Positions 1 to 64,000 of a DNA stretch of 64,000 bases are shown here, piece by piece. Under the pieces are notes generated by a model, which did not search any database, was not told the origin of the DNA, and worked only from the letters and a program-made list of their open reading frames with translations. Position numbers and translations under genes: made by a program. The number at the start of each line of letters is the position of its first letter. The first letter of the stretch is position 1. Source of the stretch: Haliclona indistincta (Eukaryota > Porifera > Demospongiae > Haplosclerida > Chalinidae); contig OZ024783.1 in the NCBI GenBank assembly GCA_964017065.1, positions 11,374,885 through 11,438,884 on the forward strand. Direction: 5' to 3'.

Positions 1-736
1 GATCCCTGATTCATGCAGTGCTATAATCTAGAGAGGTCATTAAGTTCTATTAAGAAGAATAAAATAAGAATAAAATTGCATGTGATTGCTATAAAGTTAG
101 TGAGCTACAGCCTGACATGGCACTAATGCATGTTTTATGCAAATTTGCTCAAAACCCAAAATAAGCCTCTAATTAAGGATAATCTCAAAGGCAGATTTTT
201 CATACATACGTTGACAAAGGCAGTAGTGTGAGTCAGCTTGGTTATTGCGGTAGGCATTCATAACTGAATTTCTTCATAATCCAGACTCACTTCATCATTC
301 TACATTGCTATACCCACTATTGTGACGTCACTACTGTAACTTCAGTGTTTACTACTGTAAATGTTGGAATTTCTCACATTGATCCATAACCTATCATATG
401 CCTATTCATAGACCAGTGTCAAGGTTTCATTCAGAGGGGAGCTGAGGGGAATATTCTCTCCCTAAATTTCGGCTCCTCAGAAATCAATCAAACAAAATTT
501 TGAGTTTTTATAAAGTGTGTAAGTTCTAATTTTGATAAGCTTATCAAAATCAGCAAACTTACACATTAATCAGCAAACTTTTCTAACATGAGCTCCTAAA
601 TATTTTTTTTCTGAATGAAACACAGAGTGTCCACTAAAATACTGATTGCACTGGATACACCATGCATGACTGGTAGGTATGTGATAACTAAACCTGAGGC
701 CACTATTATTGAGAAAATTTAATAGGTGATACTTAC
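1..736 (-). other. intron/3' flank of NLR copy 1
   Basis: No coding region seen. The stretch follows the donor that ends the NACHT exon at 737, so it is probably the next intron of that gene. It is similar to 21377-22263, the matching flank of the second NACHT copy, so the duplicated block is larger than the exon. The second copy carries about 170 bp (roughly 21577-21745) absent here. Confidence 0.6.
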
Positions 737-2867
737 TTGCTTCTGATGTGGAGTTTATTCAACTGATTTAAGTTGGAAAGTAGCACACCAAGTGAAGAAT
801 GAATCATAATAGATACAAGTGTTTTTGGTAGTTTAATTTTTTCCAACACAGCTTCATGATGTGGCTCAATCTTGAAGTAGTGAGGTAAAAGCAAGGTCTT
901 TAGATTTGGAAAGCTGCTAGAATTAACTAACTTTAATACACTATACTGTTCTCTTGGCAATAAAAGTGTAGATACAGACTTTGTAAAGGGAAAGAAATGA
1001 ATGAGTAAGTCTAAAGTTAAAGGACAATCAAAACGCGAAGAATAATCTGTGATATACAACCTAAGTGATGGACCAGTTGTCTCATCCCAGTTAGTTCCAA
1101 TGAGATTGTGCAAATTATCAGCCAATTTACGCACCATATTATACATTTCAAAATCTAATTTCCATGTGGTAGTATTTCCACTGTTAACAATACAGTAGGC
1201 TAAAGCATAATAATCCACTGATGAAAACATTTTTAAATCTATTGAACGAATAGTTTTATTAGTGAACACTTCAGATACTAGTCGAGGAGATTGAGCTTCA
1301 AGAAGCAACTGATATATTAAAATATCATGATTAAGATTTTTAGATATCACATGCTCAAATGGAAATGACTTGAGTTTTGTGAGACCAGCCATAAACAACA
1401 CAATAGGCCAACTACCTCTATAGTTGTGATATTTATGTTGCTCATAGACCGACTGTATTGTAGTTGGTTCCATTAAGTTAGTTGGTTGTTGATCAGGATG
1501 TTCGTACCAGTATAGAGCTGCTAAATATTCTTGTATGGTGAGGTGTAGAAACATGTAGGATGTTGAATCACCTACTTTAATTCTTTTTAACTTTCTGACA
1601 GGTACCATTAAACCTAGCATTTCATCTGGAGCTTCAGTAAATACATATTGACCACTTTTCAGTCCATTCGCAGCAAACTCAGCTATAATCATTAATTGAC
1701 TTTTCACATCTTCAGGAAGTGTTTCCTTATCAGAATAATTTGCAGGCATATTATGTCTCAAAAGATTGAAGACAAGAGATTGGTACAATTCTGTTAATGT
1801 GCTAGGAACAAACCCCTTCTGTCCATTTTTCCAGTAATCGATGTATATCTCTGTTACAATAGCACAGTGGAGAGGATTATACATGACAGATAATATAAAG
1901 GAATTTTTAGAAACATAAGAATGAAAGTCTACTAGCAATTGTTGATCATCTTCACATGCTGAAGTGATGTATGACTGAATGTCAGCTTCAGTAAAACCAG
2001 CAATTTTTATGTACTGTTGTAAGCGTTGCATGAATTGTGGAGGTAGGTTGTACATAGCAGTTGGCCGGGTAGTAACCACAACTGTAGCCTTGCTAAGAAG
2101 CTTATTTGTAAGAATTTTATAGATGAGCAAAAACTCTTCACGTTGCATTTCTGAAATTTCATCATATCCATCAAGAAATATGAGTAGTCCCTTTCCTTCC
2201 CTTTCCTTTATGTCTCGTTCAATGGCTTGCCTGGTGTCGTCGTTTGGGTGGTAGAACAGGTCGTAAAGATTACTGGCCTTTCGTGTGTCTTCATCTCTTA
2301 ATTCAACAATCACCATTAGGTCCCACTCATGGTGTAACTTGCCTTCTCTCCATAACCTGCACAGCTGCCAGCACAATGTTGATTTCCCTATTCCTGGGTC
2401 TCCTTCTACGAGGACAAAATGTGCTGCTGTCCTTCCACCATCTAATAATCCTATTTCTTCTATTTTCATAGCTGTATCTTTTTTATTTAGCTTGTCTACT
2501 TCTCCATGCAGCAAGAACTCTTGTTGTTGACGAAATACACTACTGTGTTGATTCTTATCTCTGTGGACCAGCACTAAATTGATTGGGTATTTGGGATGAC
2601 GATTAGTAAAAACGGGTGATGAATAAAGAGGAAAAGGATCGGTGTAGCAATCCTCTTTAAGGTATCTCTGATATTCCACAAGTGACTCAGGAAGTGTTGA
2701 CAAGGAGAAGGACACTAAGAAAGATTTCCAAATTATTGCAAGGAGAATGACAAGAAAAATCACCAGTAAACATATTCTTGGACTAAGAGAATGCTTTCTT
2801 GATAAATTTTTCATTGGACGAGAAGAATCTGATGTGAACGATAAATTTTTCATTGGACGAGAAGAAT
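737..2867 (-). CDS. NLR-like protein, TM-NACHT exon (copy 1)
   Basis: Large exon of an NLR-type NTPase. The open frame runs 733-2928 (731 residues from an ATG at 2928). In ORF numbering it has a hydrophobic segment at about 52-75, Walker A GDPGIGKST at 176-184, Walker B ending LDGYDE at 252-257, a sensor-like TTRP at 286-289 and leucine-rich C-terminal sequence. These order as a NACHT domain with helical and winged-helix parts. The stop codon lies inside a perfect donor (AA then GTAAGT at 736-731), so translation probably continues into LRR exons beyond the left edge. A CAG acceptor precedes 2867 and fits in phase with the DEATH exon at 4105, which makes this exon 3 of a 2A-DEATH-TM-NACHT gene. 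An alternative start at 2928 would give a DEATH-less form. NACHT call is firm; exon linkage is inferred from phase. Confidence 0.85.
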
Positions 2868-2878
2868 CTGATGTGAAC
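2801..2878 (-). repeat. 39-bp tandem duplication over the NACHT-exon acceptor
   Basis: Two adjacent 39-bp units (2801-2839 and 2840-2878) encode the same 13 residues, NLSFTSDSSRPMK, twice. Each unit contains the CAG acceptor candidate, so either site gives the same frame and differs by 13 residues. The second NACHT copy has one unit only. Confidence 0.9.
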
Positions 2879-4104
2879 GATAAATTTAAATTAACGGCAC
2901 ACATGTAACTCATAATTATTTTTGACATTATTGACTGGTACCATTAAAATGGCGGGTAAAGAAATTATAATAAAAAATTATTCATAAGAAAATGCAGGAG
3001 TGCACGGCAAAGATACGGATTTTTACTAGTAAATTTTATTAGTTACAGTGTATAGATAAAATTATAGATAAAATTGTGGTTTCAGACTTTGTTCTCTCCA
3101 AAAAGTAAGTGGATTTTCTATTATTATGATGCCTGGGGTTCGCAATTCTTTGTTGATTCCGAATCTAGATTTTTATTAAAGGGTTAACCACCTTAAAATC
3201 CTTCGTCCTCTATTTTCTTACAGAAACTGCCTCAAATGATTACTCAGAACGCTTAGAGTTCATTTCGAACACTGGAGCATTTCTAGCAAGATTTGCCAAA
3301 ATCTCATTAACCTTTTAGATACTGAATTATTTTGACAAAAATTCTAAACTGACAGTTTGTCTTGCGATTTACGTTAACTGTTCCAAACTATAGCACTGTT
3401 TTCCACTGGCATGTCAAAATTTAAGTGCTGCAACCTCGTCATTTTTCAGCCAAGTTTGGTATTAAATTAACACTGCATGGTGACTGATACAAAAACCTGG
3501 TGGTGCCCAGGTGAGCAAACAGCACAGTTTAGGCCATTATTATAATTTTTATGCCAAAGTATGCATCTCCGGGAACCCTGAAGCCCTAATAATGCTGAAA
3601 GCGACAAGGGGCTCTGCCCCTTCGCACCCCGTGTTAATGGGGAACACCCCTTTAAAATCCCCCAGTTCTGTACGTTTTAGTGGGGAGAGCGCGACGAAAA
3701 ACAGTGTTTTTTTCAGATAAAGTTGTGTCCACGCATGAGGGCAAAAACTAATACTTTTGCATTATAATTATCAGAAAATAATTATTAGCAGTTTTGTCCC
3801 ACAAACTGCTTACTTCGGTATACAGTGGATCAAAATTAATGGTACTCAACTTATAAAATTAACTGCACAAGGGTTGATAGACTCAAATTTGACTAGAAAT
3901 TATGTATCATGCATAAAATTATTATTCATTGTCCACACTCTGTAATTATAATTATTATAGCACACTGATAGCACAACTATTTTTACAAACTCTTCCTGTC
4001 CAAGATTTCGGATTACCATTACAATTACAATTATGTAATTGGTTACAATTACCTTTACAACATCACTGGTATGTTCTATCAATGCTCTCGCTACATGCGC
4101 ATAC
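2879..4104 (-). other. candidate intron between DEATH and NACHT exons
   Basis: No exon recognised. It starts with the donor GTATGC after the DEATH exon and ends with the CAG before 2867. It contains an interspersed repeat at about 3305-3725 that is also present at 46549-47155. The rest is AT-rich, with no coding signal. Confidence 0.5.
3305..3725. repeat. interspersed repeat, relative of 46549-47155
   Basis: Long stretches match the element in the dipeptidase intron, including the segment around CCTGGTGGTG and the GGGGCTCTGCCCCTTCG hairpin. The left end resembles the ATTAACCYTTTA terminal of the other copy; the right end is not preserved. It is probably a non-autonomous DNA transposon. Confidence 0.6.
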
Positions 4105-4578
4105 CTTCAATATGATCAGCAAGTGCACCTAGCTCGGACAGCCTGAGACACTCTATCAGGTGATGATATGTACGAGGAGCTTCACTACTAGCCAGCCATT
4201 TCTTAATGATAGCACGCACAACTTCTTGAACATCATTATTGTGATTTTTTTCGATCACACGAACCCCTTCTCCATTCTCATCTTGTAGAAGATGCATACC
4301 AAATGTGATGTAGTCTTGAGCAGCAATCCTCTGAATAATATTAAGAAGCTTGCCATTGACTCTCATTTTCCCAAGGTATAGTAGCGTAGGTGTACTGTCT
4401 GTATCAATACACAAACACAGATCATGGCTTGCTGTCGACGAGCCCCTCCCTGGGCCCACCCAAACCTACCTAGGTCTAGAGCAGGACCCGGGTTGAGTTC
4501 TACGTCTCCGGACAGCAAGAGTAGTCGTTGTTCCAATGCACAGATCATCGCGTTTGCTCGAGATTCGAGCCGGGTCAT
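4105..4578 (-). CDS. 2A leader exon plus DEATH-like exon (NLR copy 1)
   Basis: Two exons joined by a 71-bp intron (4399-4469, GTAGGT...ACAG). Exon 1 (4470-4578) encodes 36 residues ending in a 2A-like ribosome-skipping motif, GDVELNPGP, preceded by a leucine-rich run. Skipping would release a 31-residue leader. I chose the ATG at 4578 because it gives a leader the same size as the third copy at 36032; an ATG 10 codons later is possible. Exon 2 (4105-4398) encodes about 98 residues with a DEATH-like helical pattern, including KKWLASS and LGALADHIEG. It ends in donor GTATGC in phase 1, matching the acceptor of the NACHT exon at 2867. Phases agree at both junctions. The 2A motif is unambiguous; the DEATH call rests on pattern only. 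Confidence 0.78.
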
Positions 4579-4779
4579 TGTTGACTTTTGGTGCTGCCCG
4601 TTGGGTAAAATCAAGAGAGAAGGTACACCCTTGGGGAATTTTAATGGGCGTATCGTACCCGCGTGCTCCGCGCGCTGCCTACCACGCACGCACGTGATCG
4701 TTGCGTGGTTACGACGCACATGGCTGGCAGTGCAGTGCGGCATAGCCTAGTACAGTAAAGCTGGTATAGTACCGTAACG
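4579..4779. promoter_or_regulatory. divergent intergenic region (candidate bidirectional promoter)
   Basis: About 200 bp separate the start of the 2A-DEATH-NACHT gene (minus) from the start of the EGF-motif gene (plus). It is more GC-rich than its surroundings, with several CG dinucleotides. No TATA box was identified. A shared promoter is inferred from the spacing only. Confidence 0.35.
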
Positions 4780-6737
4780 ATGAAAGCGATTTCGTGGATG
4801 ACTGCAGTTCTGTCTGCTGTACTGTTAGGAAATATCTGTCACGGAGAAAATAAGATAGAAGCTGACAACGATGTTTTGATAAAAATTGTGAGGGGATAAA
4901 GAGTCTGTGCCATGCAGCTTCAGTTATATATAGTTCAGGATTGGTATTGTTTTTATAGACTTCTGGTCATGATGCAGTAGTGAAGTTTGCAACAGCAATC
5001 AATTTCTGTAAGTAAGACTGTGTATAGTACAACTAAAAATGACACAAAATGATGGCAGATATAGAATTCCGCAATGAAGGATTCAATCCCTACAAGATGA
5101 CAGCTATACCTACACAATGTTGTTTGGAGATTGAGATGAATGATACTGACTGTAGTGTGAGTGAACTAGCTACCTCAGACTGACTCACCGATACATGCAT
5201 GTATTGTATTCAAACTATTGGTTGCCTACATCTTTAATAAAGAAAACTTTGTAAAATCAACTCACGGTTTTCTTGTTAGGTCATGGAGCTGGGAAGACCA
5301 GGTTCTGTTAATCTTGCTACTGAAGGTGAAAATTCTACGGCTCGAATTAACTTCCTATTTAGAAATTTGGTAATTGTAGCACTGAACTAGATTTGGTATA
5401 GAGCTGATGATGAGTGTCTTCTCTTCTCCTGTAGTATGCTAGGTACAGGATTGGTAACTGCTCATTTGAAATTATTGCAGAGGGCTCTACTACAAAAGAA
5501 TGGCAGCACACAATCGAATTCAACACATATCCTGTTTCAAATGGTTTGTTCTGTTTTTTTAACTCCCCAGTAAGTGGTGTAATAAATGAATTTTATCAAT
5601 TTTTATATACAGGCACAACTGTTGCTGATAACTGTACTGGGGTTGATCAGGTAAGGATGAGTCAAAGCACCAAACATGAGGCATGTCAAATCATGTTTAT
5701 TTTGCTAATGCACTGTAGGATCCTGATCGTGACTGTTCTCCAGTGGATTGTGCTATCAAGTACAAGGGCAAGAGGAGCTTCTACAGAAACAGCACTGGCA
5801 AGTGTGAACCTGTGGAACGATGCAACACTAGATCATCAAAAGACGGCATCACTGTTACTGGGGTACGACAAGTAGACTATATACCCACTATACATGTGCA
5901 TTGAAACTTACCAATTGTCACGTTTTCGTGGGTGCTGTGCGATTTTTCTTCAAGTACTGCACAAGTGTTAATTTTGATAATAAGGAAATTTTTCATGTTT
6001 AAAATTCTACATACTGTATTTAAGTCTACTATCAGTTTCCTCCAGATGTTAGGAATTTGGTGTTTTTTTTCTCTCCAGTACTATGATTGGGATGAGAATG
6101 TATGTGTGCACTATGACTGGATCATGAATGAGAACTACTTTAAACAAGTCGAGTCTGATACTGAGATTCCTGAATCAGTCCCTGCTCTACGTAATTCAAA
6201 GTACTACCCAGACCTGGAGCCAAACCTGGTCGAAGAGTTGATGGTGAGACAGAGTGTGTGATTGTATGAGGGAGTGAAGAGACTGCATAAGATACCTGAA
6301 TGTTGTTTCGTAGAAATCTGGTGAGTACGATCTCGAGTGTAACCACGGTCATCAAGATGGTATTCGTTGCATGTGTGATGAAGGATGGATCTCGAGTGGT
6401 CTGCACAGAGACAATCCACTCAAGTTCAACTGGTGTGATTCCAGAGTGAGCGACCCCTACGACAATTCAGGGGCTCCGAAAAAACTCACTAAAGGACTGG
6501 AGGTGTTTTTAATAGTTGTATCCATCCTCAATACACATAGTACAACTGTGTTGTAGCACCATGTTCTATGTGATCTGTTTCCTTAACTTTGTTCAGATTC
6601 TTTCTATAGTCAACTTTGCCCTGTTGGTTTCATGGCTGTACGTTCTAACCAAGCTGGTCTGTCCTAAGATGTTCAGCAAGTCTACAGTGTGGTGCAGAGT
6701 GATGTGTTACTACTGCTATAGCTGGTGCAAAAATTAA
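4780..6737 (+). CDS. secreted/membrane protein with EGF-like motif (10 exons)
   Basis: I do not recognise the family. Ten exons join in phase: 4780-4887, 4959-5007, 5059-5156, 5280-5369, 5435-5543, 5613-5650, 5719-5862, 6079-6243, 6314-6502, 6597-6737; total 1131 nt, 376 residues. Exon 1 encodes a signal peptide (MKAISWMTAVLSAVLLG). The ectodomain is cysteine-containing with N-glycosylation sequons (for example ENSTAR, RNSTGK). Exon 9 has an EGF-like C-x-C stretch (CMCDEGW). Exon 10 encodes one transmembrane helix followed by a short cysteine-rich tail ending WCKN. That gives a type I membrane protein of unknown role. A decayed second copy lies at 52055-53959. It is divergent from the NLR gene and convergent with the coiled-coil gene. 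Confidence 0.8.
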
Positions 6738-6963
6738 TAGAGCAACTTGTAATGCATAATCGTACTATAGTCTTAATAGTATTGAATGTATCAGATAATT
6801 CAGATTATAATTTTGAGTGTATACATGCATGTACTTTGTATAAGTGATCTAGTTCAATATTGTTGTACAAGTGAATCCAGTTCGCCAATTACTTTGCCGT
6901 GAGCCATATGATTCATTCTAAAAACCGTTGAATCTACAAAGTGACAATGATAGATAATCAGAT

Positions 6964-7322
6964 TCATGTGTGAATAATATTCATTGCACACCTCTTTGAC
7001 ATAGACTCTTTGAGTTCCTTAGCTTCTTTGAAAAACATTCGTCTACATTTTTCTTTATGGATTGCTGCCTCTTTCGCTTCTTTGTTCTTTTGATGCAACC
7101 ACCTAGCAGACAGTGAAAAACAATGATCACCTCGGACTATTATGTGTAAGATTGACTAACTTTTTGTATGCGGCACTCGCAATCTCTGAATCGACCTTTC
7201 TGGCAACTTGCCTGTCTTCTTTCTTCCGACTTCTTCCTCTTGCTTTCTCTGAACTCTTTTCTGACTCAACCACGTTTCAAATGACTCATCTATTCTCTTC
7301 TTCTCCTCTTCCTCATTAACCC
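6964..7322 (-). pseudogene. coiled-coil protein gene, 3' part (split by transposons)
   Basis: Last exons of a charged coiled-coil protein. An intron at 7103-7160 (58 bp, GTTAGT...CTAG) joins sequence ending AAYKK to WLHQKNKEAKEAA and a C-terminal helix ending KRCAMNIIHT at a TGA at 6964. The repeated motif (A/S)xxxWLxxK also occurs in the 5' part at 15630-16399. The intact order is shown by the copy at 54181-54979, where the two halves are adjacent. About 10 nt are missing near 7205-7215 relative to that copy, which shifts the frame. Together with the 8.3-kb insertion this makes a broken gene. The family resembles small microtubule-type coiled-coil proteins such as CCDC34/CCDC181, a weak assignment. 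Confidence 0.65.
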
Positions 7323-7394
7323 TCGGCGCATGCGCGAGGGTTACGGTACTTGGTTTGTCGTTCATTCACTCACTCAGTCGAATCGCAACCGTAC

Positions 7395-8656
7395 AATTAT
7401 TGTACAAGAATTAAAAAAGATTTCTATCGAAATCAAAAGGATGTAGGGTTGTGAAATCTACCACTGGTCCACACTGCAAACTAACAAGGAATAAGCATGG
7501 AATGGTAACACGATTGACTTGCTAACAGACCATAGATCCCTACATCAGTGGCTGCTGTGGTTGGCTATAGCTAGTTCAGCTAGTTTCTGTTGACTGACAC
7601 CAGACATGCATTAAATTGAATTGGATTCAGCTTGTGACAAAACAATTATTGATCTTATGTACAGCCACTGATGTAGGGATCTATGGTCTGTTAGCAAGTC
7701 AATCGTGTTACCATTCCATGCTTGTTCCTTGTTAGTTTGCAGTGTGGACCAGTGGTAGATTTCACAACCCTACATCCTTTTGATTTCGATAGAAATCTTT
7801 TTTAATTCTTGTTTGTGTCCTTTTTTCATTTTCAGTGAAGTGCAGTTCAATATCATGCATGTACTGAGTCGTCTTTGTCATGGTTTCCACCATTGGTTTA
7901 GTTTTCCAGTTGCTGATGGCTTTTCTTTATTATTAACAATTTTAAATTTGTAGCTAAAAATATTTGTTATGTGGTACATACCAGCTCGCCTACGCATTCA
8001 TGCATGCAGTGCATACGAGCCCCGCCCACACTTATTTGTAGACCTGTACGGCGGTTATCATCATCTGGCAAGCGCAGAATGGCGATCCTACACGAACTTG
8101 CCGTTATTCGAAGACTCCAGACAAATATGTGTTCTCCATGATCCATACGGCATGCATGGCGATACTCAAGCTAGTGCTTGGTCACGTGCGCTAGCCACTG
8201 CTTGGTCACGTGCGTGTTGCGCAATCACAATAATGGCGTCTAACACTTAGCTGAAAATGGATCACGATCGAGAACTCGCGGAATTTAGATCGCCTTTTCG
8301 CTAAAAACAAACCTCAAAAGGCACCTGCCAGGAGAATTTCACGACTGTTCGTGGGTGTTTTGGTCTCGGCACTGCTCGCGTAAAGGCGCTAGGCGAGTTG
8401 AAGAAAGAAAGAAAGAAGAAGAAGACGAAGATGACGAAACTCGATTTTCACCGTTTCCAGGTTCGTCACTTTAGGAACAATTTCGAGCAATCTCCTTGCT
8501 ACTGTAAGATGGGGCAACGCCAGAGAGCAGATCTAAGTGTCTTTGGACGTATAAAATTCATCACCAGGCGAAATATCAGCGTTTGAACGCAAATACATTG
8601 TATGTAGCCGCCATCTTGTTTTCTCGTTCAACCCTACATAGGGAGGCACTACCGTG
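7395..8656 (+). repeat. repeat family R1 with foldback head (copy 1)
   Basis: The first 420 bp form an imperfect hairpin: arms begin around GATTTCTATCGAAATC at 7420 and reappear inverted near 7780. The remaining 850 bp are shared with 24743-25900 (inverted) and 31857-33075. No protein is recognisable. It includes a purine-rich GAAGAA tract near 8400 and a strong short hairpin of GGGAGGCAC type just after the end. The mechanism is unknown. Confidence 0.7.
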
Positions 8657-10456
8657 CCTCCCTAATTATGGCATTGGGATTTTATTTGCAACGAGTACGC
8701 CCACGCACGCGAGTAATGGCGTTTTTGCGCAAACAGGACGCTCGACTAAAACGCTCGCCACACTTACATGATTGATGCTAGACCAACCTAACTTTACAAG
8801 CATGTAGAACAAAGGTGTAAGTACTTCGTATGCAAATAACGTAAAGCAAAAACAGCTGGAAGACGCAGTTCACTTAGGAATACAAAGAAGGTCAGTATTT
8901 TGATTGCACCTACTTAGCTTAGGTACACTTCTATATTAAAACAGCTACGCACTATCTACAAGCACTAGGTGATAGAGTACACTTGTAGCTACAAAGTGAT
9001 GTTTTAAAAGTTACTGTTCTGAGATTTTAACAATTCTAAAATTACTTCACAAATGTAATACAAAATTGATGCGTATAATTGATGTTATCATAGCAATGGA
9101 GCCATCAGCAAAGAAGGAATGCTTCCTCTGTGGAAGAGCTGGAGGATATATGATCCGCTTTGAGCGCTGGAGTGAGAAAGAAAAAGATTATGCACTTGCA
9201 CACCTGGACACACTACCACCACACAATAGTGTACAGCGGTTTTATTACTCCTTGCAACAGCCACAAAAGCGCAAAGCGTGATCCTTGCCTTATTTGGAAG
9301 GTTTATTACATTGCGTGATTCAGACTGACCACGGTTTACGCTCTACGGTTGACGCTTTTAGATTGTAAGAAGTAGTGAAACCACTGTAACATGTAAGAAG
9401 GATAAACTGGAAGCCAAAAGGTACTGTCACAATCATTCACACAAGCCAAAATGGGAAAAGATAAGTCACTGTGTACACGGCATGCTATCACAAGAAACAG
9501 AACCACACACTCTATCGTAAGACACGCTATTACAAGACACACGATTACTAGACACAGGCATGCTATCTCAAGATGCATATTCACACATGCTATCGCAAGA
9601 CACACAATCACAGGACACAGACATGCTATCACAGGACACACACATGCTATCGCAAGACATGCAATACCACTGCATGCACAAACTTTGCAGAGCTTCGGGT
9701 ACACTAACACGAGCATCATTTAATGAACAAGTACTTAGAGAATACTTGCATGTAGAACAACTGCCAGAAAAGCCTCATCTTCTTGGTCAAAAGTACTACT
9801 ATGGGATTTATAACAAACTAAACAACCGACTCCATGTGCCTCTTGTGGTGTAAAACCTAAAACAGGAGTGCACGGCTTTCACCTAACCCATCGATCTCCA
9901 GTATAATATATCTACTTTACTAAGCCAAGGCACAGAAGAGCCCATTATTTTACAAATAAGCCCTTAGCTACAACATTGCATTACAAGTTTTGGGAAAATA
10001 TACACGCTAGAGCAACAATTTCAATAGTATAATGTACACTTGACTCACTTGATAATTCCAGTTAGTCTCCTTTCTCGTAGGTACACTTCCGTATTAAAAC
10101 TGCAATCACAGTATAGTCTAGTCAAACATGTGTTAAAAACATAGCTTGACACACAGAATACTTGAAAACTACTGTTCTGCTTACCGTAGCAACGTTGGAA
10201 ACACTTTTGTATGACACAGCCAAGATGGCGACGATGGCTTCCTCGGACTTATCCTTCCACAGCTCTCTGAGCAGTAGCAAACGCGCATCCAAAACTCGAT
10301 AAAAAGATTCGCATATTAATCACAAGGGGGGTTATCGATGTTTTAACGGCAAATAGGACTCCCTGGTCTCAGAATATCTACCAACAACCAGGCTACTCGA
10401 CGAGGAAAAAAGCTTGCCAAAAAGTCGACCACGCCTCTTCCGCTTGCAAATAGAAA
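8657..10456. other. anonymous segment with zinc-ribbon-like ORF remnants
   Basis: No complete gene. An open stretch near 9066-9281 (plus) encodes CFLCGRAGGYM. Further on, 9690-9900 encodes a block that, with a frame change, contains PCASCGVKPK, a CxxC pattern typical of zinc ribbons. Between them lies a low-complexity tandem tract (9475-9665). This is probably a decayed mobile-element or repeat-family ORF. A short sequence near 8918 recurs near 10075. Confidence 0.35.
9475..9665. repeat. degenerate tandem repeat
   Basis: Imperfect units built from CATGCTATC, ACAAGACAC and ACAGGACACA recur across about 190 bp. Unit length varies from about 10 to 24 bp, so it is neither a CRISPR array nor a clean satellite. 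A stylistically similar tract on the other strand lies near 31385-31500. Confidence 0.7.
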
Positions 10457-10625
10457 GTACGGTTGCGATTCGACTGCACTCATTCGTTCGTTCTGTCCAT
10501 CGAGCTGCAGAGACCATCGCTCACTTCTGAAACTCGGTAAAGGTATGAACAGGCTTAGCACGACAATGGCTTGCAATGTGACTGGTGGATTTTGCTAAAG
10601 TGCTTTCGTTCTCGAGTTATGTATG

Positions 10626-10890
10626 TGTAGAGACGGGGATACGTATCTACTGAGAACTGATTTTAATATCAAACAGAACTGTGCAACTGACATGTGGTGC
10701 TAATTTATAAAGAGTGAGAAAGCACGTGGTAATGGAGAATGTTCTAGATGATTGTAAATGGTTAGCACATGATAAGAGTGTGTGAACTGTTGTTACAAAT
10801 TGAAAGTATAAGTAAACTATGGTTACTGGTTACAAAGATGAATGCTAAGGTTACAATGATGAATATTAATAAGTTGCATAGGTCACTACA
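10626..10890 (-). repeat. 3' LTR of Ty3/gypsy element
   Basis: 265 bp; on the minus strand it starts TGTAGTGACC and ends GTCTCTACA. I compared it base by base with 14996-15260 and found no difference. Confidence 0.95.
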
Positions 10891-10903
10891 TCACTCCCCC
10901 TCC
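10891..10903 (-). promoter_or_regulatory. polypurine tract
   Basis: The minus strand reads GGAGGGGGAGTGA immediately before the 3' LTR, the expected position and composition for the plus-strand primer of an LTR element. Confidence 0.8.
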
Positions 10904-10908
10904 AGTGT

Positions 10909-13900
10909 TTACACGACTTGAGTAAAACGTTTGGGCCAGTGTACATGTCGACCAGAGCGAGTAGTGCGAGTGTTTGGTGTTGTTGGTGCTGGTGTCTTTG
11001 GCTGTGTTGTTGGTGTTGGTGTCTTTGGCTGCGTTGGAGTAACTTGTGTTGTGGCAGGTGTTTCGTTAGATTCAATGTAAGCTGGCTTCAAGCGATGGAC
11101 TGATATGGTGTCCTTGCGATTGTGCAATTGTAACACAAAGTACTTGTCTGTGCGTTTGATGACAGGATATGGTCCATCGTATGGAGGTTGTAGTGGTTTG
11201 CGGACTGCGTCATGTCGGATGAAAACATGTGACGCTTTTAGGAGTTCAGCTGGTATTGAGTTCTTGCACTGAGAGGTGCGGGGAGGGACTGGACGAAGTT
11301 TCTGAATATGCTTCTTTAACTGATTTACATAGTCTGAAGGATCCGCAGTAGTGTGATCGATGGAGGTAGAGAAGAATTCTCCAGGTAGGCGAAGTGTGGT
11401 ACCATACACCATCTCAGCAGCTGTGGTCGAGATGTCAGTTTTGAGTGCCGTCCGAATACCCAAGAGAACAAATGGGAGAGCATCCATCCATGCTGATGGG
11501 TTTGGTTGGGCTTTGAGAGCTGACTTCAGGTGACGGTGGAAGCGTTCAACCATACCATTGGATTGAGGGTGGTATGCTGTGGTGCGGGAACGTTTGGAAC
11601 CTGTAAGAGACATCAGAGCTTGCCACAGGTTTGATTCGAATTGACGACCACGGTCTGTTATGATCTGTGAGGGTGTACCAAAGCGAGCGACCCAGCCATG
11701 GAGGAAACCTCGTGCTACTGATTCAGCAGTAATATCTGTGAGAGGAATAGCTTCTGGCCATCTGGTGAACCGATCAATGCAGGTGAGAAGGTAAGTGAAG
11801 CCATGAGATGGTGGTAGAGGACCAACTAGATCCACATGGATTGTGTCAAACCGGGCGTTTGGTGTGAAGATAGAGGCTGGTGTTGTGGAAGCATGTCGCT
11901 GAATCTTTGCTCGTTGGCACGGTATACAAGATTGTGTCCATCTGCGGATGTCAGCGTTGATGCCGGGCCAGACAAATCTTGCAGTGATCAGTCGTTGGGT
12001 AGCTCTGATACCAGGATGTGACAAACCATGTAAGGAGTCAAATACAGTTCGTCGCCATGGAAGAGGTATGAGGGGGCGTTGGATACCAGTGGAAACATCA
12101 CAAAGGATCGTGTTTTTTGAATTGTGGAGTGGAATTGGTTTCACAACCAGAGGAGAGGTAGGAGAGGATTCCAAAGCACGTATTTGACGATCTGTCTGCT
12201 GCTCCTTGGCTATGGCGGAAAAGTCTAACTCTGGAGGTTGACCGGACAATAAAGCATTGGTTTCAATGCGTGAGAGTGTATCGGCAACAACATTGTCTGA
12301 ACCTTTGATGTGACGGATGGTGGATGTAAATTGGGAGATGAAGTCCAGCTGACGAGCTTGTCGAGGAGAGTGTCGATCTGGGCGGGAGTGTAAGGCATAA
12401 GTCAGCGGCTTGTGATCAGTGAGTACGTGGAATAAACGACCTTCAAGGAAGTGTCGAAAGTGGTGAATAGCTAGGTAAACAGCGAGTAGCTCTCTGTCGA
12501 AGGTACTGTACCTAGTTTGTGTGGGTGTTAGCTTTCTTGAGAAGAATGAGATTGGTTGCCAAGTTCCATTGACGAACTGCTGTAAGACTGCTCCAACTCC
12601 AGTGTCAGATGCATCAGTAACCAGAGAAGTAGGGGCATCAGAACTTGGATAACAGAGTTGTGTGGCATTCACCAGAGCATCTTTGATTGCATAGAAGGCT
12701 GATAAGGTTGCATCGTTCCAGATAAGGACTTGTGATTTGGGTTTGGAACTGTCAAGTAGTGAGTGTAGTGGGAGCATTAGTTCGGCGCAGTGAGGAAGGA
12801 AGCGATGATAGAAGTTGACCATGCCAACAAACTGTCTCAAGCTGCGCTGCGTGGTTGGTAGAGGGAATTCACGGATAGCGTCAACTTTGCTTGGTAGGGG
12901 AGTAATACCCTTGTTGCTGATGTGATGTCCAAGAAAATCGAGTTCAGGGGCACCAAAGAGGCATTTGTTAGGATTGATGACGACACCGTATGTAGTAAGG
13001 CGTTCGAAAACCAGTCTGAGGTGCTCAAGGTGTTCCTCTTTGGAGTTGCTAGCGATGAGTACGTCGTCAATATAAGCGTATGCAAATGACAAACCTCGTA
13101 GCACTTGATCCATGAATCGCTGGAAGGTCTGAGCTGCGTTCCTTAATCCAAAAGGCATGCGAAGAAACTCAAACAGTCCGAAGGGAGTAGTGATTGCTGT
13201 TTTGGGAATGTCTTCTGGAGCGACAGGAATCTGATGGTATGCCCGTACTAGGTCTAATTTGGAAAAGATGCTAGTACCTTGTAGCGATGATGAGAAGTCG
13301 TGGATGTGAGGGATTGGGTAGCGGTCAGGTTGAGTGCACCAGTTTAGAGAGCGGTAGTCTCCACATGGGCGCCAATCACCAGGTGTCTTTTTGGGCACCA
13401 TGTGAAGAGGTGATGACCAGGAACTGGAGGATGGGCGTATGATCCCTAGCTGCATCATGTGTTCAAACTCCTGCTTGGCTACTTTGAGCCTATCTGCTGC
13501 AAGTCTGCGAGGGCGAGCTGAGACAGGGGAACCTGTAGTATCGATGTGGTGGGTAATGTTGTGTTTGACTGTGGTGTTAGGAGAGGACACATTAGTGAGA
13601 GAGGGAAAATTTGTTAACAAGTTGAGATAAGGATTATTGTTACTTTTAGGGAGGATACATGGGCTAGGTGAGTGTTCAGGGGAGAGAATGCCTTGAATAT
13701 GTAATTGTGTAGCTGTGTCGATCAGTCTGCGTTGTTTCATGTCCACCAATAATCCGAAATGTTTGAGAAAATCGGCTCCGATGATTGGTTTCTGCACATC
13801 AGCCATGATGAATAACCATGAGAAGGATCGTCGGAGTCCAAGATTGAGAGTGAGGGACTGTTTACCATACGTCGAGATAGGTGTAGCATTAACGGCAGTG

Positions 13901-14100
13901 AGAGTAAGTTTGTCTGGTGTGCGTTTGGGAGAGGTAGAAGGAATTACACTAACTTCAGAACCAGTGTCGACAAGAAAATGTGTATGGGTATGTGCGTCTG
14001 TAACGTAAAATAGAAGGCGACTATTAGAGTTGGAGCCGGTATCGCTTGTCGCCGCTAGCGTCCGGCTGGGGAGTTTCCCCAGCTGCATGGTTCCTGACAC
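10909..14100 (-). CDS. pol: Ty3/gypsy Pol polyprotein
   Basis: An open frame of 1063 residues. Aspartic protease DTG at residues 45-47; reverse transcriptase with LDLVRAYHQ near 282-290 and YIDD at 343-346; RNase H with VTDAS near 494-498, E537 and TDHK at 561-564; integrase with an HHCC zinc finger (H691, H695, C725, C728) and a DDE triad at D757, D816, E852. The C-terminal region is proline/threonine-rich. Domain order PR-RT-RH-IN is that of Ty3/gypsy. The frame is -1 relative to gag and overlaps it by 46 nt, so Pol is most simply made as a Gag-Pol fusion by frameshifting at 14073-14079. No internal stop or missing catalytic residue was seen. It copies and integrates the element. Confidence 0.96.
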
Positions 14101-14972
14101 TTCTTGGCAGCCTCTCCAAACTTGTGATGGTACCAGCAGAGAGGATGTGAGTCAGGCGTGGGCGTTGGTGGTCGGCGTGGGCGGGACAAACTTCGTTTGC
14201 GTTCTCTGGGTCTGGTGGAAAGTGATGACACGAGTTCAGTCAGACGGGACACCTCAAGTCGGAGTTCTTTAATGTCTGCTTGGACTTCTTCAGAGTATCC
14301 TGAGCGGTTGCTGTGAATGGCTGAGATGCTTGGTGCACGGCCACCAGCTACATCGATTATCTTGTCAGCCATGTCAGCGAGTTTGTCGACGTCCACTGTA
14401 GCCGCATCAGCAGAAGCGAGGATCATTCTTACGCTGTCTGGTAGGCGCTGGAGGAACAACTCTCGGACTAAGTTCTTGGCGTCGGGCGAGGAGCCGAGTT
14501 GTTCTCCCAACAGTTGCTGCATACGACGGAGTAGCTGTGTTGGCTTCCTGTCACCTAGCTCTTCGCCGCTGATGAGTTGCTGGAGTTTCCGTTGTTCTGA
14601 GGCGGCAGTGCGCTTGATCAACTGTTCTTTCAGTTTATCGTATGGAGTGATCGTGGGTGGTTTGAGGAGCAGATCACGGACCTCGGTTGCGAACTCTGGA
14701 CTCAGAGAGCTGACTACATAGTCGAAGCGAGTCTTCTGCGCGATGATGCGTCTTGTGGTGAACTGCGCTTCGACCTGCGCAAACCAGACTTCTGGGTCTG
14801 CAGGCCAGAATGGAGGGAGTTTGATGGTGACGGCGCTGATGGCTGGAGTGCTGCTTAGAAGAGAACCTGTTGCTAAAGGTGAAGCCGTGGAAGTTGTAGC
14901 AGTACCGTCTGAAGCTGAAGCCGTGGAGCTTGTAGTAGAGCTTGTAGTTGCGGTAGAGGAGGCTGTAGACAT
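14055..14972 (-). CDS. gag: Ty3/gypsy Gag
   Basis: 305 residues from the ATG at 14972, just after the primer-binding site. A Ser/Thr/Ala-rich N-terminus is followed by a capsid-like helical region (from about [20 protein letters not shown]), a basic stretch ([14 protein letters not shown]) and a C-terminal Cys/His motif ([15 protein letters not shown]), which matches the zinc-knuckle-like end of many invertebrate Ty3-type Gag proteins. It forms the particle and binds element RNA. The stop at 14055-14057 lies 15 nt after the slippery site, so most ribosomes should terminate here. Confidence 0.92.
14058..14084 (-). promoter_or_regulatory. -1 ribosomal frameshift site GGGAAAC
   Basis: On the minus strand the gag codons TGG GGA AAC contain the canonical X XXY YYZ heptamer GGGAAAC (14079 to 14073) in the correct zero frame. 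Slipping back one base continues directly in the pol frame. The heptamer sits in a potential hairpin (CTGGGG, loop AAACT, CCCCAG), and a CGCTAGCG palindrome lies just downstream. Confidence 0.85.
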
Positions 14973-14976
14973 GATG

Positions 14977-14995
14977 GACTAGTCGGGGTCACCAA
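14977..14995 (-). promoter_or_regulatory. primer-binding site candidate
   Basis: The minus strand after the 5' LTR reads TTGGTGACCCCGAC. The TGG pairs with a tRNA CCA end, as expected for a tRNA-primed LTR element. I have not assigned the tRNA. Confidence 0.75.
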
Positions 14996-15260
14996 TGTAG
15001 AGACGGGGATACGTATCTACTGAGAACTGATTTTAATATCAAACAGAACTGTGCAACTGACATGTGGTGCTAATTTATAAAGAGTGAGAAAGCACGTGGT
15101 AATGGAGAATGTTCTAGATGATTGTAAATGGTTAGCACATGATAAGAGTGTGTGAACTGTTGTTACAAATTGAAAGTATAAGTAAACTATGGTTACTGGT
15201 TACAAAGATGAATGCTAAGGTTACAATGATGAATATTAATAAGTTGCATAGGTCACTACA
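14996..15260 (-). repeat. 5' LTR of Ty3/gypsy element
   Basis: 265 bp identical to 10626-10890. It should hold the promoter of the element. Confidence 0.95.
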
Positions 15261-15629
15261 TATGGCTGGCTCACCTTGACGGCCATCTTGGACCTTTTTG
15301 ACTACAAAAGCGCCCATAGTTGACTATCTAGGTACTTGTAGATTCCATCTAAACAGCAGGACAGCTCCGGGGGTGCGTAGACATCTCAAGAAATAGCCTA
15401 TCAAAGCCAAGAGCAATGGCTGCCTACTCAGTGTTCACCGGCGGTCACGCCCACTTGTCACACCTTGTCTCGGTTGTGGTCAGCACTTTGCTGTCTTCTG
15501 GTTAGCAGTGCAGTTTCAATAGCAAACAGGTTGGCTTTAGCTGCAAAGCTCCTTCTGCAAACCATAACTAAGGAGCTAACTCTACAATGTTTGCAACGGT
15601 GCTCAACGCCGAGGGTTCGTGAAATTCGT

Positions 15630-16399
15630 TCATTGATCACAGGCAACTTCTTTTCTTTACTTCTACTCAATGCTATCAATTGACTGTGTTTCATTGCCAA
15701 CCAAGCCTTGTAAGCTTGTTCATTTTCTTCCTTCTTTCGTCCAATTTCTTCTTCACTCTTTTTCTCTTTTGATTTTTCTTGTTTGAATCGTTGAGAAATC
15801 TCTTGGTTTTTCTTTGACAACCACGCCTGGAAAGCTTGCTCATTTAGTTTCTGTTTCTCCTGCTTTTCGGCAGATGTCAACTTCTTTTCCGGTGGTCTTG
15901 TTGCTGGAGCTGAGGTTGTACGAGGCACGTTTGTACTGGGTTTAGTGTTAGATTTTTTCTGTCGATTTGATGAAACCACGACTGATTTCGAAGCAAGTGA
16001 TTTCGGTTCATTTGACTGCTGTGATGCTTTTGGGATAGAAGGTGAAGAAGGAGCAGGAACAGAGGTATTCGGAGGAGTAGATGAAGCTGTGTCATCCTGT
16101 GTGATTGATCTGTTATCGTTTTCACCTTTAGTAGATTGATCGGTTGTAGGAACTGAACTGTCAACACTAGTTGTGTGTTTGTTATTTTGCTTAATATCTT
16201 GTTTGTCAGATTCTGTTGCTTGTTGTTGAGCAGTCCCACCAATTGCATTTCCCCCAGCACTTTGAGCATGCCCATCATCACGTGTAGTATTATCAACTTG
16301 ACCAGCATTTTCTTCACGGGTTTTCATTGGGCTGGGTCTGTGTGTGGTGATGGGACGGTGGGTCATCTGAATTATTGGCTTCCTTGTCGTCACTGGCAT
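15630..16399 (-). pseudogene. coiled-coil protein gene, 5' part
   Basis: Starts with the ATG at 16399 (MPVTTRKPIIQ). A Ser/Thr/Asn-rich disordered N-terminal half is followed by a lysine/glutamate-rich coiled coil with repeated AFQAWLSKK and AYKAWLAMK motifs. The native sequence stops at KLPVIN near 15630. Beyond that point the frame runs into transposon DNA and ends at 15458, which is not native. The continuation is found at 6964-7322 on the same strand, and an uninterrupted but decayed copy lies at 54181-54979. Weak resemblance to CCDC34/CCDC181-type proteins. It may be expressed as a truncated protein. Confidence 0.65.
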
Positions 16400-16404
16400 C
16401 TATT

Positions 16405-16532
16405 TTAGCATTGTCATTCATGTTGCAGAGTGTTTTCTCATGCAATGCCGTATTCCAAACATTTTGGTAGTTAGTGAACACAGAGTTGTTTTGCTAATGT
16501 AGATTATACTGAAAATGTCCTTCAAAATACAT
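16405..16532 (+). pseudogene. 3' fragment of a GABA-B-like receptor gene
   Basis: Matches the last codons and 3' UTR of the receptor genes near 59265-59420 (TTGCAGAGTGTTTTCTCATG and the following bases). The ATGTAGATTAT and CCTTCAA elements of the UTR are also present. No receptor domain remains. Confidence 0.7.
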
Positions 16533-16545
16533 CTAATAGATGTTC

Positions 16546-16623
16546 ACCTGGAACATCATTAATGATGATGTCACATCATCATTTATTTTAAGTTGACACA
16601 TCATTAACTATGATGTTCCAGGT
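16546..16623. repeat. 78-bp foldback insertion
   Basis: Perfect 13-bp terminal inverted repeats ACCTGGAACATCA and TGATGTTCCAGGT, with further internal symmetry. It is absent from the duplicate block at about 18170, which supports an inserted miniature element. Confidence 0.7.
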
Positions 16624-16871
16624 AAATTCCTGCTAGTCTCTCTTTTGTTCTACACAATAATTATCTGTTGGGGCCGGGTAACTGTTTTAAAATAATAACA
16701 TTATTATATTAATGGAATAATAGAATTAATAGAACATTTTTGTTGGTGCATATGTAAGAAGACTATACACAGGTAAAAAACTTTTAGATTCAGTATTACG
16801 TATGATTTTGTAGTGCATAATGTAAAAATAATTATGCGTACATGCACATTAAAAATATTCATCATGGCCAT

Positions 16872-17299
16872 TCAAAATAGGTCACAGTCAAAAGTAAGTC
16901 TGGGTTCAAGATTTGATAAGAACTGTGAACATTCCATATAAAATCTCAAATTGAGTTTGTTCACATGACTGTGTTTCATTGCATCACTTAATATTTTAGG
17001 AACATCGGTATCGCATTGAAATCTATACTTAAATAGTCCCCCACAACGTCCTACTGAAACTTCATCCAAAGTTGTAGTCTGAGTCAACAACCCTGCCAGT
17101 GACTTAGCCTTTTCAGATAACAATTAAAACTCAGGTGTTTAAGTTGACTACTTGCTATGGCTGCACTGAGTTCATCAAATGCACTGTCAGAGATATCCAT
17201 TAGAAAAGTTAGCCGTTCAAGACCATAACTATAATCTGATGATTCTATTATAAGTAACTTTAGCTTTTTTCCAGAGAATTTGATGAGTGATTGGCACAT
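16872..17299 (-). pseudogene. LRR exon, frameshifted copy
   Basis: Encodes CQSLIKFSGKKLKLLI, then SAFDELSAAIASSQLKHL, then after a frame change AKSLAGLLTQTTTLDEVS: leucine-rich repeats of the ribonuclease-inhibitor type. Relative to 18593-19079 it lacks 7 nt near 17118, shifting the frame, and the acceptor CAG has become CATG near 17300. It is an inactive duplicate. Confidence 0.75.
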
Positions 17300-17827
17300 G
17301 TACTTGCTATAAAGATTAAAAGCAGTAATACAGACAATGAGATAAAAGTTTACTAGCTATAAATAAAATAGTGCAAGATTACGCTCTTCATGTGCAAGAC
17401 ACACATTATTCTGCAAATTGCAGGTGGCAAATTGTACACATTTTTGCATTTAGTGCAACATAACACTCGCCCTGACATAGATCTAATTTCATATCTGGGC
17501 ACTATCAACACATCCATACTGTGATCAAAAATATAAATTTTGATCCATCGACTGTTAACAGACTTCACATATCACAGTAAAGCACAAAATTAAATTAATT
17601 AATAGTATTGTGAAGCTGTCTGCATTTACGATTGTTTGCAGGAGGCCATTATGGGCTCTTGGCAGAACAACAAAAACTGTGTAAAAGAAAATCAACTCTA
17701 TGTTTGTACACTTTGGTATGGGAGTGAAAACACTAAAAGAAAGGAGTCTGTCAAAAATTACTTCGTCCAACAAAAGGCTCATAACTCCAGCCAATAAAAA
17801 TCAGCTCATCACAGCAGCTAAGTTATT

Positions 17828-18150
17828 AGTATTATGATCAAGTTTGGGCTATAACACTGGCTGTGAATAATTCTCTTCTAGAACTAAAGAACAGAAATCT
17901 CTCCATTGATGACTACACTATTGGATACTCACTGCTATGATGAATGAAAAGCTTCCTCCAGCTCTGACTTGTCTCATGGAAGCGTTGTCGTTCATAATGC
18001 AGAGTGTTTTCTAACGAAATGCCGTATTGCAAACATTTTGATAGTTAGTGTCTTAGTGAACACAGCATGTATGTGTATGTAGCTGCTGACAGTGCTATAG
18101 TTGTTTTGCTCATGTAGATTATAGTAAAAATGACCTTCAAAATACATTCT
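17828..18150 (+). pseudogene. GABA-B-like receptor pseudogene with large internal deletion
   Basis: From about 17830 to 17926 it matches the ligand-binding part of the receptor genes (as at 58060-58150), then jumps directly to the last codons (as at 59204-59290) and 3' UTR. About 1.05 kb, the whole seven-helix region, is missing at the joint. Confidence 0.85.
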
Positions 18151-18229
18151 AATACATGTACAGTAGTGGATGATAAATTCCTGCTAATCTCTCTTTTGTT
18201 CTACACAATATCTGTTCGGGCCGGATAAG

Positions 18230-18590
18230 TGTCTAAAATAATAATTTAATAGAATAATTATAATTAGTAGAATTATTTAATAATAATTTTATTAATAATA
18301 TAATAGAATATCCGTGAATATCATAATTAAATAAATTCGACAATTAGAATTCCTTTATCATGAATAAAATTATTCAAGTTCGTGAATATCATAATTAAAT
18401 AAATTAGACAATACATAATAATAATAATGATAATATTAATAATTAATTTTAATATATAGAATAAAATAATTTTGTTGGTGCATAATTATGTAAGAAGACT
18501 ATACATAAATAAAAAAACTTGAAGATTCAGTATAACGTATGATTTTCGAAGCGGGTCGAAGGTTGTGAATCATATTCATCGATCATTGGT
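18230..18590. other. AT-rich low-complexity stretch
   Basis: Long runs of TAATAATA-type sequence with local repeats such as CGTGAATATCATAATTAAAT twice. No gene is visible. Confidence 0.6.
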
Positions 18591-18592
18591 AT

Positions 18593-19079
18593 TTACGTAT
18601 AGCCACAGCCAAAAGTAATTCTGTGTTCAAGATTTGAAAGGAACTGTGAACATTTCTTATGATCAAGAAATCTCAAACGGAGTTTGTTCACACGACTGTG
18701 TGCCATTGCATCAACTAATATTTTAGCAACATCGATATCACAGTCAAATCCATGCTTGATTAGTAGTACTCTACAATGTCCTATTGAAACTTCATCCAAA
18801 GTTGTAGTCTGAGTCAACAACTTTGCCAGTGACTTAGCCTTTTCAATAGTAAGATGACAATTATAATTCAGTTGTTTAAGTTGACTACTTGCTATGGCTG
18901 CACTGAGTTCATCAAATGCACTGTCAGAGACGTCATACATTTGAAAAGTTAGCTGTTCAAGACCATAACTGAGCAACTCAGTAATTCTTTCTAGACAAAG
19001 ATCAGGGATATCATAAAACAATGATTCTAATATAAGAACTTTCAGCTTTTTTCCTGAGAATTTGACGAGTGATTGGCAC
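18593..19079 (-). CDS. LRR exon, candidate C-terminal exon of NLR copy 2
   Basis: Open from an acceptor (CTACAG before 19079) to a TAA at 18593, 162 codons. The product starts CQSLVKFSGKKLKVLILES and contains SAFDELSAAIASSQLKQL and AKSLAKLLTQTTTLDEVS, leucine-rich repeats with the spacing of NLR sensor domains. The phase fits exactly: the NACHT exon ends in AA before its donor (22263) and this exon begins with G, making a lysine codon. The stop overlaps GTAAAT, a weak donor, so more exons are possible. The 3.2-kb intron would contain transposons. LRR type is clear; linkage is inference. Confidence 0.6.
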
Positions 19080-19420
19080 CTGTAGTTGCTATTAGGATTA
19101 GAAGCAGTAATACAGTCAATAAGATACTAGCTATAAATAAATAGTGAAAGATTACGCTCTTCATGTGCAAGACACACATTATTTTGCAAATTGTACATAT
19201 TTTTGCATTTAGTGCAACATAACACTCGTCCTGACATAAATTTAATTTTATGTCTGGTCACTATCAGCACATCCATACTTTCATCACAAAGTAAAGCTAA
19301 AATTTGATCCATCAACTGTTACCAGACTTCACATATTGCAGGCAAGCACGAATAATATTGTGAAGCTGTCTGCATTCACGATTGTTTACAGGAGCCCATA
19401 ATGGGAACTGTCTTGCAAAA

Positions 19421-19944
19421 TTTCTGTATCATAGCCTTCTGACTGAGATTCTATTTTTTCCAGTCAAGTCAAGCATGAACCCTTGATAGCTTAATTATCA
19501 TTGCCGATCGGCAATGATATGTAGGGATGACCTCGAATTAAGATGGCGGCTACTCATGTGTGAAAATATATAAGAAGATTAACTCTATGCTTGAACCATG
19601 TTTGTAAACTTTGGTATGAGAGTGAAAACAATAAAAGAAAACAGTCACCATAGAATACTTCGTCCAACAAAGAGGCTCATAACTTCAGGCGATAAAATCA
19701 GCTCATCACAGCAGCTAAGATTATTCCAAAAGTGCAGGTAAAGAACACATTGCAACTAAAAGGCTATACATTGAGCTGGTAGCAGTAGAGCAGGAGGAAT
19801 ACCGCTAATTTTAGTACTCAAGCTTGCCTTCTAGTTGGAATGTGTTCTTTACCAGTATTATCTATGATTCTTAGGAACTGATTTTTATGCCTCGGTGGGC
19901 GGAGCCACGAGGCATACAGTAGTTCGTTTGTGTATGTGTCATTA
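19421..19944. other. intergenic/intronic, no gene seen
   Basis: No coding signal. It contains a short direct copy of the TGCCTCGGTGG transposon end at 19889-19920, just before the complete element. Confidence 0.5.
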
Positions 19945-20486
19945 TGCCTCGGTGGGCGGAGCCACGAGGCATACTGTAATCGCGTTGTCTGTCGTTCTGT
20001 CTGTCTGTCTGTTACACCATTTTTGCGGCGCACGCTGGAAGGCAAGCTCTGAAACTTGCAATGCAGGTAGAAATCGATATTATCTCGGTTGTGAACTAGC
20101 GAATGTTCCATGCAAGGCTTTGTTCTAGAGTTATGGCGCGGTTTGCTTACTTTGTTTACCGTTGCTGGCGATCTGGACTTCTCCAAAGGCAAAGCTGTCC
20201 ACAGCTGACTGCCTAGAAGCTGATAGGTTAGAATTTTACTACAGGATAGCAGCGCATGTCCAGAGAAATCGTGTAAGCAAGCTATGGAAGCTATCTCGCT
20301 CGTGTGCTGTGCATGCTAATCACTGTAGACACGCCCAGTTGAATTGTGGCTAGCATTGATTGGCTTCTGTTTGTATTACAAAAGCACTGCATTGCGATTG
20401 CTACTGTACACATGCATCTGCAGTTGCTGTGTTTGAGGAATGGTGGATAATTGTTTTTGTGGATATAGTGTCGTTCCACCGAGGCA
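19945..20486. mobile_element. non-autonomous transposon R3 (TGCCTCGGTGG ends)
   Basis: 542 bp bounded by inverted ends TGCCTCGGTGG and CCACCGAGGCA. A longer relative (38453-39480) has the same ends in opposite orientation, and internal words such as GGCGATCT and GCTTCTA(G)G are shared. No transposase is encoded. Confidence 0.65.
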
Positions 20487-21376
20487 TCTGCACCTATGGT
20501 GCTTCATTCCGTCTGTTAACGATGTAACACATCGCTCAATAAAAGCAGAGCGCTGATACTTGCAACACAAGAAGACATCAACATTTGCTCAAAGATTAAT
20601 TTTAAGATTTTCAATTCTAAAGCTCTGTTCACGAGTAATGACGTGATTGCTTACCTCACGATTGCCGGCTGGCGATCTAGTTGTTGATGTAAAGACAAAA
20701 TTGTCTATTGCTGGCTGCCTTACAGCTAGTGAGTTCGCCTTTACTTCAGAACAGCACGGCAGACTTGTATATGAAGCTGCGTTCTAGAGTTATGGCGTAG
20801 CTTTGCATGCTTACCTCGCGATCGATGGCCGTTGCTGGCGATCTAGAGTTCTCCGTAGACAAAACTATCCACAGTTGACTGCCTGTAGAAGCTGATAGGT
20901 TACGGGATAGCAGCGTATGTCTAAAGAATTGTGTAAGCAAGCTATAGACGCTATCTACGTGCTGTGCCCTGAACATTATAGACACGCCCAGTTGAATTAG
21001 TGGTCAGCACTGATTGGCTTCTGATTGCATAACTATTATACTGCATTGTGATTGCAGTACAGAAAGGTACAACAACCGCAGTTTAATTTTACTGTGTATG
21101 TTTTTATAAGTTGTTAGCCACTAACATAGTGTTCAACTAGCAACAGCAGACTTTCATTACAGCTTGTGTATTTCAGTTCAGCGTATTTGCAGACAGGCAT
21201 GTATGCATAACATTTCACCGAGGCATAAGCACCTTCGGTGCCTAGTTAAATAATGCAAATCTTATCTTGATGCACTAAAAATTCCTGAGTTATGAACCTT
21301 TTCATTGACTGAAGCGAACATGGGCAGACAGTCCTATACATTTGTATTAGCGCCGCCTTGCGCAGTTGTGTTTCAT
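20487..21376. repeat. R3-related repeat remnant
   Basis: Repeats the internal sequence of the preceding element (GTTGCTGGCGATCTAG, CTGATAGGTTA and CAGCGTATGTC-type words) and ends in CACCGAGGCA near 21217-21226. It is probably a second, older copy lacking one end. Confidence 0.5.
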
Positions 21377-22263
21377 GTGATCCCTGATTCAGTGCTATAA
21401 TCTAGAGAGGTCATTTAAAAAAATGTGATTGCTATAAAGTTGGTGAGCTGCAGCCTGTCATTGTACTAATGTTTTATGCAAATTTGCTCAAAAACCCAAT
21501 ATAAGCCTGTAACTAAGGATAAACTCGATGGCAGCATTTTCATACATACGTTGACAAAGGCAGTAGTGGGAGTCAGCAGGTTCTACATATAAGTTAGACG
21601 TGGAGGCCCTGGGATCTACGCTGTTTAGAAACCGAGGCGGGCTTGTTGTGACGACCGAGCATAGCGAGGTCGTTGCTAATCAATTTCATTGGTTAACATC
21701 CTCACACTATACTCTAAAACATGCAAGGTCATACTATTCTATAGACGGTTATTGCGGTAGGCATTCATAACTGAATTTCTTTACAATCCAGACTCACTTG
21801 ATCATTCTACATTGATATGCCCACTATTGTGACGTAACTTCAGTGTTTACTACAACTGTAAATGCTAGAATTTTTCACATTGATCCATAACCTATCATAT
21901 GCCTATTCGTAGACTAGTGTCCGGGTTTTATCCAGAGGGGGGCGGAGGGGAAGCTTCTCTCCAGCTCCCCAGTAATCAATTAAACAAAATGCAAATTAGA
22001 TATTATAATATACTAGTCTAACAATTTCGAGTCTTTACAAAGTGTTACAACAGCGTCAGTTCTAATTTTGATAAGCTTATGAATATTAATCAGCAGACTT
22101 TTAAAACATGTACTGCATCTACCCCCAAATTTGTTTCTGAATGAAACAGCGAGTGTCCACTAAAATACTGATTGCACTGGATACAACATGCATGACTGAT
22201 AGGTATGAGATAACTAAAACCTGAGGGCACTATTATTAAGAAAATTTAATAGATGATACTTAC
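21377..22263 (-). other. intron/3' flank of NLR copy 2
   Basis: Similar to 1-736, with an extra roughly 170 bp at 21577-21745. It begins at the donor of the NACHT exon. No exon is recognised. Confidence 0.6.
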
Positions 22264-24316
22264 TTGTCATTTTCTATAATGTGGAGTTCATTCAACTGAT
22301 TTAAGTTGGAAAGCAGCACACCAAGAAAAGAATCAATCGTAATAGATACAAGTGTTTTTGGTAGTTCAATTTTTTTCAACACATCTTCATGTTGTGGCTC
22401 AATCTTGAAGTAAGGTAAATACAAGGTCTTTAGATTTGGAAAGCTGCTAGAATTAACTAACTTTAATATATCATGGTTGAAAGATGGCAGTTCTGATGGA
22501 AATGAAAGTGTAGATACAGACTTTGTAAAGGGAAAGAAATGAATGAAGAAGACGTCTAAATAAGAACAAGAATGATGAAAAGGCGAAGAACATTCTAATT
22601 GAAAATACAACTCAATTGATGGACCAGTTGTCTCATCCCAGTTTGTAGTTCCAATGTAATTGTGCAAATTATCAGCCAATTTATGCAAATAAACAATATA
22701 TTTATATTGAAATTGCCATGTGGTAGTATTTCCACTGTTAACAATACAGTAGGCTAAAGCATAATATTCCACTGATGAAAGGGAAGATACATCCATATAA
22801 TTTGAAGTTGTATTAGCGAACACTTCAGATACTAGTCGAGGAGATTGAGCTTCAAGAAGCAACTGATATATTAAAACATTACCATTATAGTCAGACATCA
22901 CACGCTTAAATGGAAATGACTTGAGCTTTGTAAGACCAGCCATAAACAACATAATAGGCCAGCTACCTCTTTCGCGATATTTATGTTGCCTATAGGCGGA
23001 CTGTATTGTAGTTGGTTCCATTAAGTCAGTTGGTTGTTGATTAGGATGTTCGTACCAGTATAGAGCTGCTAAATATTCTTGTAGGGTGAGGTGTAGAAAC
23101 ATGTAGGATGTTAAATCACCTTCTTGACGTTTTTTTAACTTTTTGACTGGTACCATTAAACCAAGCATTTTATCTGGAGCTTCAGTAAATACATATTGAC
23201 CCCTTTTCAGTCCATTCGCAGCAAACTCAGCTATTATCATTAATTGATTTTTCACATCTTCAGGAAGTTTTTCCTCATTGGAATAATTTGTAGGCATACT
23301 GTGCCTCAAAAGAATGAAAACGAGAGATTTATAAAGTTCTGTTAATGTGCTAGGAACAAACCCCTGCCGTCCATTTTTCCAGGAATCGATGTATATCTCT
23401 GTTACAATAGCACAGTGGAGAGGATTATACATGACAGATAATATAAAGGAATTTTTAGAAACATAAGAACGAAAGTCCTCTAGCAATTGTGGATCATCTT
23501 CACCTCGGCATGCTGAAGTGATGTATGACTGAATGTCAGCTTCAGTAAAACCAGCAATTTTTATGTACTGTTGTAAGCGTTGCATGAATTGTGGAGGTAG
23601 GTTATAAGTAGCAGTTGGCCGGGTAGTAACCACAACTGTAGCATTACTAAGAAGCTTATTTGTAAGAATTTTATGAATAACCGAAAACTCTTCGCGTTGG
23701 AATTTTGAAATTTCATCATACCCATCAAGAAATACGAGCAGTCCCTTTCCTTCCCTTTCTTTTATGTCTCGTTCAATGGCTTGCCTGGTGTTGTCATTTG
23801 GGTGATAGAACAGCTCATAAAGATTACTGGCCTTTCGTGTGTCTTCATCTCTCATTTCAACAATCACCATTAGGTCCCACTCATGGTGTAACTTGCCTTC
23901 TCTCCATAACCTGCACAGCCGCCAACACAATGTTGATTTCCCTATTCCTGGGTCTCCTTCTATGAGAACAAAATGTGCCGCTGCCCTTCCACCATGTAAT
24001 GCTCCTATTTCTTCAATTTTCATAGATTTCTCTTCTTGAAATAGTTCATGTACTAAATTGATTGGGTATTCTGGATGGCAATCAGAAAAAACTGGTGATG
24101 AAGAAAGAGGAAAGGGATCGGTGTAGTAATCCTCTTTAAGATATCTCCGGTATTCCACAAGAGATGACGATGAAGAGAAGAACACTAAAAATAACTGCCA
24201 ATTTATAGCAAAGAAAATGACAAGAAAGGACACAACAAACACTAGTAAACGAACACTTGGAATCAATGACAAAACTCGATCCTTTCTGGATACATCTTTG
24301 TTTGGATGTGAAGAAT
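22264..24316 (-). CDS. NLR-like protein, TM-NACHT exon (copy 2)
   Basis: Paralogue of 737-2867. A transmembrane segment (VFVVSFLVIFFAINWQLFLVFF), Walker A GDPGIGKST, Walker B FLDGYDE and TTRP are all retained. It lacks about 30 residues that copy 1 has between NLV and MKIEEIG, and has one rather than two copies of the 13-residue repeat. No ATG opens the frame: a TAA lies just upstream, and codon 1 of the longest ORF is TTG. A strong acceptor, a polypyrimidine tract then CATCAG before 24316, shows it is an internal exon. It ends at donor GTAAGT in the same phase as copy 1 and joins in phase to the LRR exon at 19079. Its 2A/DEATH exons survive only as a remnant at 27679-27902, so this copy may be non-functional. 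Confidence 0.8.
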
Positions 24317-24742
24317 CTGATGTGAAGAATAAAGAAAAAAATTAATGACACTAGTGTACACTACACTAACTGATATTATTTTAGTGCCAAATCTAGTTGC
24401 TTTAAATACCACCAAGAGAAGTTTGCGTGCTATTGGTAAAATTTAGTTTTGCCAGTGACAAACGGTGATCATAGCAATAGTATTTACTTAGGCTAACAGC
24501 TAAACATAAGAACTGCTTCAGCAGGATTGAACCACAGGGACACCGGAAGCTCAACCTGATTGCTCCCGTTCATTAATTATTCATTTAAAATGCGCACATA
24601 AAATTTATGTTAATCAGATAACTTAATTGATCCCAATTAATCACTACTTAGAGGCCGGAGTTCACTGGAAAGCCTAGAATATGCTACCACTGCAAAATTA
24701 GTATTCATGCTTTGCAAGCACAGTGTTTTGCCGGCAAAAGTA
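24317..24742. other. AT-rich flank, no gene seen
   Basis: Probable intron upstream of the NACHT exon. No coding signal or recognisable repeat. Confidence 0.4.
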
Positions 24743-25900
24743 GCTATGTAGGGTTGAAAGGAAAAACAAGATATTGGCTACATAGCATTCATGCAAATGC
24801 TGATATTTCGTTGAATTTTATACGTCCAAAGACACTTAGATCTGCTCTCTGGCGTTACCCCATCTTACAATAGCAAGGAGATTGCCCGAAATTGTTACTA
24901 AAGTGACGAACCTGGAAATGGTGAAAATCGAGTTTCATCATCTTACTTTTCTTCTCAGTTCTTTCTTCAATTCGCCTAGCGCCTTTACAGTTTACGCGAG
25001 CAGTGCCAAGACCAAAACACCCATGAACAGTCGTGAATTTCTCCTGGCAGGTGTCTTTTAAACTTTGTTTTTAGCGAAACGGCGATATAAATTTCACGAT
25101 TTCTCGATCGTGATCCATTGTCAGCTAAGTGTTAGACGCCATTATTGTGATTGCGCAATACGCACGTGACCAAGCATCGCTGCGCCGTATGGATCACGGA
25201 GAACACATATTTGTCTAGAGTCTTCGAAGAACGGCAAGCTTGTGTAGGATCATCATTCTGTGCTTGCCAGATAATTATAACCGCCGTACAGGTCTACAAA
25301 CAAGTGTGGGCGGGGCTCGTATGTACTGCATGCAAGCATGCATAGGCGAGCTGATATGCACAGCATAACATTATTTTTAGCTACAAGTTTAAATTTGTCA
25401 ATAATAAAGAAAAGCCATCAACAACAGGAAAACTAAACCAATGGTGGAAACAAAGACGGCTCAGTACGTGCACATGATGATATTGAACTGCACTTTACTG
25501 AAAAAGAAAAAAGGACACAAACAAGAAAATTAAAAGATTTCTATCGAAATCAAAAGGATGTAGGGGTTGTGGAATCTACCACTGGTCCACAATGTAAACT
25601 AACAAGGAACAAGCATGGAATGGTAACACGATTGACTTGCTAACAGACCATTGATCCCTACATCAGTGGCTGTACATAAGATCAATATTTGTCACAAGCT
25701 GAATGTACGCCAGGTGTCAGTCAACAGCAACTAGCTGAACTAGCTATAGTCAACCACAGCAGCCACTGATGTAGGATCTATGGTCTGCTAGCAAGCCAAT
25801 CGTGTTACCATTCCATGCTTGTTCCTTGTTAGTTTACAATGTGGACCAGTGGTAGATTTCACAACCCTAAATCTTTTTGATTTCGATAGATATCTTTCAA
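24743..25900 (-). repeat. repeat family R1 (copy 2, inverted)
   Basis: Reverse-oriented relative of 7395-8656. The foldback head lies at about 25520-25890, with arms around GATTTCTATCGAAATC and GATTTCGATAGATATC. The remainder matches at high identity. Confidence 0.7.
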
Positions 25901-26388
25901 AATTTCTTTTCATGAAGAATGATTGGCCCCGCTCTCGTGGGACCTGCAGACCGAGTCCCGGCGCCTCTGAACCAGGATAGTAAACTAACCAATAAACATA
26001 TTCACTCAAGCTTGTCAAGTACATACCTATAAAAACATCACTGTGCCATTTCAGCAATATGAACGGCAATAACAAAAGTAGCAATTTATAACTAAACCCA
26101 CTGCTGAGAATCAATTTTGGTCACTAAATAATTTATTACGAGCCAGCAGTTCATATTGATAACATTGCAGAGTGATTTTAGGTATAAGCTTGAGTGATAG
26201 ACAAGCTTGAGTGATAATTAGATTGGAATGTTCAAACACAAAAACTACACTCAAAGTGATACAACTGGTCATGTATCAGGGATGTTATGATTACTTGAAA
26301 AGTGTAATCAAAAAATTTACGGATTATTTGCTTGAGGTGATTACAATTACGATTACTAAATTATTGAAGAAATAATAATATTATTGCA
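25901..26388. other. anonymous AT-rich sequence
   Basis: No supported gene. A short minus-strand open frame over the start of this stretch is mostly repeat. Confidence 0.3.
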
Positions 26389-26390
26389 TA

Positions 26391-26870
26391 CCGTATAGCC
26401 GGTTATTTTCGACAGGATTTATTTTCGATCATCGACTGCAGGTTGAAAATTAAATCTACGAAAATTTGAACCATACCAAAAATTTTGAAGACCAAAAATT
26501 TTCTTGTGCAAACACATGCGAACAGAAGGAGGCTAGAGTCCACTTCCAACGCTTCTTACCAGAATCTGACGATAGCAGCGGGTAGCTTGGTGCCGCGATA
26601 GCAGTAAAAACACCAAGCACCTCTGTTACAGAAAAGTCTGGCCCATGCGCACTGCTGCACGCGAGAGGCTATTCGTACCGCGGTGGTTACATTTAACAAT
26701 CATAAAACGTGGCTGGCGTGGTTTAGCGGCGACTAAACAGTTCTCCAACATTTCGACGTCATTGATTAGGAGGGCAATAAATTTTAGCCAGGATTTTATT
26801 TTCGAACGGCTAGTGCTTGTCGAAAATTAGATCAAATCCAAAATGACCGTCGAAATAACCGGCTATACGG
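26391..26870. mobile_element. MITE with CCGTATAGCCGG ends, TA target site
   Basis: 480 bp with inverted ends CCGTATAGCCGGTTATTT and its complement, flanked by TA on both sides. The TA duplication suggests a Tc1/mariner-type source. No transposase is encoded. Confidence 0.8.
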
Positions 26871-26904
26871 TAGTTCATCATCTTTCACCAATCGGATTGC
26901 TCTA

Positions 26905-27080
26905 CAGTTGTTTGCGAAGATCTTGCATAAGGGAAGCGAAAGCGGAAGTATGACGTTGGCCAATCAAACGCACGTAGGCGTGATTAACTGAAACTGCACA
27001 CGTGACCAAAAGTGAATTTGATTGGCCAGCGTTACACTCCCGCTTTTGCTTCCGTTATGCAAGATCTTCGCAAACAACTG
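26905..27080. mobile_element. 176-bp MITE with long inverted repeats, TA target site
   Basis: Arms CAGTTGTTTGCGAAGATCTT... and the reverse complement extend over 40 bp with few mismatches, flanked by TA. It is a hairpin-type miniature element. Confidence 0.8.
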
Positions 27081-27245
27081 TATTTGAGGGCATTAATGTA
27101 GGTTATTCACCGCACATCTATACTTTGACAATCAGCTCTATCTTCACTGTATTATTCTTCTTGTTGTGTGATGAACTATATAATAAGCCGTTTATTGCCC
27201 TACACAACTCGGGCATTAATCGACATTATTGATTAATGACCTCAG

Positions 27246-27311
27246 AAAAGTCGGTTGCCCTCGTACAGTCTCGGGCTGCGCCCTCAACCGTTACTCGGGC
27301 AACCGACTTTT
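27246..27311. repeat. small perfect hairpin
   Basis: AAAAGTCGGTTGCCC (27246-27260) pairs exactly with GGGCAACCGACTTTT (27297-27311). The stem, loop and nearby GAGGGCAATAA repeats suggest the core of a miniature element. Confidence 0.6.
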
Positions 27312-27427
27312 CCGCGGTCGTTATTGCCCTCATGTGAGGGCAATAACTAATACTTATTATAGACTTTTGCATTATAATTATCAGATAATTATTATTAGCA
27401 GTTTTGTTCCACAAACTGCTTACTTCG

Positions 27428-27678
27428 GATTAAGAGTGCAGAGTCACGCCCACACATGTACTTTGGGCTGGTTGCTAGGGGATTGTATCTCAGAGATCAC
27501 TGCTGATATTCCAAGAAACCAAAAACCTATGCTACAAGACTGGCGAAGGCTGTACACATTACAAACCATGAGCGCTGAAAGTGCCAGGCGGAAACGTGAC
27601 GGGCATGCACGGCTAGATACAACGCTTAGGCTAATAAAATTTTGTTTCACTCAGGCAGTAGAACTTCAGAGTGTGCAT
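27428..27678. repeat. repeat R4 (also at 43429-43665)
   Basis: About 240 bp shared with the IMPase intron, starting AGxGTGCAGxGTCACGCCCAC and ending at TCAGGCAGT. It interrupts the DEATH exon remnant at its right side. No coding function was recognised, although a plus-strand frame is open. Confidence 0.7.
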
Positions 27679-27902
27679 AAATCCTCTGAATAATTTTAAG
27701 AGGCTTGCCATTGACTATCATTTCCTCAAGGTATAGTAGCGTAGGTGTACTGTCTGTGTCAATACACAAACACAAATCATAGCTTGCTGTCGACGAGCCC
27801 CTCCCTGGCCCACCCAAACCTACCTAGGTCTAGAGCAGGACCCGGATTGAGTTCTACGTCTCCGGACAGCAAGAGTAGTCGTTGTGTCAATGCACAGATC
27901 TC
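27679..27902 (-). pseudogene. remnant of 2A and DEATH exons (NLR copy 2)
   Basis: The exon 1 remnant (27824-27902) retains ICALTQRLLLLSGDVELNPGP and the donor GTAGGT. The intron (27754-27823) keeps its CAG acceptor. The exon 2 remnant (27679-27753) retains only the first 25 or so codons, to IIQRI, before repeat R4. The initiating ATG is lost where the repeat block beginning at 27903 abuts. Both ends are truncated, so this cannot supply NACHT copy 2. Confidence 0.85.
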
Positions 27903-28747
27903 TCAAGAAAAAGCCAAGAGCAATGGCTAGTCAGTGTTCACTGTAACGCCCATTTGACACACCTCAGTTGTCCTTATGGTCAGCACTTTGCTGTCTTCTG
28001 TTTAGCAGTGCAGTTTCAATAGCAAGCAGGTTGGCTTTAGCTGCAAAGCTCCTTCTGCAGACCATAACTAAGGTGCCAACTCTACAATGTGCAATACGCC
28101 GAGGGTTTTGTGAAGTCTTTTTTCAAGACTGTAGCTGCTTTAAACCAAAAGTGTACCTAAGCTAAGTAGAGGTGATTGAAAACCTACCTTCTTTACTAAA
28201 TCTGGTTATTCTTCACTAACAGCTGCTATATGAACACGAGTTCTTATAGCTGTATGATTGAACTAACAAGAGGTGTGATTTTGGAACCGTAGAGCAAACC
28301 ATGCGCCCGTGGCAGGTAAAAAGATGCCGACTCTCGTACGTTGAACGCAGAAGCGACATTTTGGGTGTGCGTGGGCGTACCCGTTCCCAATAAGGTTATG
28401 ACTCTGGTTATGACTCATTAACCCTCGGCGCATGCGTGAGGGTTACGGTACTTGGTTTGTCGTTCGTTCTGTCCAACGAGTTGCAGAGACCATCGCTCAC
28501 TTCTGAAACTCGGTAAAGGTATGAACAGGCTTAGCACGACAATGGCTTGCAATGTGACTCGTGGATTTTGCTAAAGTGCTTTCGTTCTCGAGTTATGTAT
28601 GGCTGGCTCACCTTGACAGCCATCTTGGACCTCTCTGACGACAAATGTGCCCATAGTTGACTACCTATATGTACTTGTAGATTCCATCTAAACTTCAGGA
28701 CAGCTCTAGGGGTGCGTAGACAACTCAAGAAAATTAAAGCCTGTCAA

Positions 28748-29192
28748 TAGGGTTGGGCGACATATCGATATTTCGATATTATCGCGATACACACAGGCAT
28801 GATATATCGATCGTAGACTAAATGAACTATGCGATATTATCGCCGCACGATTAATATCGCCGCACGATTAATATCGCCACATGGTACTAGTTTGGTGGAA
28901 GAGTAATAGCAGCGTATTTCCATTGCTTTTAAGTTTGGCAAGAAAATACCTGTGTGTGCCGGGAACAAGTGTTCTGTCAGAAAGGATATTCAGCAAAGAA
29001 GGCCTCGTTGTGGATCCATTTCGTAGTCGTTTGAAGCCTGACCATGTAAACACTCTCATTTTTTGTCAAAGAACTTAAATTAATTTTCCCCCCAAATTTT
29101 TTTGAGTAATAATTATCGTGATAATATTGAATATCGTGATAATTTGTATTATGATAATCGCCAGATGATATTTTTGGTATCGCCCAACCCTA
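28748..29192 (+). mobile_element. non-autonomous hAT element with dimerisation-domain ORF (copy 1)
   Basis: 445 bp with inverted ends TAGGGTTGGGCGA and TCGCCCAACCCTA. 8-bp target duplication CCTGTCAA / CCTATCAA (28740-28747, 29193-29200), one mismatch; the empty site reads CCTATCAA at about 15399. Inside, 28881-29078 encodes a fragment like the C-terminal dimerisation region of hAT transposases (LCVPGTSVLSERIFS, FRSRLKPDHV). The catalytic region is absent. Compared with copy 2 it has a 17-bp tandem duplication near 28840. Confidence 0.88.
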
Positions 29193-29469
29193 CCTATCAA
29201 AGCCTACCTACTCAGTGATCACAGTCACGCCCACTTGTCTTGTGGTTAGCACTTTGCTGTCTTCTGGTTAGCAGTGCAGTTTCAATAGCAAGCAGGTTGG
29301 CTTTAGCTGCAAAGCTCCTTCTGCAAACCATAACTTAGGAGGCAATGTGCAACACGCCAAGGGTTTTGTGAAATCTGTTCATTCTTACTCAAATGATACC
29401 CAAGCTTCAGGTGTCTATACTGTATTCAAGGAGGGCTTAAAGATTTATGGTACTTGAATCATTGCCCCA

Positions 29470-30609
29470 CAGTCAAACCGCAGGTGTCCCGAAATACGTA
29501 CAAATCAAGAGTTACAATTTTCACTCTAATAAACGCACACCAAGACAAAATTTCCCGCTAGTTGTCTTCCAACAGCTTTATCTTAGCACACGCATATAAT
29601 TACACTTCAACGATTACAAATATCCAGAAGCAATGTTTTTCTACGTAATATAAAGTTTGTCTCATTAAAATCAATGCAGTAATTCCTGAGTTCTAGTGTA
29701 AAAATACTGAACTTTAAAAACGTGGAACATTTCCGTTTTGACAGTCTGATTGTTAGTTTTTATAATTCATCAGTAAGATAAGCAACCTGTCAGTCATATT
29801 TGTGAAAATTAGTGTTGTCCTGTCATGTCTCGCTTAGTTATCGTATAATAATAATAATAAGGCATTGTTGATTATTGCTATTAAAGAGATAATAGCAGTT
29901 CCCAGAGTCCTGAATGCAGTTGCAGCTGACTGGCCAAAGATCTAGTCCTATCACTGTCCATAAAAGTCTTGTTCTTTGCAGTGTGTTTTTTGAAACACTA
30001 AATAATGTATCATTACGATCTGTACTACAGACACAGATACTTTCAATATTTTCATTGCAGATTTTGTCAGTAAACGACTTACCAACACTGTTTAGAAGTC
30101 ATGGCTAGTAACTGTGTTAATTGTTACCATTCATAGTAGCATTATACAACCTTTACATAGGAGAATCAAAGATGGCGCCGCCAATTAGCCATAGAAAACG
30201 TTGGGACACTTTCGTTTTGACATCTTTACGCAGCCAAGTATAGTACTAAATTGAAGCTAATACCCAGGCCTACAGAAATAGTAACTTATTTGTGTTGTCT
30301 GCCTTACCGTCTGAGAGTATGCCACTCTAAAAGCTACAACTCGACCCAACCAATCCTGAGCTCGGCGAACTTGTAACCGTCGTACATTTCCTCTGAAACA
30401 CGCTACCAATCCCAGTTTTGATAGAACGAAAGAGCCAACATTTGTAAGTTGAAATCCGTATTCTGAAGTAACAAGTCGATGTAGAACAGATATAAAAACG
30501 ACGTTTCCTGAGCTGACTAGCTTTCATGTTTTCTCCTCAAACGTCCAGGGCACCGCCTACTTCCTGTTAAAATAAACTTGGGCAATTTTCGACCCTAGCG
30601 GTTTGACTG
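29470..30609. mobile_element. 1140-bp DNA transposon, CAGTCAAACCGC ends
   Basis: Inverted ends CAGTCAAACCGC / GCGGTTTGACTG and target duplication CCCA (29466-29469, 30610-30613). The duplicate block at 35003-35006 shows the empty site with one CCCA. No transposase is recognisable. Superfamily not assigned. Confidence 0.85.
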
Positions 30610-30692
30610 CCCAAGATCAATGAGGCATCAGCTAGTGTGACAACATATACCAGAACTACACTATATTAACACATTACATTATAGTGACTCAC

Positions 30693-30755
30693 TTTCATAA
30701 GTGCTGCAGACATCTCTGACTCCTGGGAGATCAGCCTTCTCAATGGACTTAGCTG
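30693..30755 (-). pseudogene. DEATH exon 3' remnant
   Basis: Matches the end of the DEATH exon at 35083-35160, including the GTGAGT donor, with a 15-bp deletion, and stops where the duplicated block ends. Confidence 0.75.
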
Positions 30756-30757
30756 CA

Positions 30758-31856
30758 AAAACATTTATGTTGTATCATCCAATGTATAAGCATGTATACA
30801 ATAATGGCTCTGTATACATCTATACTACTATGCAGTATGTACAGTAGCAGCAACTTCTTTGTACTCATCTTCAGGATGGGTTTTTATGCCCATCTTCTCT
30901 GGGTTTTAGTTTCACACAATGAACAAAAAAATGTCCTTATCTTGCTAAAACATGCCAAGGGCATCTGTCTCCAGAGCAGATCACTACAGGCTAAGTCTAA
31001 GTATTAATAAAGCTTTCTTCGATAATCTTACAGCAGTAGTTCCATTGCTTGTTAATCAGAATCATTGTTGTGAATATGATTAAAGGAGAATGAATTTAAT
31101 TACTATCTAATCATTATTCAAGCTGGCTAACAGTAGATACAAAACCTTGATAAAACCCAAAAGCTACTAATTCTGGAATGCTATCACACATTTTCTGATT
31201 CTAGATGTGTAGGGCTTCTAAAAAATTACTATGAACCTTAGTCCCTCCAGATAATTATGATACCAAAAGCCAAAATTTTGGGCTCAGGCTCATGGCCTAT
31301 GCTTGTTCTGTAACTTTTACAAGTTTTAAATCTTTACCTCTGGAATTACGAAGTGGCATGATTTTGAATTCTGTGCTGTTTGTTGACTTGTGTTTTGTGC
31401 TTGCACGTCTGCGTCTCTCGTATGTCCATGTTTGGTTCTTGCGTCTCTTGTATGTTTAATGCTTGCATGTCTCCTGTGTCAATGTATTGTGCTTGTACCT
31501 CTCTTTTGATTTGTGTTTGTGAGACTTCTTTGGTTTTCTCCATTTTGGTAAGATTGTGGCAGCATCTTTTAGCCTCTATTTTATCTTTTTGCATGTTACG
31601 CTATTGGCGGGACGTATTGTGCTCGTGTGTACTAACACATACTGTTTCTCCTCTTTACTTCAGCGTTCAAAGCGTGCCATGTATCATCTGGATCTTCTAC
31701 AAAGACAGCACACATTTTCCTGACGTACTTCAGCTGATTTGGGTTAAATTTCTATGACAACAATACATCAATTTATTGTTCGTTTTGTGAATTAAATTTA
31801 GGATTGTTATGAATTGAGAACAGTAGATTTATTTACATCAGAATGTAGCTATATCT
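30758..31856. other. anonymous sequence with short tandem-like tract
   Basis: No gene supported. Around 31385-31500 there are irregular repeats of TGCTTG(C/T)A(C/T)(G/C)TCT and CTCGTATGT, encoding repetitive (I/D)xETQ on the minus strand. They resemble the tract at 9475-9665 in style only. Confidence 0.35.
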
Positions 31857-33075
31857 AAAATTAAAAAGATTTCTATCGAAATCAAAAGGATGTAGTGATG
31901 AAGAAATCTACCACTGGTTCACAATGTAAACAAACAAGGAACAAGCATAGAATGGTAACACGATTGACTTGCTAACAGACCATAGATCCCTACATCAGTG
32001 GCTGCTGTGGCCAGACTATAGCTAGTTAAGCTATTTACTGTTGACTGACACTTTGAATAGAATTCAGCTTGTGACAAAATATTGATCTTATGTACAGCCA
32101 CTGATGTAGGGATCTATGGTCTGTTAGCAAGTCAATCGTGTTACCATTCTATGCTTGTTCCTTGTTGGTTTACATTGTGAACCAGTGGTAGATTTCTTCA
32201 TCACTACATCCTTTTGATTTCGATAGAAATCTTTTTAATTTCTTGTTTGTGTCCTTTTTTCTTTTTAGTGAAGTGCAGTTCAATAACATGCAAGTACGGA
32301 AAATCTTTGTTTCCACCATTAGTTTAGTATTCCTGTTGTTGATGGCTTTTCTTAAACTTGTAGCTAAAATTGTTAAGCTGTACGTATCAGGTCTGCCTAG
32401 TCACCTACGCATGCATGCAGTGCATACGAGCCCCGCCCACACTTGTTTGTAGACCTATACGGCAGTTATAATTATCTGGCAAGTGCAGAATGGCGATCCT
32501 ACACGAGCTTACCATTCTTCGAAGACTCCAGACAAATGCCGGGTGTGTGTTCTCCGATCCACACGGCGCAGCGATACTTTAGCTTCTTGGTCACGTGCGC
32601 TACCATTGCTTGGTCACGTGCGTATTGCGCAATCACAATAATGGCGTCTAACACTAAGCTGACAATGGATCACAATCGAGAAATCGCGGAACTTAGATTG
32701 CTGTTACGCTAAAAACAAAGCTCAAAAGGCACATGCCAGGAGAATTTCACGACTGTTCGTGGATGTTTTGGTCTCGGCACTGCTCGCATAAAGGCGCTAG
32801 GCGAGTGGAAGAAAGAAAGAAGAAAGAAGAACGAAAGAAAGAAGAAAACGAAGATGACGAAACTCGATTTTCACCGTTTCCAGGTTCGTCACTTTAGTAA
32901 CAATTCGGAGCAATCTCCTTGCTACTGTAAGATGGGGCAACGCCAGATAGCAGATCTAAGTGTCTCTGGACGTATAAAATTCATCACCAGGCGAAATATC
33001 AGCGTTTGAACGCTAATACATTGTATGTAGCCGCCATCTTGTTTTCTCGTTCATCCCTACATAGGGAGTCACTAC
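31857..33075 (+). repeat. repeat family R1 (copy 3)
   Basis: Full-length relative of 7395-8656 in the same orientation, including the foldback head (31860-32240) and GAAGAAAG tract near 32810. Confidence 0.75.
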
Positions 33076-33111
33076 TGTGCCTCCCTAATACTCTAGAGAA
33101 TAAAGCTAATT

Positions 33112-33640
33112 AACCCTCGGCGCATGCGCGAGGGTTACGGTACTTGGTTTGCAATTCGCTGTCCATCGAGCTGCAGAGATCAGCGATCACTTTTTCGCGC
33201 TGGTAAAGTTATGACATGATAAACACCGCAAGGACTTGCGATTTGACTCGTGGATTTTGCTAAAGTGCTTTCGTTCTCGACTTATGGCTGGCTCACCTTG
33301 ACGGCCATCTTTGACCTCTCTGACAACAAAAGCGCCCATAGTTGACTATACCTAGGTGCTTGTAGATTCCATCTAAAACTGCAAGATAGTTCTAGGGGTG
33401 CGTAGACATCTCAAGAAAAAGCCAAGAGCAATGGCTAGTCAGTGTTCACTGTAACGCCATTTTGACACACCTCAGTTGTCCTTATGGTCAGCACTTTGCT
33501 GTCTTCTGTTTAGCAGTGCAGTTTCAATAGCAAGCAGGTTGGCTTTAGCTGCAAAGCTCCTTCTGCAGACCATAACTAAGGAGCTAACTCTACAATGTGC
33601 AATACGCCGAGGGTTTTGTGAAGTCTTTTTTCAAGACTGT
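33112..33640. mobile_element. MITE R2 (AACCCTCGGCG ends), uninterrupted copy
   Basis: About 0.5 kb starting TTAACCCTCGGCGCATGCGCG and ending near CGCCGAGGGTTTTGTGAAG. The first 27 bp are nearly self-complementary. Other copies or pieces lie at 7318, 10457-10625, 15261-15629, 28428-29390 and 33927-34925. The right end is uncertain by about 20 bp. Confidence 0.7.
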
Positions 33641-35160
33641 AGCTGCTTTAAACCAAAAGTGTACCTAAGCTAAGTAGAGGTGATTGAAAACCTACCTTCT
33701 TTACTAAATCTGGTTATTCTTCACTAACAGCTGCTATATGAACACGAGTTCTTATAGCTGTATGATTGAACTAACAAGAGGTGTGATTTTGGAACCGTAG
33801 AGCAAACCATGCGCCCGTGGCAGGTAAAAAGATGCCGACTCTCGTACGTTGAACGCAGAAGCGACATTTTGGGTGTGTGTGGGCGTACCCGTTCCCAATA
33901 AGGTTATGACTCTGGTTATGACCCATTAACCCTCGGCGCATGCGTGAGGGTTACGGTACTTGGTTTGTCATTAACCCTCAGCGCATGCGCGAGGGTTACG
34001 GTACTTGGTTTGTCGTTCGTTCTGTCCAACGAGTTGCAGAGACCATCGCTCACTTCTGAAACTCGGTAAAGGTATGAACAGGCTTAGCACGACAATGGCT
34101 TGCAATGTGACTCGTGGATTTTGCTAAAGTGCTTTCGTTCTCGAGTTATGTATGGCTGGCTCACCTTGACAGCCATCTTGGACCTCTCTGACGACAAATG
34201 TGCCCATAGTTGACTACCTATATGTACTTGTAGATTCCATCTAAACTTCAGGACAGCTCTAGGGGTGCGTAGACAACTCAAGAAAATTAAAGCCTGTCAA
34301 TAGGGTTGGGCGACATATCGATATTTCGATATTATCGCGATACACACAGGCATGATATATCGATCGTAGACTAAATGAACTATGCGATATTATCGCCGCA
34401 CGATTAATATCGCCACATGGTACTAGTTTGGTGGAAGAGTAATAGCAGCGTATTTCCATTGCTTTTAAGTTTGGCAAGAAAATACCTGTGTGTGCCGGGA
34501 ACAAGTGTTCTGTCAGAAAGGATATTCAGCAAAGAAGGCCTCGTTGTGGATCCATTTCGTAGTCGTTTGAAGCCTGACCATGTAAACACTCTCATTTTTT
34601 GTCAAAGAACTTAAATTAATTTTCCCCCCAAATTTTTTTGAGTAATAATTATCGTGATAATATTGAATATCGTGATAATTTGTATTATGATAATCGCCAG
34701 ATGATATTTTTGGTATCGCCCAACCCTACCTATCAAAGCCTACCTACTCAGTGATCACAGTCACGCCCACTTGTCTTGTGGTTAGCACTTTGCTGTCTTC
34801 TGGTTAGCAGTGCAGTTTCAATAGCAAGCAGGTTGGCTTTAGCTGCAAAGCTCCTTCTGCAAACCATAACTTAGGGGGCAATGTGCAACACGCCAAGGGT
34901 TTTGTGAAATCTGTTCATTCTTAATCAAATGATACCCAAGCTTCAAGTGTCTATACTGTATTCAAGGAGGGCTTAAGGATTTATGGTACTTGAATCATTG
35001 CCCCAAGATCAATGAGGCATCAGCTAGTGTGACAACATACCAGAACTACACTATATTAACACATTACATTATAGTGACTCACTTTCATAAGTGCTGCAGA
35101 CATCTCTGATTGATTTAGCCAGTGCTCCTGGGAGATCAGCCTTCTCAATGGACTCAGCTA
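33406..35160. repeat. segmental duplication X2
   Basis: Partner of 27903-30757. It carries a 44-bp tandem duplication of the AACCCTCGGCG end (33927-34015) not present in X1, and ends inside the DEATH exon. Confidence 0.85.
34301..34728 (+). mobile_element. non-autonomous hAT element with dimerisation-domain ORF (copy 2)
   Basis: 428 bp with the same ends and target duplication as 28748-29192. The open frame 34417-34614 is identical in translation. It was copied as part of the segmental duplication, not by separate insertion, because the flanks match. Confidence 0.88.
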
Positions 35161-36032
35161 GTGACCTCCATGTGCGGGAAGCAGCATGATCATTAGGATC
35201 GTCATCAGCCAATTCTAACCACTTGTGGAACATCTTGTCAACAAATTGATCACTTTCTGGAAAACTATTTTTAATCTGTTTAATAGTAGCGGCATGATCT
35301 TCACTAAACAAGATCTCGGAAAGGTCTTGATAATTTTCACACGCAGCAATCTCTTTTTTCACTCGAACGTGTGGCTTAGTTTCATCTTGTTTACACAGAC
35401 TTATCAACTGACATATAGTTGGTCTATCATCTGTGGAATACAACAGTCGTGAATTTCACTAACTGTGACAAGGGTAGTATTGATCATCATCAGTAATTTT
35501 ATGCCAAATCGGCTTCAAATGATCGAAATCGTGCAGTTCTACAATAACAACACCAAGTTCGATGCACCAAAACATATATAATGTACAAACATTATAATGC
35601 ACCAAAGTTCGGATTATGGTGCCAAACAGGACTTTGTGATTTCATTGCGTGATTTTGAAACTGAAAACATAAACCCATTGGTTACGAATTTACTAGTAAG
35701 TCGGATAGTAAAGTGATTTATTTTGTCACACAACAAAACAAGTTTTAATTTATGTTAGTACTGTGGTTTTATGGTGTTTGGTGCATGGAATTTAACTTAT
35801 TAGTATTTCTAGACGGAATCAATCAATTACTGAATTCCTATAGCTTCATATTTTGTTTGCTGTACACACACTACAAGCTTTGTACAACACCTTAGACAGC
35901 CAATAGACTACAAGTGATTGAAGACGACTCACTCAGTGTAGGCCCTGGGTTAAGCTCCACATCACCGGCTAGTATCAGCATCAGGTAGACTAGTGTACCC
36001 TGCAGTCTCTCAGAGCTGTTGATCACCGCCAT
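35083..36032 (-). CDS. 2A leader plus DEATH-like exons (third copy, orphan)
   Basis: Exon 1 (35933-36032) begins with ATG at 36032 and encodes a 30-residue hydrophobic leader ending LILAGDVELNPG, with P at the start of the downstream product, then donor GTGAGT. Exon 2 (35083-35430) starts after TTCCACAG and encodes about 116 residues with a DEATH-like pattern (KMFHKWLELADDD, SRTWRSLAESIEKADLPGALAKSI). Both junctions are in phase; intron 1 is 502 bp. Exon 2 ends in a GTGAGT donor in phase 1, the phase accepted by NACHT exons, but no NACHT exon follows: the next sequence is the duplicated repeat block. Either the gene is truncated or distant exons are used. Sequence is diverged from copy 1, so it is an older paralogue. 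Confidence 0.72.
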
Positions 36033-36283
36033 AGTATCAGGCTTGTGATCTAGATGTCGGCTGCGGATTGCTAGAACGAGAACAGCGATAAGAAGTGCGC
36101 TCGCGGTGCTCGTCAGTGAGTGAGAGATTGGTCAGCCAGACAATGACAAACAGCTAACTAGCACTAGCAACGGCGCAGGACACAGCTGTCACACCGAGTG
36201 GATAATAAGGGGTTGTCATCCGCCTCCTCGCACAGGCCGGAAATAGCCAGTAGAGTAAATTATCTATATTCGGTCACACCGTT

Positions 36284-37312
36284 CGGTCAACATGTATATT
36301 CGTACGCTATTGCCAGCAAAACCAACGCAGCTAAGACGGTGTCTGCCACAGCAAACTATAGCCACTTGCATGTGTAGAAGACACAGCAAACCGCTAGCTC
36401 CAGCATCCTTCCTGAAGGCGACAACAAACAATAATAGACACGTGTACGAATTTCACTAAGATCGGTAGAATCTCTGTATTTTCGTTTCACCACTCGCTAC
36501 GTCCAACCATAGATAGTCCAACGAAGTAGAGGAGCTGGCTAATTTAGTGCTGCTAGCATACACCCATCCTTGTGCTAAACGATGACGAGCAGAAGTAGCC
36601 GAACACTCTCCTTGAACACAAGAAAAACGCAACAACATCACCCCCGCTGACCCCTCAAAGATCGTCATCAACAATACAGTAAAGTATTGTGCTTATGGAG
36701 AGCCATAATAAAAATTAGAATAATACATCTCCATAAGCACAATAATTTACTGTATTGTTGATGACGATCTTTGAGGGGTCAGCGGGGGTGATGTTGTTGC
36801 GTTTTTCTTGTGTTCAAGGAGTGTTCGGCTACTCAGTTCTGCAGGTCATCGTTTAGCACAAGGATGGGTGTATGCTAGCAGCACTAAATTAGCCAGCTCC
36901 TCTACTTCGTTGGACGTAGCGAGTGGTGAAACGAAAATACAGAGATTCTACCGATGTTAGGGAAATTCGTACACGTGTCTATTATTGTTTGTTGTCGCCT
37001 TCAGGAAGGACGCTGGAGCCTAGCGGTTTGCTCAGTGTGTCTTCTACACATGCAAGTAACTATAGTTTGCTGTGGCAGACACCGTCTTAGCTGCGTTGGT
37101 TTTGCTGGCAATAGCGTACAGGAAATTGCAACGTTCTTGCACCAGCCACACGATGCTTAGTCAGCAATGATCACGTGTATACGACAGTTAGCCGTACAGA
37201 AAAATCACATGATCGCTGATTATTGCTGACCAAGCATTTCTCGCTTGGCGTCAATCGCGTGTGGCTGGTGCAAGAACGTTGCAATTTCCTGTACGAATAT
37301 ACATGTTGACCG
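36284..37312. repeat. large palindrome with 28-bp spacer
   Basis: The left arm 36284-36700 and right arm 36729-37312 are inverted copies with few mismatches and small indels. The right arm is longer because a 171-bp element is inserted at 37120. No protein is recognisable. It could be a foldback transposon or an inverted duplication. Confidence 0.88.
37120..37290. mobile_element. 171-bp MITE nested in palindrome, target site GTAC
   Basis: Inverted ends AGGAAATTGCAACGTTCTTG continue for over 30 bp. It is flanked by GTAC at 37116-37119 and 37291-37294, and the other palindrome arm shows the empty site with a single GTAC near 36303. Confidence 0.92.
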
Positions 37313-38452
37313 ATTATAGATTCTTTACGAATCGCACTATGTACAGTGAACACCTAGTTAATTTTAACCCTTTTCTCGCGGTTTGACTGTTTGAGATTTC
37401 GCGCCCAAACAACCGCGAGTCCCAGCTTTCTATCTGTACCGTCTTCCAAGATAGTAGATACGAACATAGAGATACTGAGTAGCGCAGTGATTCTTAGTCC
37501 GTCAGCAAGTCGCGATTAATTCTGTAATCAACAGGCAAAAGAACCTAGTGTGTTGAAGAAATTTGAGTGTACACACGATGGCTGCACGTCTGCTTACTTG
37601 CGTAGGACAAAGCTGAATGATCATTTGGAGCAAGTACATGGTTTGCATAATGCATCTGCAGTTGCTGTGTTTGTGGAATGGTGGATAGTTACGTTTGTGG
37701 ATATAGTGGCATTCCACTGAGGCATCTGCACCTTTGGTGCTTTCATTATAATTTTTTGTACGTTTACCACTTTAATTTATCAAACGAAAAGCTTGTGTTT
37801 GTAAGCAACTAGTGACCATTGAAATTAGCTGATAGTTCAAACACATGACAGCTGTGATTTGATTGGTCAATGTTTATTTGGTTGCAAGAACTCTGCAAAA
37901 CCCTGTATTGCCCAAGAACAACAATGATATTAATTTTGATTTTATTTTAGCGTACCCTGCCAACTATAGAAGTTTTGGATGTACAACTATGACGCACATT
38001 TTTCGTGTTAGCAACCGTTGGTAGCCTCTGTATACTAGCCCTCGTACCGCGCAAGACCGGTTAGTGGTGCAGCTTACAAACGAGATAAGAACATGTTGTT
38101 TATACTAAAAGTAGCTAAACCTCTATTAACAAAATAGCACCATAGGACCTGATGCCTCGGCGGTGGAAATTTCTTTGGACCCGTGCTGCTATCCTGTTAC
38201 AGTGTAGTATAAATTTAATGTTCAAGCTACTAGGTAGTTAGCTGTGAGTGTTTTTGTCTTCAGAGAAGTCTAAATTGTCAGCAACAGCCATTGAGGTAAG
38301 CATATCATGCCATAACTCACTGACAGAGCTTTAGAACTGAGATTCTTTTATAGCAAATGTCAATTTCTTCCTTATGTTAGTATCAGTGCTTGGTTTTCAG
38401 CGAGTTATACACTATACCGTGCACAGTTGGAACTAGGCACCAAAGGTGCTGA
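37313..38452. repeat. transposon debris, R3-like ends
   Basis: Contains GCGGTTTGACTG at 37379-37390, an end like that of the element at 29470-30609, and CCACTGAGGCA at 37716 and TGCCTCGGCGGTGG at 38153, ends like R3 elements. No gene is seen. Confidence 0.45.
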
Positions 38453-39480
38453 TGCCTCGGTGGAATTCCATTGTACATACACAGCACTGGACTAGCTAGA
38501 GTAAACTCCACCTATTATACAAGCTATAGCACAATTCCTGTACAGTAACTATCCACCATTCCACAAACACAGCAATTGCAGATGCATCTATACAGGATTT
38601 CTGTACAGCAATCACAATGCAGTGCTTTAGTTATGCTCAGTGCTAACCACAATTCAACTGGGCGTGTCTACAGTGTTTAGCACAGCACACGCATACCACG
38701 AGCTAGATAGCTTCCATAGCTTGCTTACATGATTTCTCTGGACCTGCGCTGCTATCCTGTAGCAAAATTCTAACCTATCAGCTTCTAGGTAGTCAACTGT
38801 GGATAGCTTTGCGTTTGAAGAACTCCAGATCGCCAGCAACAGCCGTGATCAATCGCGTGTGAGTAAATAGCGCCATAACTCACGAACTAAGCTTCGTATG
38901 AAGTTTTCACATGATCGAAAGCGAGATAATACCGTGTTCTACTTGCATTGCTAGTTTCAGGGCTTAGCTTTCAGCGCGCGCTACAAAATCGAACCAGGTG
39001 ACGCAGTAACTCACGAACAGAGCCTTATAACCAAAATCCTTACAATTCAAATATCGATTTTAGCTTGTGTTGCACGTTTCAGCGCTTAGTTTTAAGCGAG
39101 CGACGAGAAATCCTGCCGACAGACAGATACATACACAGATACATACATGCAGCGGTTTTCCAAGATCTTGCAACAATCAACCGTCAACGGCCGACCGTGA
39201 ACGAGGGCTACGCATGCGCAATGTGATCTCAAGAGGAGCGGATGCAGCTCTCAGATCTTTTATGACAGCTAGGCAGCTCAAATCGCGGTGGAAGGTAGTA
39301 GTAGACGTCTACTTCTAACTTTTCTGCGGGTGTACACAGTTGTTATCTTCCCACAAGCAGAGTTACGAACACGCATGCGCGCGACCCTTGACGGTACAGA
39401 ATTGCAAGATCTCGGAAAACCGCTGTACACAGATACACAAACCGACTACCGTATGCCCCGTGGCTCCGCCCACCGAGGCA
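38453..39480. mobile_element. non-autonomous transposon R3 (1028 bp)
   Basis: Inverted ends TGCCTCGGTGG / CCACCGAGGCA. A nested hairpin pair is bounded by GCAGCGGTTTTCCAAGATCT near 39149 and its complement near 39405-39424. Related in reverse orientation to 19945-20486. No transposase is encoded. Confidence 0.65.
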
Positions 39481-40552
39481 TAATGACAAAGTACTGCATG
39501 CCTCGTGACTCTGCCCATTGAAGCATGCATAATTGATGCCTGTACATGTATGTGTTGTATGCACATGCATGCATGCACCATCAAGCTGTCAGGTCAAGTC
39601 CCTTGTTTTTCACATAGTGTTATGAGTAACTATCATCGTTGACATGAACAATAGCAGTGTTTCATTGTGATTCTGGTTAGTTGGCAGTGCTCACTGCAGA
39701 TGCAAAATTTCTTGGTTCGATAAAGATTTTCTTTCTACTTCAATCAAACAAAGCTCATACTAGTTTCCTTAAAAACGGCTTCAGGACAAGCAATTCCAGA
39801 CCCTTGACATTAAAAATCTAATAATGCGTTTGAAAAAAAATTAATGTTTGTCAGTATGTGTGTTCATACACTGTGAAGGTTCTCTCAGCTCCCTCATTAT
39901 AATGTTTCATGATTGTTGTTCTTATGGTTATACTGTCGGTGCAAGTCTACTGAAACTTGTTCTACTCTGCTCTTGACTCCACTAAGACTATCACTATGAT
40001 GGTGACTAATAACAACTGTAGCATGTATGGTTCACGTTGCTTATTCAGAAAGTTTTGTTTAATTATTCATTGTGAATGCATGTTTTGGGACATTGTAATT
40101 TTGGACATGGGTTGTATGTGAGTGTGTATGCCTCATGTATCGGGATGGTACCAATCTGCCATCGTTGCTGTGTCTGGAAATTCCAAACGTCAGGAAACTT
40201 TCCTACTGCAGAAAAGCTACAGTATAGCCTGAATATCAATGCCAGGAAATCAACCATCATCTCACATTTCAGCATACTAGAATTAGACATTTCTCATACA
40301 GGACTGTAGCAGGAAATTTGAACATTTCGAGTATCTATATCCTGCTGCAGGGTGGTATAGTATAGATCCAAATCAGTATCAAAGGAAATATATACCATGG
40401 TAGCCTACTAGGGCAGCCTAGAGCCATGTGTCAGGTAGTTTAAATGCACATTTCAGGAATCTATACAATAATTAGTATATTTATAGTACACTTTAGGATA
40501 TTTTCCGTATACGTTAACTTCTCGTCAACCTTAGTAATCTTAAACAGTCGAA
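39481..40552. other. intergenic, upstream of RecQ-like gene
   Basis: No gene recognised. AT-rich with scattered short open frames that overlap on both strands, as expected for non-coding sequence. Confidence 0.4.
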
Positions 40553-42242
40553 ATGGATAGTCAGGAGCAGTGGCGGATCTAGGATTAGCAAATAGGGGGG
40601 GGCAGCGAAAATTTTTGCTAATTAATATTCATTTATTCATTAAAATCGATCGATTTTATTGTTATTCATTGATGATGTACGCGCGCTAAGCATGATCGTC
40701 GATCGCTTGCACTTTTCAAGCGCTTGGATCGAGATGCTCTGGCGTTATGCCTGTCTAGTATAGTATAGCGAGCCAGATGTGACGCGTGAGATGTAAATAA
40801 TAAAATGGCGGACAAGATTTTAGGGGGGCCTTGCCCCCCCTGGCCCCCCCTAGATCCGCCACTGGTCAGGAGAAGTTTACCAGAGCGATTTCGTATGGCC
40901 TTGAACGTGTTGGTAAAGCTGATATTCGAATGAAGGATCATCAGAGTAAGGCTGTTCGGTATGTGTATGACAAGCATGACGTTTTCATTTGGCTCCCTAC
41001 TGGCTATGGCAAATCATTGTGCTACGAGATTCTACCCTACGTTTTTGACAGTAAACTAGGTACAGACAGCAGTGTAGTCCTCGTGATATCTCCGTTAGTG
41101 TCCTTGATGATTGATCAAGTCCAAAGTTTGAAAGCAAGAGGTGTGCCAGCTGCAATTTTAAGCGGAAACACATCAGGTGCTTACCAAGGATGCAGCAATC
41201 TGCTTGCAAAGGACAGCGAGTTGAGTGACGGAAGGTACAAGTTGCTGTTTGGTGCTCCAGAGGCTATTCTTGGCGGTGCAAGGTGGCGGGAGATGTTGCA
41301 AGAAGAACCATACTCTACACATGTGGTCGCTGTTGCAGTAGATGAGGCCCACTGTGTATCAAAATGGTATAGAGATTATCATATTGTACTTAAAGTTATT
41401 GTTATTATTCTTTTAGGAGCAGTACATTCAGACCAATCTATGGGAGAATACACGAACTGCGTGCATTTGTTCCATCAGGTACACCTTTTCTTGCGTTGAC
41501 AGCTACAGCTACTGCTTCGGTGAAGCTGGAGATTGTAGAAAAACTAGACATGACTGGTTGTGCAAGTGTATCTGTTTCTCCAAATCGTCCTAACATTTTC
41601 TATGAGGTGAAAGTCCGTACTGAACTTTCTAATCTCGATTACATTGTTCAATCTCTCAAAGTGAGCAATATTCAAGCTGAGCGCATCATCATCTATTGTC
41701 GCTCCTTAAATATGTGCGCTAATCTGTATGAGTATTTTCTTGATGCTTTGCAAGATAAATCATACTATTCACCAACTTCAGAGCATGTAGCTAGTAATCG
41801 TTTGTATGGCATGTTTCATGCACATACTCCTCAAGACAACAAAACTGCCATTCTTGCTAGTTTGAGTGACTCGAATGGTGTAGTTCGTGTTATATTTGCT
41901 ACTGTCGCACTTGGAATGGGAGTAAATATGGCTGGTGTGAATCACATCATCCACTATGGAGCACCTCACAGTATGGAAGACTACATGCAGGAGAGTGGTA
42001 GAGCTGGTCGGTCAGGAGAGCAAGCTTTGTCTGTAGTGTACTGGAAGCCAGCTGATGCTCCTCTCAAAAAGGAATTAAAGACAAACAGAGACAAAGAAAT
42101 TGCTGCGGTAAGGCATTATCTAGAAAACACAAGCACATGTCGACGTGTTCAGCTACTCAGTTACTTTGATCATACCTTTGCTGCCGAACCTATGCACGTA
42201 GATAAAACTCTCTGTTGTGATGTTTGTAAAAGTGACAAATAA
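40553..42242 (+). CDS. RecQ-like DNA helicase, 5' end disrupted
   Basis: ATP-dependent 3'-5' DNA helicase of the RecQ type. Exon 1 runs to 41366; a 50-bp intron (41367-41416) is followed by exon 2 to 42242. The joint gives DEAHCVSKW then SSTFRPIYG. Motifs: I GYGKS; II DEAH; III LTATAT; V/VI GMGVNMAGVNHIIHYG and QESGRAGR; a terminal CCDVC suggests the start of the zinc-binding region. No winged-helix or HRDC domain, so it is a short member. The original start is ATG at 40553, but a hAT MITE at 40568-40864 splits codons 5 and 6 and introduces a TAG in frame. Sequence after the MITE resumes in frame; the next in-frame ATG is near 40931, before motif I. It may be inactive or start internally. Confidence 0.85.
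40568..40864. mobile_element. hAT-type MITE in the RecQ-like gene
   Basis: 297 bp with ends CAGTGGCGGATCTAGG / CCTAGATCCGCCACTG and a perfect 8-bp target duplication GTCAGGAG (40560-40567, 40865-40872). Both the ends and the 8-bp duplication are typical of hAT elements. Confidence 0.96.
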
Positions 42243-42306
42243 TATACAATTATTATTATTTAGACTTGTAGCTAGTATACTTTTGTCAACAAAGTGACGT
42301 CACTAA

Positions 42307-42675
42307 CTAGTCTGTCATCCATATCAAGTTCTTGATCATCCGTATCAATTTCTTGATCATCCAAATTGACTTCATCTTGCTGTACAGCTCCTTTTCGTTT
42401 GAAAGCTTGTGAGTGCTTTTTGTTAATCCAGGTAATCCAGGTGACTGGCGCATCTCCAGTAAACACTCAAGAGAGTCTTCGATTGTGCGCACCTTGGTAC
42501 TACAGCTGCTACATATCTGAGCTGGTAACCCATCGCCTCGTGTCACCGGAACTTCGAGAAGCTCAATGATTCGGTCAGTCCAACGATCACGGATGCCCGC
42601 AGTAGTAAACAGTCGCTTACAAGTGTATGCACTGCTGGGATTGCGGCACAGTCGACAGTTCAGCATAGTAGCCAT
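42307..42675 (-). CDS. ZAD-like zinc-binding protein
   Basis: 122 residues from ATG at 42675. The N-terminal 75 residues have two CxxC pairs separated as in zinc-finger-associated (ZAD) domains: CRLC near residue 8 and CSSC near residue 56, with the intervening VPVTRGDGLPAQIC. ZADs mediate dimerisation in transcription factors. No C2H2 fingers follow. After about residue 80 the other reading frame (to 42272) looks more protein-like, with an acidic 24-bp repeat encoding DDQEIDTDDQELD, so the C-terminus may be shifted by an unseen splice or indel. Confidence 0.55.
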   Translation of the reverse strand: MATMLNCRLCRNPSSAYTCKRLFTTAGIRDRWTDRIIELLEVPVTRGDGLPAQICSSCSTKVRTIEDSLECLLEMRQSPGLPGLTKSTHKLSNEKELYSKMKSIWMIKKLIRMIKNLIWMTD

Positions 42676-42841
42676 CGAAAAACGTGTCTTTAGTATACTC
42701 TCGAGCACTTCAGTATTTGAGACACGCCCTATACGGATATTTTTCCGATATACGTTTCAGGATTCTCGCTGAGTTGCGTAGATAATTAGCGCATGCGCGT
42801 GCAACTTGTACCAGGCTCTAGAAGAGAGCCTGGGGACGAGG

Positions 42842-43210
42842 CTAGCTGTTACAGTGATTGGACAACATTTTGTGCGTATTGCAGCCAGAGTTTGTGCGCC
42901 ACAGCCGAAATTTATTTACATTATTAACCGAATGATGCTCTAGAATGATAGCAATGCTGATTTGATCACGTTGGTGCTTTCTTGGGTGAATAATTTTGCC
43001 AACCAATTCTTTATCTTCAGCTCTCTGTACTGCAAAAACTAAAAGAGGTACGGGTGGGGTACGGTAGCTTAAACGAAAGGTCTTGGGCAGTAGAATCCAT
43101 TTAGCAACATACTTACCTGTCAAATTGTCCTCTAAAGGCGTAGCAGACCAGGAAAGACGCAATGTATTCTGGTTTACTAAATCATTGACTACGTGACGCA
43201 ACGTCAGCAT
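42842..43210 (-). CDS. uncharacterised small protein, possibly spliced
   Basis: Not recognised. Open for 122 codons from ATG at 43210. A consensus donor GTAAGTATG lies inside (near 43110) and an acceptor TTTTTGCAG follows near 43030. Splicing between them keeps the frame, giving ...LEDNLT joined to VQRAEDKELVG. It sits head-to-head with IMPase, 66 bp apart, which supports a real promoter here. Confidence 0.35.
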   Translation of the reverse strand: MLTLRHVVNDLVNQNTLRLSWSATPLEDNLTGKYVAKWILLPKTFRLSYRTPPVPLLVFAVQRAEDKELVGKIIHPRKHQRDQISIAIILEHHSVNNVNKFRLWRTNSGCNTHKMLSNHCNS

Positions 43211-43276
43211 TACGTCAGAATAAATTAGCTTGTCGTACCCCCTGGTTTTGTACAATCAAGGACCTTAGCGGCTAGA

Positions 43277-45867
43277 ATGGCGACCGGTGTAGAGTTTCAA
43301 GATTTTTATGAGACTGCTTTGAAGGTGTCACGCGAGGCAGGGCAGGTAAAGTATATTGTGCTATTGTTGAGTGTGATATTGTAAGTTACATGTATATCAA
43401 CATTCCCAGTATGCATACATAATGGATTAAGGGTGCAGTGTCACGCCCACGCATGTATTTTTGGCTGGTTGCTAGGGGACTGTATCTCAGAAACTACTGC
43501 TGATATTCCAAGAAACCAAAGACCTATGCTACAAGACTGGCGAAGGCTGTACACATTGCAAACTATGAGCGCTGAAAGTGCCAGACGGAAACGTGACGGG
43601 CGCGGCTAGATACAACGCTTAGGCTAATAAAACTTTCGTTCACTCAGGCAGTGGAAATTCAGATTTGGGATATATACGTACTTCAACAAGGCGAAGGCAG
43701 TAACGTAGAGCTTTTTCGTGTATTGTGCTTGAAAGTGCGATTATGAGCTGCTTACCTCGTAGTTTTCCTACTCAGAGTGTGTTTATTAAAAAAAAAACTC
43801 TACGTTAAGGTCTTTATCTGGTCGCTAATAGTCATAATATATATCCAAGTTTGGGTCTATTCTGAAGGCCACAGACAGAGTTATATTGAGGAATGTATTG
43901 TGCGTGATCTTGCCTGGCTACTGTCACTCATTAGTATTGTTAATGTGCTTGTATAAACAGTGAATATCATTTGTGGTGTGTAATAATGTCCAACTTGTAC
44001 ATTCCTGAATAAGTTAACGGTGTTAGGGTCTGCACCTAGCCTCGTCCCCAGGCTCCACCCCTCTCGGAATTTTGTTCCGTCAGGGAGCCTAGTCTCTTAT
44101 CTCACGTGGGGTAGACAGGTGGTAGACAGGTGATTAGTGTGCGTGGGCACGATCAACGCTCTCGACCCAACCTGCCCACGCACATGCGTAGGTTCGTCAC
44201 AGTCTTGCTGTCAGAGGCGATCAAGGTCTGTAGCATCACGTTCGGGATGGCCGCGGAGCCGTCAGATGAATCTAAATGGCTAAAGAGCCACTATGAGGAA
44301 GCAGCTACTGGGGATGTTCCTACTCCGTCGAAACGGGTAAAGTACCAGACGCTGAAGGACGATATCGAGCTACACTTTCCTCACCGTACGTACAATGACC
44401 TAGTCGTCAGCTAGGCTTCATCAAGGAAGCTTTTCCGATGTCCAGCACAAAGAGACTTGGAAAGCTACGCCACACGCACGTTTTAGGCACTGAATCTACT
44501 GTACTACTAGTAAGACCGACATCAAGCATCGTGGGCGTGCGGTTTATTACACCCACGCTCATTAATATTTGCACTTTTTTGGGTGCGCTCACGTGAGATT
44601 AGAGACCAGGCTCTCTGACGGAACAGAGAGCCTGGGGACGAGGCTAGTCTGCACCCTTAATGCACTACAATAATAATCAAGGGCCTGATAATGTAGTCTC
44701 GCGGGACTATTGATAATGCTCTAAAAAACTTAACCTAATTATTATTATACTATAGATTGCATTGGATGGGTACTCAAAATTGAAAGTAGTCGATACAAAG
44801 GAGTCCTCAGCAGATCTGGTTACAGAATGGGACAAAAAAGTGGAGGAATTTGTGATATCTTCACTACGCAGTAAATATCCAACTCATCGGTGAGTTTGCA
44901 TGCCTATGGGCATTAGTGTTTTGTATCTGGAATGTTACAAGCTTTTCTTTATTGTCAAGCTTTATTGGTGAGGAATCATCTGAGAAAAAGATAGAATACA
45001 CAAATGAGCCGACATGGATGATCGATCCTATTGATGGGACGTGTAACTTTGTGCACAGGTGTAACAAGCTTCATTTGATACAATGTGATTTTTCTTTCTC
45101 TCTTTAGTTTTCCTCACAGTGCTGTATGCATTGGACTGGCTGTGAATAAAACGGTGTGTTTATGCTTTGTGGTAAATGCTGCCGTAATTATCTGTCATGC
45201 GTTACAGCCAGTGGTGGGTGTGGTCTATAATTTCATCCAAGACCAGATGTTTTCTGCACTGGTAGGCAAAGGTGCTTTCATGAACAATAAACCAATCCAT
45301 GTCTCTAGCTGCAAAGGTAGGCAAATTCTTGTTTGACTACTTACATTGTTGTTTTCTTGTTAGAAATTAATAAAGCTTTAGTTGCAGCAGAGCTGGGTAG
45401 TGTACGTACAGAAGAGGTACTAAAACCAAAGGTTGAGACGTTCTATAAACTGACCTCAGAACCAAATCCTGTTCACGGGTAAGAAGAGACTAGTGCTGCA
45501 GAGCACAAGGGTTGATATGTGTAGGAAATGAGCTAGTATGGTTGCACTTTCAGTTTGAGGTCTCTGGGTTCAGCTGCTCTCAACTGCTGTATGATAGCTT
45601 GTGGAGCATATGATGCCTACGTAGAGTATGGTGTTCACTGCTGGGACATAGCAGCTGCTGAGCTGATTGTTAGAGAAGCAGGAGGAGTGACCATGTATCC
45701 GACAGGTAGAAGCTGTTCCTCATCTATTATTCATGATTATGTACCCTGTTCTTATAGGAGAACCACTTGATGTAATGAAAAGAGGTATTCTAGCAGCTTC
45801 TACCAACGACCTAGCCACTCAGCTCATACCTCAAATAAGCTATATCAGTTACCCTAGTGACTGCTGA
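43277..45867 (+). CDS. IMPA: inositol monophosphatase
   Basis: Hydrolyses inositol monophosphates to free inositol; Mg-dependent, cytosolic. Eight exons in phase: 43277-43345, 44756-44889, 44960-45058, 45108-45153, 45208-45316, 45364-45478, 45554-45705, 45758-45867. The product is 277 residues, the usual length of animal IMPA1. Signature motifs: [19 protein letters not shown] (the usual second Thr of DGTTNF is Cys here) and [15 protein letters not shown]. Metal-ligand residues E of GEES and D, D of DPIDG are present. Intron 1 (1.4 kb) is expanded by transposons; the others are 50-80 bp apart from repeats. Divergent from 42842-43210 and convergent with the dipeptidase, whose stop is 114 bp downstream. 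A polyadenylation signal AATAAA lies near 45966. Confidence 0.95.
43429..44663. repeat. transposons in IMPase intron 1
   Basis: The first part, 43429-43665, matches repeat R4 at 27428. At 44041-44645 is an element with ends CTCGTCCCCAGGCTC / GAGCCTGGGGACGAG; a solo end also lies at 42822-42835. The outermost ATTAAGGGTGCA / TGCACCCTTAAT (about 43427 and 44650) are inverted, so the whole may be one larger element. An open frame at 44130-44414 has no recognised domain. Confidence 0.65.
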
Positions 45868-45945
45868 AGCAACAGCAATAATCACACCCTAGTGACTGAG
45901 CAATAATCACACCCTAGTGACTGCTGAAACAACAGCAATAATCAA
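45851..45945. repeat. short tandem repeat over IMPase stop codon
   Basis: Three imperfect units containing ACCCTAGTGACTG and AACAGCAATAATCA. The first unit includes the IMPase termination codon. Confidence 0.75.
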
Positions 45946-45980
45946 ACGTATTTTTACATCTTGAAAAATAAAACTTAGAG

Positions 45981-48664
45981 TCAGTTGTTTTCTGAATTCC
46001 TTGGCATTGGATCACCAAATGTATCATCAGGTGACCTGATCATCTGTTGAGCAGAACTAACCTGGAAACAAATCATTACCATCATGCATGCAGTATTTCC
46101 ACAGTACTGACCTTTTCTACCTCTTGAAACACTCTCAGTAAGTTTCCATTAGCAATAAGAGCTATCTCACTATCTGAGTAGCATCTTTGGATTAGCTCAG
46201 CAAATAAATTAAGAAACGTTGAGACATCAGATAAACCAGTTGGCGTACTGTCAGTGGAGTATAGTACATGTTGGCATGGTATTATGTAGTACCACCTACT
46301 TACAAAGGAATACCGTCAAAATCACTTCCAATGCCAATATGTTTCACACCAGTAATTTTCTTAATGTAGTCAATGTGATCTGTAGAGAAAGAGAGATCAC
46401 ATTGAATTTTATTCATTAATGAGTTTTCATCAAAAATTGTAAATCTTGCTGGAATTGCTCCAAAGTTGTTGAAAATCAACTCTAAGTGTTTTAAATGTCA
46501 TATAAAATCAGTTTTGGATGAAATATGCGTTGAAGGATTATAAGGTGATTAACTCTTTAGTGACTGAATTATTTCAACGAAAATTCGACTTGCTCTAAAC
46601 TGACAGTTTGTCTTGCATTTTCTACAACATGCAGTACGTTAGCTGTTCCAAACTAGCGCTGTTGTTTCCTTGTATGTCAAAGTTTACGACCATGTACTAA
46701 ACTCTGAGTTGGCCACTCCCACTTCGGAACTGAAGCTGCTTAAGTGCTGCGACCTCGTCATTTTTCAGCCAATTTTGGTTTTCGTTTAGCCCTTGTGACT
46801 GATACAAAAACCTGGTGGTGTCCAGGTGAGCAAACAGCATAGTTTAGACCATATTCCATGCCCAAGTATGCATTTTGGGGCATCCTGAAGCCTTAAAAAT
46901 GCCAAAAGTGGCGAGGGGCTCTGCCCCTTCGAACCCCAGGTTAACGGGGGACACCCCCCTTTAAAATTCCTCCCGTGCTGTACGTTTTAGTGGGGAGGGC
47001 GCGCCGAAAAAAAGGTGGTTTTTTCAGGTAAAGTCGTCTTTTGCAAATAAACTTGATTTGACCTTTCTAGAGCACTTTTTGCACTTTTTATGACGTCTAG
47101 AGTGGGTGGAGTCAATTATGGCGGCTAAAGCCGCTATAGGCCTTAAAGGGTTAATCACTGTTACATGTATAATATAAAGAGCACTAGCTCTTGTGAAGCA
47201 CCTTCTTCCCATCATATCTACTAATCACGTAGAATACACCATTGGGCTAATAATTTTTAATCGTTCCGTTTATGAAATTAAAATGAGCCAGCTCTATGAT
47301 AACCTACACTTACCAGCCACTTGAGCAAGAGATGAATACTCACTACAATTTATAAATAGAGAAAAGAAGTTCACCATCACAATTCCGCCATTGCTTGGCT
47401 GAAATCAGTAAGAAATCGATATTGAGCTTGACAATCATAACTTACGATTCTTCGAAGTACACTATTAGGTACATTTCGAGTGACATTACAAAGAGCCCTT
47501 GCTGAACTGTGACTGAATATTACTGTAGACATAAAAAGGAAAATAATGAAAATAATAATCTTTGCCATCATACCAGGAGCCTGAGTCACATCCAGAACTT
47601 TGTTCATTACTTTCTCTGAAACATGTGAGATGTCTACCATCATGCCTAGCCTGTTCATCTCTTTGACAACATGCTAGAGAGTATTAAGGATTAAACAAAT
47701 GAAAAGTTGTAGTATTAAGTTCTAGACCTCTCCAAATTCAGTTAGTCCTTTTTCAAGTGGTTCAGAATCACAACAGCTTTCAGCCCTATAAATCAATACT
47801 GAAATCATGACACATTAATAATTATTCTATACCTACCACTCAGTATTGCAATTATGAGTGAGCGTCATGTATCGTGCTCCAAGGTAATACATCTGTCTCA
47901 AAATTGCCAGGCTATTGTCAATTGCATTACCTCCTTCAATACCAATCAAGGAAGCAATGCGACCTTGAGCCAAAGCAGTTACTATGTCTGCAGTAGATGT
48001 GGCAAAAGAGAAGTGCATTGAGTAATTCCGATTGCTGACAAAACGTCTGATAACATCAATTTGTTCCACAAAAATTCTGGTGATATCTTGAAATTTTGGC
48101 TCACAGGGTACATACGCTGACCAAAACTAAATTTTCTAGTGAAAGCATTTGGTATGATGTACAATTAGGTTACCTGTATTCCAACTTTGCCTGCTCGTAG
48201 CCTTGGTATGTCTGTTTGCCAATGTTCACCATAATTCCTGTCTGATGTATTGAGCCTCAAATCAATCTTGCTTAACTGATTATCAAAAAGGTTTCTGAGC
48301 TCAGCAGCCAAATCATTGTGCCTGTGACAAATTTAATAAAATAAAATTAACGTCGAGGAGGCTCACCAACCCATCAGCAACAGGAAATTTTGATAGTAAT
48401 GCTTGTGCACGAAGGTAAGGATCGCTTGGTAGACTCTCACGTCTTCCTAGCAATCCAGCACTAAAGCCAAGTGCTACAGCAACACCCACGCCAACAACAG
48501 CTACTCCAAATGTTAGTAGTATCTTGAGACGATGATTTAATTCGTTGTTGTTCAATCAGTTTCTTCAGGTCCGTGGTTCTTTCATTTGCAGAGTAGTTGT
48601 AGTCACCGCTATCATTTCCGATCAATGGAGTCATTGACTCCAAGGCCTCCTTGTCTTCGGCCAT
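45981..48664 (-). CDS. DPEP: membrane dipeptidase (M19 family)
   Basis: Zinc dipeptidase of the renal dipeptidase type. Ten exons: 48664-48371, 48321-48174, 48126-47837, 47785-47728, 47673-47574, 47522-47446, 47398-47314, 46379-46304, 46247-46112, 46061-45981. Active-site signatures: DGHNDLA (HxD zinc ligands), [14 protein letters not shown] (Glu ligand), [15 protein letters not shown] and VIFSHSSA (His ligands), IGSDFDG. A hydrophobic segment ([14 protein letters not shown]) near the N-terminus suggests a type II membrane anchor. All junctions from exon 1 onward are in phase, but the coding sum is one nucleotide over a multiple of three: between the ATG frame (ending KKLIEQQ) and the membrane segment frame, near 48555-48575, there is a +1 shift. 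Either a sequence error, a broken allele or an unseen start. Expected length about 447 residues. Confidence 0.9.
46549..47155. mobile_element. MITE in dipeptidase intron 7
   Basis: About 607 bp with inverted ends around GATTAACTCTTTAG and CTTTAAGGGTTAATC. Similar to 3305-3725. It lies wholly inside the 934-bp intron between exons 7 and 8. Confidence 0.7.
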
Positions 48665-48727
48665 GCTAGCTAGCTCTCCAGGCAGACCCCACCCTCTAAC
48701 TTACTGCTCCGCCTAATAAATACCAGG

Positions 48728-51727
48728 CCTGCCAACCTCAAACTTCAAAAAACCTGGAGCTCATTAATATTCATGTTAATTAATTAATATTCATGTTAAT
48801 TAATTAATATTCATTATAATTTTAATTATTACGTCATTATTATTGTATCATTACTACGTCATTATTGTACTTGTCATGTGACATGTTTTGAAATTATTTT
48901 ATTGATTGCTAAAATGAAATATACAATGTCAGAAGATTCAAGAGCAGGATAAGAGCAGGATAGAGAAAAGAAAACGAGGAGTACAATGTACATTATGTCT
49001 TAATTCGATCTCTTATGCAGGTCGTTGTATGCCTTTGTCGCCCTTTTGGCTGTCTTTAACAAGTCCGTGGGAGGCTCCCAATCGATACAAGAATCTTGGT
49101 TAGCAAGTTTTATTTGAATAAGCGAAGATAGAGTTCCGTCAGTATTTAAACTTGATCTGGTTGGTGTTCGATTCAGTTTTATTAGAGTGAATACCCTTTC
49201 CTCTCCCGCATTACTATGAGGAATAGTAAGTATAAGCTTTGCTACTTTTGTGAGAAGTGCAAACCGAAAAGATGAGTCGATATTTTTGATTAGTGAAAGG
49301 TGACCCCATATGACATCCATTCTGTAGTAGCTTGTTCTTTGTCCTTCGTTTTCTACTTCATACACTGTTGCCTCTTTCCATAAATCAAGTGGAATTTCAC
49401 TTCTGTCTAGAAGCTGGTATTGTAGAAATTGTTCTTCCAAAGAATCCATCTGTGGAGCTGTGAAATTCAGCAAATCAGGATATTTTGAACAGAAATATTC
49501 TACTGACTCAAATGTGCACTCATTTCTGCCTTCAAAGTTAACAAATCTACAATGATTAAGAAGACAATCATTGAAGGGTAGAGTCTTCAAAGCCTGAGAA
49601 ACTGCTGTCACATAAAACTCTCTTACTCCTTTGTAGAAACACTTACATTGACGATCAGTAATATCACCTTCTTCAAGAAGTATATTCATTTTCTGCCTTG
49701 TCATAAAACCAACTGCTAACCGGTTGTCATCCAACTGATTTTCTCTATTTACAAAATGAACTTTGGTGAGATCCTCTTTTCTTGATCTAATAACATCAAT
49801 CTTTACAAACTTACTTAGTATTTTTTGCAAAAAATTGTGCAAAGCATCAGCTACCAAGTATATGCTGGGGTCTTCTCGTTGCAAAAGAAGATTTATACTA
49901 GTGAATGTTGGGAGGATAGACTGATAAAAAAAGAGATACACCTCTGTCATGGGCTCTTCAAAAACCACCTGCAATCTGTGAAATCTTGCCTGTGACTCCT
50001 CTTCACTCTTAAAGTAACTCACTAACGAAGCATACAATTGCAAGATTCTGTGCACTGATGTTTCCAAGCTTAACCATCGAACACTAACATATCGAACAAC
50101 TTCGCGATATTCTGTGTCACAGAATGAGCAAAATTCTCTGAAGGTACCTTTTCGTTTGGTGCTCTTGTCGAACCAATAATAGACATCGACACAAACATCT
50201 TCAACATCAAATTTCACCTCTTTCTGGAAACCATCAGAAGCACGGGACGCTATGTTGTGAATTAGGTGACATGGGCAACCCATGAAATAACAACTAGGGT
50301 GTTTTGCTTGTACTCGAGTCATTATTGAGTTACGTATTCCCAAATTAACACTGGTGTTGTCTACTCCAAATGCAACGCAGTGGTTCCATTTAACCTCGTG
50401 TTTATCCAGAACAGAATCGATCTTATTAAAAATTGATTGTGCAGTGCCACAATCTCTGCCTGATGTTGTGCACATGTCTAATAAGCATGTCACAACTTGC
50501 CTCCGGTTTGCATCATATATTCTGACTGTGAGTGGATTGAGTTTCTCTATTCCAGAATCGTTCGACCCATCAACTGCTAAACTGAAGGGCTCTCTCTTCA
50601 TTATGTCCAGCAAAGTTGCTATAATAATTGTAGGAGAGAAAAATAAGTTGCACTGTAAATTGTTACTTAAGCAAGTTCACCTTGAAAGTGTGGTGCAATT
50701 TCAAGGTTGATCATAGCAGTAGATTTGGTCCTGCAGCTTCCATACTCTTTTGCAATTTTGTTGTCAGGAAACAGGTCTCTGAACAACGGACTCAGGTGAT
50801 CACTCACAGCAATAGGAACATTGTGCTCAACCAAAAAGTTTGCTACCTTTACTTCTGCCCGTATCACCTACAATAATAGTTCATCAATAATTTTAAATTA
50901 ATTTTAATAAAGTTGTCATCACCTTTTGTTTCACTGGATCTGACTCAGTAGAAAAAGAAATTTTTGGCTGATTTTTAAGCTGTTTTGCCAAATTCCTGTG
51001 TGCTTGTGTGGCAACGTGTTCCTTGATGTCTTTACTACCTTGATGTCCACAGCTCAAATTTTTCTGACAAATGTTACAGCGAAACATATTAGGCTTATGC
51101 AGCACTGCAGATACAAAGGGCCATTCCTTCGTCCATTCCGATCCTTTGAAAACTTTGTCTTGTATTTGAATGAACCAGTGTATTTTGTCTTCTTACTGAC
51201 GGGTAGTGTAGCAATAGATTGATCTTCCTCTTCGGTAGCGTAACTGCAGCCAGAGTCATTGCTACTGCTGGTAGACGTATCCCCATCTGCATCAGCCATG
51301 ATCGTCACTCCTCAAATCAGTTCCAGTCAGCTAATATACTACTAATGGATACTAGCAGTGATTATACAGTGACTGTACTGACTCGAAAATCAACTCAGAG
51401 AATATTAGCTTTGCCTTTGGTACCAGCACACGTGTGAGAACCACGCCCTAGTTTTTATTAAAGTTTTTTATTAACTTAAAAAAATAATTAACTCCGCCCA
51501 CCTTGCAGTGCCTTAGTAATAATACTAGCTACAGGCTATAGCTACTGTACATGCTGGAGTTTTAGATCTTCACAACTGCTGTAAGAGTTGCTACTTGATT
51601 CATTGCTGTGAGTTGCTACAGGCTTGATTCTCTGTGCCAGGGAGAATTTGACATATCGCCGGGAGACCTGGAGAACAACCCAAAACCTGGAGACTCCCGG
51701 GAAATCCGGGAGAGTTGGCAGGCCTGG
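48728..51727 (-). mobile_element. autonomous-type hAT transposon
   Basis: Inverted ends CAGGCCTGCCAAC (48725-48740 region) and GTTGGCAGGCCTG (51713-51726) enclose a transposase gene. I could not identify an adjacent 8-bp target duplication, so the exact termini are uncertain by a few bases. Confidence 0.8.
49000..51299 (-). CDS. hAT transposase (3 exons, one frameshift)
   Basis: Exons 51299-50923, 50867-50681, 50618-49000, with introns of 55 and 62 bp and consistent phases between exons 1-2 and 2-3. Exon 1 encodes an acidic Ser-rich N-terminus and a BED-like zinc finger (FRCNICQKNLSCGHQGSKDI...H..H). Exon 3 has LAVDGSNDSG and GVDNTSVN (acidic catalytic positions), GCPCHLIHNIA, SVRWLS and the C-terminal GEERVFTLIKLNRTPTRSSL dimerisation region. 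Near 51160 the frame shifts by +2 (or -1) nt ahead of WTKEWPFV, so the copy is probably inactive unless this is a sequence error. Confidence 0.82.
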
Positions 51728-51801
51728 TCACTATTAAATACCCAGTTTGTTTTTGAATTTCTAAGCGAAAAGCGAGGTCCCGTTTCAAAAAGAAAGAGAA
51801 A

Positions 51802-52043
51802 ATGGCACAAAATGTTGTCCCAAGTGGACGCCCTGCTCGCAAAAGACAAGAAACGTGCCAGACAGGCCCCAAAGATGGACACTCAGTTACCAAGCGACTA
51901 CAACAGGATCTCATGACACTCATGGTAAGCATTAAAATTAATGTATCTGCCATTATTATTATTATAACCTGACCCAGATGGCTGGAGATCCGTCTGTGAC
52001 GGCATTTCCTGACGGAGACAACCTCTTTCATGCCACTCTCTAG
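51802..52043 (+). pseudogene. UBE2C: UBE2C-like E2 enzyme, truncated after exon 2 start
   Basis: Exon 1 (51802-51924) and the beginning of exon 2 (from 51978) encode MAQNVVPSGRPARKRQ..., SVTKRLQQDLMTLM, then MAGDPSVTAFPDGDNLF. This is the N-terminus of the cell-cycle ubiquitin-conjugating enzyme UBE2C (KRLQQELMTLMMSGD...AFPESDNLF in vertebrates). After DNLFH the homology stops and a TAG follows at 52041. The catalytic core with its cysteine is missing from this window. The break coincides with the start of the duplicated EGF-protein block. Confidence 0.85.
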
Positions 52044-52054
52044 CTAGATAGTAA

Positions 52055-53959
52055 AGCTGGTAGTACCGTAATGATGAAAGCGATTTTGTGGATGACTGCA
52101 TTGCTGTCTGTACTGTTAGGAAATATCTGTCACGGAGAAAATAAGATAGAAGCTGACAACGATGTTTTGATAGGGAGATGATAATAATTAGCCCCATGAT
52201 GCAGCTTGGTATAGTCCGTCATGTCATATATATTTTTGTCTACTACTATTGTTTTTATAGACTTCAGGTCATGATGCAGTAGTGAAGTTTGCAACTGCAA
52301 TCAATTTCTGTAAGTAAACTGTATAGTACTATAGTACAACTACAACTGATGACAGTGTGCATAATGGCAGATATAGAATTCCGCAATGAAGGATTCAATC
52401 CCTACAAGATGACAGCTATACCTACACAATGCTGTTTGGCACTGATACATGCATGTATTGTATTCAAACTATTGGTTGCGTACGTCTTTAATAAAGAAAA
52501 CTTTGTAAAATCAACTCACGGTTTTCTTGTTAGGTCATGGAGCTGGGAAGACCAGGTTCTGTTAATCTTGCTACTGAAGGTGAAAATTCTACGGCTTGAA
52601 TTAACTTCCTTTTTAGAAATTTGGTAATTGTAGCACTGAACTAGATTTGGTATTAGAGCTGATGATGGGTGTCTTCTCTTCTCCTGTAGTATGCTAGGTA
52701 CAGGATTGGTAACTGCTCATTTGAAATTATTGCGGAGGGCTCTACTACAAAAGAATGGCAACACACAATCGAATTCAACACATTTCCTGCTTCAAATGGT
52801 TTGTTCTGATTATTTTAACTCTTCAGTAAGTGTAGCAATATTAATTTTATATACAGGCACAACTGTTGCTGATAACTGTACTGGGGTTGATCAGGTAAGG
52901 ACGAGTCAAAGCACCAAACATGAGGCATGTCAAAGCATGCTAATGTACTGTAGGATCCTGATCGTGACTGTTCTCCAGTGGATTGTGCTATCAAGTACAA
53001 GGGCAAGAGGAGCTTCTACAGAAACAGCACTGGCAAGTGTGAACCTGTGGAACGATGCAACACTAGATCATCAAAAGACGGCATCACTGTTACTGGGGTA
53101 CGACAAGTAGACTATATACCCACTATACATGTGCATTGAAACTTACCAATTGTCACGTTTTCGTGGGTGCTGTGCGATTTTTCTTCAAGTACTGCACAAG
53201 TGTTAATTTTGATAATAAGGAAATTTTTCATGTTTAAAATTCTACATACTATATTTAAGTCTAATATTAGTTTCCAGATGTTAGGAATTTGGTGTTTTTT
53301 TTCTCTCCAGTATTATGATTGGGATGAGAATGTGTGTGTTCACTATGACTGGATCATGAATGAGAACTACTTTAAACAAGTCGAGTCTGATACTGAGATT
53401 CCTGAATCAGTCCCTGCTCTACGTAATTCAAAGTACTACCCAGACCTGGAGCCAAACCTGGTCGAAGAGTTGATGGTGAGACAGAGTGTGTGACTGTATG
53501 AGGGAGTGAAGAGACTGCATGAAAATACCAAAATCTTCTTTTGGCGAGTATGAACTCGTGTGTAACCACGGTCATCAAGATGGTATTCATTGCATTTGTG
53601 ATGAAGGATGGATCTCGAGTGGTCTGCACAGAGACAATCCACTCAAGTTCAACTGGTGTGATTCCAGAGTGAGCGACCCCTACGACAATTCAGGGGCTCC
53701 GAAAAAACTCAGTAAAGGACTGGAGGTGTTTTTAATAGCTGTATCCATCTCAATACACATAGTACAACTGTGTTGTAGCACCATGTTCTATGTGATCTGT
53801 CACCTTAACTTTGTTCAGATTCTTTCTATAGTCAACTTTGCCCTGTTGGTTTCATGGGTGTACGTTCTAACCAAGCTGGTCTGTCCTAAGATGTTCAACA
53901 AGTCTACAGTGTGGTGCAGAGTGATGTGTTACTACTGCTATAGCTGGTGCAAAAATTAA
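52055..53959 (+). pseudogene. decayed copy of the EGF-motif membrane protein gene
   Basis: All ten exons of 4780-6737 have counterparts, but the copy is broken: the exon 1 donor is lost (GATGTTTTGATAG instead of ...AAAATT GTGAGG), the exon 3 end and its donor are deleted near 52436, exon 4 has CGA changed to TGA at 52597-52599, and the exon 9 acceptor region is replaced near 53520. Exon 10 and its transmembrane helix remain open (to 53959). Confidence 0.85.
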
Positions 53960-54180
53960 TAGAGCAACTTGTAATGCATAATCGTATAGTCTTAATAGTA
54001 TTGACTGTATCAGATAATTCAGATTATAATATTGAGTGTATACATGTACTTTGTATAAGTGATCAGTTCAATATTGTTGTACAAGAGAATCCAGTTCGCC
54101 AATTATATTGCCGTGAGCCATATGATTCAATCTAAAAACCGTTGAATCTACAAAGTCACAATGATAGATAATCAGATTCA

Positions 54181-54979
54181 TGTGTGAATGATATTCATTG
54201 CACACCTCTTTGACATAGACTCTTTGAGTTCCTTAACTTCTTTGAAAAACATTCGTCTGCATTTTTCTTTTATAGATTGCTGCTTCTTTGTTCTTTTGAT
54301 GCAACCACCTAGCAGACAGAGAAAAACTATGATCACCTCGGATTACTTAAGATTGACTAACTTTTTGTATGCGGCACTCGCAATCTCTGAATCAACCTTT
54401 TTGGCAACTTGCTCAACCTCTTCTGTCTTCCGACTTCTTCCTCTTGCATCTATTCTCTTCTTCTCCTCTTCTTCATTGATCACAGGCAACTTCTTTTCTT
54501 TAGTTCTACTCAATGCTATCAATTGACTATGTTTCATTGCTATAACTAAGCCTTCATTTTCTTCCTTCTTTCGTCCAATTTCTTCTTCACTCTTTTTCTC
54601 TTCTAATTTATCTTGTTTGGATTGTTGAGAAAATCTCTTTGTTTTCTTGGACAGTCATGCCTGGAAAACTTGCTCATAATAGTCTCAGTTTCTCCTGCTC
54701 TTCGGCATAATTATCAACTTCTTTTCCGGTGATCTCGTTGTTGGAGCTGAGTTTGTACGAGGCACGTTTGTACTGGATTTAGTGTTAGATTTTTTTCTGT
54801 CGATTTGATGAAATCACCACTGATTTCGAAGCAAATGATTTTTATTTGACGGCCGTGATGCTTTTGGGATAGAAGGCGAAGAAGGAGCAAGAACAGAGGT
54901 ATTTGGAGGAGTGGATGAAGCTGTATCATCTTGTGTGATTGATCTGTTATCATTTTCACCTAAGTTAGATTGATCGGTT
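54181..54979 (-). pseudogene. decayed copy of the coiled-coil gene (insertion-free)
   Basis: Uninterrupted order of the gene that is split at 6964-7322 / 15630-16399. It keeps the short intron (54309-54361), KKLPVINEEEEKKRID and AYKK. It carries a 44-nt deletion relative to copy 1, a 1-nt insertion in the last exon and several frame breaks around 54545-54715. It serves as the empty site for the 8.3-kb insertion. Confidence 0.8.
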
Positions 54980-54999
54980 CTCTCTCTCTCTCTCTCTTA
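54979..54999. repeat. CT microsatellite at duplication breakpoint
   Basis: A run of TC dinucleotides lies exactly where similarity to the coiled-coil gene ends. Confidence 0.8.
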
Positions 55000-55170
55000 C
55001 ATAATTTTGTGCCTTTTTCAGATCAAGGTCAAAGAAGAAACGAACAGAAGCTTCTCCTCTACCAATGTTCTCATACTCTTCCTCTTCTGCCTTCTCCTCT
55101 CTTCCTCTTGCAACTGTCATGTTTAGTTTTCACAACGTTATGTCTATGGTACCTTTGTTTTTTGTCATAG

Positions 55171-56716
55171 GGATACACGAGATCCGTTAAGCTCAGAGCT
55201 CATGCAAGAGACCGAGCGACTCAGAGAACAAGTGAGTGACAGTCATTTCAGCCACACAATGAGTTTATGCTAAATCGACTAGTGGTTGCAAGGCTAGAAA
55301 CATGGTGTTTTCAAACATTGATTTCTCTGTAATTATGGTGTTATGTTCTGCAGGCATCAAATCTTAAGAAACAAATTTCACAAAAGGATCAGGCACTCCT
55401 CGAGAAAGATAAAACTGTAACCTTGTAGCCTTCTACATGATGTACTTATGTCATGACCACTCTTCAGATATGTTCTCTAAGAGCTGAAAATTTAGAGAAA
55501 GATAAAGACTATCGTCAAAAACTTCAAACCATGCAACGAAATCACAACGAACAAGTAGAACATTTAAAGGTATGATTAGTACATCTAGTAAGGGGCTTAT
55601 CATGCCAAGAGAGCCTGTAAACAGAGATTTTTTGGTTCCGTAAGTAGAATTCATGGGACAACTGAACACTGTAGCACTAACCAGTCGTTCAAGTCCTGAA
55701 CATTGAAAATTTTGTATTTTTCCTGAGTGCCTTCATTGGAACACGAAATTATACACTGGTCTAGCATGATGTGTTTGCAGTAGTACTTTGATGTCTTTGA
55801 TATAGTCACTTCTCATTTGAATGTTGGTAAAGACCTTTGCAACAGCAGAGATTGTGAAATGGGTGGCGGCCTATAACATAGTTAGCCTAGTACTCAACAC
55901 TCATTTACAGTTTCTGCTATCAAGCAACATGCAAAGGTCTGTACCAACATTCAAATGCGGAAATAAGCTGTCAAGTGTTCTCCTGAATCAAAGGGGAATT
56001 TGTGGGCGGGTGTAGTTAACCACATTATTATCGCTCCATTTGGCACCTTTCTACATGGTAAATAGCAGTATTTATACAATCCAAGCGGGAGACCCCCTCA
56101 AAAAGGCCCAGCGGCCAACGAGAACACTGGAGCTTCCTAAACAATTTTTCACAGATATACGAGCTTGTGTGATTGTATAGTAGAACTATAGTATTACTAT
56201 TTTAAGTCACAAAGTAGAAGTTATACAATGTAGCACTATTCCGCAGAGCCTCTTCTGATTGATACACGTACCATACAGCTCCAAATTTTTGTGGTCTAAG
56301 AAGTTTGTGAGTGAGACAAATTCATCAAAAATTAACAAGGACAGCTCTACAGTGTGCTGGTATCACCAAGAGATCATTCCTATGTTGTTTTCTCTACCTA
56401 TTACACACGAGGAAAACTAGAATTCGATGCTGTAAAGCGCTAGAGTATTTTGCTAGATGCTACCCACATCGTCGATCACAAAAAGTCCAAATCCCACGAA
56501 ATTTTTAGACCACAAAATTTGAAGCTGTACAGTCTGCTTTAGACACTCCTACATAAATGTAGCTATGATGTACAAGAGCTGCTTCTAATTTTGACTTTTT
56601 TTTCTTGTCAGATTGATATTCAAGGACTCAAGAAACAGTTATCACAACAGACTAAAACAAAAACTAAACAGCCACACCCACCCAGTAATGCATCTAGCTC
56701 TCTCCTCAAGTCCTGA
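55171..56716 (+). CDS. coiled-coil protein, 3' exons
   Basis: Not identified. Four exons join in phase: 55171-55231, 55354-55416, 55468-55569, 56612-56716, ending at TGA 56714-56716. The product (DTRDPLSSELMQETERLREQ, SNLKKQISQKDQALLEKDK, RAENLEKDKDYRQKLQ, IDIQGLKKQLSQQTKTKTK) is a long heptad-rich helix. A possible earlier exon at 55022-55115 has a weak donor and an ambiguous frame. The 5' part of the gene is not visible; the duplicated block ending at 54979 may have removed it. Confidence 0.65.
55570..56611. repeat. intron with two MITEs
   Basis: The 1.04-kb intron of the coiled-coil gene. 55814-55957 is a hairpin element with arms CATTTGAATGTTGGTA...GGTCTTTGCA-type. 56272-56531 is a second with arms TACAGCTCCAAATTTTTGTGGTCTAA-like. 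Without them the intron would be about 640 bp. Confidence 0.65.
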
Positions 56717-56989
56717 CAACCTGCTATACTGTGACACCAACTAGAACTAGCTTTTATTGTTCTATTATTCATTTTACATTTCTGTATACTCGTCTTCACT
56801 TCAATTCTTTTATGGTTTAAATAAAATTAAATTTTTCATCGATCACCTCAAACATAATACATAAGTTGCTTGTGCTTGTTGATTCAAAAATCTTGCATAG
56901 GTGTAATTCTTGAGTTAATGTTACTGTAAGTAAACTGCTCTATAGTATGCATTCACGAGATTACTTTCCTTTGAGGACAGCCGGTACTA
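56717..56989. other. intergenic spacer
   Basis: Contains AATAAA near 56819, suitable as the polyadenylation signal of the coiled-coil gene. The last 120 bp resemble the upstream regions of the next two receptor genes (ACATAAGTTGCT...TGTTGATT). Confidence 0.6.
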
Positions 56990-59293
56990 ATGAGTGAATC
57001 AGGTGTAAAAAAGTGGTGTTTTCTGTCCATCAAGATGAACGTTCAGCGGCTCCTGCCGTTATTGCTTGTTTTGCTTCTGGCAACACTTGAATATAGTGAT
57101 ACCAGTTGTCCAAGCTCTACTGATAATGAAGACACCAAGCCATTGTACCTGCTGGCATTGTTGGCTAATTATGGTAATGTGGAAAATGGTCTATTAGCAG
57201 CCTATGTTGCTCAAGAGGAGATCAACAATCGCAGTGACATCCTTCCTGGCTACCATATCGAGATAATTCAAGACACAACTGAAATTTGCTCATCATTACA
57301 TGCAGGTATTGGACTGAGTAACTTAGTCAAACACACAGTGAACCCGCCATGCCGTCCGGTTGTTGCTGTCATGGGACTACAGTGTGCAACACAAACTGCA
57401 TTACTGTCTCCTGTAGCTAGCCATAAAGAATTCAACCTCATACAGCTGTCTAAAGCCACTTCTCCGGAATTTGAATTACAAAATGAACGTTTTTCTTACT
57501 TGTGGCGATTTAGAGGAGCAGCCACTGCCTACTCTGACACAATACTGGCTATCATGGATCAGTTCAACTGGACAAGAGTAGGTATAGTCTATGGTACTCA
57601 GTCTTCACTATACACAGGGCTTGCTAAAGATATAGAACAAAAAATCAAAGTATCTGGTAACAAGTCAGTTGCATTCAGCATGGGAATAGGAGGAACTAAA
57701 GCATACTATCTAGATGCTGTGATTTCGAACATCAAAAGTCAAGAGACGGGCGTGCTTGTTAAATTACTAAGTCCACGACAGACCGATGCTTTACTATCAT
57801 ACACTGCTCGTCATGGGTTAGTATATCCACACTACACATGGATACATGTAACCAATCCAAAATGGTTCATTGGCTTAAAAAGATACGTAAATTCAAGGAA
57901 TGCTCGTGGGCACATTTTTCTTTATACCAAAACTACTGGTGAATCAGACGACACATATCTTGTGTCAAATGAAACCTTTTCAGAATTTACAGCCAAAGTT
58001 CAAGCACTGCATATAAAGCAAGCACTATCAGGTCGTGTAAAATTGGAGACTTACTATTATGACCAAGTTTGGGCTATAGCACAGGCTGTGAATAATTCTC
58101 TTCCAGAACTAAAGAACAGAAATCTCTCCATTGATGACTACACTATTGGACAGCCTGAGATTACTGCTGTTATTGAAGATTGGTTGAATCAATCAAGGTT
58201 TCAAGGAGCTAGTGGTTGGATTGAGTTCAATCAGTATCGTGCTGTGTCTACTCCTATAGAAGTGTTCTGGATACTAGACAATGATACTTACAAACAAGTT
58301 GGTATATACAATCCTCTTCATCCATTAGACTTTCATGTCAACCTGAACTCTACTGATCTACCAAGTGACACAGTACCTCGAGTATACAAGCGTATTCTCA
58401 TCTCACGTCCTATAGCTATTGTCCTGTTCATTCTCATTGGTGGTGTCATCATCTTCACTACAATACAACTCATTCTCTACCTCTGCTACAGACATCATAG
58501 TGTTATCAAGGCTACCAGCCCCTTCCTCAGCTTGCTCATGTTTGCTGGATGCTACCTCTTCTGTGTTGCTGCTCTTCAACTCGTTACACTTGGGAGCTTT
58601 GTTCTTTCACCTGAAGCATTTACTGCAATGGCAATTGCTAATTACGTGTTCATCATAAACGGGATCAGTCTAATATTCATCACATTGTTTATCAAACAAT
58701 TGCGAGTCTATCGCATCTTCACGTGCTGGAACAAGAATCTTGGTAAACAATGGAACAATCTTCCTCTATTGGCCTCCATCTTGTCACTATCACTCATTCC
58801 CAACATTGTTCTTGGTGTCCTCATTCCTCTGAAGCCACCTATGTACTCTTCTTATTACTACAGATTCTTTGAAGGCAGCCTTCCTTTGATCGAGGTCCAC
58901 ACTAGAATCGAACCAACCAGTCATTACATATTCCTGATTCTGGCAGTCCTCTACACTACTGTATTTCTCACATCAGTGTTTTATTTGAGCGTTCGTAATC
59001 GCAAAATAAAGATGAAGAACTTCAAGAATACTGGTCAGGTGGTCTTGATGCTGTCAGTCATGGTAATCACTATATTCCTCACTGTTTCCATTGTCATCAT
59101 CTTCCTATTGAGAGAGCAGGAACAGATAGCAAATGTAGTAATGGTGACTCTGTTCCTCATCTTTGTCACAGCTTGTCAGTTGATCCTCTTCCTCCCCAAG
59201 ATACTCACTGCTATGATGGATGGAAAGCTTCCTCAAGCTCCATCTAGTCTCATGAATGCATCGTCATTCATATTGCAGAGTGTTTTCTCATGA
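56990..59293 (+). CDS. GABA-B-like family C receptor 1 (intronless)
   Basis: 767 residues from ATG at 56990, or 752 from ATG at 57035, where the signal peptide (MNVQRLLPLLLVLLLATLEYS) begins. The extracellular part is a periplasmic-binding-like Venus flytrap domain (PLYLLALLANYG, YHIEIIQDT, RPVVAVMG, WRFRGAATAYSDTILAI, FNWTRVGIVYG). It leads without a cysteine-rich domain into seven membrane helices starting at about PIAIVLFILIGGVIIF; IKATSPFLSLLMFAGC, FLPK and the short tail are GABA-B-type features. The natural ligand is unknown. Sponges carry many such receptors. First of three tandem units of about 2.9 kb. A polyadenylation signal AATAAA lies near 59430. Confidence 0.95.
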   Translation: MSESGVKKWCFLSIKMNVQRLLPLLLVLLLATLEYSDTSCPSSTDNEDTKPLYLLALLANYGNVENGLLAAYVAQEEINNRSDILPGYHIEIIQDTTEICSSLHAGIGLSNLVKHTVNPPCRPVVAVMGLQCATQTALLSPVASHKEFNLIQLSKATSPEFELQNERFSYLWRFRGAATAYSDTILAIMDQFNWTRVGIVYGTQSSLYTGLAKDIEQKIKVSGNKSVAFSMGIGGTKAYYLDAVISNIKSQETGVLVKLLSPRQTDALLSYTARHGLVYPHYTWIHVTNPKWFIGLKRYVNSRNARGHIFLYTKTTGESDDTYLVSNETFSEFTAKVQALHIKQALSGRVKLETYYYDQVWAIAQAVNNSLPELKNRNLSIDDYTIGQPEITAVIEDWLNQSRFQGASGWIEFNQYRAVSTPIEVFWILDNDTYKQVGIYNPLHPLDFHVNLNSTDLPSDTVPRVYKRILISRPIAIVLFILIGGVIIFTTIQLILYLCYRHHSVIKATSPFLSLLMFAGCYLFCVAALQLVTLGSFVLSPEAFTAMAIANYVFIINGISLIFITLFIKQLRVYRIFTCWNKNLGKQWNNLPLLASILSLSLIPNIVLGVLIPLKPPMYSSYYYRFFEGSLPLIEVHTRIEPTSHYIFLILAVLYTTVFLTSVFYLSVRNRKIKMKNFKNTGQVVLMLSVMVITIFLTVSIVIIFLLREQEQIANVVMVTLFLIFVTACQLILFLPKILTAMMDGKLPQAPSSLMNASSFILQSVFS

Positions 59294-59922
59294 AATGCCA
59301 TATTCCAAATTAAAGTGTGCATATAGTCAATGTACACAACATTAATGTGTATGTAGCTGCTGACAGTGCTATAGTAGATATCTCGTATTGCTCATGTAGA
59401 TTATGCTGTAATTTTCATTGTCCTTCAATAATAAAATGCAATTGGTGCTTCCAGTTATAACAAGATTACGGCAGTTTAAATTTGTAAAAAATGCAACTTT
59501 TGCTTCTTGCATCTATGGGCCGTCCGGACACCTACAAACTGTTCAATATACCAAGCCTACTAGCTGCTATAGAGACTAGTCTAGTTTAATTGATCAACCC
59601 GTCAAATTTTAGCGTAAGCAAACATCAAAATTTGATGAATGCTAGCACATTTCTTTATGGTACACTGGTTCAATGTGCCCCTGTTGTTACTAATGAGTTA
59701 TAATCCGAGTATAGCTGGTTTTCCTTGACAACAGCAAGCTATGGACATAAAAATTAGATGATACATAAGTTGCTGTGCTTGTTGATTGTAAAATTTACTG
59801 CTGAATTCACTATCCATGTTCAGTATGCATTCGTGTGATGTTTTGATCCTTTGAACACAGTTAGTACTAATGACGGAATCAGGTGCAAAATTAGTGATTC
59901 TTCACAGACATTCTCCGTCAAG
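59294..59922 (+). promoter_or_regulatory. receptor spacer with uORF before gene 2
   Basis: Spacer repeated before gene 3. An upstream ORF starts at ATG 59871 (MTESGAKLVIL...), 18 codons, and its TGA stop overlaps the receptor start as ATGA (59923-59926). The arrangement is conserved before gene 3, where the uORF starts at about 62774. In gene 1 the equivalent ATG (56990) is in frame with the receptor instead. Confidence 0.65.
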
Positions 59923-62169
59923 ATGAACGCTCAGTGGCTACTGCCACTATTCTTCTTAGCAACACTTGAATATAGTGATACCAGTTGTCCAAGCTCTACT
60001 GATAATGAAGACACCAAGCCATTGTACCTGCTGGCATTGTTGGCTAATTATGATAATCCAGAAAACGATCTATTAGCAGCCAATGTTGCTCAAGAGGAGA
60101 TCAACAATCGCAGTGACATCCTTCCTGGCTACCATATCGAGATAATTCAAGGCACAACTGAGATTTGCTCATCGCTACATGCAGGTATTGGACTGAGTAG
60201 CTTAGTCAAACACACAGTGAACCCGCCATGCCGTCCGGTTGTTGCTGTCATGGGACCAGGGTGTGCAACACAGGCTTCAAAAATTTCTCCAGTAGCTTCT
60301 CATAAAGGGTTTGATCTCATACAGTTGTCCAAAGCTGTATCTCCAATATTTGAAACAGAAAACAAACAATTTTCTCACTTGTGGCGATTTAGAGGAGCTG
60401 CCACTGCCTACTCTGACACAATACTGGCTATCATGGATCAGTTCAACTGGACAAGAGTAGGTATAGTGTACAATATTGAGTCATCATTGTTCACAGGGCT
60501 TGCAAAAGATGTTGAGAAAAAGATCAAACTATCGAGTAACAAGTCAGTAGCATTCAGCATGGGAATAGCTGGGAGTAAAGCATATTTTCTAGATGCTGTG
60601 ATTTCAAATATCAAGTCCAAGGAGACAGGTGTGCTTGTCAAACTACTTACTGGAAGGCAGACTAGGGCTTTAGCATCACTTGCTTATCAGCATCGATTGA
60701 TCTACCCACACTACACTTGGATACATGTGACCAATCCAAAGTGGCTTATTGGTAAAGGATATGCCAATTCTCAAACTTCTTACAGGCACATCACTATATA
60801 CACCAAAACTACTGGTGAATCAGACAACACATATCTTGTGTCAAATGAAACCTTCTCAGAATTTTCAGCCAAAGTTCAGGCACTGCATAAAAAGAAAGCG
60901 CTATCAGGTCGCGTAGAATTAGAGACTTACTATTATGATCAAGTTTGGGCTATAGCACTGGCTGTGAATAATTCTCTTCCAGAACTAAAGAACAGAAATC
61001 TCTCCATTGATGACTACACTATTGGACGGCCTGAGATTACTGCTATAATTGAAGATCGGTTGAATCAATCAAGCTTTCAAGGAGCTAGTGGTTGGATTGA
61101 GTTCAATCAGTATCGTGCTGTGTCTACTCCTATAGAAGTGTTCTGGATACTAGACAATGATACTTACAAACAAGTTGGTATATACGATCCTCTTCATCCA
61201 TTAGACTTTCATGTCCACCTGAACTCTACTGATCTACCAAGTGACACAGTACCTCGAGTATACAAGCGTATTCTCATCTCACGTCCTATAGCTATTGTCC
61301 TGTTCATTCTCATCGGTGGTGTCATCATCTTCACTACAATACAACTCATTCTCTACCTCTGCTACAGACATCATAGTGTTATCAAGGCTACCAGCCCCTT
61401 CCTCAGCTTGCTCATGTTTGCTGGATGCTACCTCTTTTGTGTTGCTGCTCTTCAACTCGTTACACTTGGGAGCTTTGTTCTTTCACCTGAAGCATTTACT
61501 GCAATGGCAATTGCTAATTACGTGTTGATCATAAACGGGATCAGTCTAATATTCATCACATTGTTTATCAAACAATTACGAGTCTATCGCATCTTCACAT
61601 GCTGGAATAAGAATCTTGGAAAACAATGGAACAATCTTCCCCTATTGGTCGCCATCTTGTCACTATCATTCATTCCCAACATTGTTCTTGGTGTTCTCAT
61701 TCCTCTGAAGCCACCTATGTACTCTTCCTATTACTACAGATTCTTTGAAGGCAGCCTTCCTTTGATCAAGGTCCACACTAGAATCGAACCAACCAGTCAT
61801 TACATATTCCTGATTCTGGCAGTCCTCTACACTACTGTATTTCTCTCATCAGTGTTTTATTTGAGCGTTCGCAATCGCAAAATAAAGATGAAGAACTTCA
61901 AGAATACTGGTCAGGTTGTCTTGATGCTGGCAGTCATGGTAATCACTATATTCCTCACTGTTTCCATTGTCATCATCTTCCTAGTGAGAGAGCAGGAACC
62001 GATAGCAAATGTAGTAATGGTGACTCTGTTCCTCATCTTTGTCACAGCTTGTCAGTTGATCCTCTTCCTCCCCAAGATACTCACTGCTATGATGAATGGA
62101 AAGCTTCCTCAAGCTCCGTCTAGTCTCATGAATGCATCGTCATTCATATTGCAGAGGGTTTTCTCATGA
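59923..62169 (+). CDS. GABA-B-like family C receptor 2 (intronless)
   Basis: 748 residues from ATG at 59923 (MNAQWLLPLFFLATLEYS signal peptide). The longer open frame from 59851 begins with TTG and is not used. Same architecture as gene 1: flytrap ligand-binding domain, no cysteine-rich domain, seven helices, FLPK, short tail ending SFILQRVFS. The membrane half is almost identical to gene 1 (for instance AIVLFILIGGVIIFTTIQ), while the ligand-binding half differs in patches (GPGCATQASKIS versus GLQCATQTALLS). This suggests diversified ligand binding with a conserved signalling half. Confidence 0.95.
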   Translation: MNAQWLLPLFFLATLEYSDTSCPSSTDNEDTKPLYLLALLANYDNPENDLLAANVAQEEINNRSDILPGYHIEIIQGTTEICSSLHAGIGLSSLVKHTVNPPCRPVVAVMGPGCATQASKISPVASHKGFDLIQLSKAVSPIFETENKQFSHLWRFRGAATAYSDTILAIMDQFNWTRVGIVYNIESSLFTGLAKDVEKKIKLSSNKSVAFSMGIAGSKAYFLDAVISNIKSKETGVLVKLLTGRQTRALASLAYQHRLIYPHYTWIHVTNPKWLIGKGYANSQTSYRHITIYTKTTGESDNTYLVSNETFSEFSAKVQALHKKKALSGRVELETYYYDQVWAIALAVNNSLPELKNRNLSIDDYTIGRPEITAIIEDRLNQSSFQGASGWIEFNQYRAVSTPIEVFWILDNDTYKQVGIYDPLHPLDFHVHLNSTDLPSDTVPRVYKRILISRPIAIVLFILIGGVIIFTTIQLILYLCYRHHSVIKATSPFLSLLMFAGCYLFCVAALQLVTLGSFVLSPEAFTAMAIANYVLIINGISLIFITLFIKQLRVYRIFTCWNKNLGKQWNNLPLLVAILSLSFIPNIVLGVLIPLKPPMYSSYYYRFFEGSLPLIKVHTRIEPTSHYIFLILAVLYTTVFLSSVFYLSVRNRKIKMKNFKNTGQVVLMLAVMVITIFLTVSIVIIFLVREQEPIANVVMVTLFLIFVTACQLILFLPKILTAMMNGKLPQAPSSLMNASSFILQRVFS

Positions 62170-62825
62170 AATGCCATATTCCAAAAAGTGTACATAGTCA
62201 ATGTACACAACATTAATGTGTATGTAGCTGCTGACAGTTCTATAGTAGATATCTTGTATTGCTCATGTAGATTATGCTGTAATTATCATTGTCCTTCACT
62301 AATAAAATGCAATTGGTGCTTCCAGATTATGGCAGTTGAAATTCGTAAAATATTACTTTTTGCTCTTCGCATCTATGGGGCTGTTCGGACAACTAGAAAC
62401 TTTATTTGACCACAGCTGTCCTGATAATCGATGTACAAACTGTTCAATATTATCATGCTTACTAGCTGCTATGAAGATTAAACGATCAACCAGTCAAAAT
62501 GTAGTGTCAGCAAACACCAAAATTTGATGAATGCTACCACATTTATTTATGGTACATTGGTTCGATGTGCCCCTGTTGTTACTTATTAGTATAAACTGAA
62601 TAATAGCTGGTTTTCCATGACAACAGCAAGCTATGAACATAAAATTAACAAATGAGATGATACATAAGTAGCTAGCAGTGCTTGTTGATTGTAAAATTTA
62701 CCACTGAATTGACTATCTATGTTCAGTATGCATTCGTGTGATGTTTTGATCCTTTGAACACAGTTAGTACTAATGACGGAATCAGGTGCAAAATTAGTGA
62801 TTCTTCACAGACATTCTCTGTCAAG
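62170..62825 (+). promoter_or_regulatory. receptor spacer with uORF before gene 3
   Basis: Closely related to 59294-59922, including the AATAAA near 62302 and the 18-codon uORF whose stop overlaps the next ATG. It has small insertions relative to the first spacer (for example near 62400). Confidence 0.6.
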
Positions 62826-64000
62826 ATGAACGTTCAGTGGCTCCTGCCACTATTCTTCTTAGCAACACTCGAATATTGTGATACCAGTTGTCCAAGCTCT
62901 ACTGATAATGAAGACAGCAAGCCATTGTACCTGCTGGCATTGTTGGCTAATTATGGTAATGCGGAAAATAATCTATTAGCAGCCAATGTTGCTCAAGAGG
63001 AGATCAACAATCGTAGTGACATCCTTCCTGGCTACCATATCGAGATAATTCAAGACACAACTGAAATTTGCTCATCGTTACATGCAGGTATTGGACTGAG
63101 TAACTTAGTCAAACACACAGTGAACCCGCCATGCCGTCCAGTTGTTGCTGTCATGGGACTGCAGTGTGCAACGCAGACTTCAAAAATATCTCCAGTAGCT
63201 TGTCATAAAGGGTTTGATCTCATACAGTTGTCCAAAGCCACTTCTCCAGAATTTGAATTACAGAACGAACGTTTTTCTCACTTGTGGCGATTTAGAGGAG
63301 TTGCCATTGCCTACACTGACACAATACTGGCTATCATGGATCAGTTCAACTGGACAAGAGTAGGTATAGTGTACAATATTGAGTCACCATTGTTCACAGG
63401 GCTTGCAAAAGATGTTGAGCAAAAGATCAAACTATCGAGTAACAAGTCAGTAGCATTCAGCATGGGAATAGGTGGGAATAAAGCATATTTTCTAGATGCT
63501 GTGATTTCGAATATCAAGTCCAAGGAGACAGGTGTGCTTGTCAAACTACTTAATGGAAGGCAGACTAGGGCTTTAGCATCACTTGCTTATCAGCATCGAT
63601 TGATCTACCCACACTACACTTGGATACATGTGGCCAATCCAAAGTGGCTTATTGGTAAAGGATATGTTACTTCTCAAGCTACGTACAGGCATATTACTAT
63701 ATATACCAAAACTACTGGTGAATCAGACAACACATATCTTGTGTCAAATGAAACCTTCTCAGAAGTTTCAGCCAAAGTTCAAGCACTGCATAAAAAGAAA
63801 GCACTATCAGGTCGTGTAAAATTGGAGACTTACTATTATGATCAAGTTTGGGCTTTAGCACTGGCTGTGAATAATTCTCTTCCAGAACTAAAGAACAGAA
63901 ATCTCTCCATTGATGACTACACTATTGGACAGCCTGAGATTACTGCTGTAATTGAAGATTGGTTGAATCAATCAAGGTTTCAAGGAGCTAGTGGTTGGAT
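62826..64000 (+). CDS. GABA-B-like family C receptor 3 (partial, window edge)
   Basis: Open from ATG at 62826 to the window end (391 codons), covering the signal peptide and most of the flytrap domain. No stop or frameshift was seen. The sequence is a mosaic: it matches gene 1 at GLQCATQT, SPEFELQNERF and near the window end (GQPEITAVIEDWLNQSRFQ), but gene 2 at HKGFDLIQL, GLAKDVE and SLAYQHRLIYPHY. This is consistent with gene conversion among the units. Confidence 0.93.
   Translation, partial: MNVQWLLPLFFLATLEYCDTSCPSSTDNEDSKPLYLLALLANYGNAENNLLAANVAQEEINNRSDILPGYHIEIIQDTTEICSSLHAGIGLSNLVKHTVNPPCRPVVAVMGLQCATQTSKISPVACHKGFDLIQLSKATSPEFELQNERFSHLWRFRGVAIAYTDTILAIMDQFNWTRVGIVYNIESPLFTGLAKDVEQKIKLSSNKSVAFSMGIGGNKAYFLDAVISNIKSKETGVLVKLLNGRQTRALASLAYQHRLIYPHYTWIHVANPKWLIGKGYVTSQATYRHITIYTKTTGESDNTYLVSNETFSEVSAKVQALHKKKALSGRVKLETYYYDQVWALALAVNNSLPELKNRNLSIDDYTIGQPEITAVIEDWLNQSRFQGASGW

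Follow-up and report, generated by a model that had tools for sequence, protein, structure and literature searches.

A 2A-headed NLR gene family with a predicted membrane anchor in the sponge Haliclona indistincta

In the genome of the sponge Haliclona indistincta, we identified a predicted membrane-anchored variant of NLR genes that begins with a 2A (StopGo) motif. Genes of this type are present on three contigs and belong, judging from the sequence, to a wider use in which 2A motifs precede DEATH and NACHT exons; the finding proved real and larger in extent than first described. The starting point was a gene at one end of a window (the whole stretch of DNA analyzed, 64,000 nucleotides, C1:11374885-11438884) in a genome of 144 Mb and 46 contigs. 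We consider it probable that this gene, a member of a tandem array, encodes an NLR with a 2A leader that is skipped, a DEATH domain, a single membrane anchor, a NACHT-WHD-HD2 core and LRR-like repeats, and that it serves ligand-driven DEATH signalling.

Results

Exon structure and domain content of the window gene

The 2A, DEATH-like and TM-NACHT exons of the original prediction were recovered on the minus strand. Exon 1 (4470..4578, 109 nt) opens with an ATG at 4578 and encodes a 31-residue leader that ends in LSGDVELNPG and is followed by proline; the octapeptide DVELNPGP (4483..4506) is in frame and matches the 2A/StopGo motif D(V/I)ExNPGP exactly. Exon 2 (4105..4398, 294 nt) encodes a DEATH domain identified by profile matches, and exon 3 (737..2867, 2131 nt) encodes the TM segment, the NACHT, WHD and HD2 domains and the first LRR-like repeats. 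The predicted introns, intron 1 (4399..4469, GTAGGT...ACAG) and intron 2 (2868..4104, GTATGC...TCAG), have GT-AG boundaries, and a further donor (GTAAGT) leads onward from exon 3, as had also been predicted. When joined at these sites in phases 1 and 1, the three exons form a frame of 844 amino acids with no stop codons, in the domain order 2A, DEATH, one TM helix, NACHT-WHD-HD2 and the beginning of the LRR-like repeats. For exon 3 of the window copy, two acceptors with a spacing of 39 nt are in frame, so that the exon starts at either 2867 or 2828. A conserved LRR-like exon was found off the left edge of the window, suggesting that the gene probably extends beyond it.

The DEATH similarity was borne out by profile searches. 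Exon 2 alone scored 22.4-22.5 bits against Pfam Death, 0.1-0.2 bit short of the cut-off of 22.6, and the domain within the joined protein scored 19.5 bits, 3.1 under this cut-off. Of the members of the exon-2 alignment, 19 out of 21 (exon 2 itself included) matched Pfam Death at E <= 0.01, the best at 1.1e-6, and the exon-2 profile matched the Fas death domain at E 1.8e-4. The Death exons of three diverged relatives on other contigs, described below, reached 37.8, 28.3 and 31.7 bits, all above the Pfam cut-off. By these profile comparisons, the gene carries the N-terminal death fold of the NLR class. The structure model of the exon-2 domain was poor (pLDDT 54).

The predicted NACHT domain (joined residues 285-438, 1957..2418) was confirmed by a profile match with E 6.7e-24, and it is of the NLR type with WHD and HD2. 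No Pfam LRR match was obtained in exon 3 or in the next exon. The exon-3 model displays beta-alpha elements from residue 538, its alignments onto whole NLRs extend to residue 709, and the profile of the next exon matched an LRR protein weakly, at E 0.023 only.

A predicted membrane segment between DEATH and NACHT

The membrane segment proposed between DEATH and NACHT was supported by a hydropathy peak of 2.91 and by a helix in the structure model at exon-3 residues 29-52 (2710..2781). Based on this predicted segment within the NLR chain, the protein is a putative membrane-spanning NLR. In the sequence database, a hydrophobic segment was present in 46 of 53 higher-scoring homologues and missing in seven, as compared to 0 of 24 lower-scoring NACHT proteins; the count took proteins with a Walker A match and at least 120 residues before it, split by score and not by a tree. 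Among 34 evaluable homologues, the N-terminal flank of the segment was the more positive in 21, the C-terminal flank in seven, and both were equal in six. Under the positive-inside rule, these flanks hint at an inward DEATH and an outward NACHT; the signal is not decisive, and the homologues are related to each other.

In six of the eight array copies, the stretch from the preceding in-frame stop to the end of the TM segment contains no Met codon, so that the segment would be translated there only if exon 3 is spliced to an upstream coding sequence. A seventh copy has a Met inside the segment, and the window copy has several Met codons before its end. Thus, in six of eight copies, an independent start of the NACHT exon, which the original prediction held up as the counter-case, would leave out the TM segment, whereas the window copy does have the Met codons for it.

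The tandem array on contig C1

The window gene is one of eight tandem copies that span about 138 kb (C1:11.375 to 11.514 Mb). The 2A octapeptide is intact upstream of the TM-NACHT exon in all eight, and the complete order 2A-DEATH-TM-NACHT is present in seven; in the other copy, the 2A exon is a remnant and the DEATH exon is truncated. Full copies of exons 1 and 2 were each found in seven array members, 89-100% and 74-100% identical, respectively, to the window copy (itself included). Intron 1 begins with GTAGGT and ends with ACAG in 8/8 copies, and measured 67-77 nt in the seven for which its length was taken. Two array copies (L045 and L046) have an intron 1 that is readable in frame, where retention would lengthen the leader linker and not stop translation.

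The second array copy within the window, also on the minus strand, has an open TM-NACHT frame at 22263..24341 and a weak LRR-like exon at 18596..19126. Its 2A exon is a remnant with no in-frame ATG (27825..27899), and only 31 residues match in its DEATH exon (27662-27754).

We pooled pN/pS over seven of the eight array copies, leaving out the truncated one. The ratio was 0.31 in NACHT, 0.54 in the 2A exon and 0.76 in the TM region, and it reached 1.47 in the C-terminal part of exon 3; the combination of a conserved motor and a fast-changing C-terminal part fits a putative recognition receptor. For exon 2, the value of 1.32 is based on few changes and gives no sign of purifying selection. The mean Ks in exon 3 of the array copies was 0.16; the copies are thus young, and their likeness is not independent evidence.

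Relatives outside the array

A search with exon 3 yielded 674 candidates in the genome, of which 63 were scored and the 17 best considered. In 11 of these, an exact listed 2A motif lay on the same strand at a distance of under 6 kb upstream: the eight array copies, two genes on contig C4 and one on C10. The C4 and C10 genes are about 50% identical to the array genes, and all three combine a 2A exon with a Death exon, a hydrophobic segment (2.51-3.22) and a NACHT domain. The exons of the C4:0.654 Mb gene join in phases 1/1, and a stop interrupts the DEATH exon of the C4:0.669 Mb gene, possibly a decayed gene. Since the architecture recurs both along the array and in diverged genes of two further contigs, exons that came together by chance do not account for it.

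The remaining six of the 17 best matches had no listed exact 2A motif within 6 kb upstream. Two of these were read, one being DEATH-TM-NACHT and the other TM-NACHT only (L056), and NPGP codons were absent from the 3 kb fetched for each. This suggests that the 2A motif is dispensable in the wider class of TM-NACHT genes.

2A motifs and their leaders across the genome

Exact DNA matches to DVExNPGP and DIExNPGP numbered 102 and 78, respectively. This total of 180, as compared to 0 for the same patterns read backwards, led us to reject a chance motif. Among 178 listed 2A sites, at least 22 had a NACHT hit within 8 kb downstream on the same strand, four had one upstream, and none had one on the opposite strand among the 102 NACHT hits listed. 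These hits were the best-scored 102 of 631 candidates, and the 22 pairs are therefore a lower bound. Random placement gave a mean of 0.8 and a maximum of 5 pairs in 200 rounds, a control that ignores clustering and uses approximate lengths for three contigs.

Within 3.5 kb upstream of a DEATH hit resembling exon 2, we observed 26 2A sites, covering 25 of the 150 listed hits (150 of 202 candidates), and none in either of the other orientations among these 150. An exact 2A motif is lacking near most of the listed DEATH exons that resemble exon 2. An array on contig C7 contributes eight 2A-NACHT pairs among the listed NACHT hits, and the pair that was read (L005) consists of 2A, DEATH-like and NACHT without a hydrophobic segment before NACHT. 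The 2A-DEATH combination thus recurs as a module, with the TM segment a feature of one receptor class. A 2A-DEATH query identified 66 homologues, four of them with NPGP, including two that are 50-52% identical; the other 62 had none, a number that includes any sequences ending short of the motif position.

The signal-peptide character of the leaders was judged by hydropathy alone. Over 34 2A loci, leader KD13 ranged from 0.39 to 3.18, with strongly hydrophobic leaders at L010 (3.18) and L032 (2.79). In the seven array copies with a start codon, the hydrophobicity of the leader was weak (KD13 1.49-2.15) and the stretch was broken by QR, and the array leader looks, by this measure, poorly suited as a signal peptide. 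One C4 relative has just nine residues ahead of DVE, which may be too short for 2A activity.

Other arrangements of the motif were also observed. At L032 and L033 (C3:12.765 and 12.775 Mb), a single uninterrupted frame covers both 2A and a DEATH-like domain, and several homologues of this frame carry a Pfam Death mark. The 2A motif of L030 (C2:18290685) is followed by what appears by eye to be a PHD-like zinc finger, a combination that we take to resemble non-LTR retrotransposons. On the minus strand of L051 (G000:C4:10636800-10642800), eleven 2A-like sites lie within 6 kb among short open stretches, e.g. KDTAILSGDIETNPGPIASNRSE, some of them repeated; this could be a repeat array in decay or a gene whose product is a chain of peptides with 2A between them.

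Neighboring features in the window

The minus strand also carries a putative 2A-DEATH gene of a different type, separate from the array, with an open frame at 35895..36131 (2A motif at 35941-35963) and a DEATH-like exon at 35072..35455 (HHalign probability 95.4, no Pfam match). Similar 2A leaders are found at C3:15775663 and C3:16388314 (L036 and L037), and between this gene and the next array copy there is no NACHT hit among the 102 listed. The window further contains an LTR retrotransposon (10912-14978, minus strand) with an RT, RNase H and integrase frame, a weak protease match and an adjoining DUF7041 frame; RecQ-like helicase pieces (40804-42239, plus strand; DEAD, Helicase_C and RecQ_Zn_bind); and a weak hAT-type transposase-like frame under the Pfam cut-off (49003-50676, minus strand). 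Three tandem class C GPCR-like frames are located at 56975-63998 on the plus strand, with Pfam ANF_receptor and 7tm_3 in the first two, which were the two scanned.

Discussion

Proposed mechanism and alternative explanations

We propose that the spliced mRNA would encode the short 2A leader, the DEATH domain, the membrane anchor, NACHT-WHD-HD2 and the LRR-like repeats in one chain. The ribosome would skip the Gly-Pro bond after residue 31, freeing the leader and leaving a receptor with an N-terminal proline. From 2A chemistry as outlined in the accessible text of two papers, a fraction of unskipped or terminated chains would also be expected (PMC4981915, PMC12846837). The hydrophobic segment would hold the receptor in the membrane, and sensing of a ligand by the fast-changing C-terminal part would lead to NACHT oligomerisation, DEATH clustering and signalling. 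The 2A motif would set the amount of receptor and provide a defined N-terminus. For the array, we regard control of dose or N-terminus, with modest confidence, as more likely than dual targeting or a secretion switch, because the array leader is less hydrophobic and is broken by QR.

Dual targeting would make the leader a signal peptide, so that unskipped chains enter the secretory pathway and expose DEATH on the outside, and skipped chains remain cytosolic or insert through the internal TM segment. According to the accessible text of the sea urchin study, this was demonstrated for SpNLR2A in mammalian and plant cells (PMC4981915), and the leaders of L010 and L032 would suit it, but the weakly hydrophobic, interrupted leaders of the seven array copies make it unlikely for these genes. 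We assign a similarly low probability to the 2A motif being an inactive or retroelement-derived leftover at the starts of NLR genes. The zinc finger that seems by eye to follow the L030 motif, in resemblance to such elements, points in this direction, as does the share of recent duplication in the conservation within the array, and the motif is known from non-LTR retrotransposons (PMC4981915, accessible text). A leftover is, however, hard to reconcile with an octapeptide that is intact in all eight array copies and in three relatives of about 50% identity, with NPGP in four of 66 2A-DEATH homologues, two of them only 50-52% identical, and with the lack of opposite-strand NACHT or DEATH hits near 2A sites among those listed.

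The hydrophobic helix might alternatively be a membrane-piercing device that is released on oligomerisation and not a resting anchor. Plant CC-NLR resistosomes, in which N-terminal helices pierce the membrane, provide the analogy, and the segment changes in sequence while its hydrophobicity is kept. Its long, uniformly hydrophobic helix with a mostly positive N-terminal flank nevertheless has the look of an ordinary single-pass anchor, and we judge the analogy quite unlikely to apply. Least probable is that exons 1 and 2 form a separate short 2A-DEATH gene next to an independent TM-NACHT gene. The possible free-standing 2A-DEATH gene at 36131-35072, the TM-NACHT gene with no visible DEATH (L056) and the Met codons before the TM segment of the window copy all favor such a split; against it stand the six copies with no Met before the TM end, the matching phase-1 splice sites in the window gene and one C4 gene, and the splice-site sequences common to the array.

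Beyond the preferred reading of a membrane-anchored, 2A-headed receptor, we offer a more speculative proposal. StopGo may be a widely adopted expression device in this genome, heading several families of DEATH/NACHT receptors, some membrane-anchored, and perhaps peptide-string genes with multiple 2A motifs. In the anchored receptors, skipping could set dose or topology, in which case disturbed translation would change the receptor made and the gene would report on the health of translation.

Comparison with known systems

Skipping at 2A motifs is viewed as essentially viral, the exceptions being retrotransposons and sea urchin NLRs, and our results suggest that this usually viral trick has been built into animal immunity. 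Another animal with 2A-headed death-domain/NACHT genes, on several contigs and with a membrane anchor, implies either repeated origin or an old part of animal immunity. The array offers a compact system for asking why a skip site would stand at the start of an immune receptor, and on which face of the membrane NACHT operates. In the accessible text of two papers, 2A use in cellular organisms is called absent or rare (PMC12846837), and NLRs are given as a cellular case in 2024 with no species named (PMC11512398). We found no report of 2A in combination with a TM-NLR, or of 2A in sponge NLRs, in the open-licence literature. Within that literature, we saw no precedent for the 2A-DEATH-TM-NACHT combination or for the scale on which it occurs; the novelty does not extend to its parts, since 2A-NLRs and TM-NLRs are each already known.

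The closest system is the sea urchin, where 2A motifs at NLR N-termini have indeed been reported, as stated in the original prediction. By the accessible text of that study (Roulston et al. 2016, PMC4981915), a first count put the motif in 85 of 241 NLRs, and among 87 later NCBI entries, 14 had a 26-residue N-terminal 2A. Both animals have a large family of DEATH-NACHT receptors, with LRRs in the sea urchin, that carry a 2A motif near or at the N-terminus (PMC4981915). Unskipped sea urchin leaders work as signal peptides, with 12 of 14 predicted so, whereas the array leader is poorly signal-like and has its own exon; the accessible text mentions no TM segment between DEATH and NACHT, unlike the predicted segment here (PMC4981915).

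Like the genes described here, the NLRs of the sponges D. avara and A. queenslandica combine DEATH and NACHT, in their case with LRRs, and have large expansions, some clustering and reported membrane-spanning members; they differ in that no 2A is mentioned in the accessible text, which gives no position for the TM segment (PMC12909245). Anthozoan TM-NLRs similarly have N-terminal membrane segments, but three to five of them and with no 2A mentioned there, as compared to one predicted segment and a 2A in our genes (PMC5094078, accessible text). The sea cucumber AjNLR-new also combines TM and NACHT, with a membrane location that is reported there and predicted here; it has an Ig domain and two TM segments, and neither DEATH nor 2A is mentioned in the accessible text (PMC13133943). 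An extracellular NACHT would be an odd arrangement, yet it has been reported for this sea cucumber protein (PMC13133943, accessible text). Finally, the window motif shares the consensus D(V/I)ExNPGP with viral 2A/StopGo sequences, which, according to the accessible text, separate viral proteins from each other, unlike the leader described here (PMC12846837).
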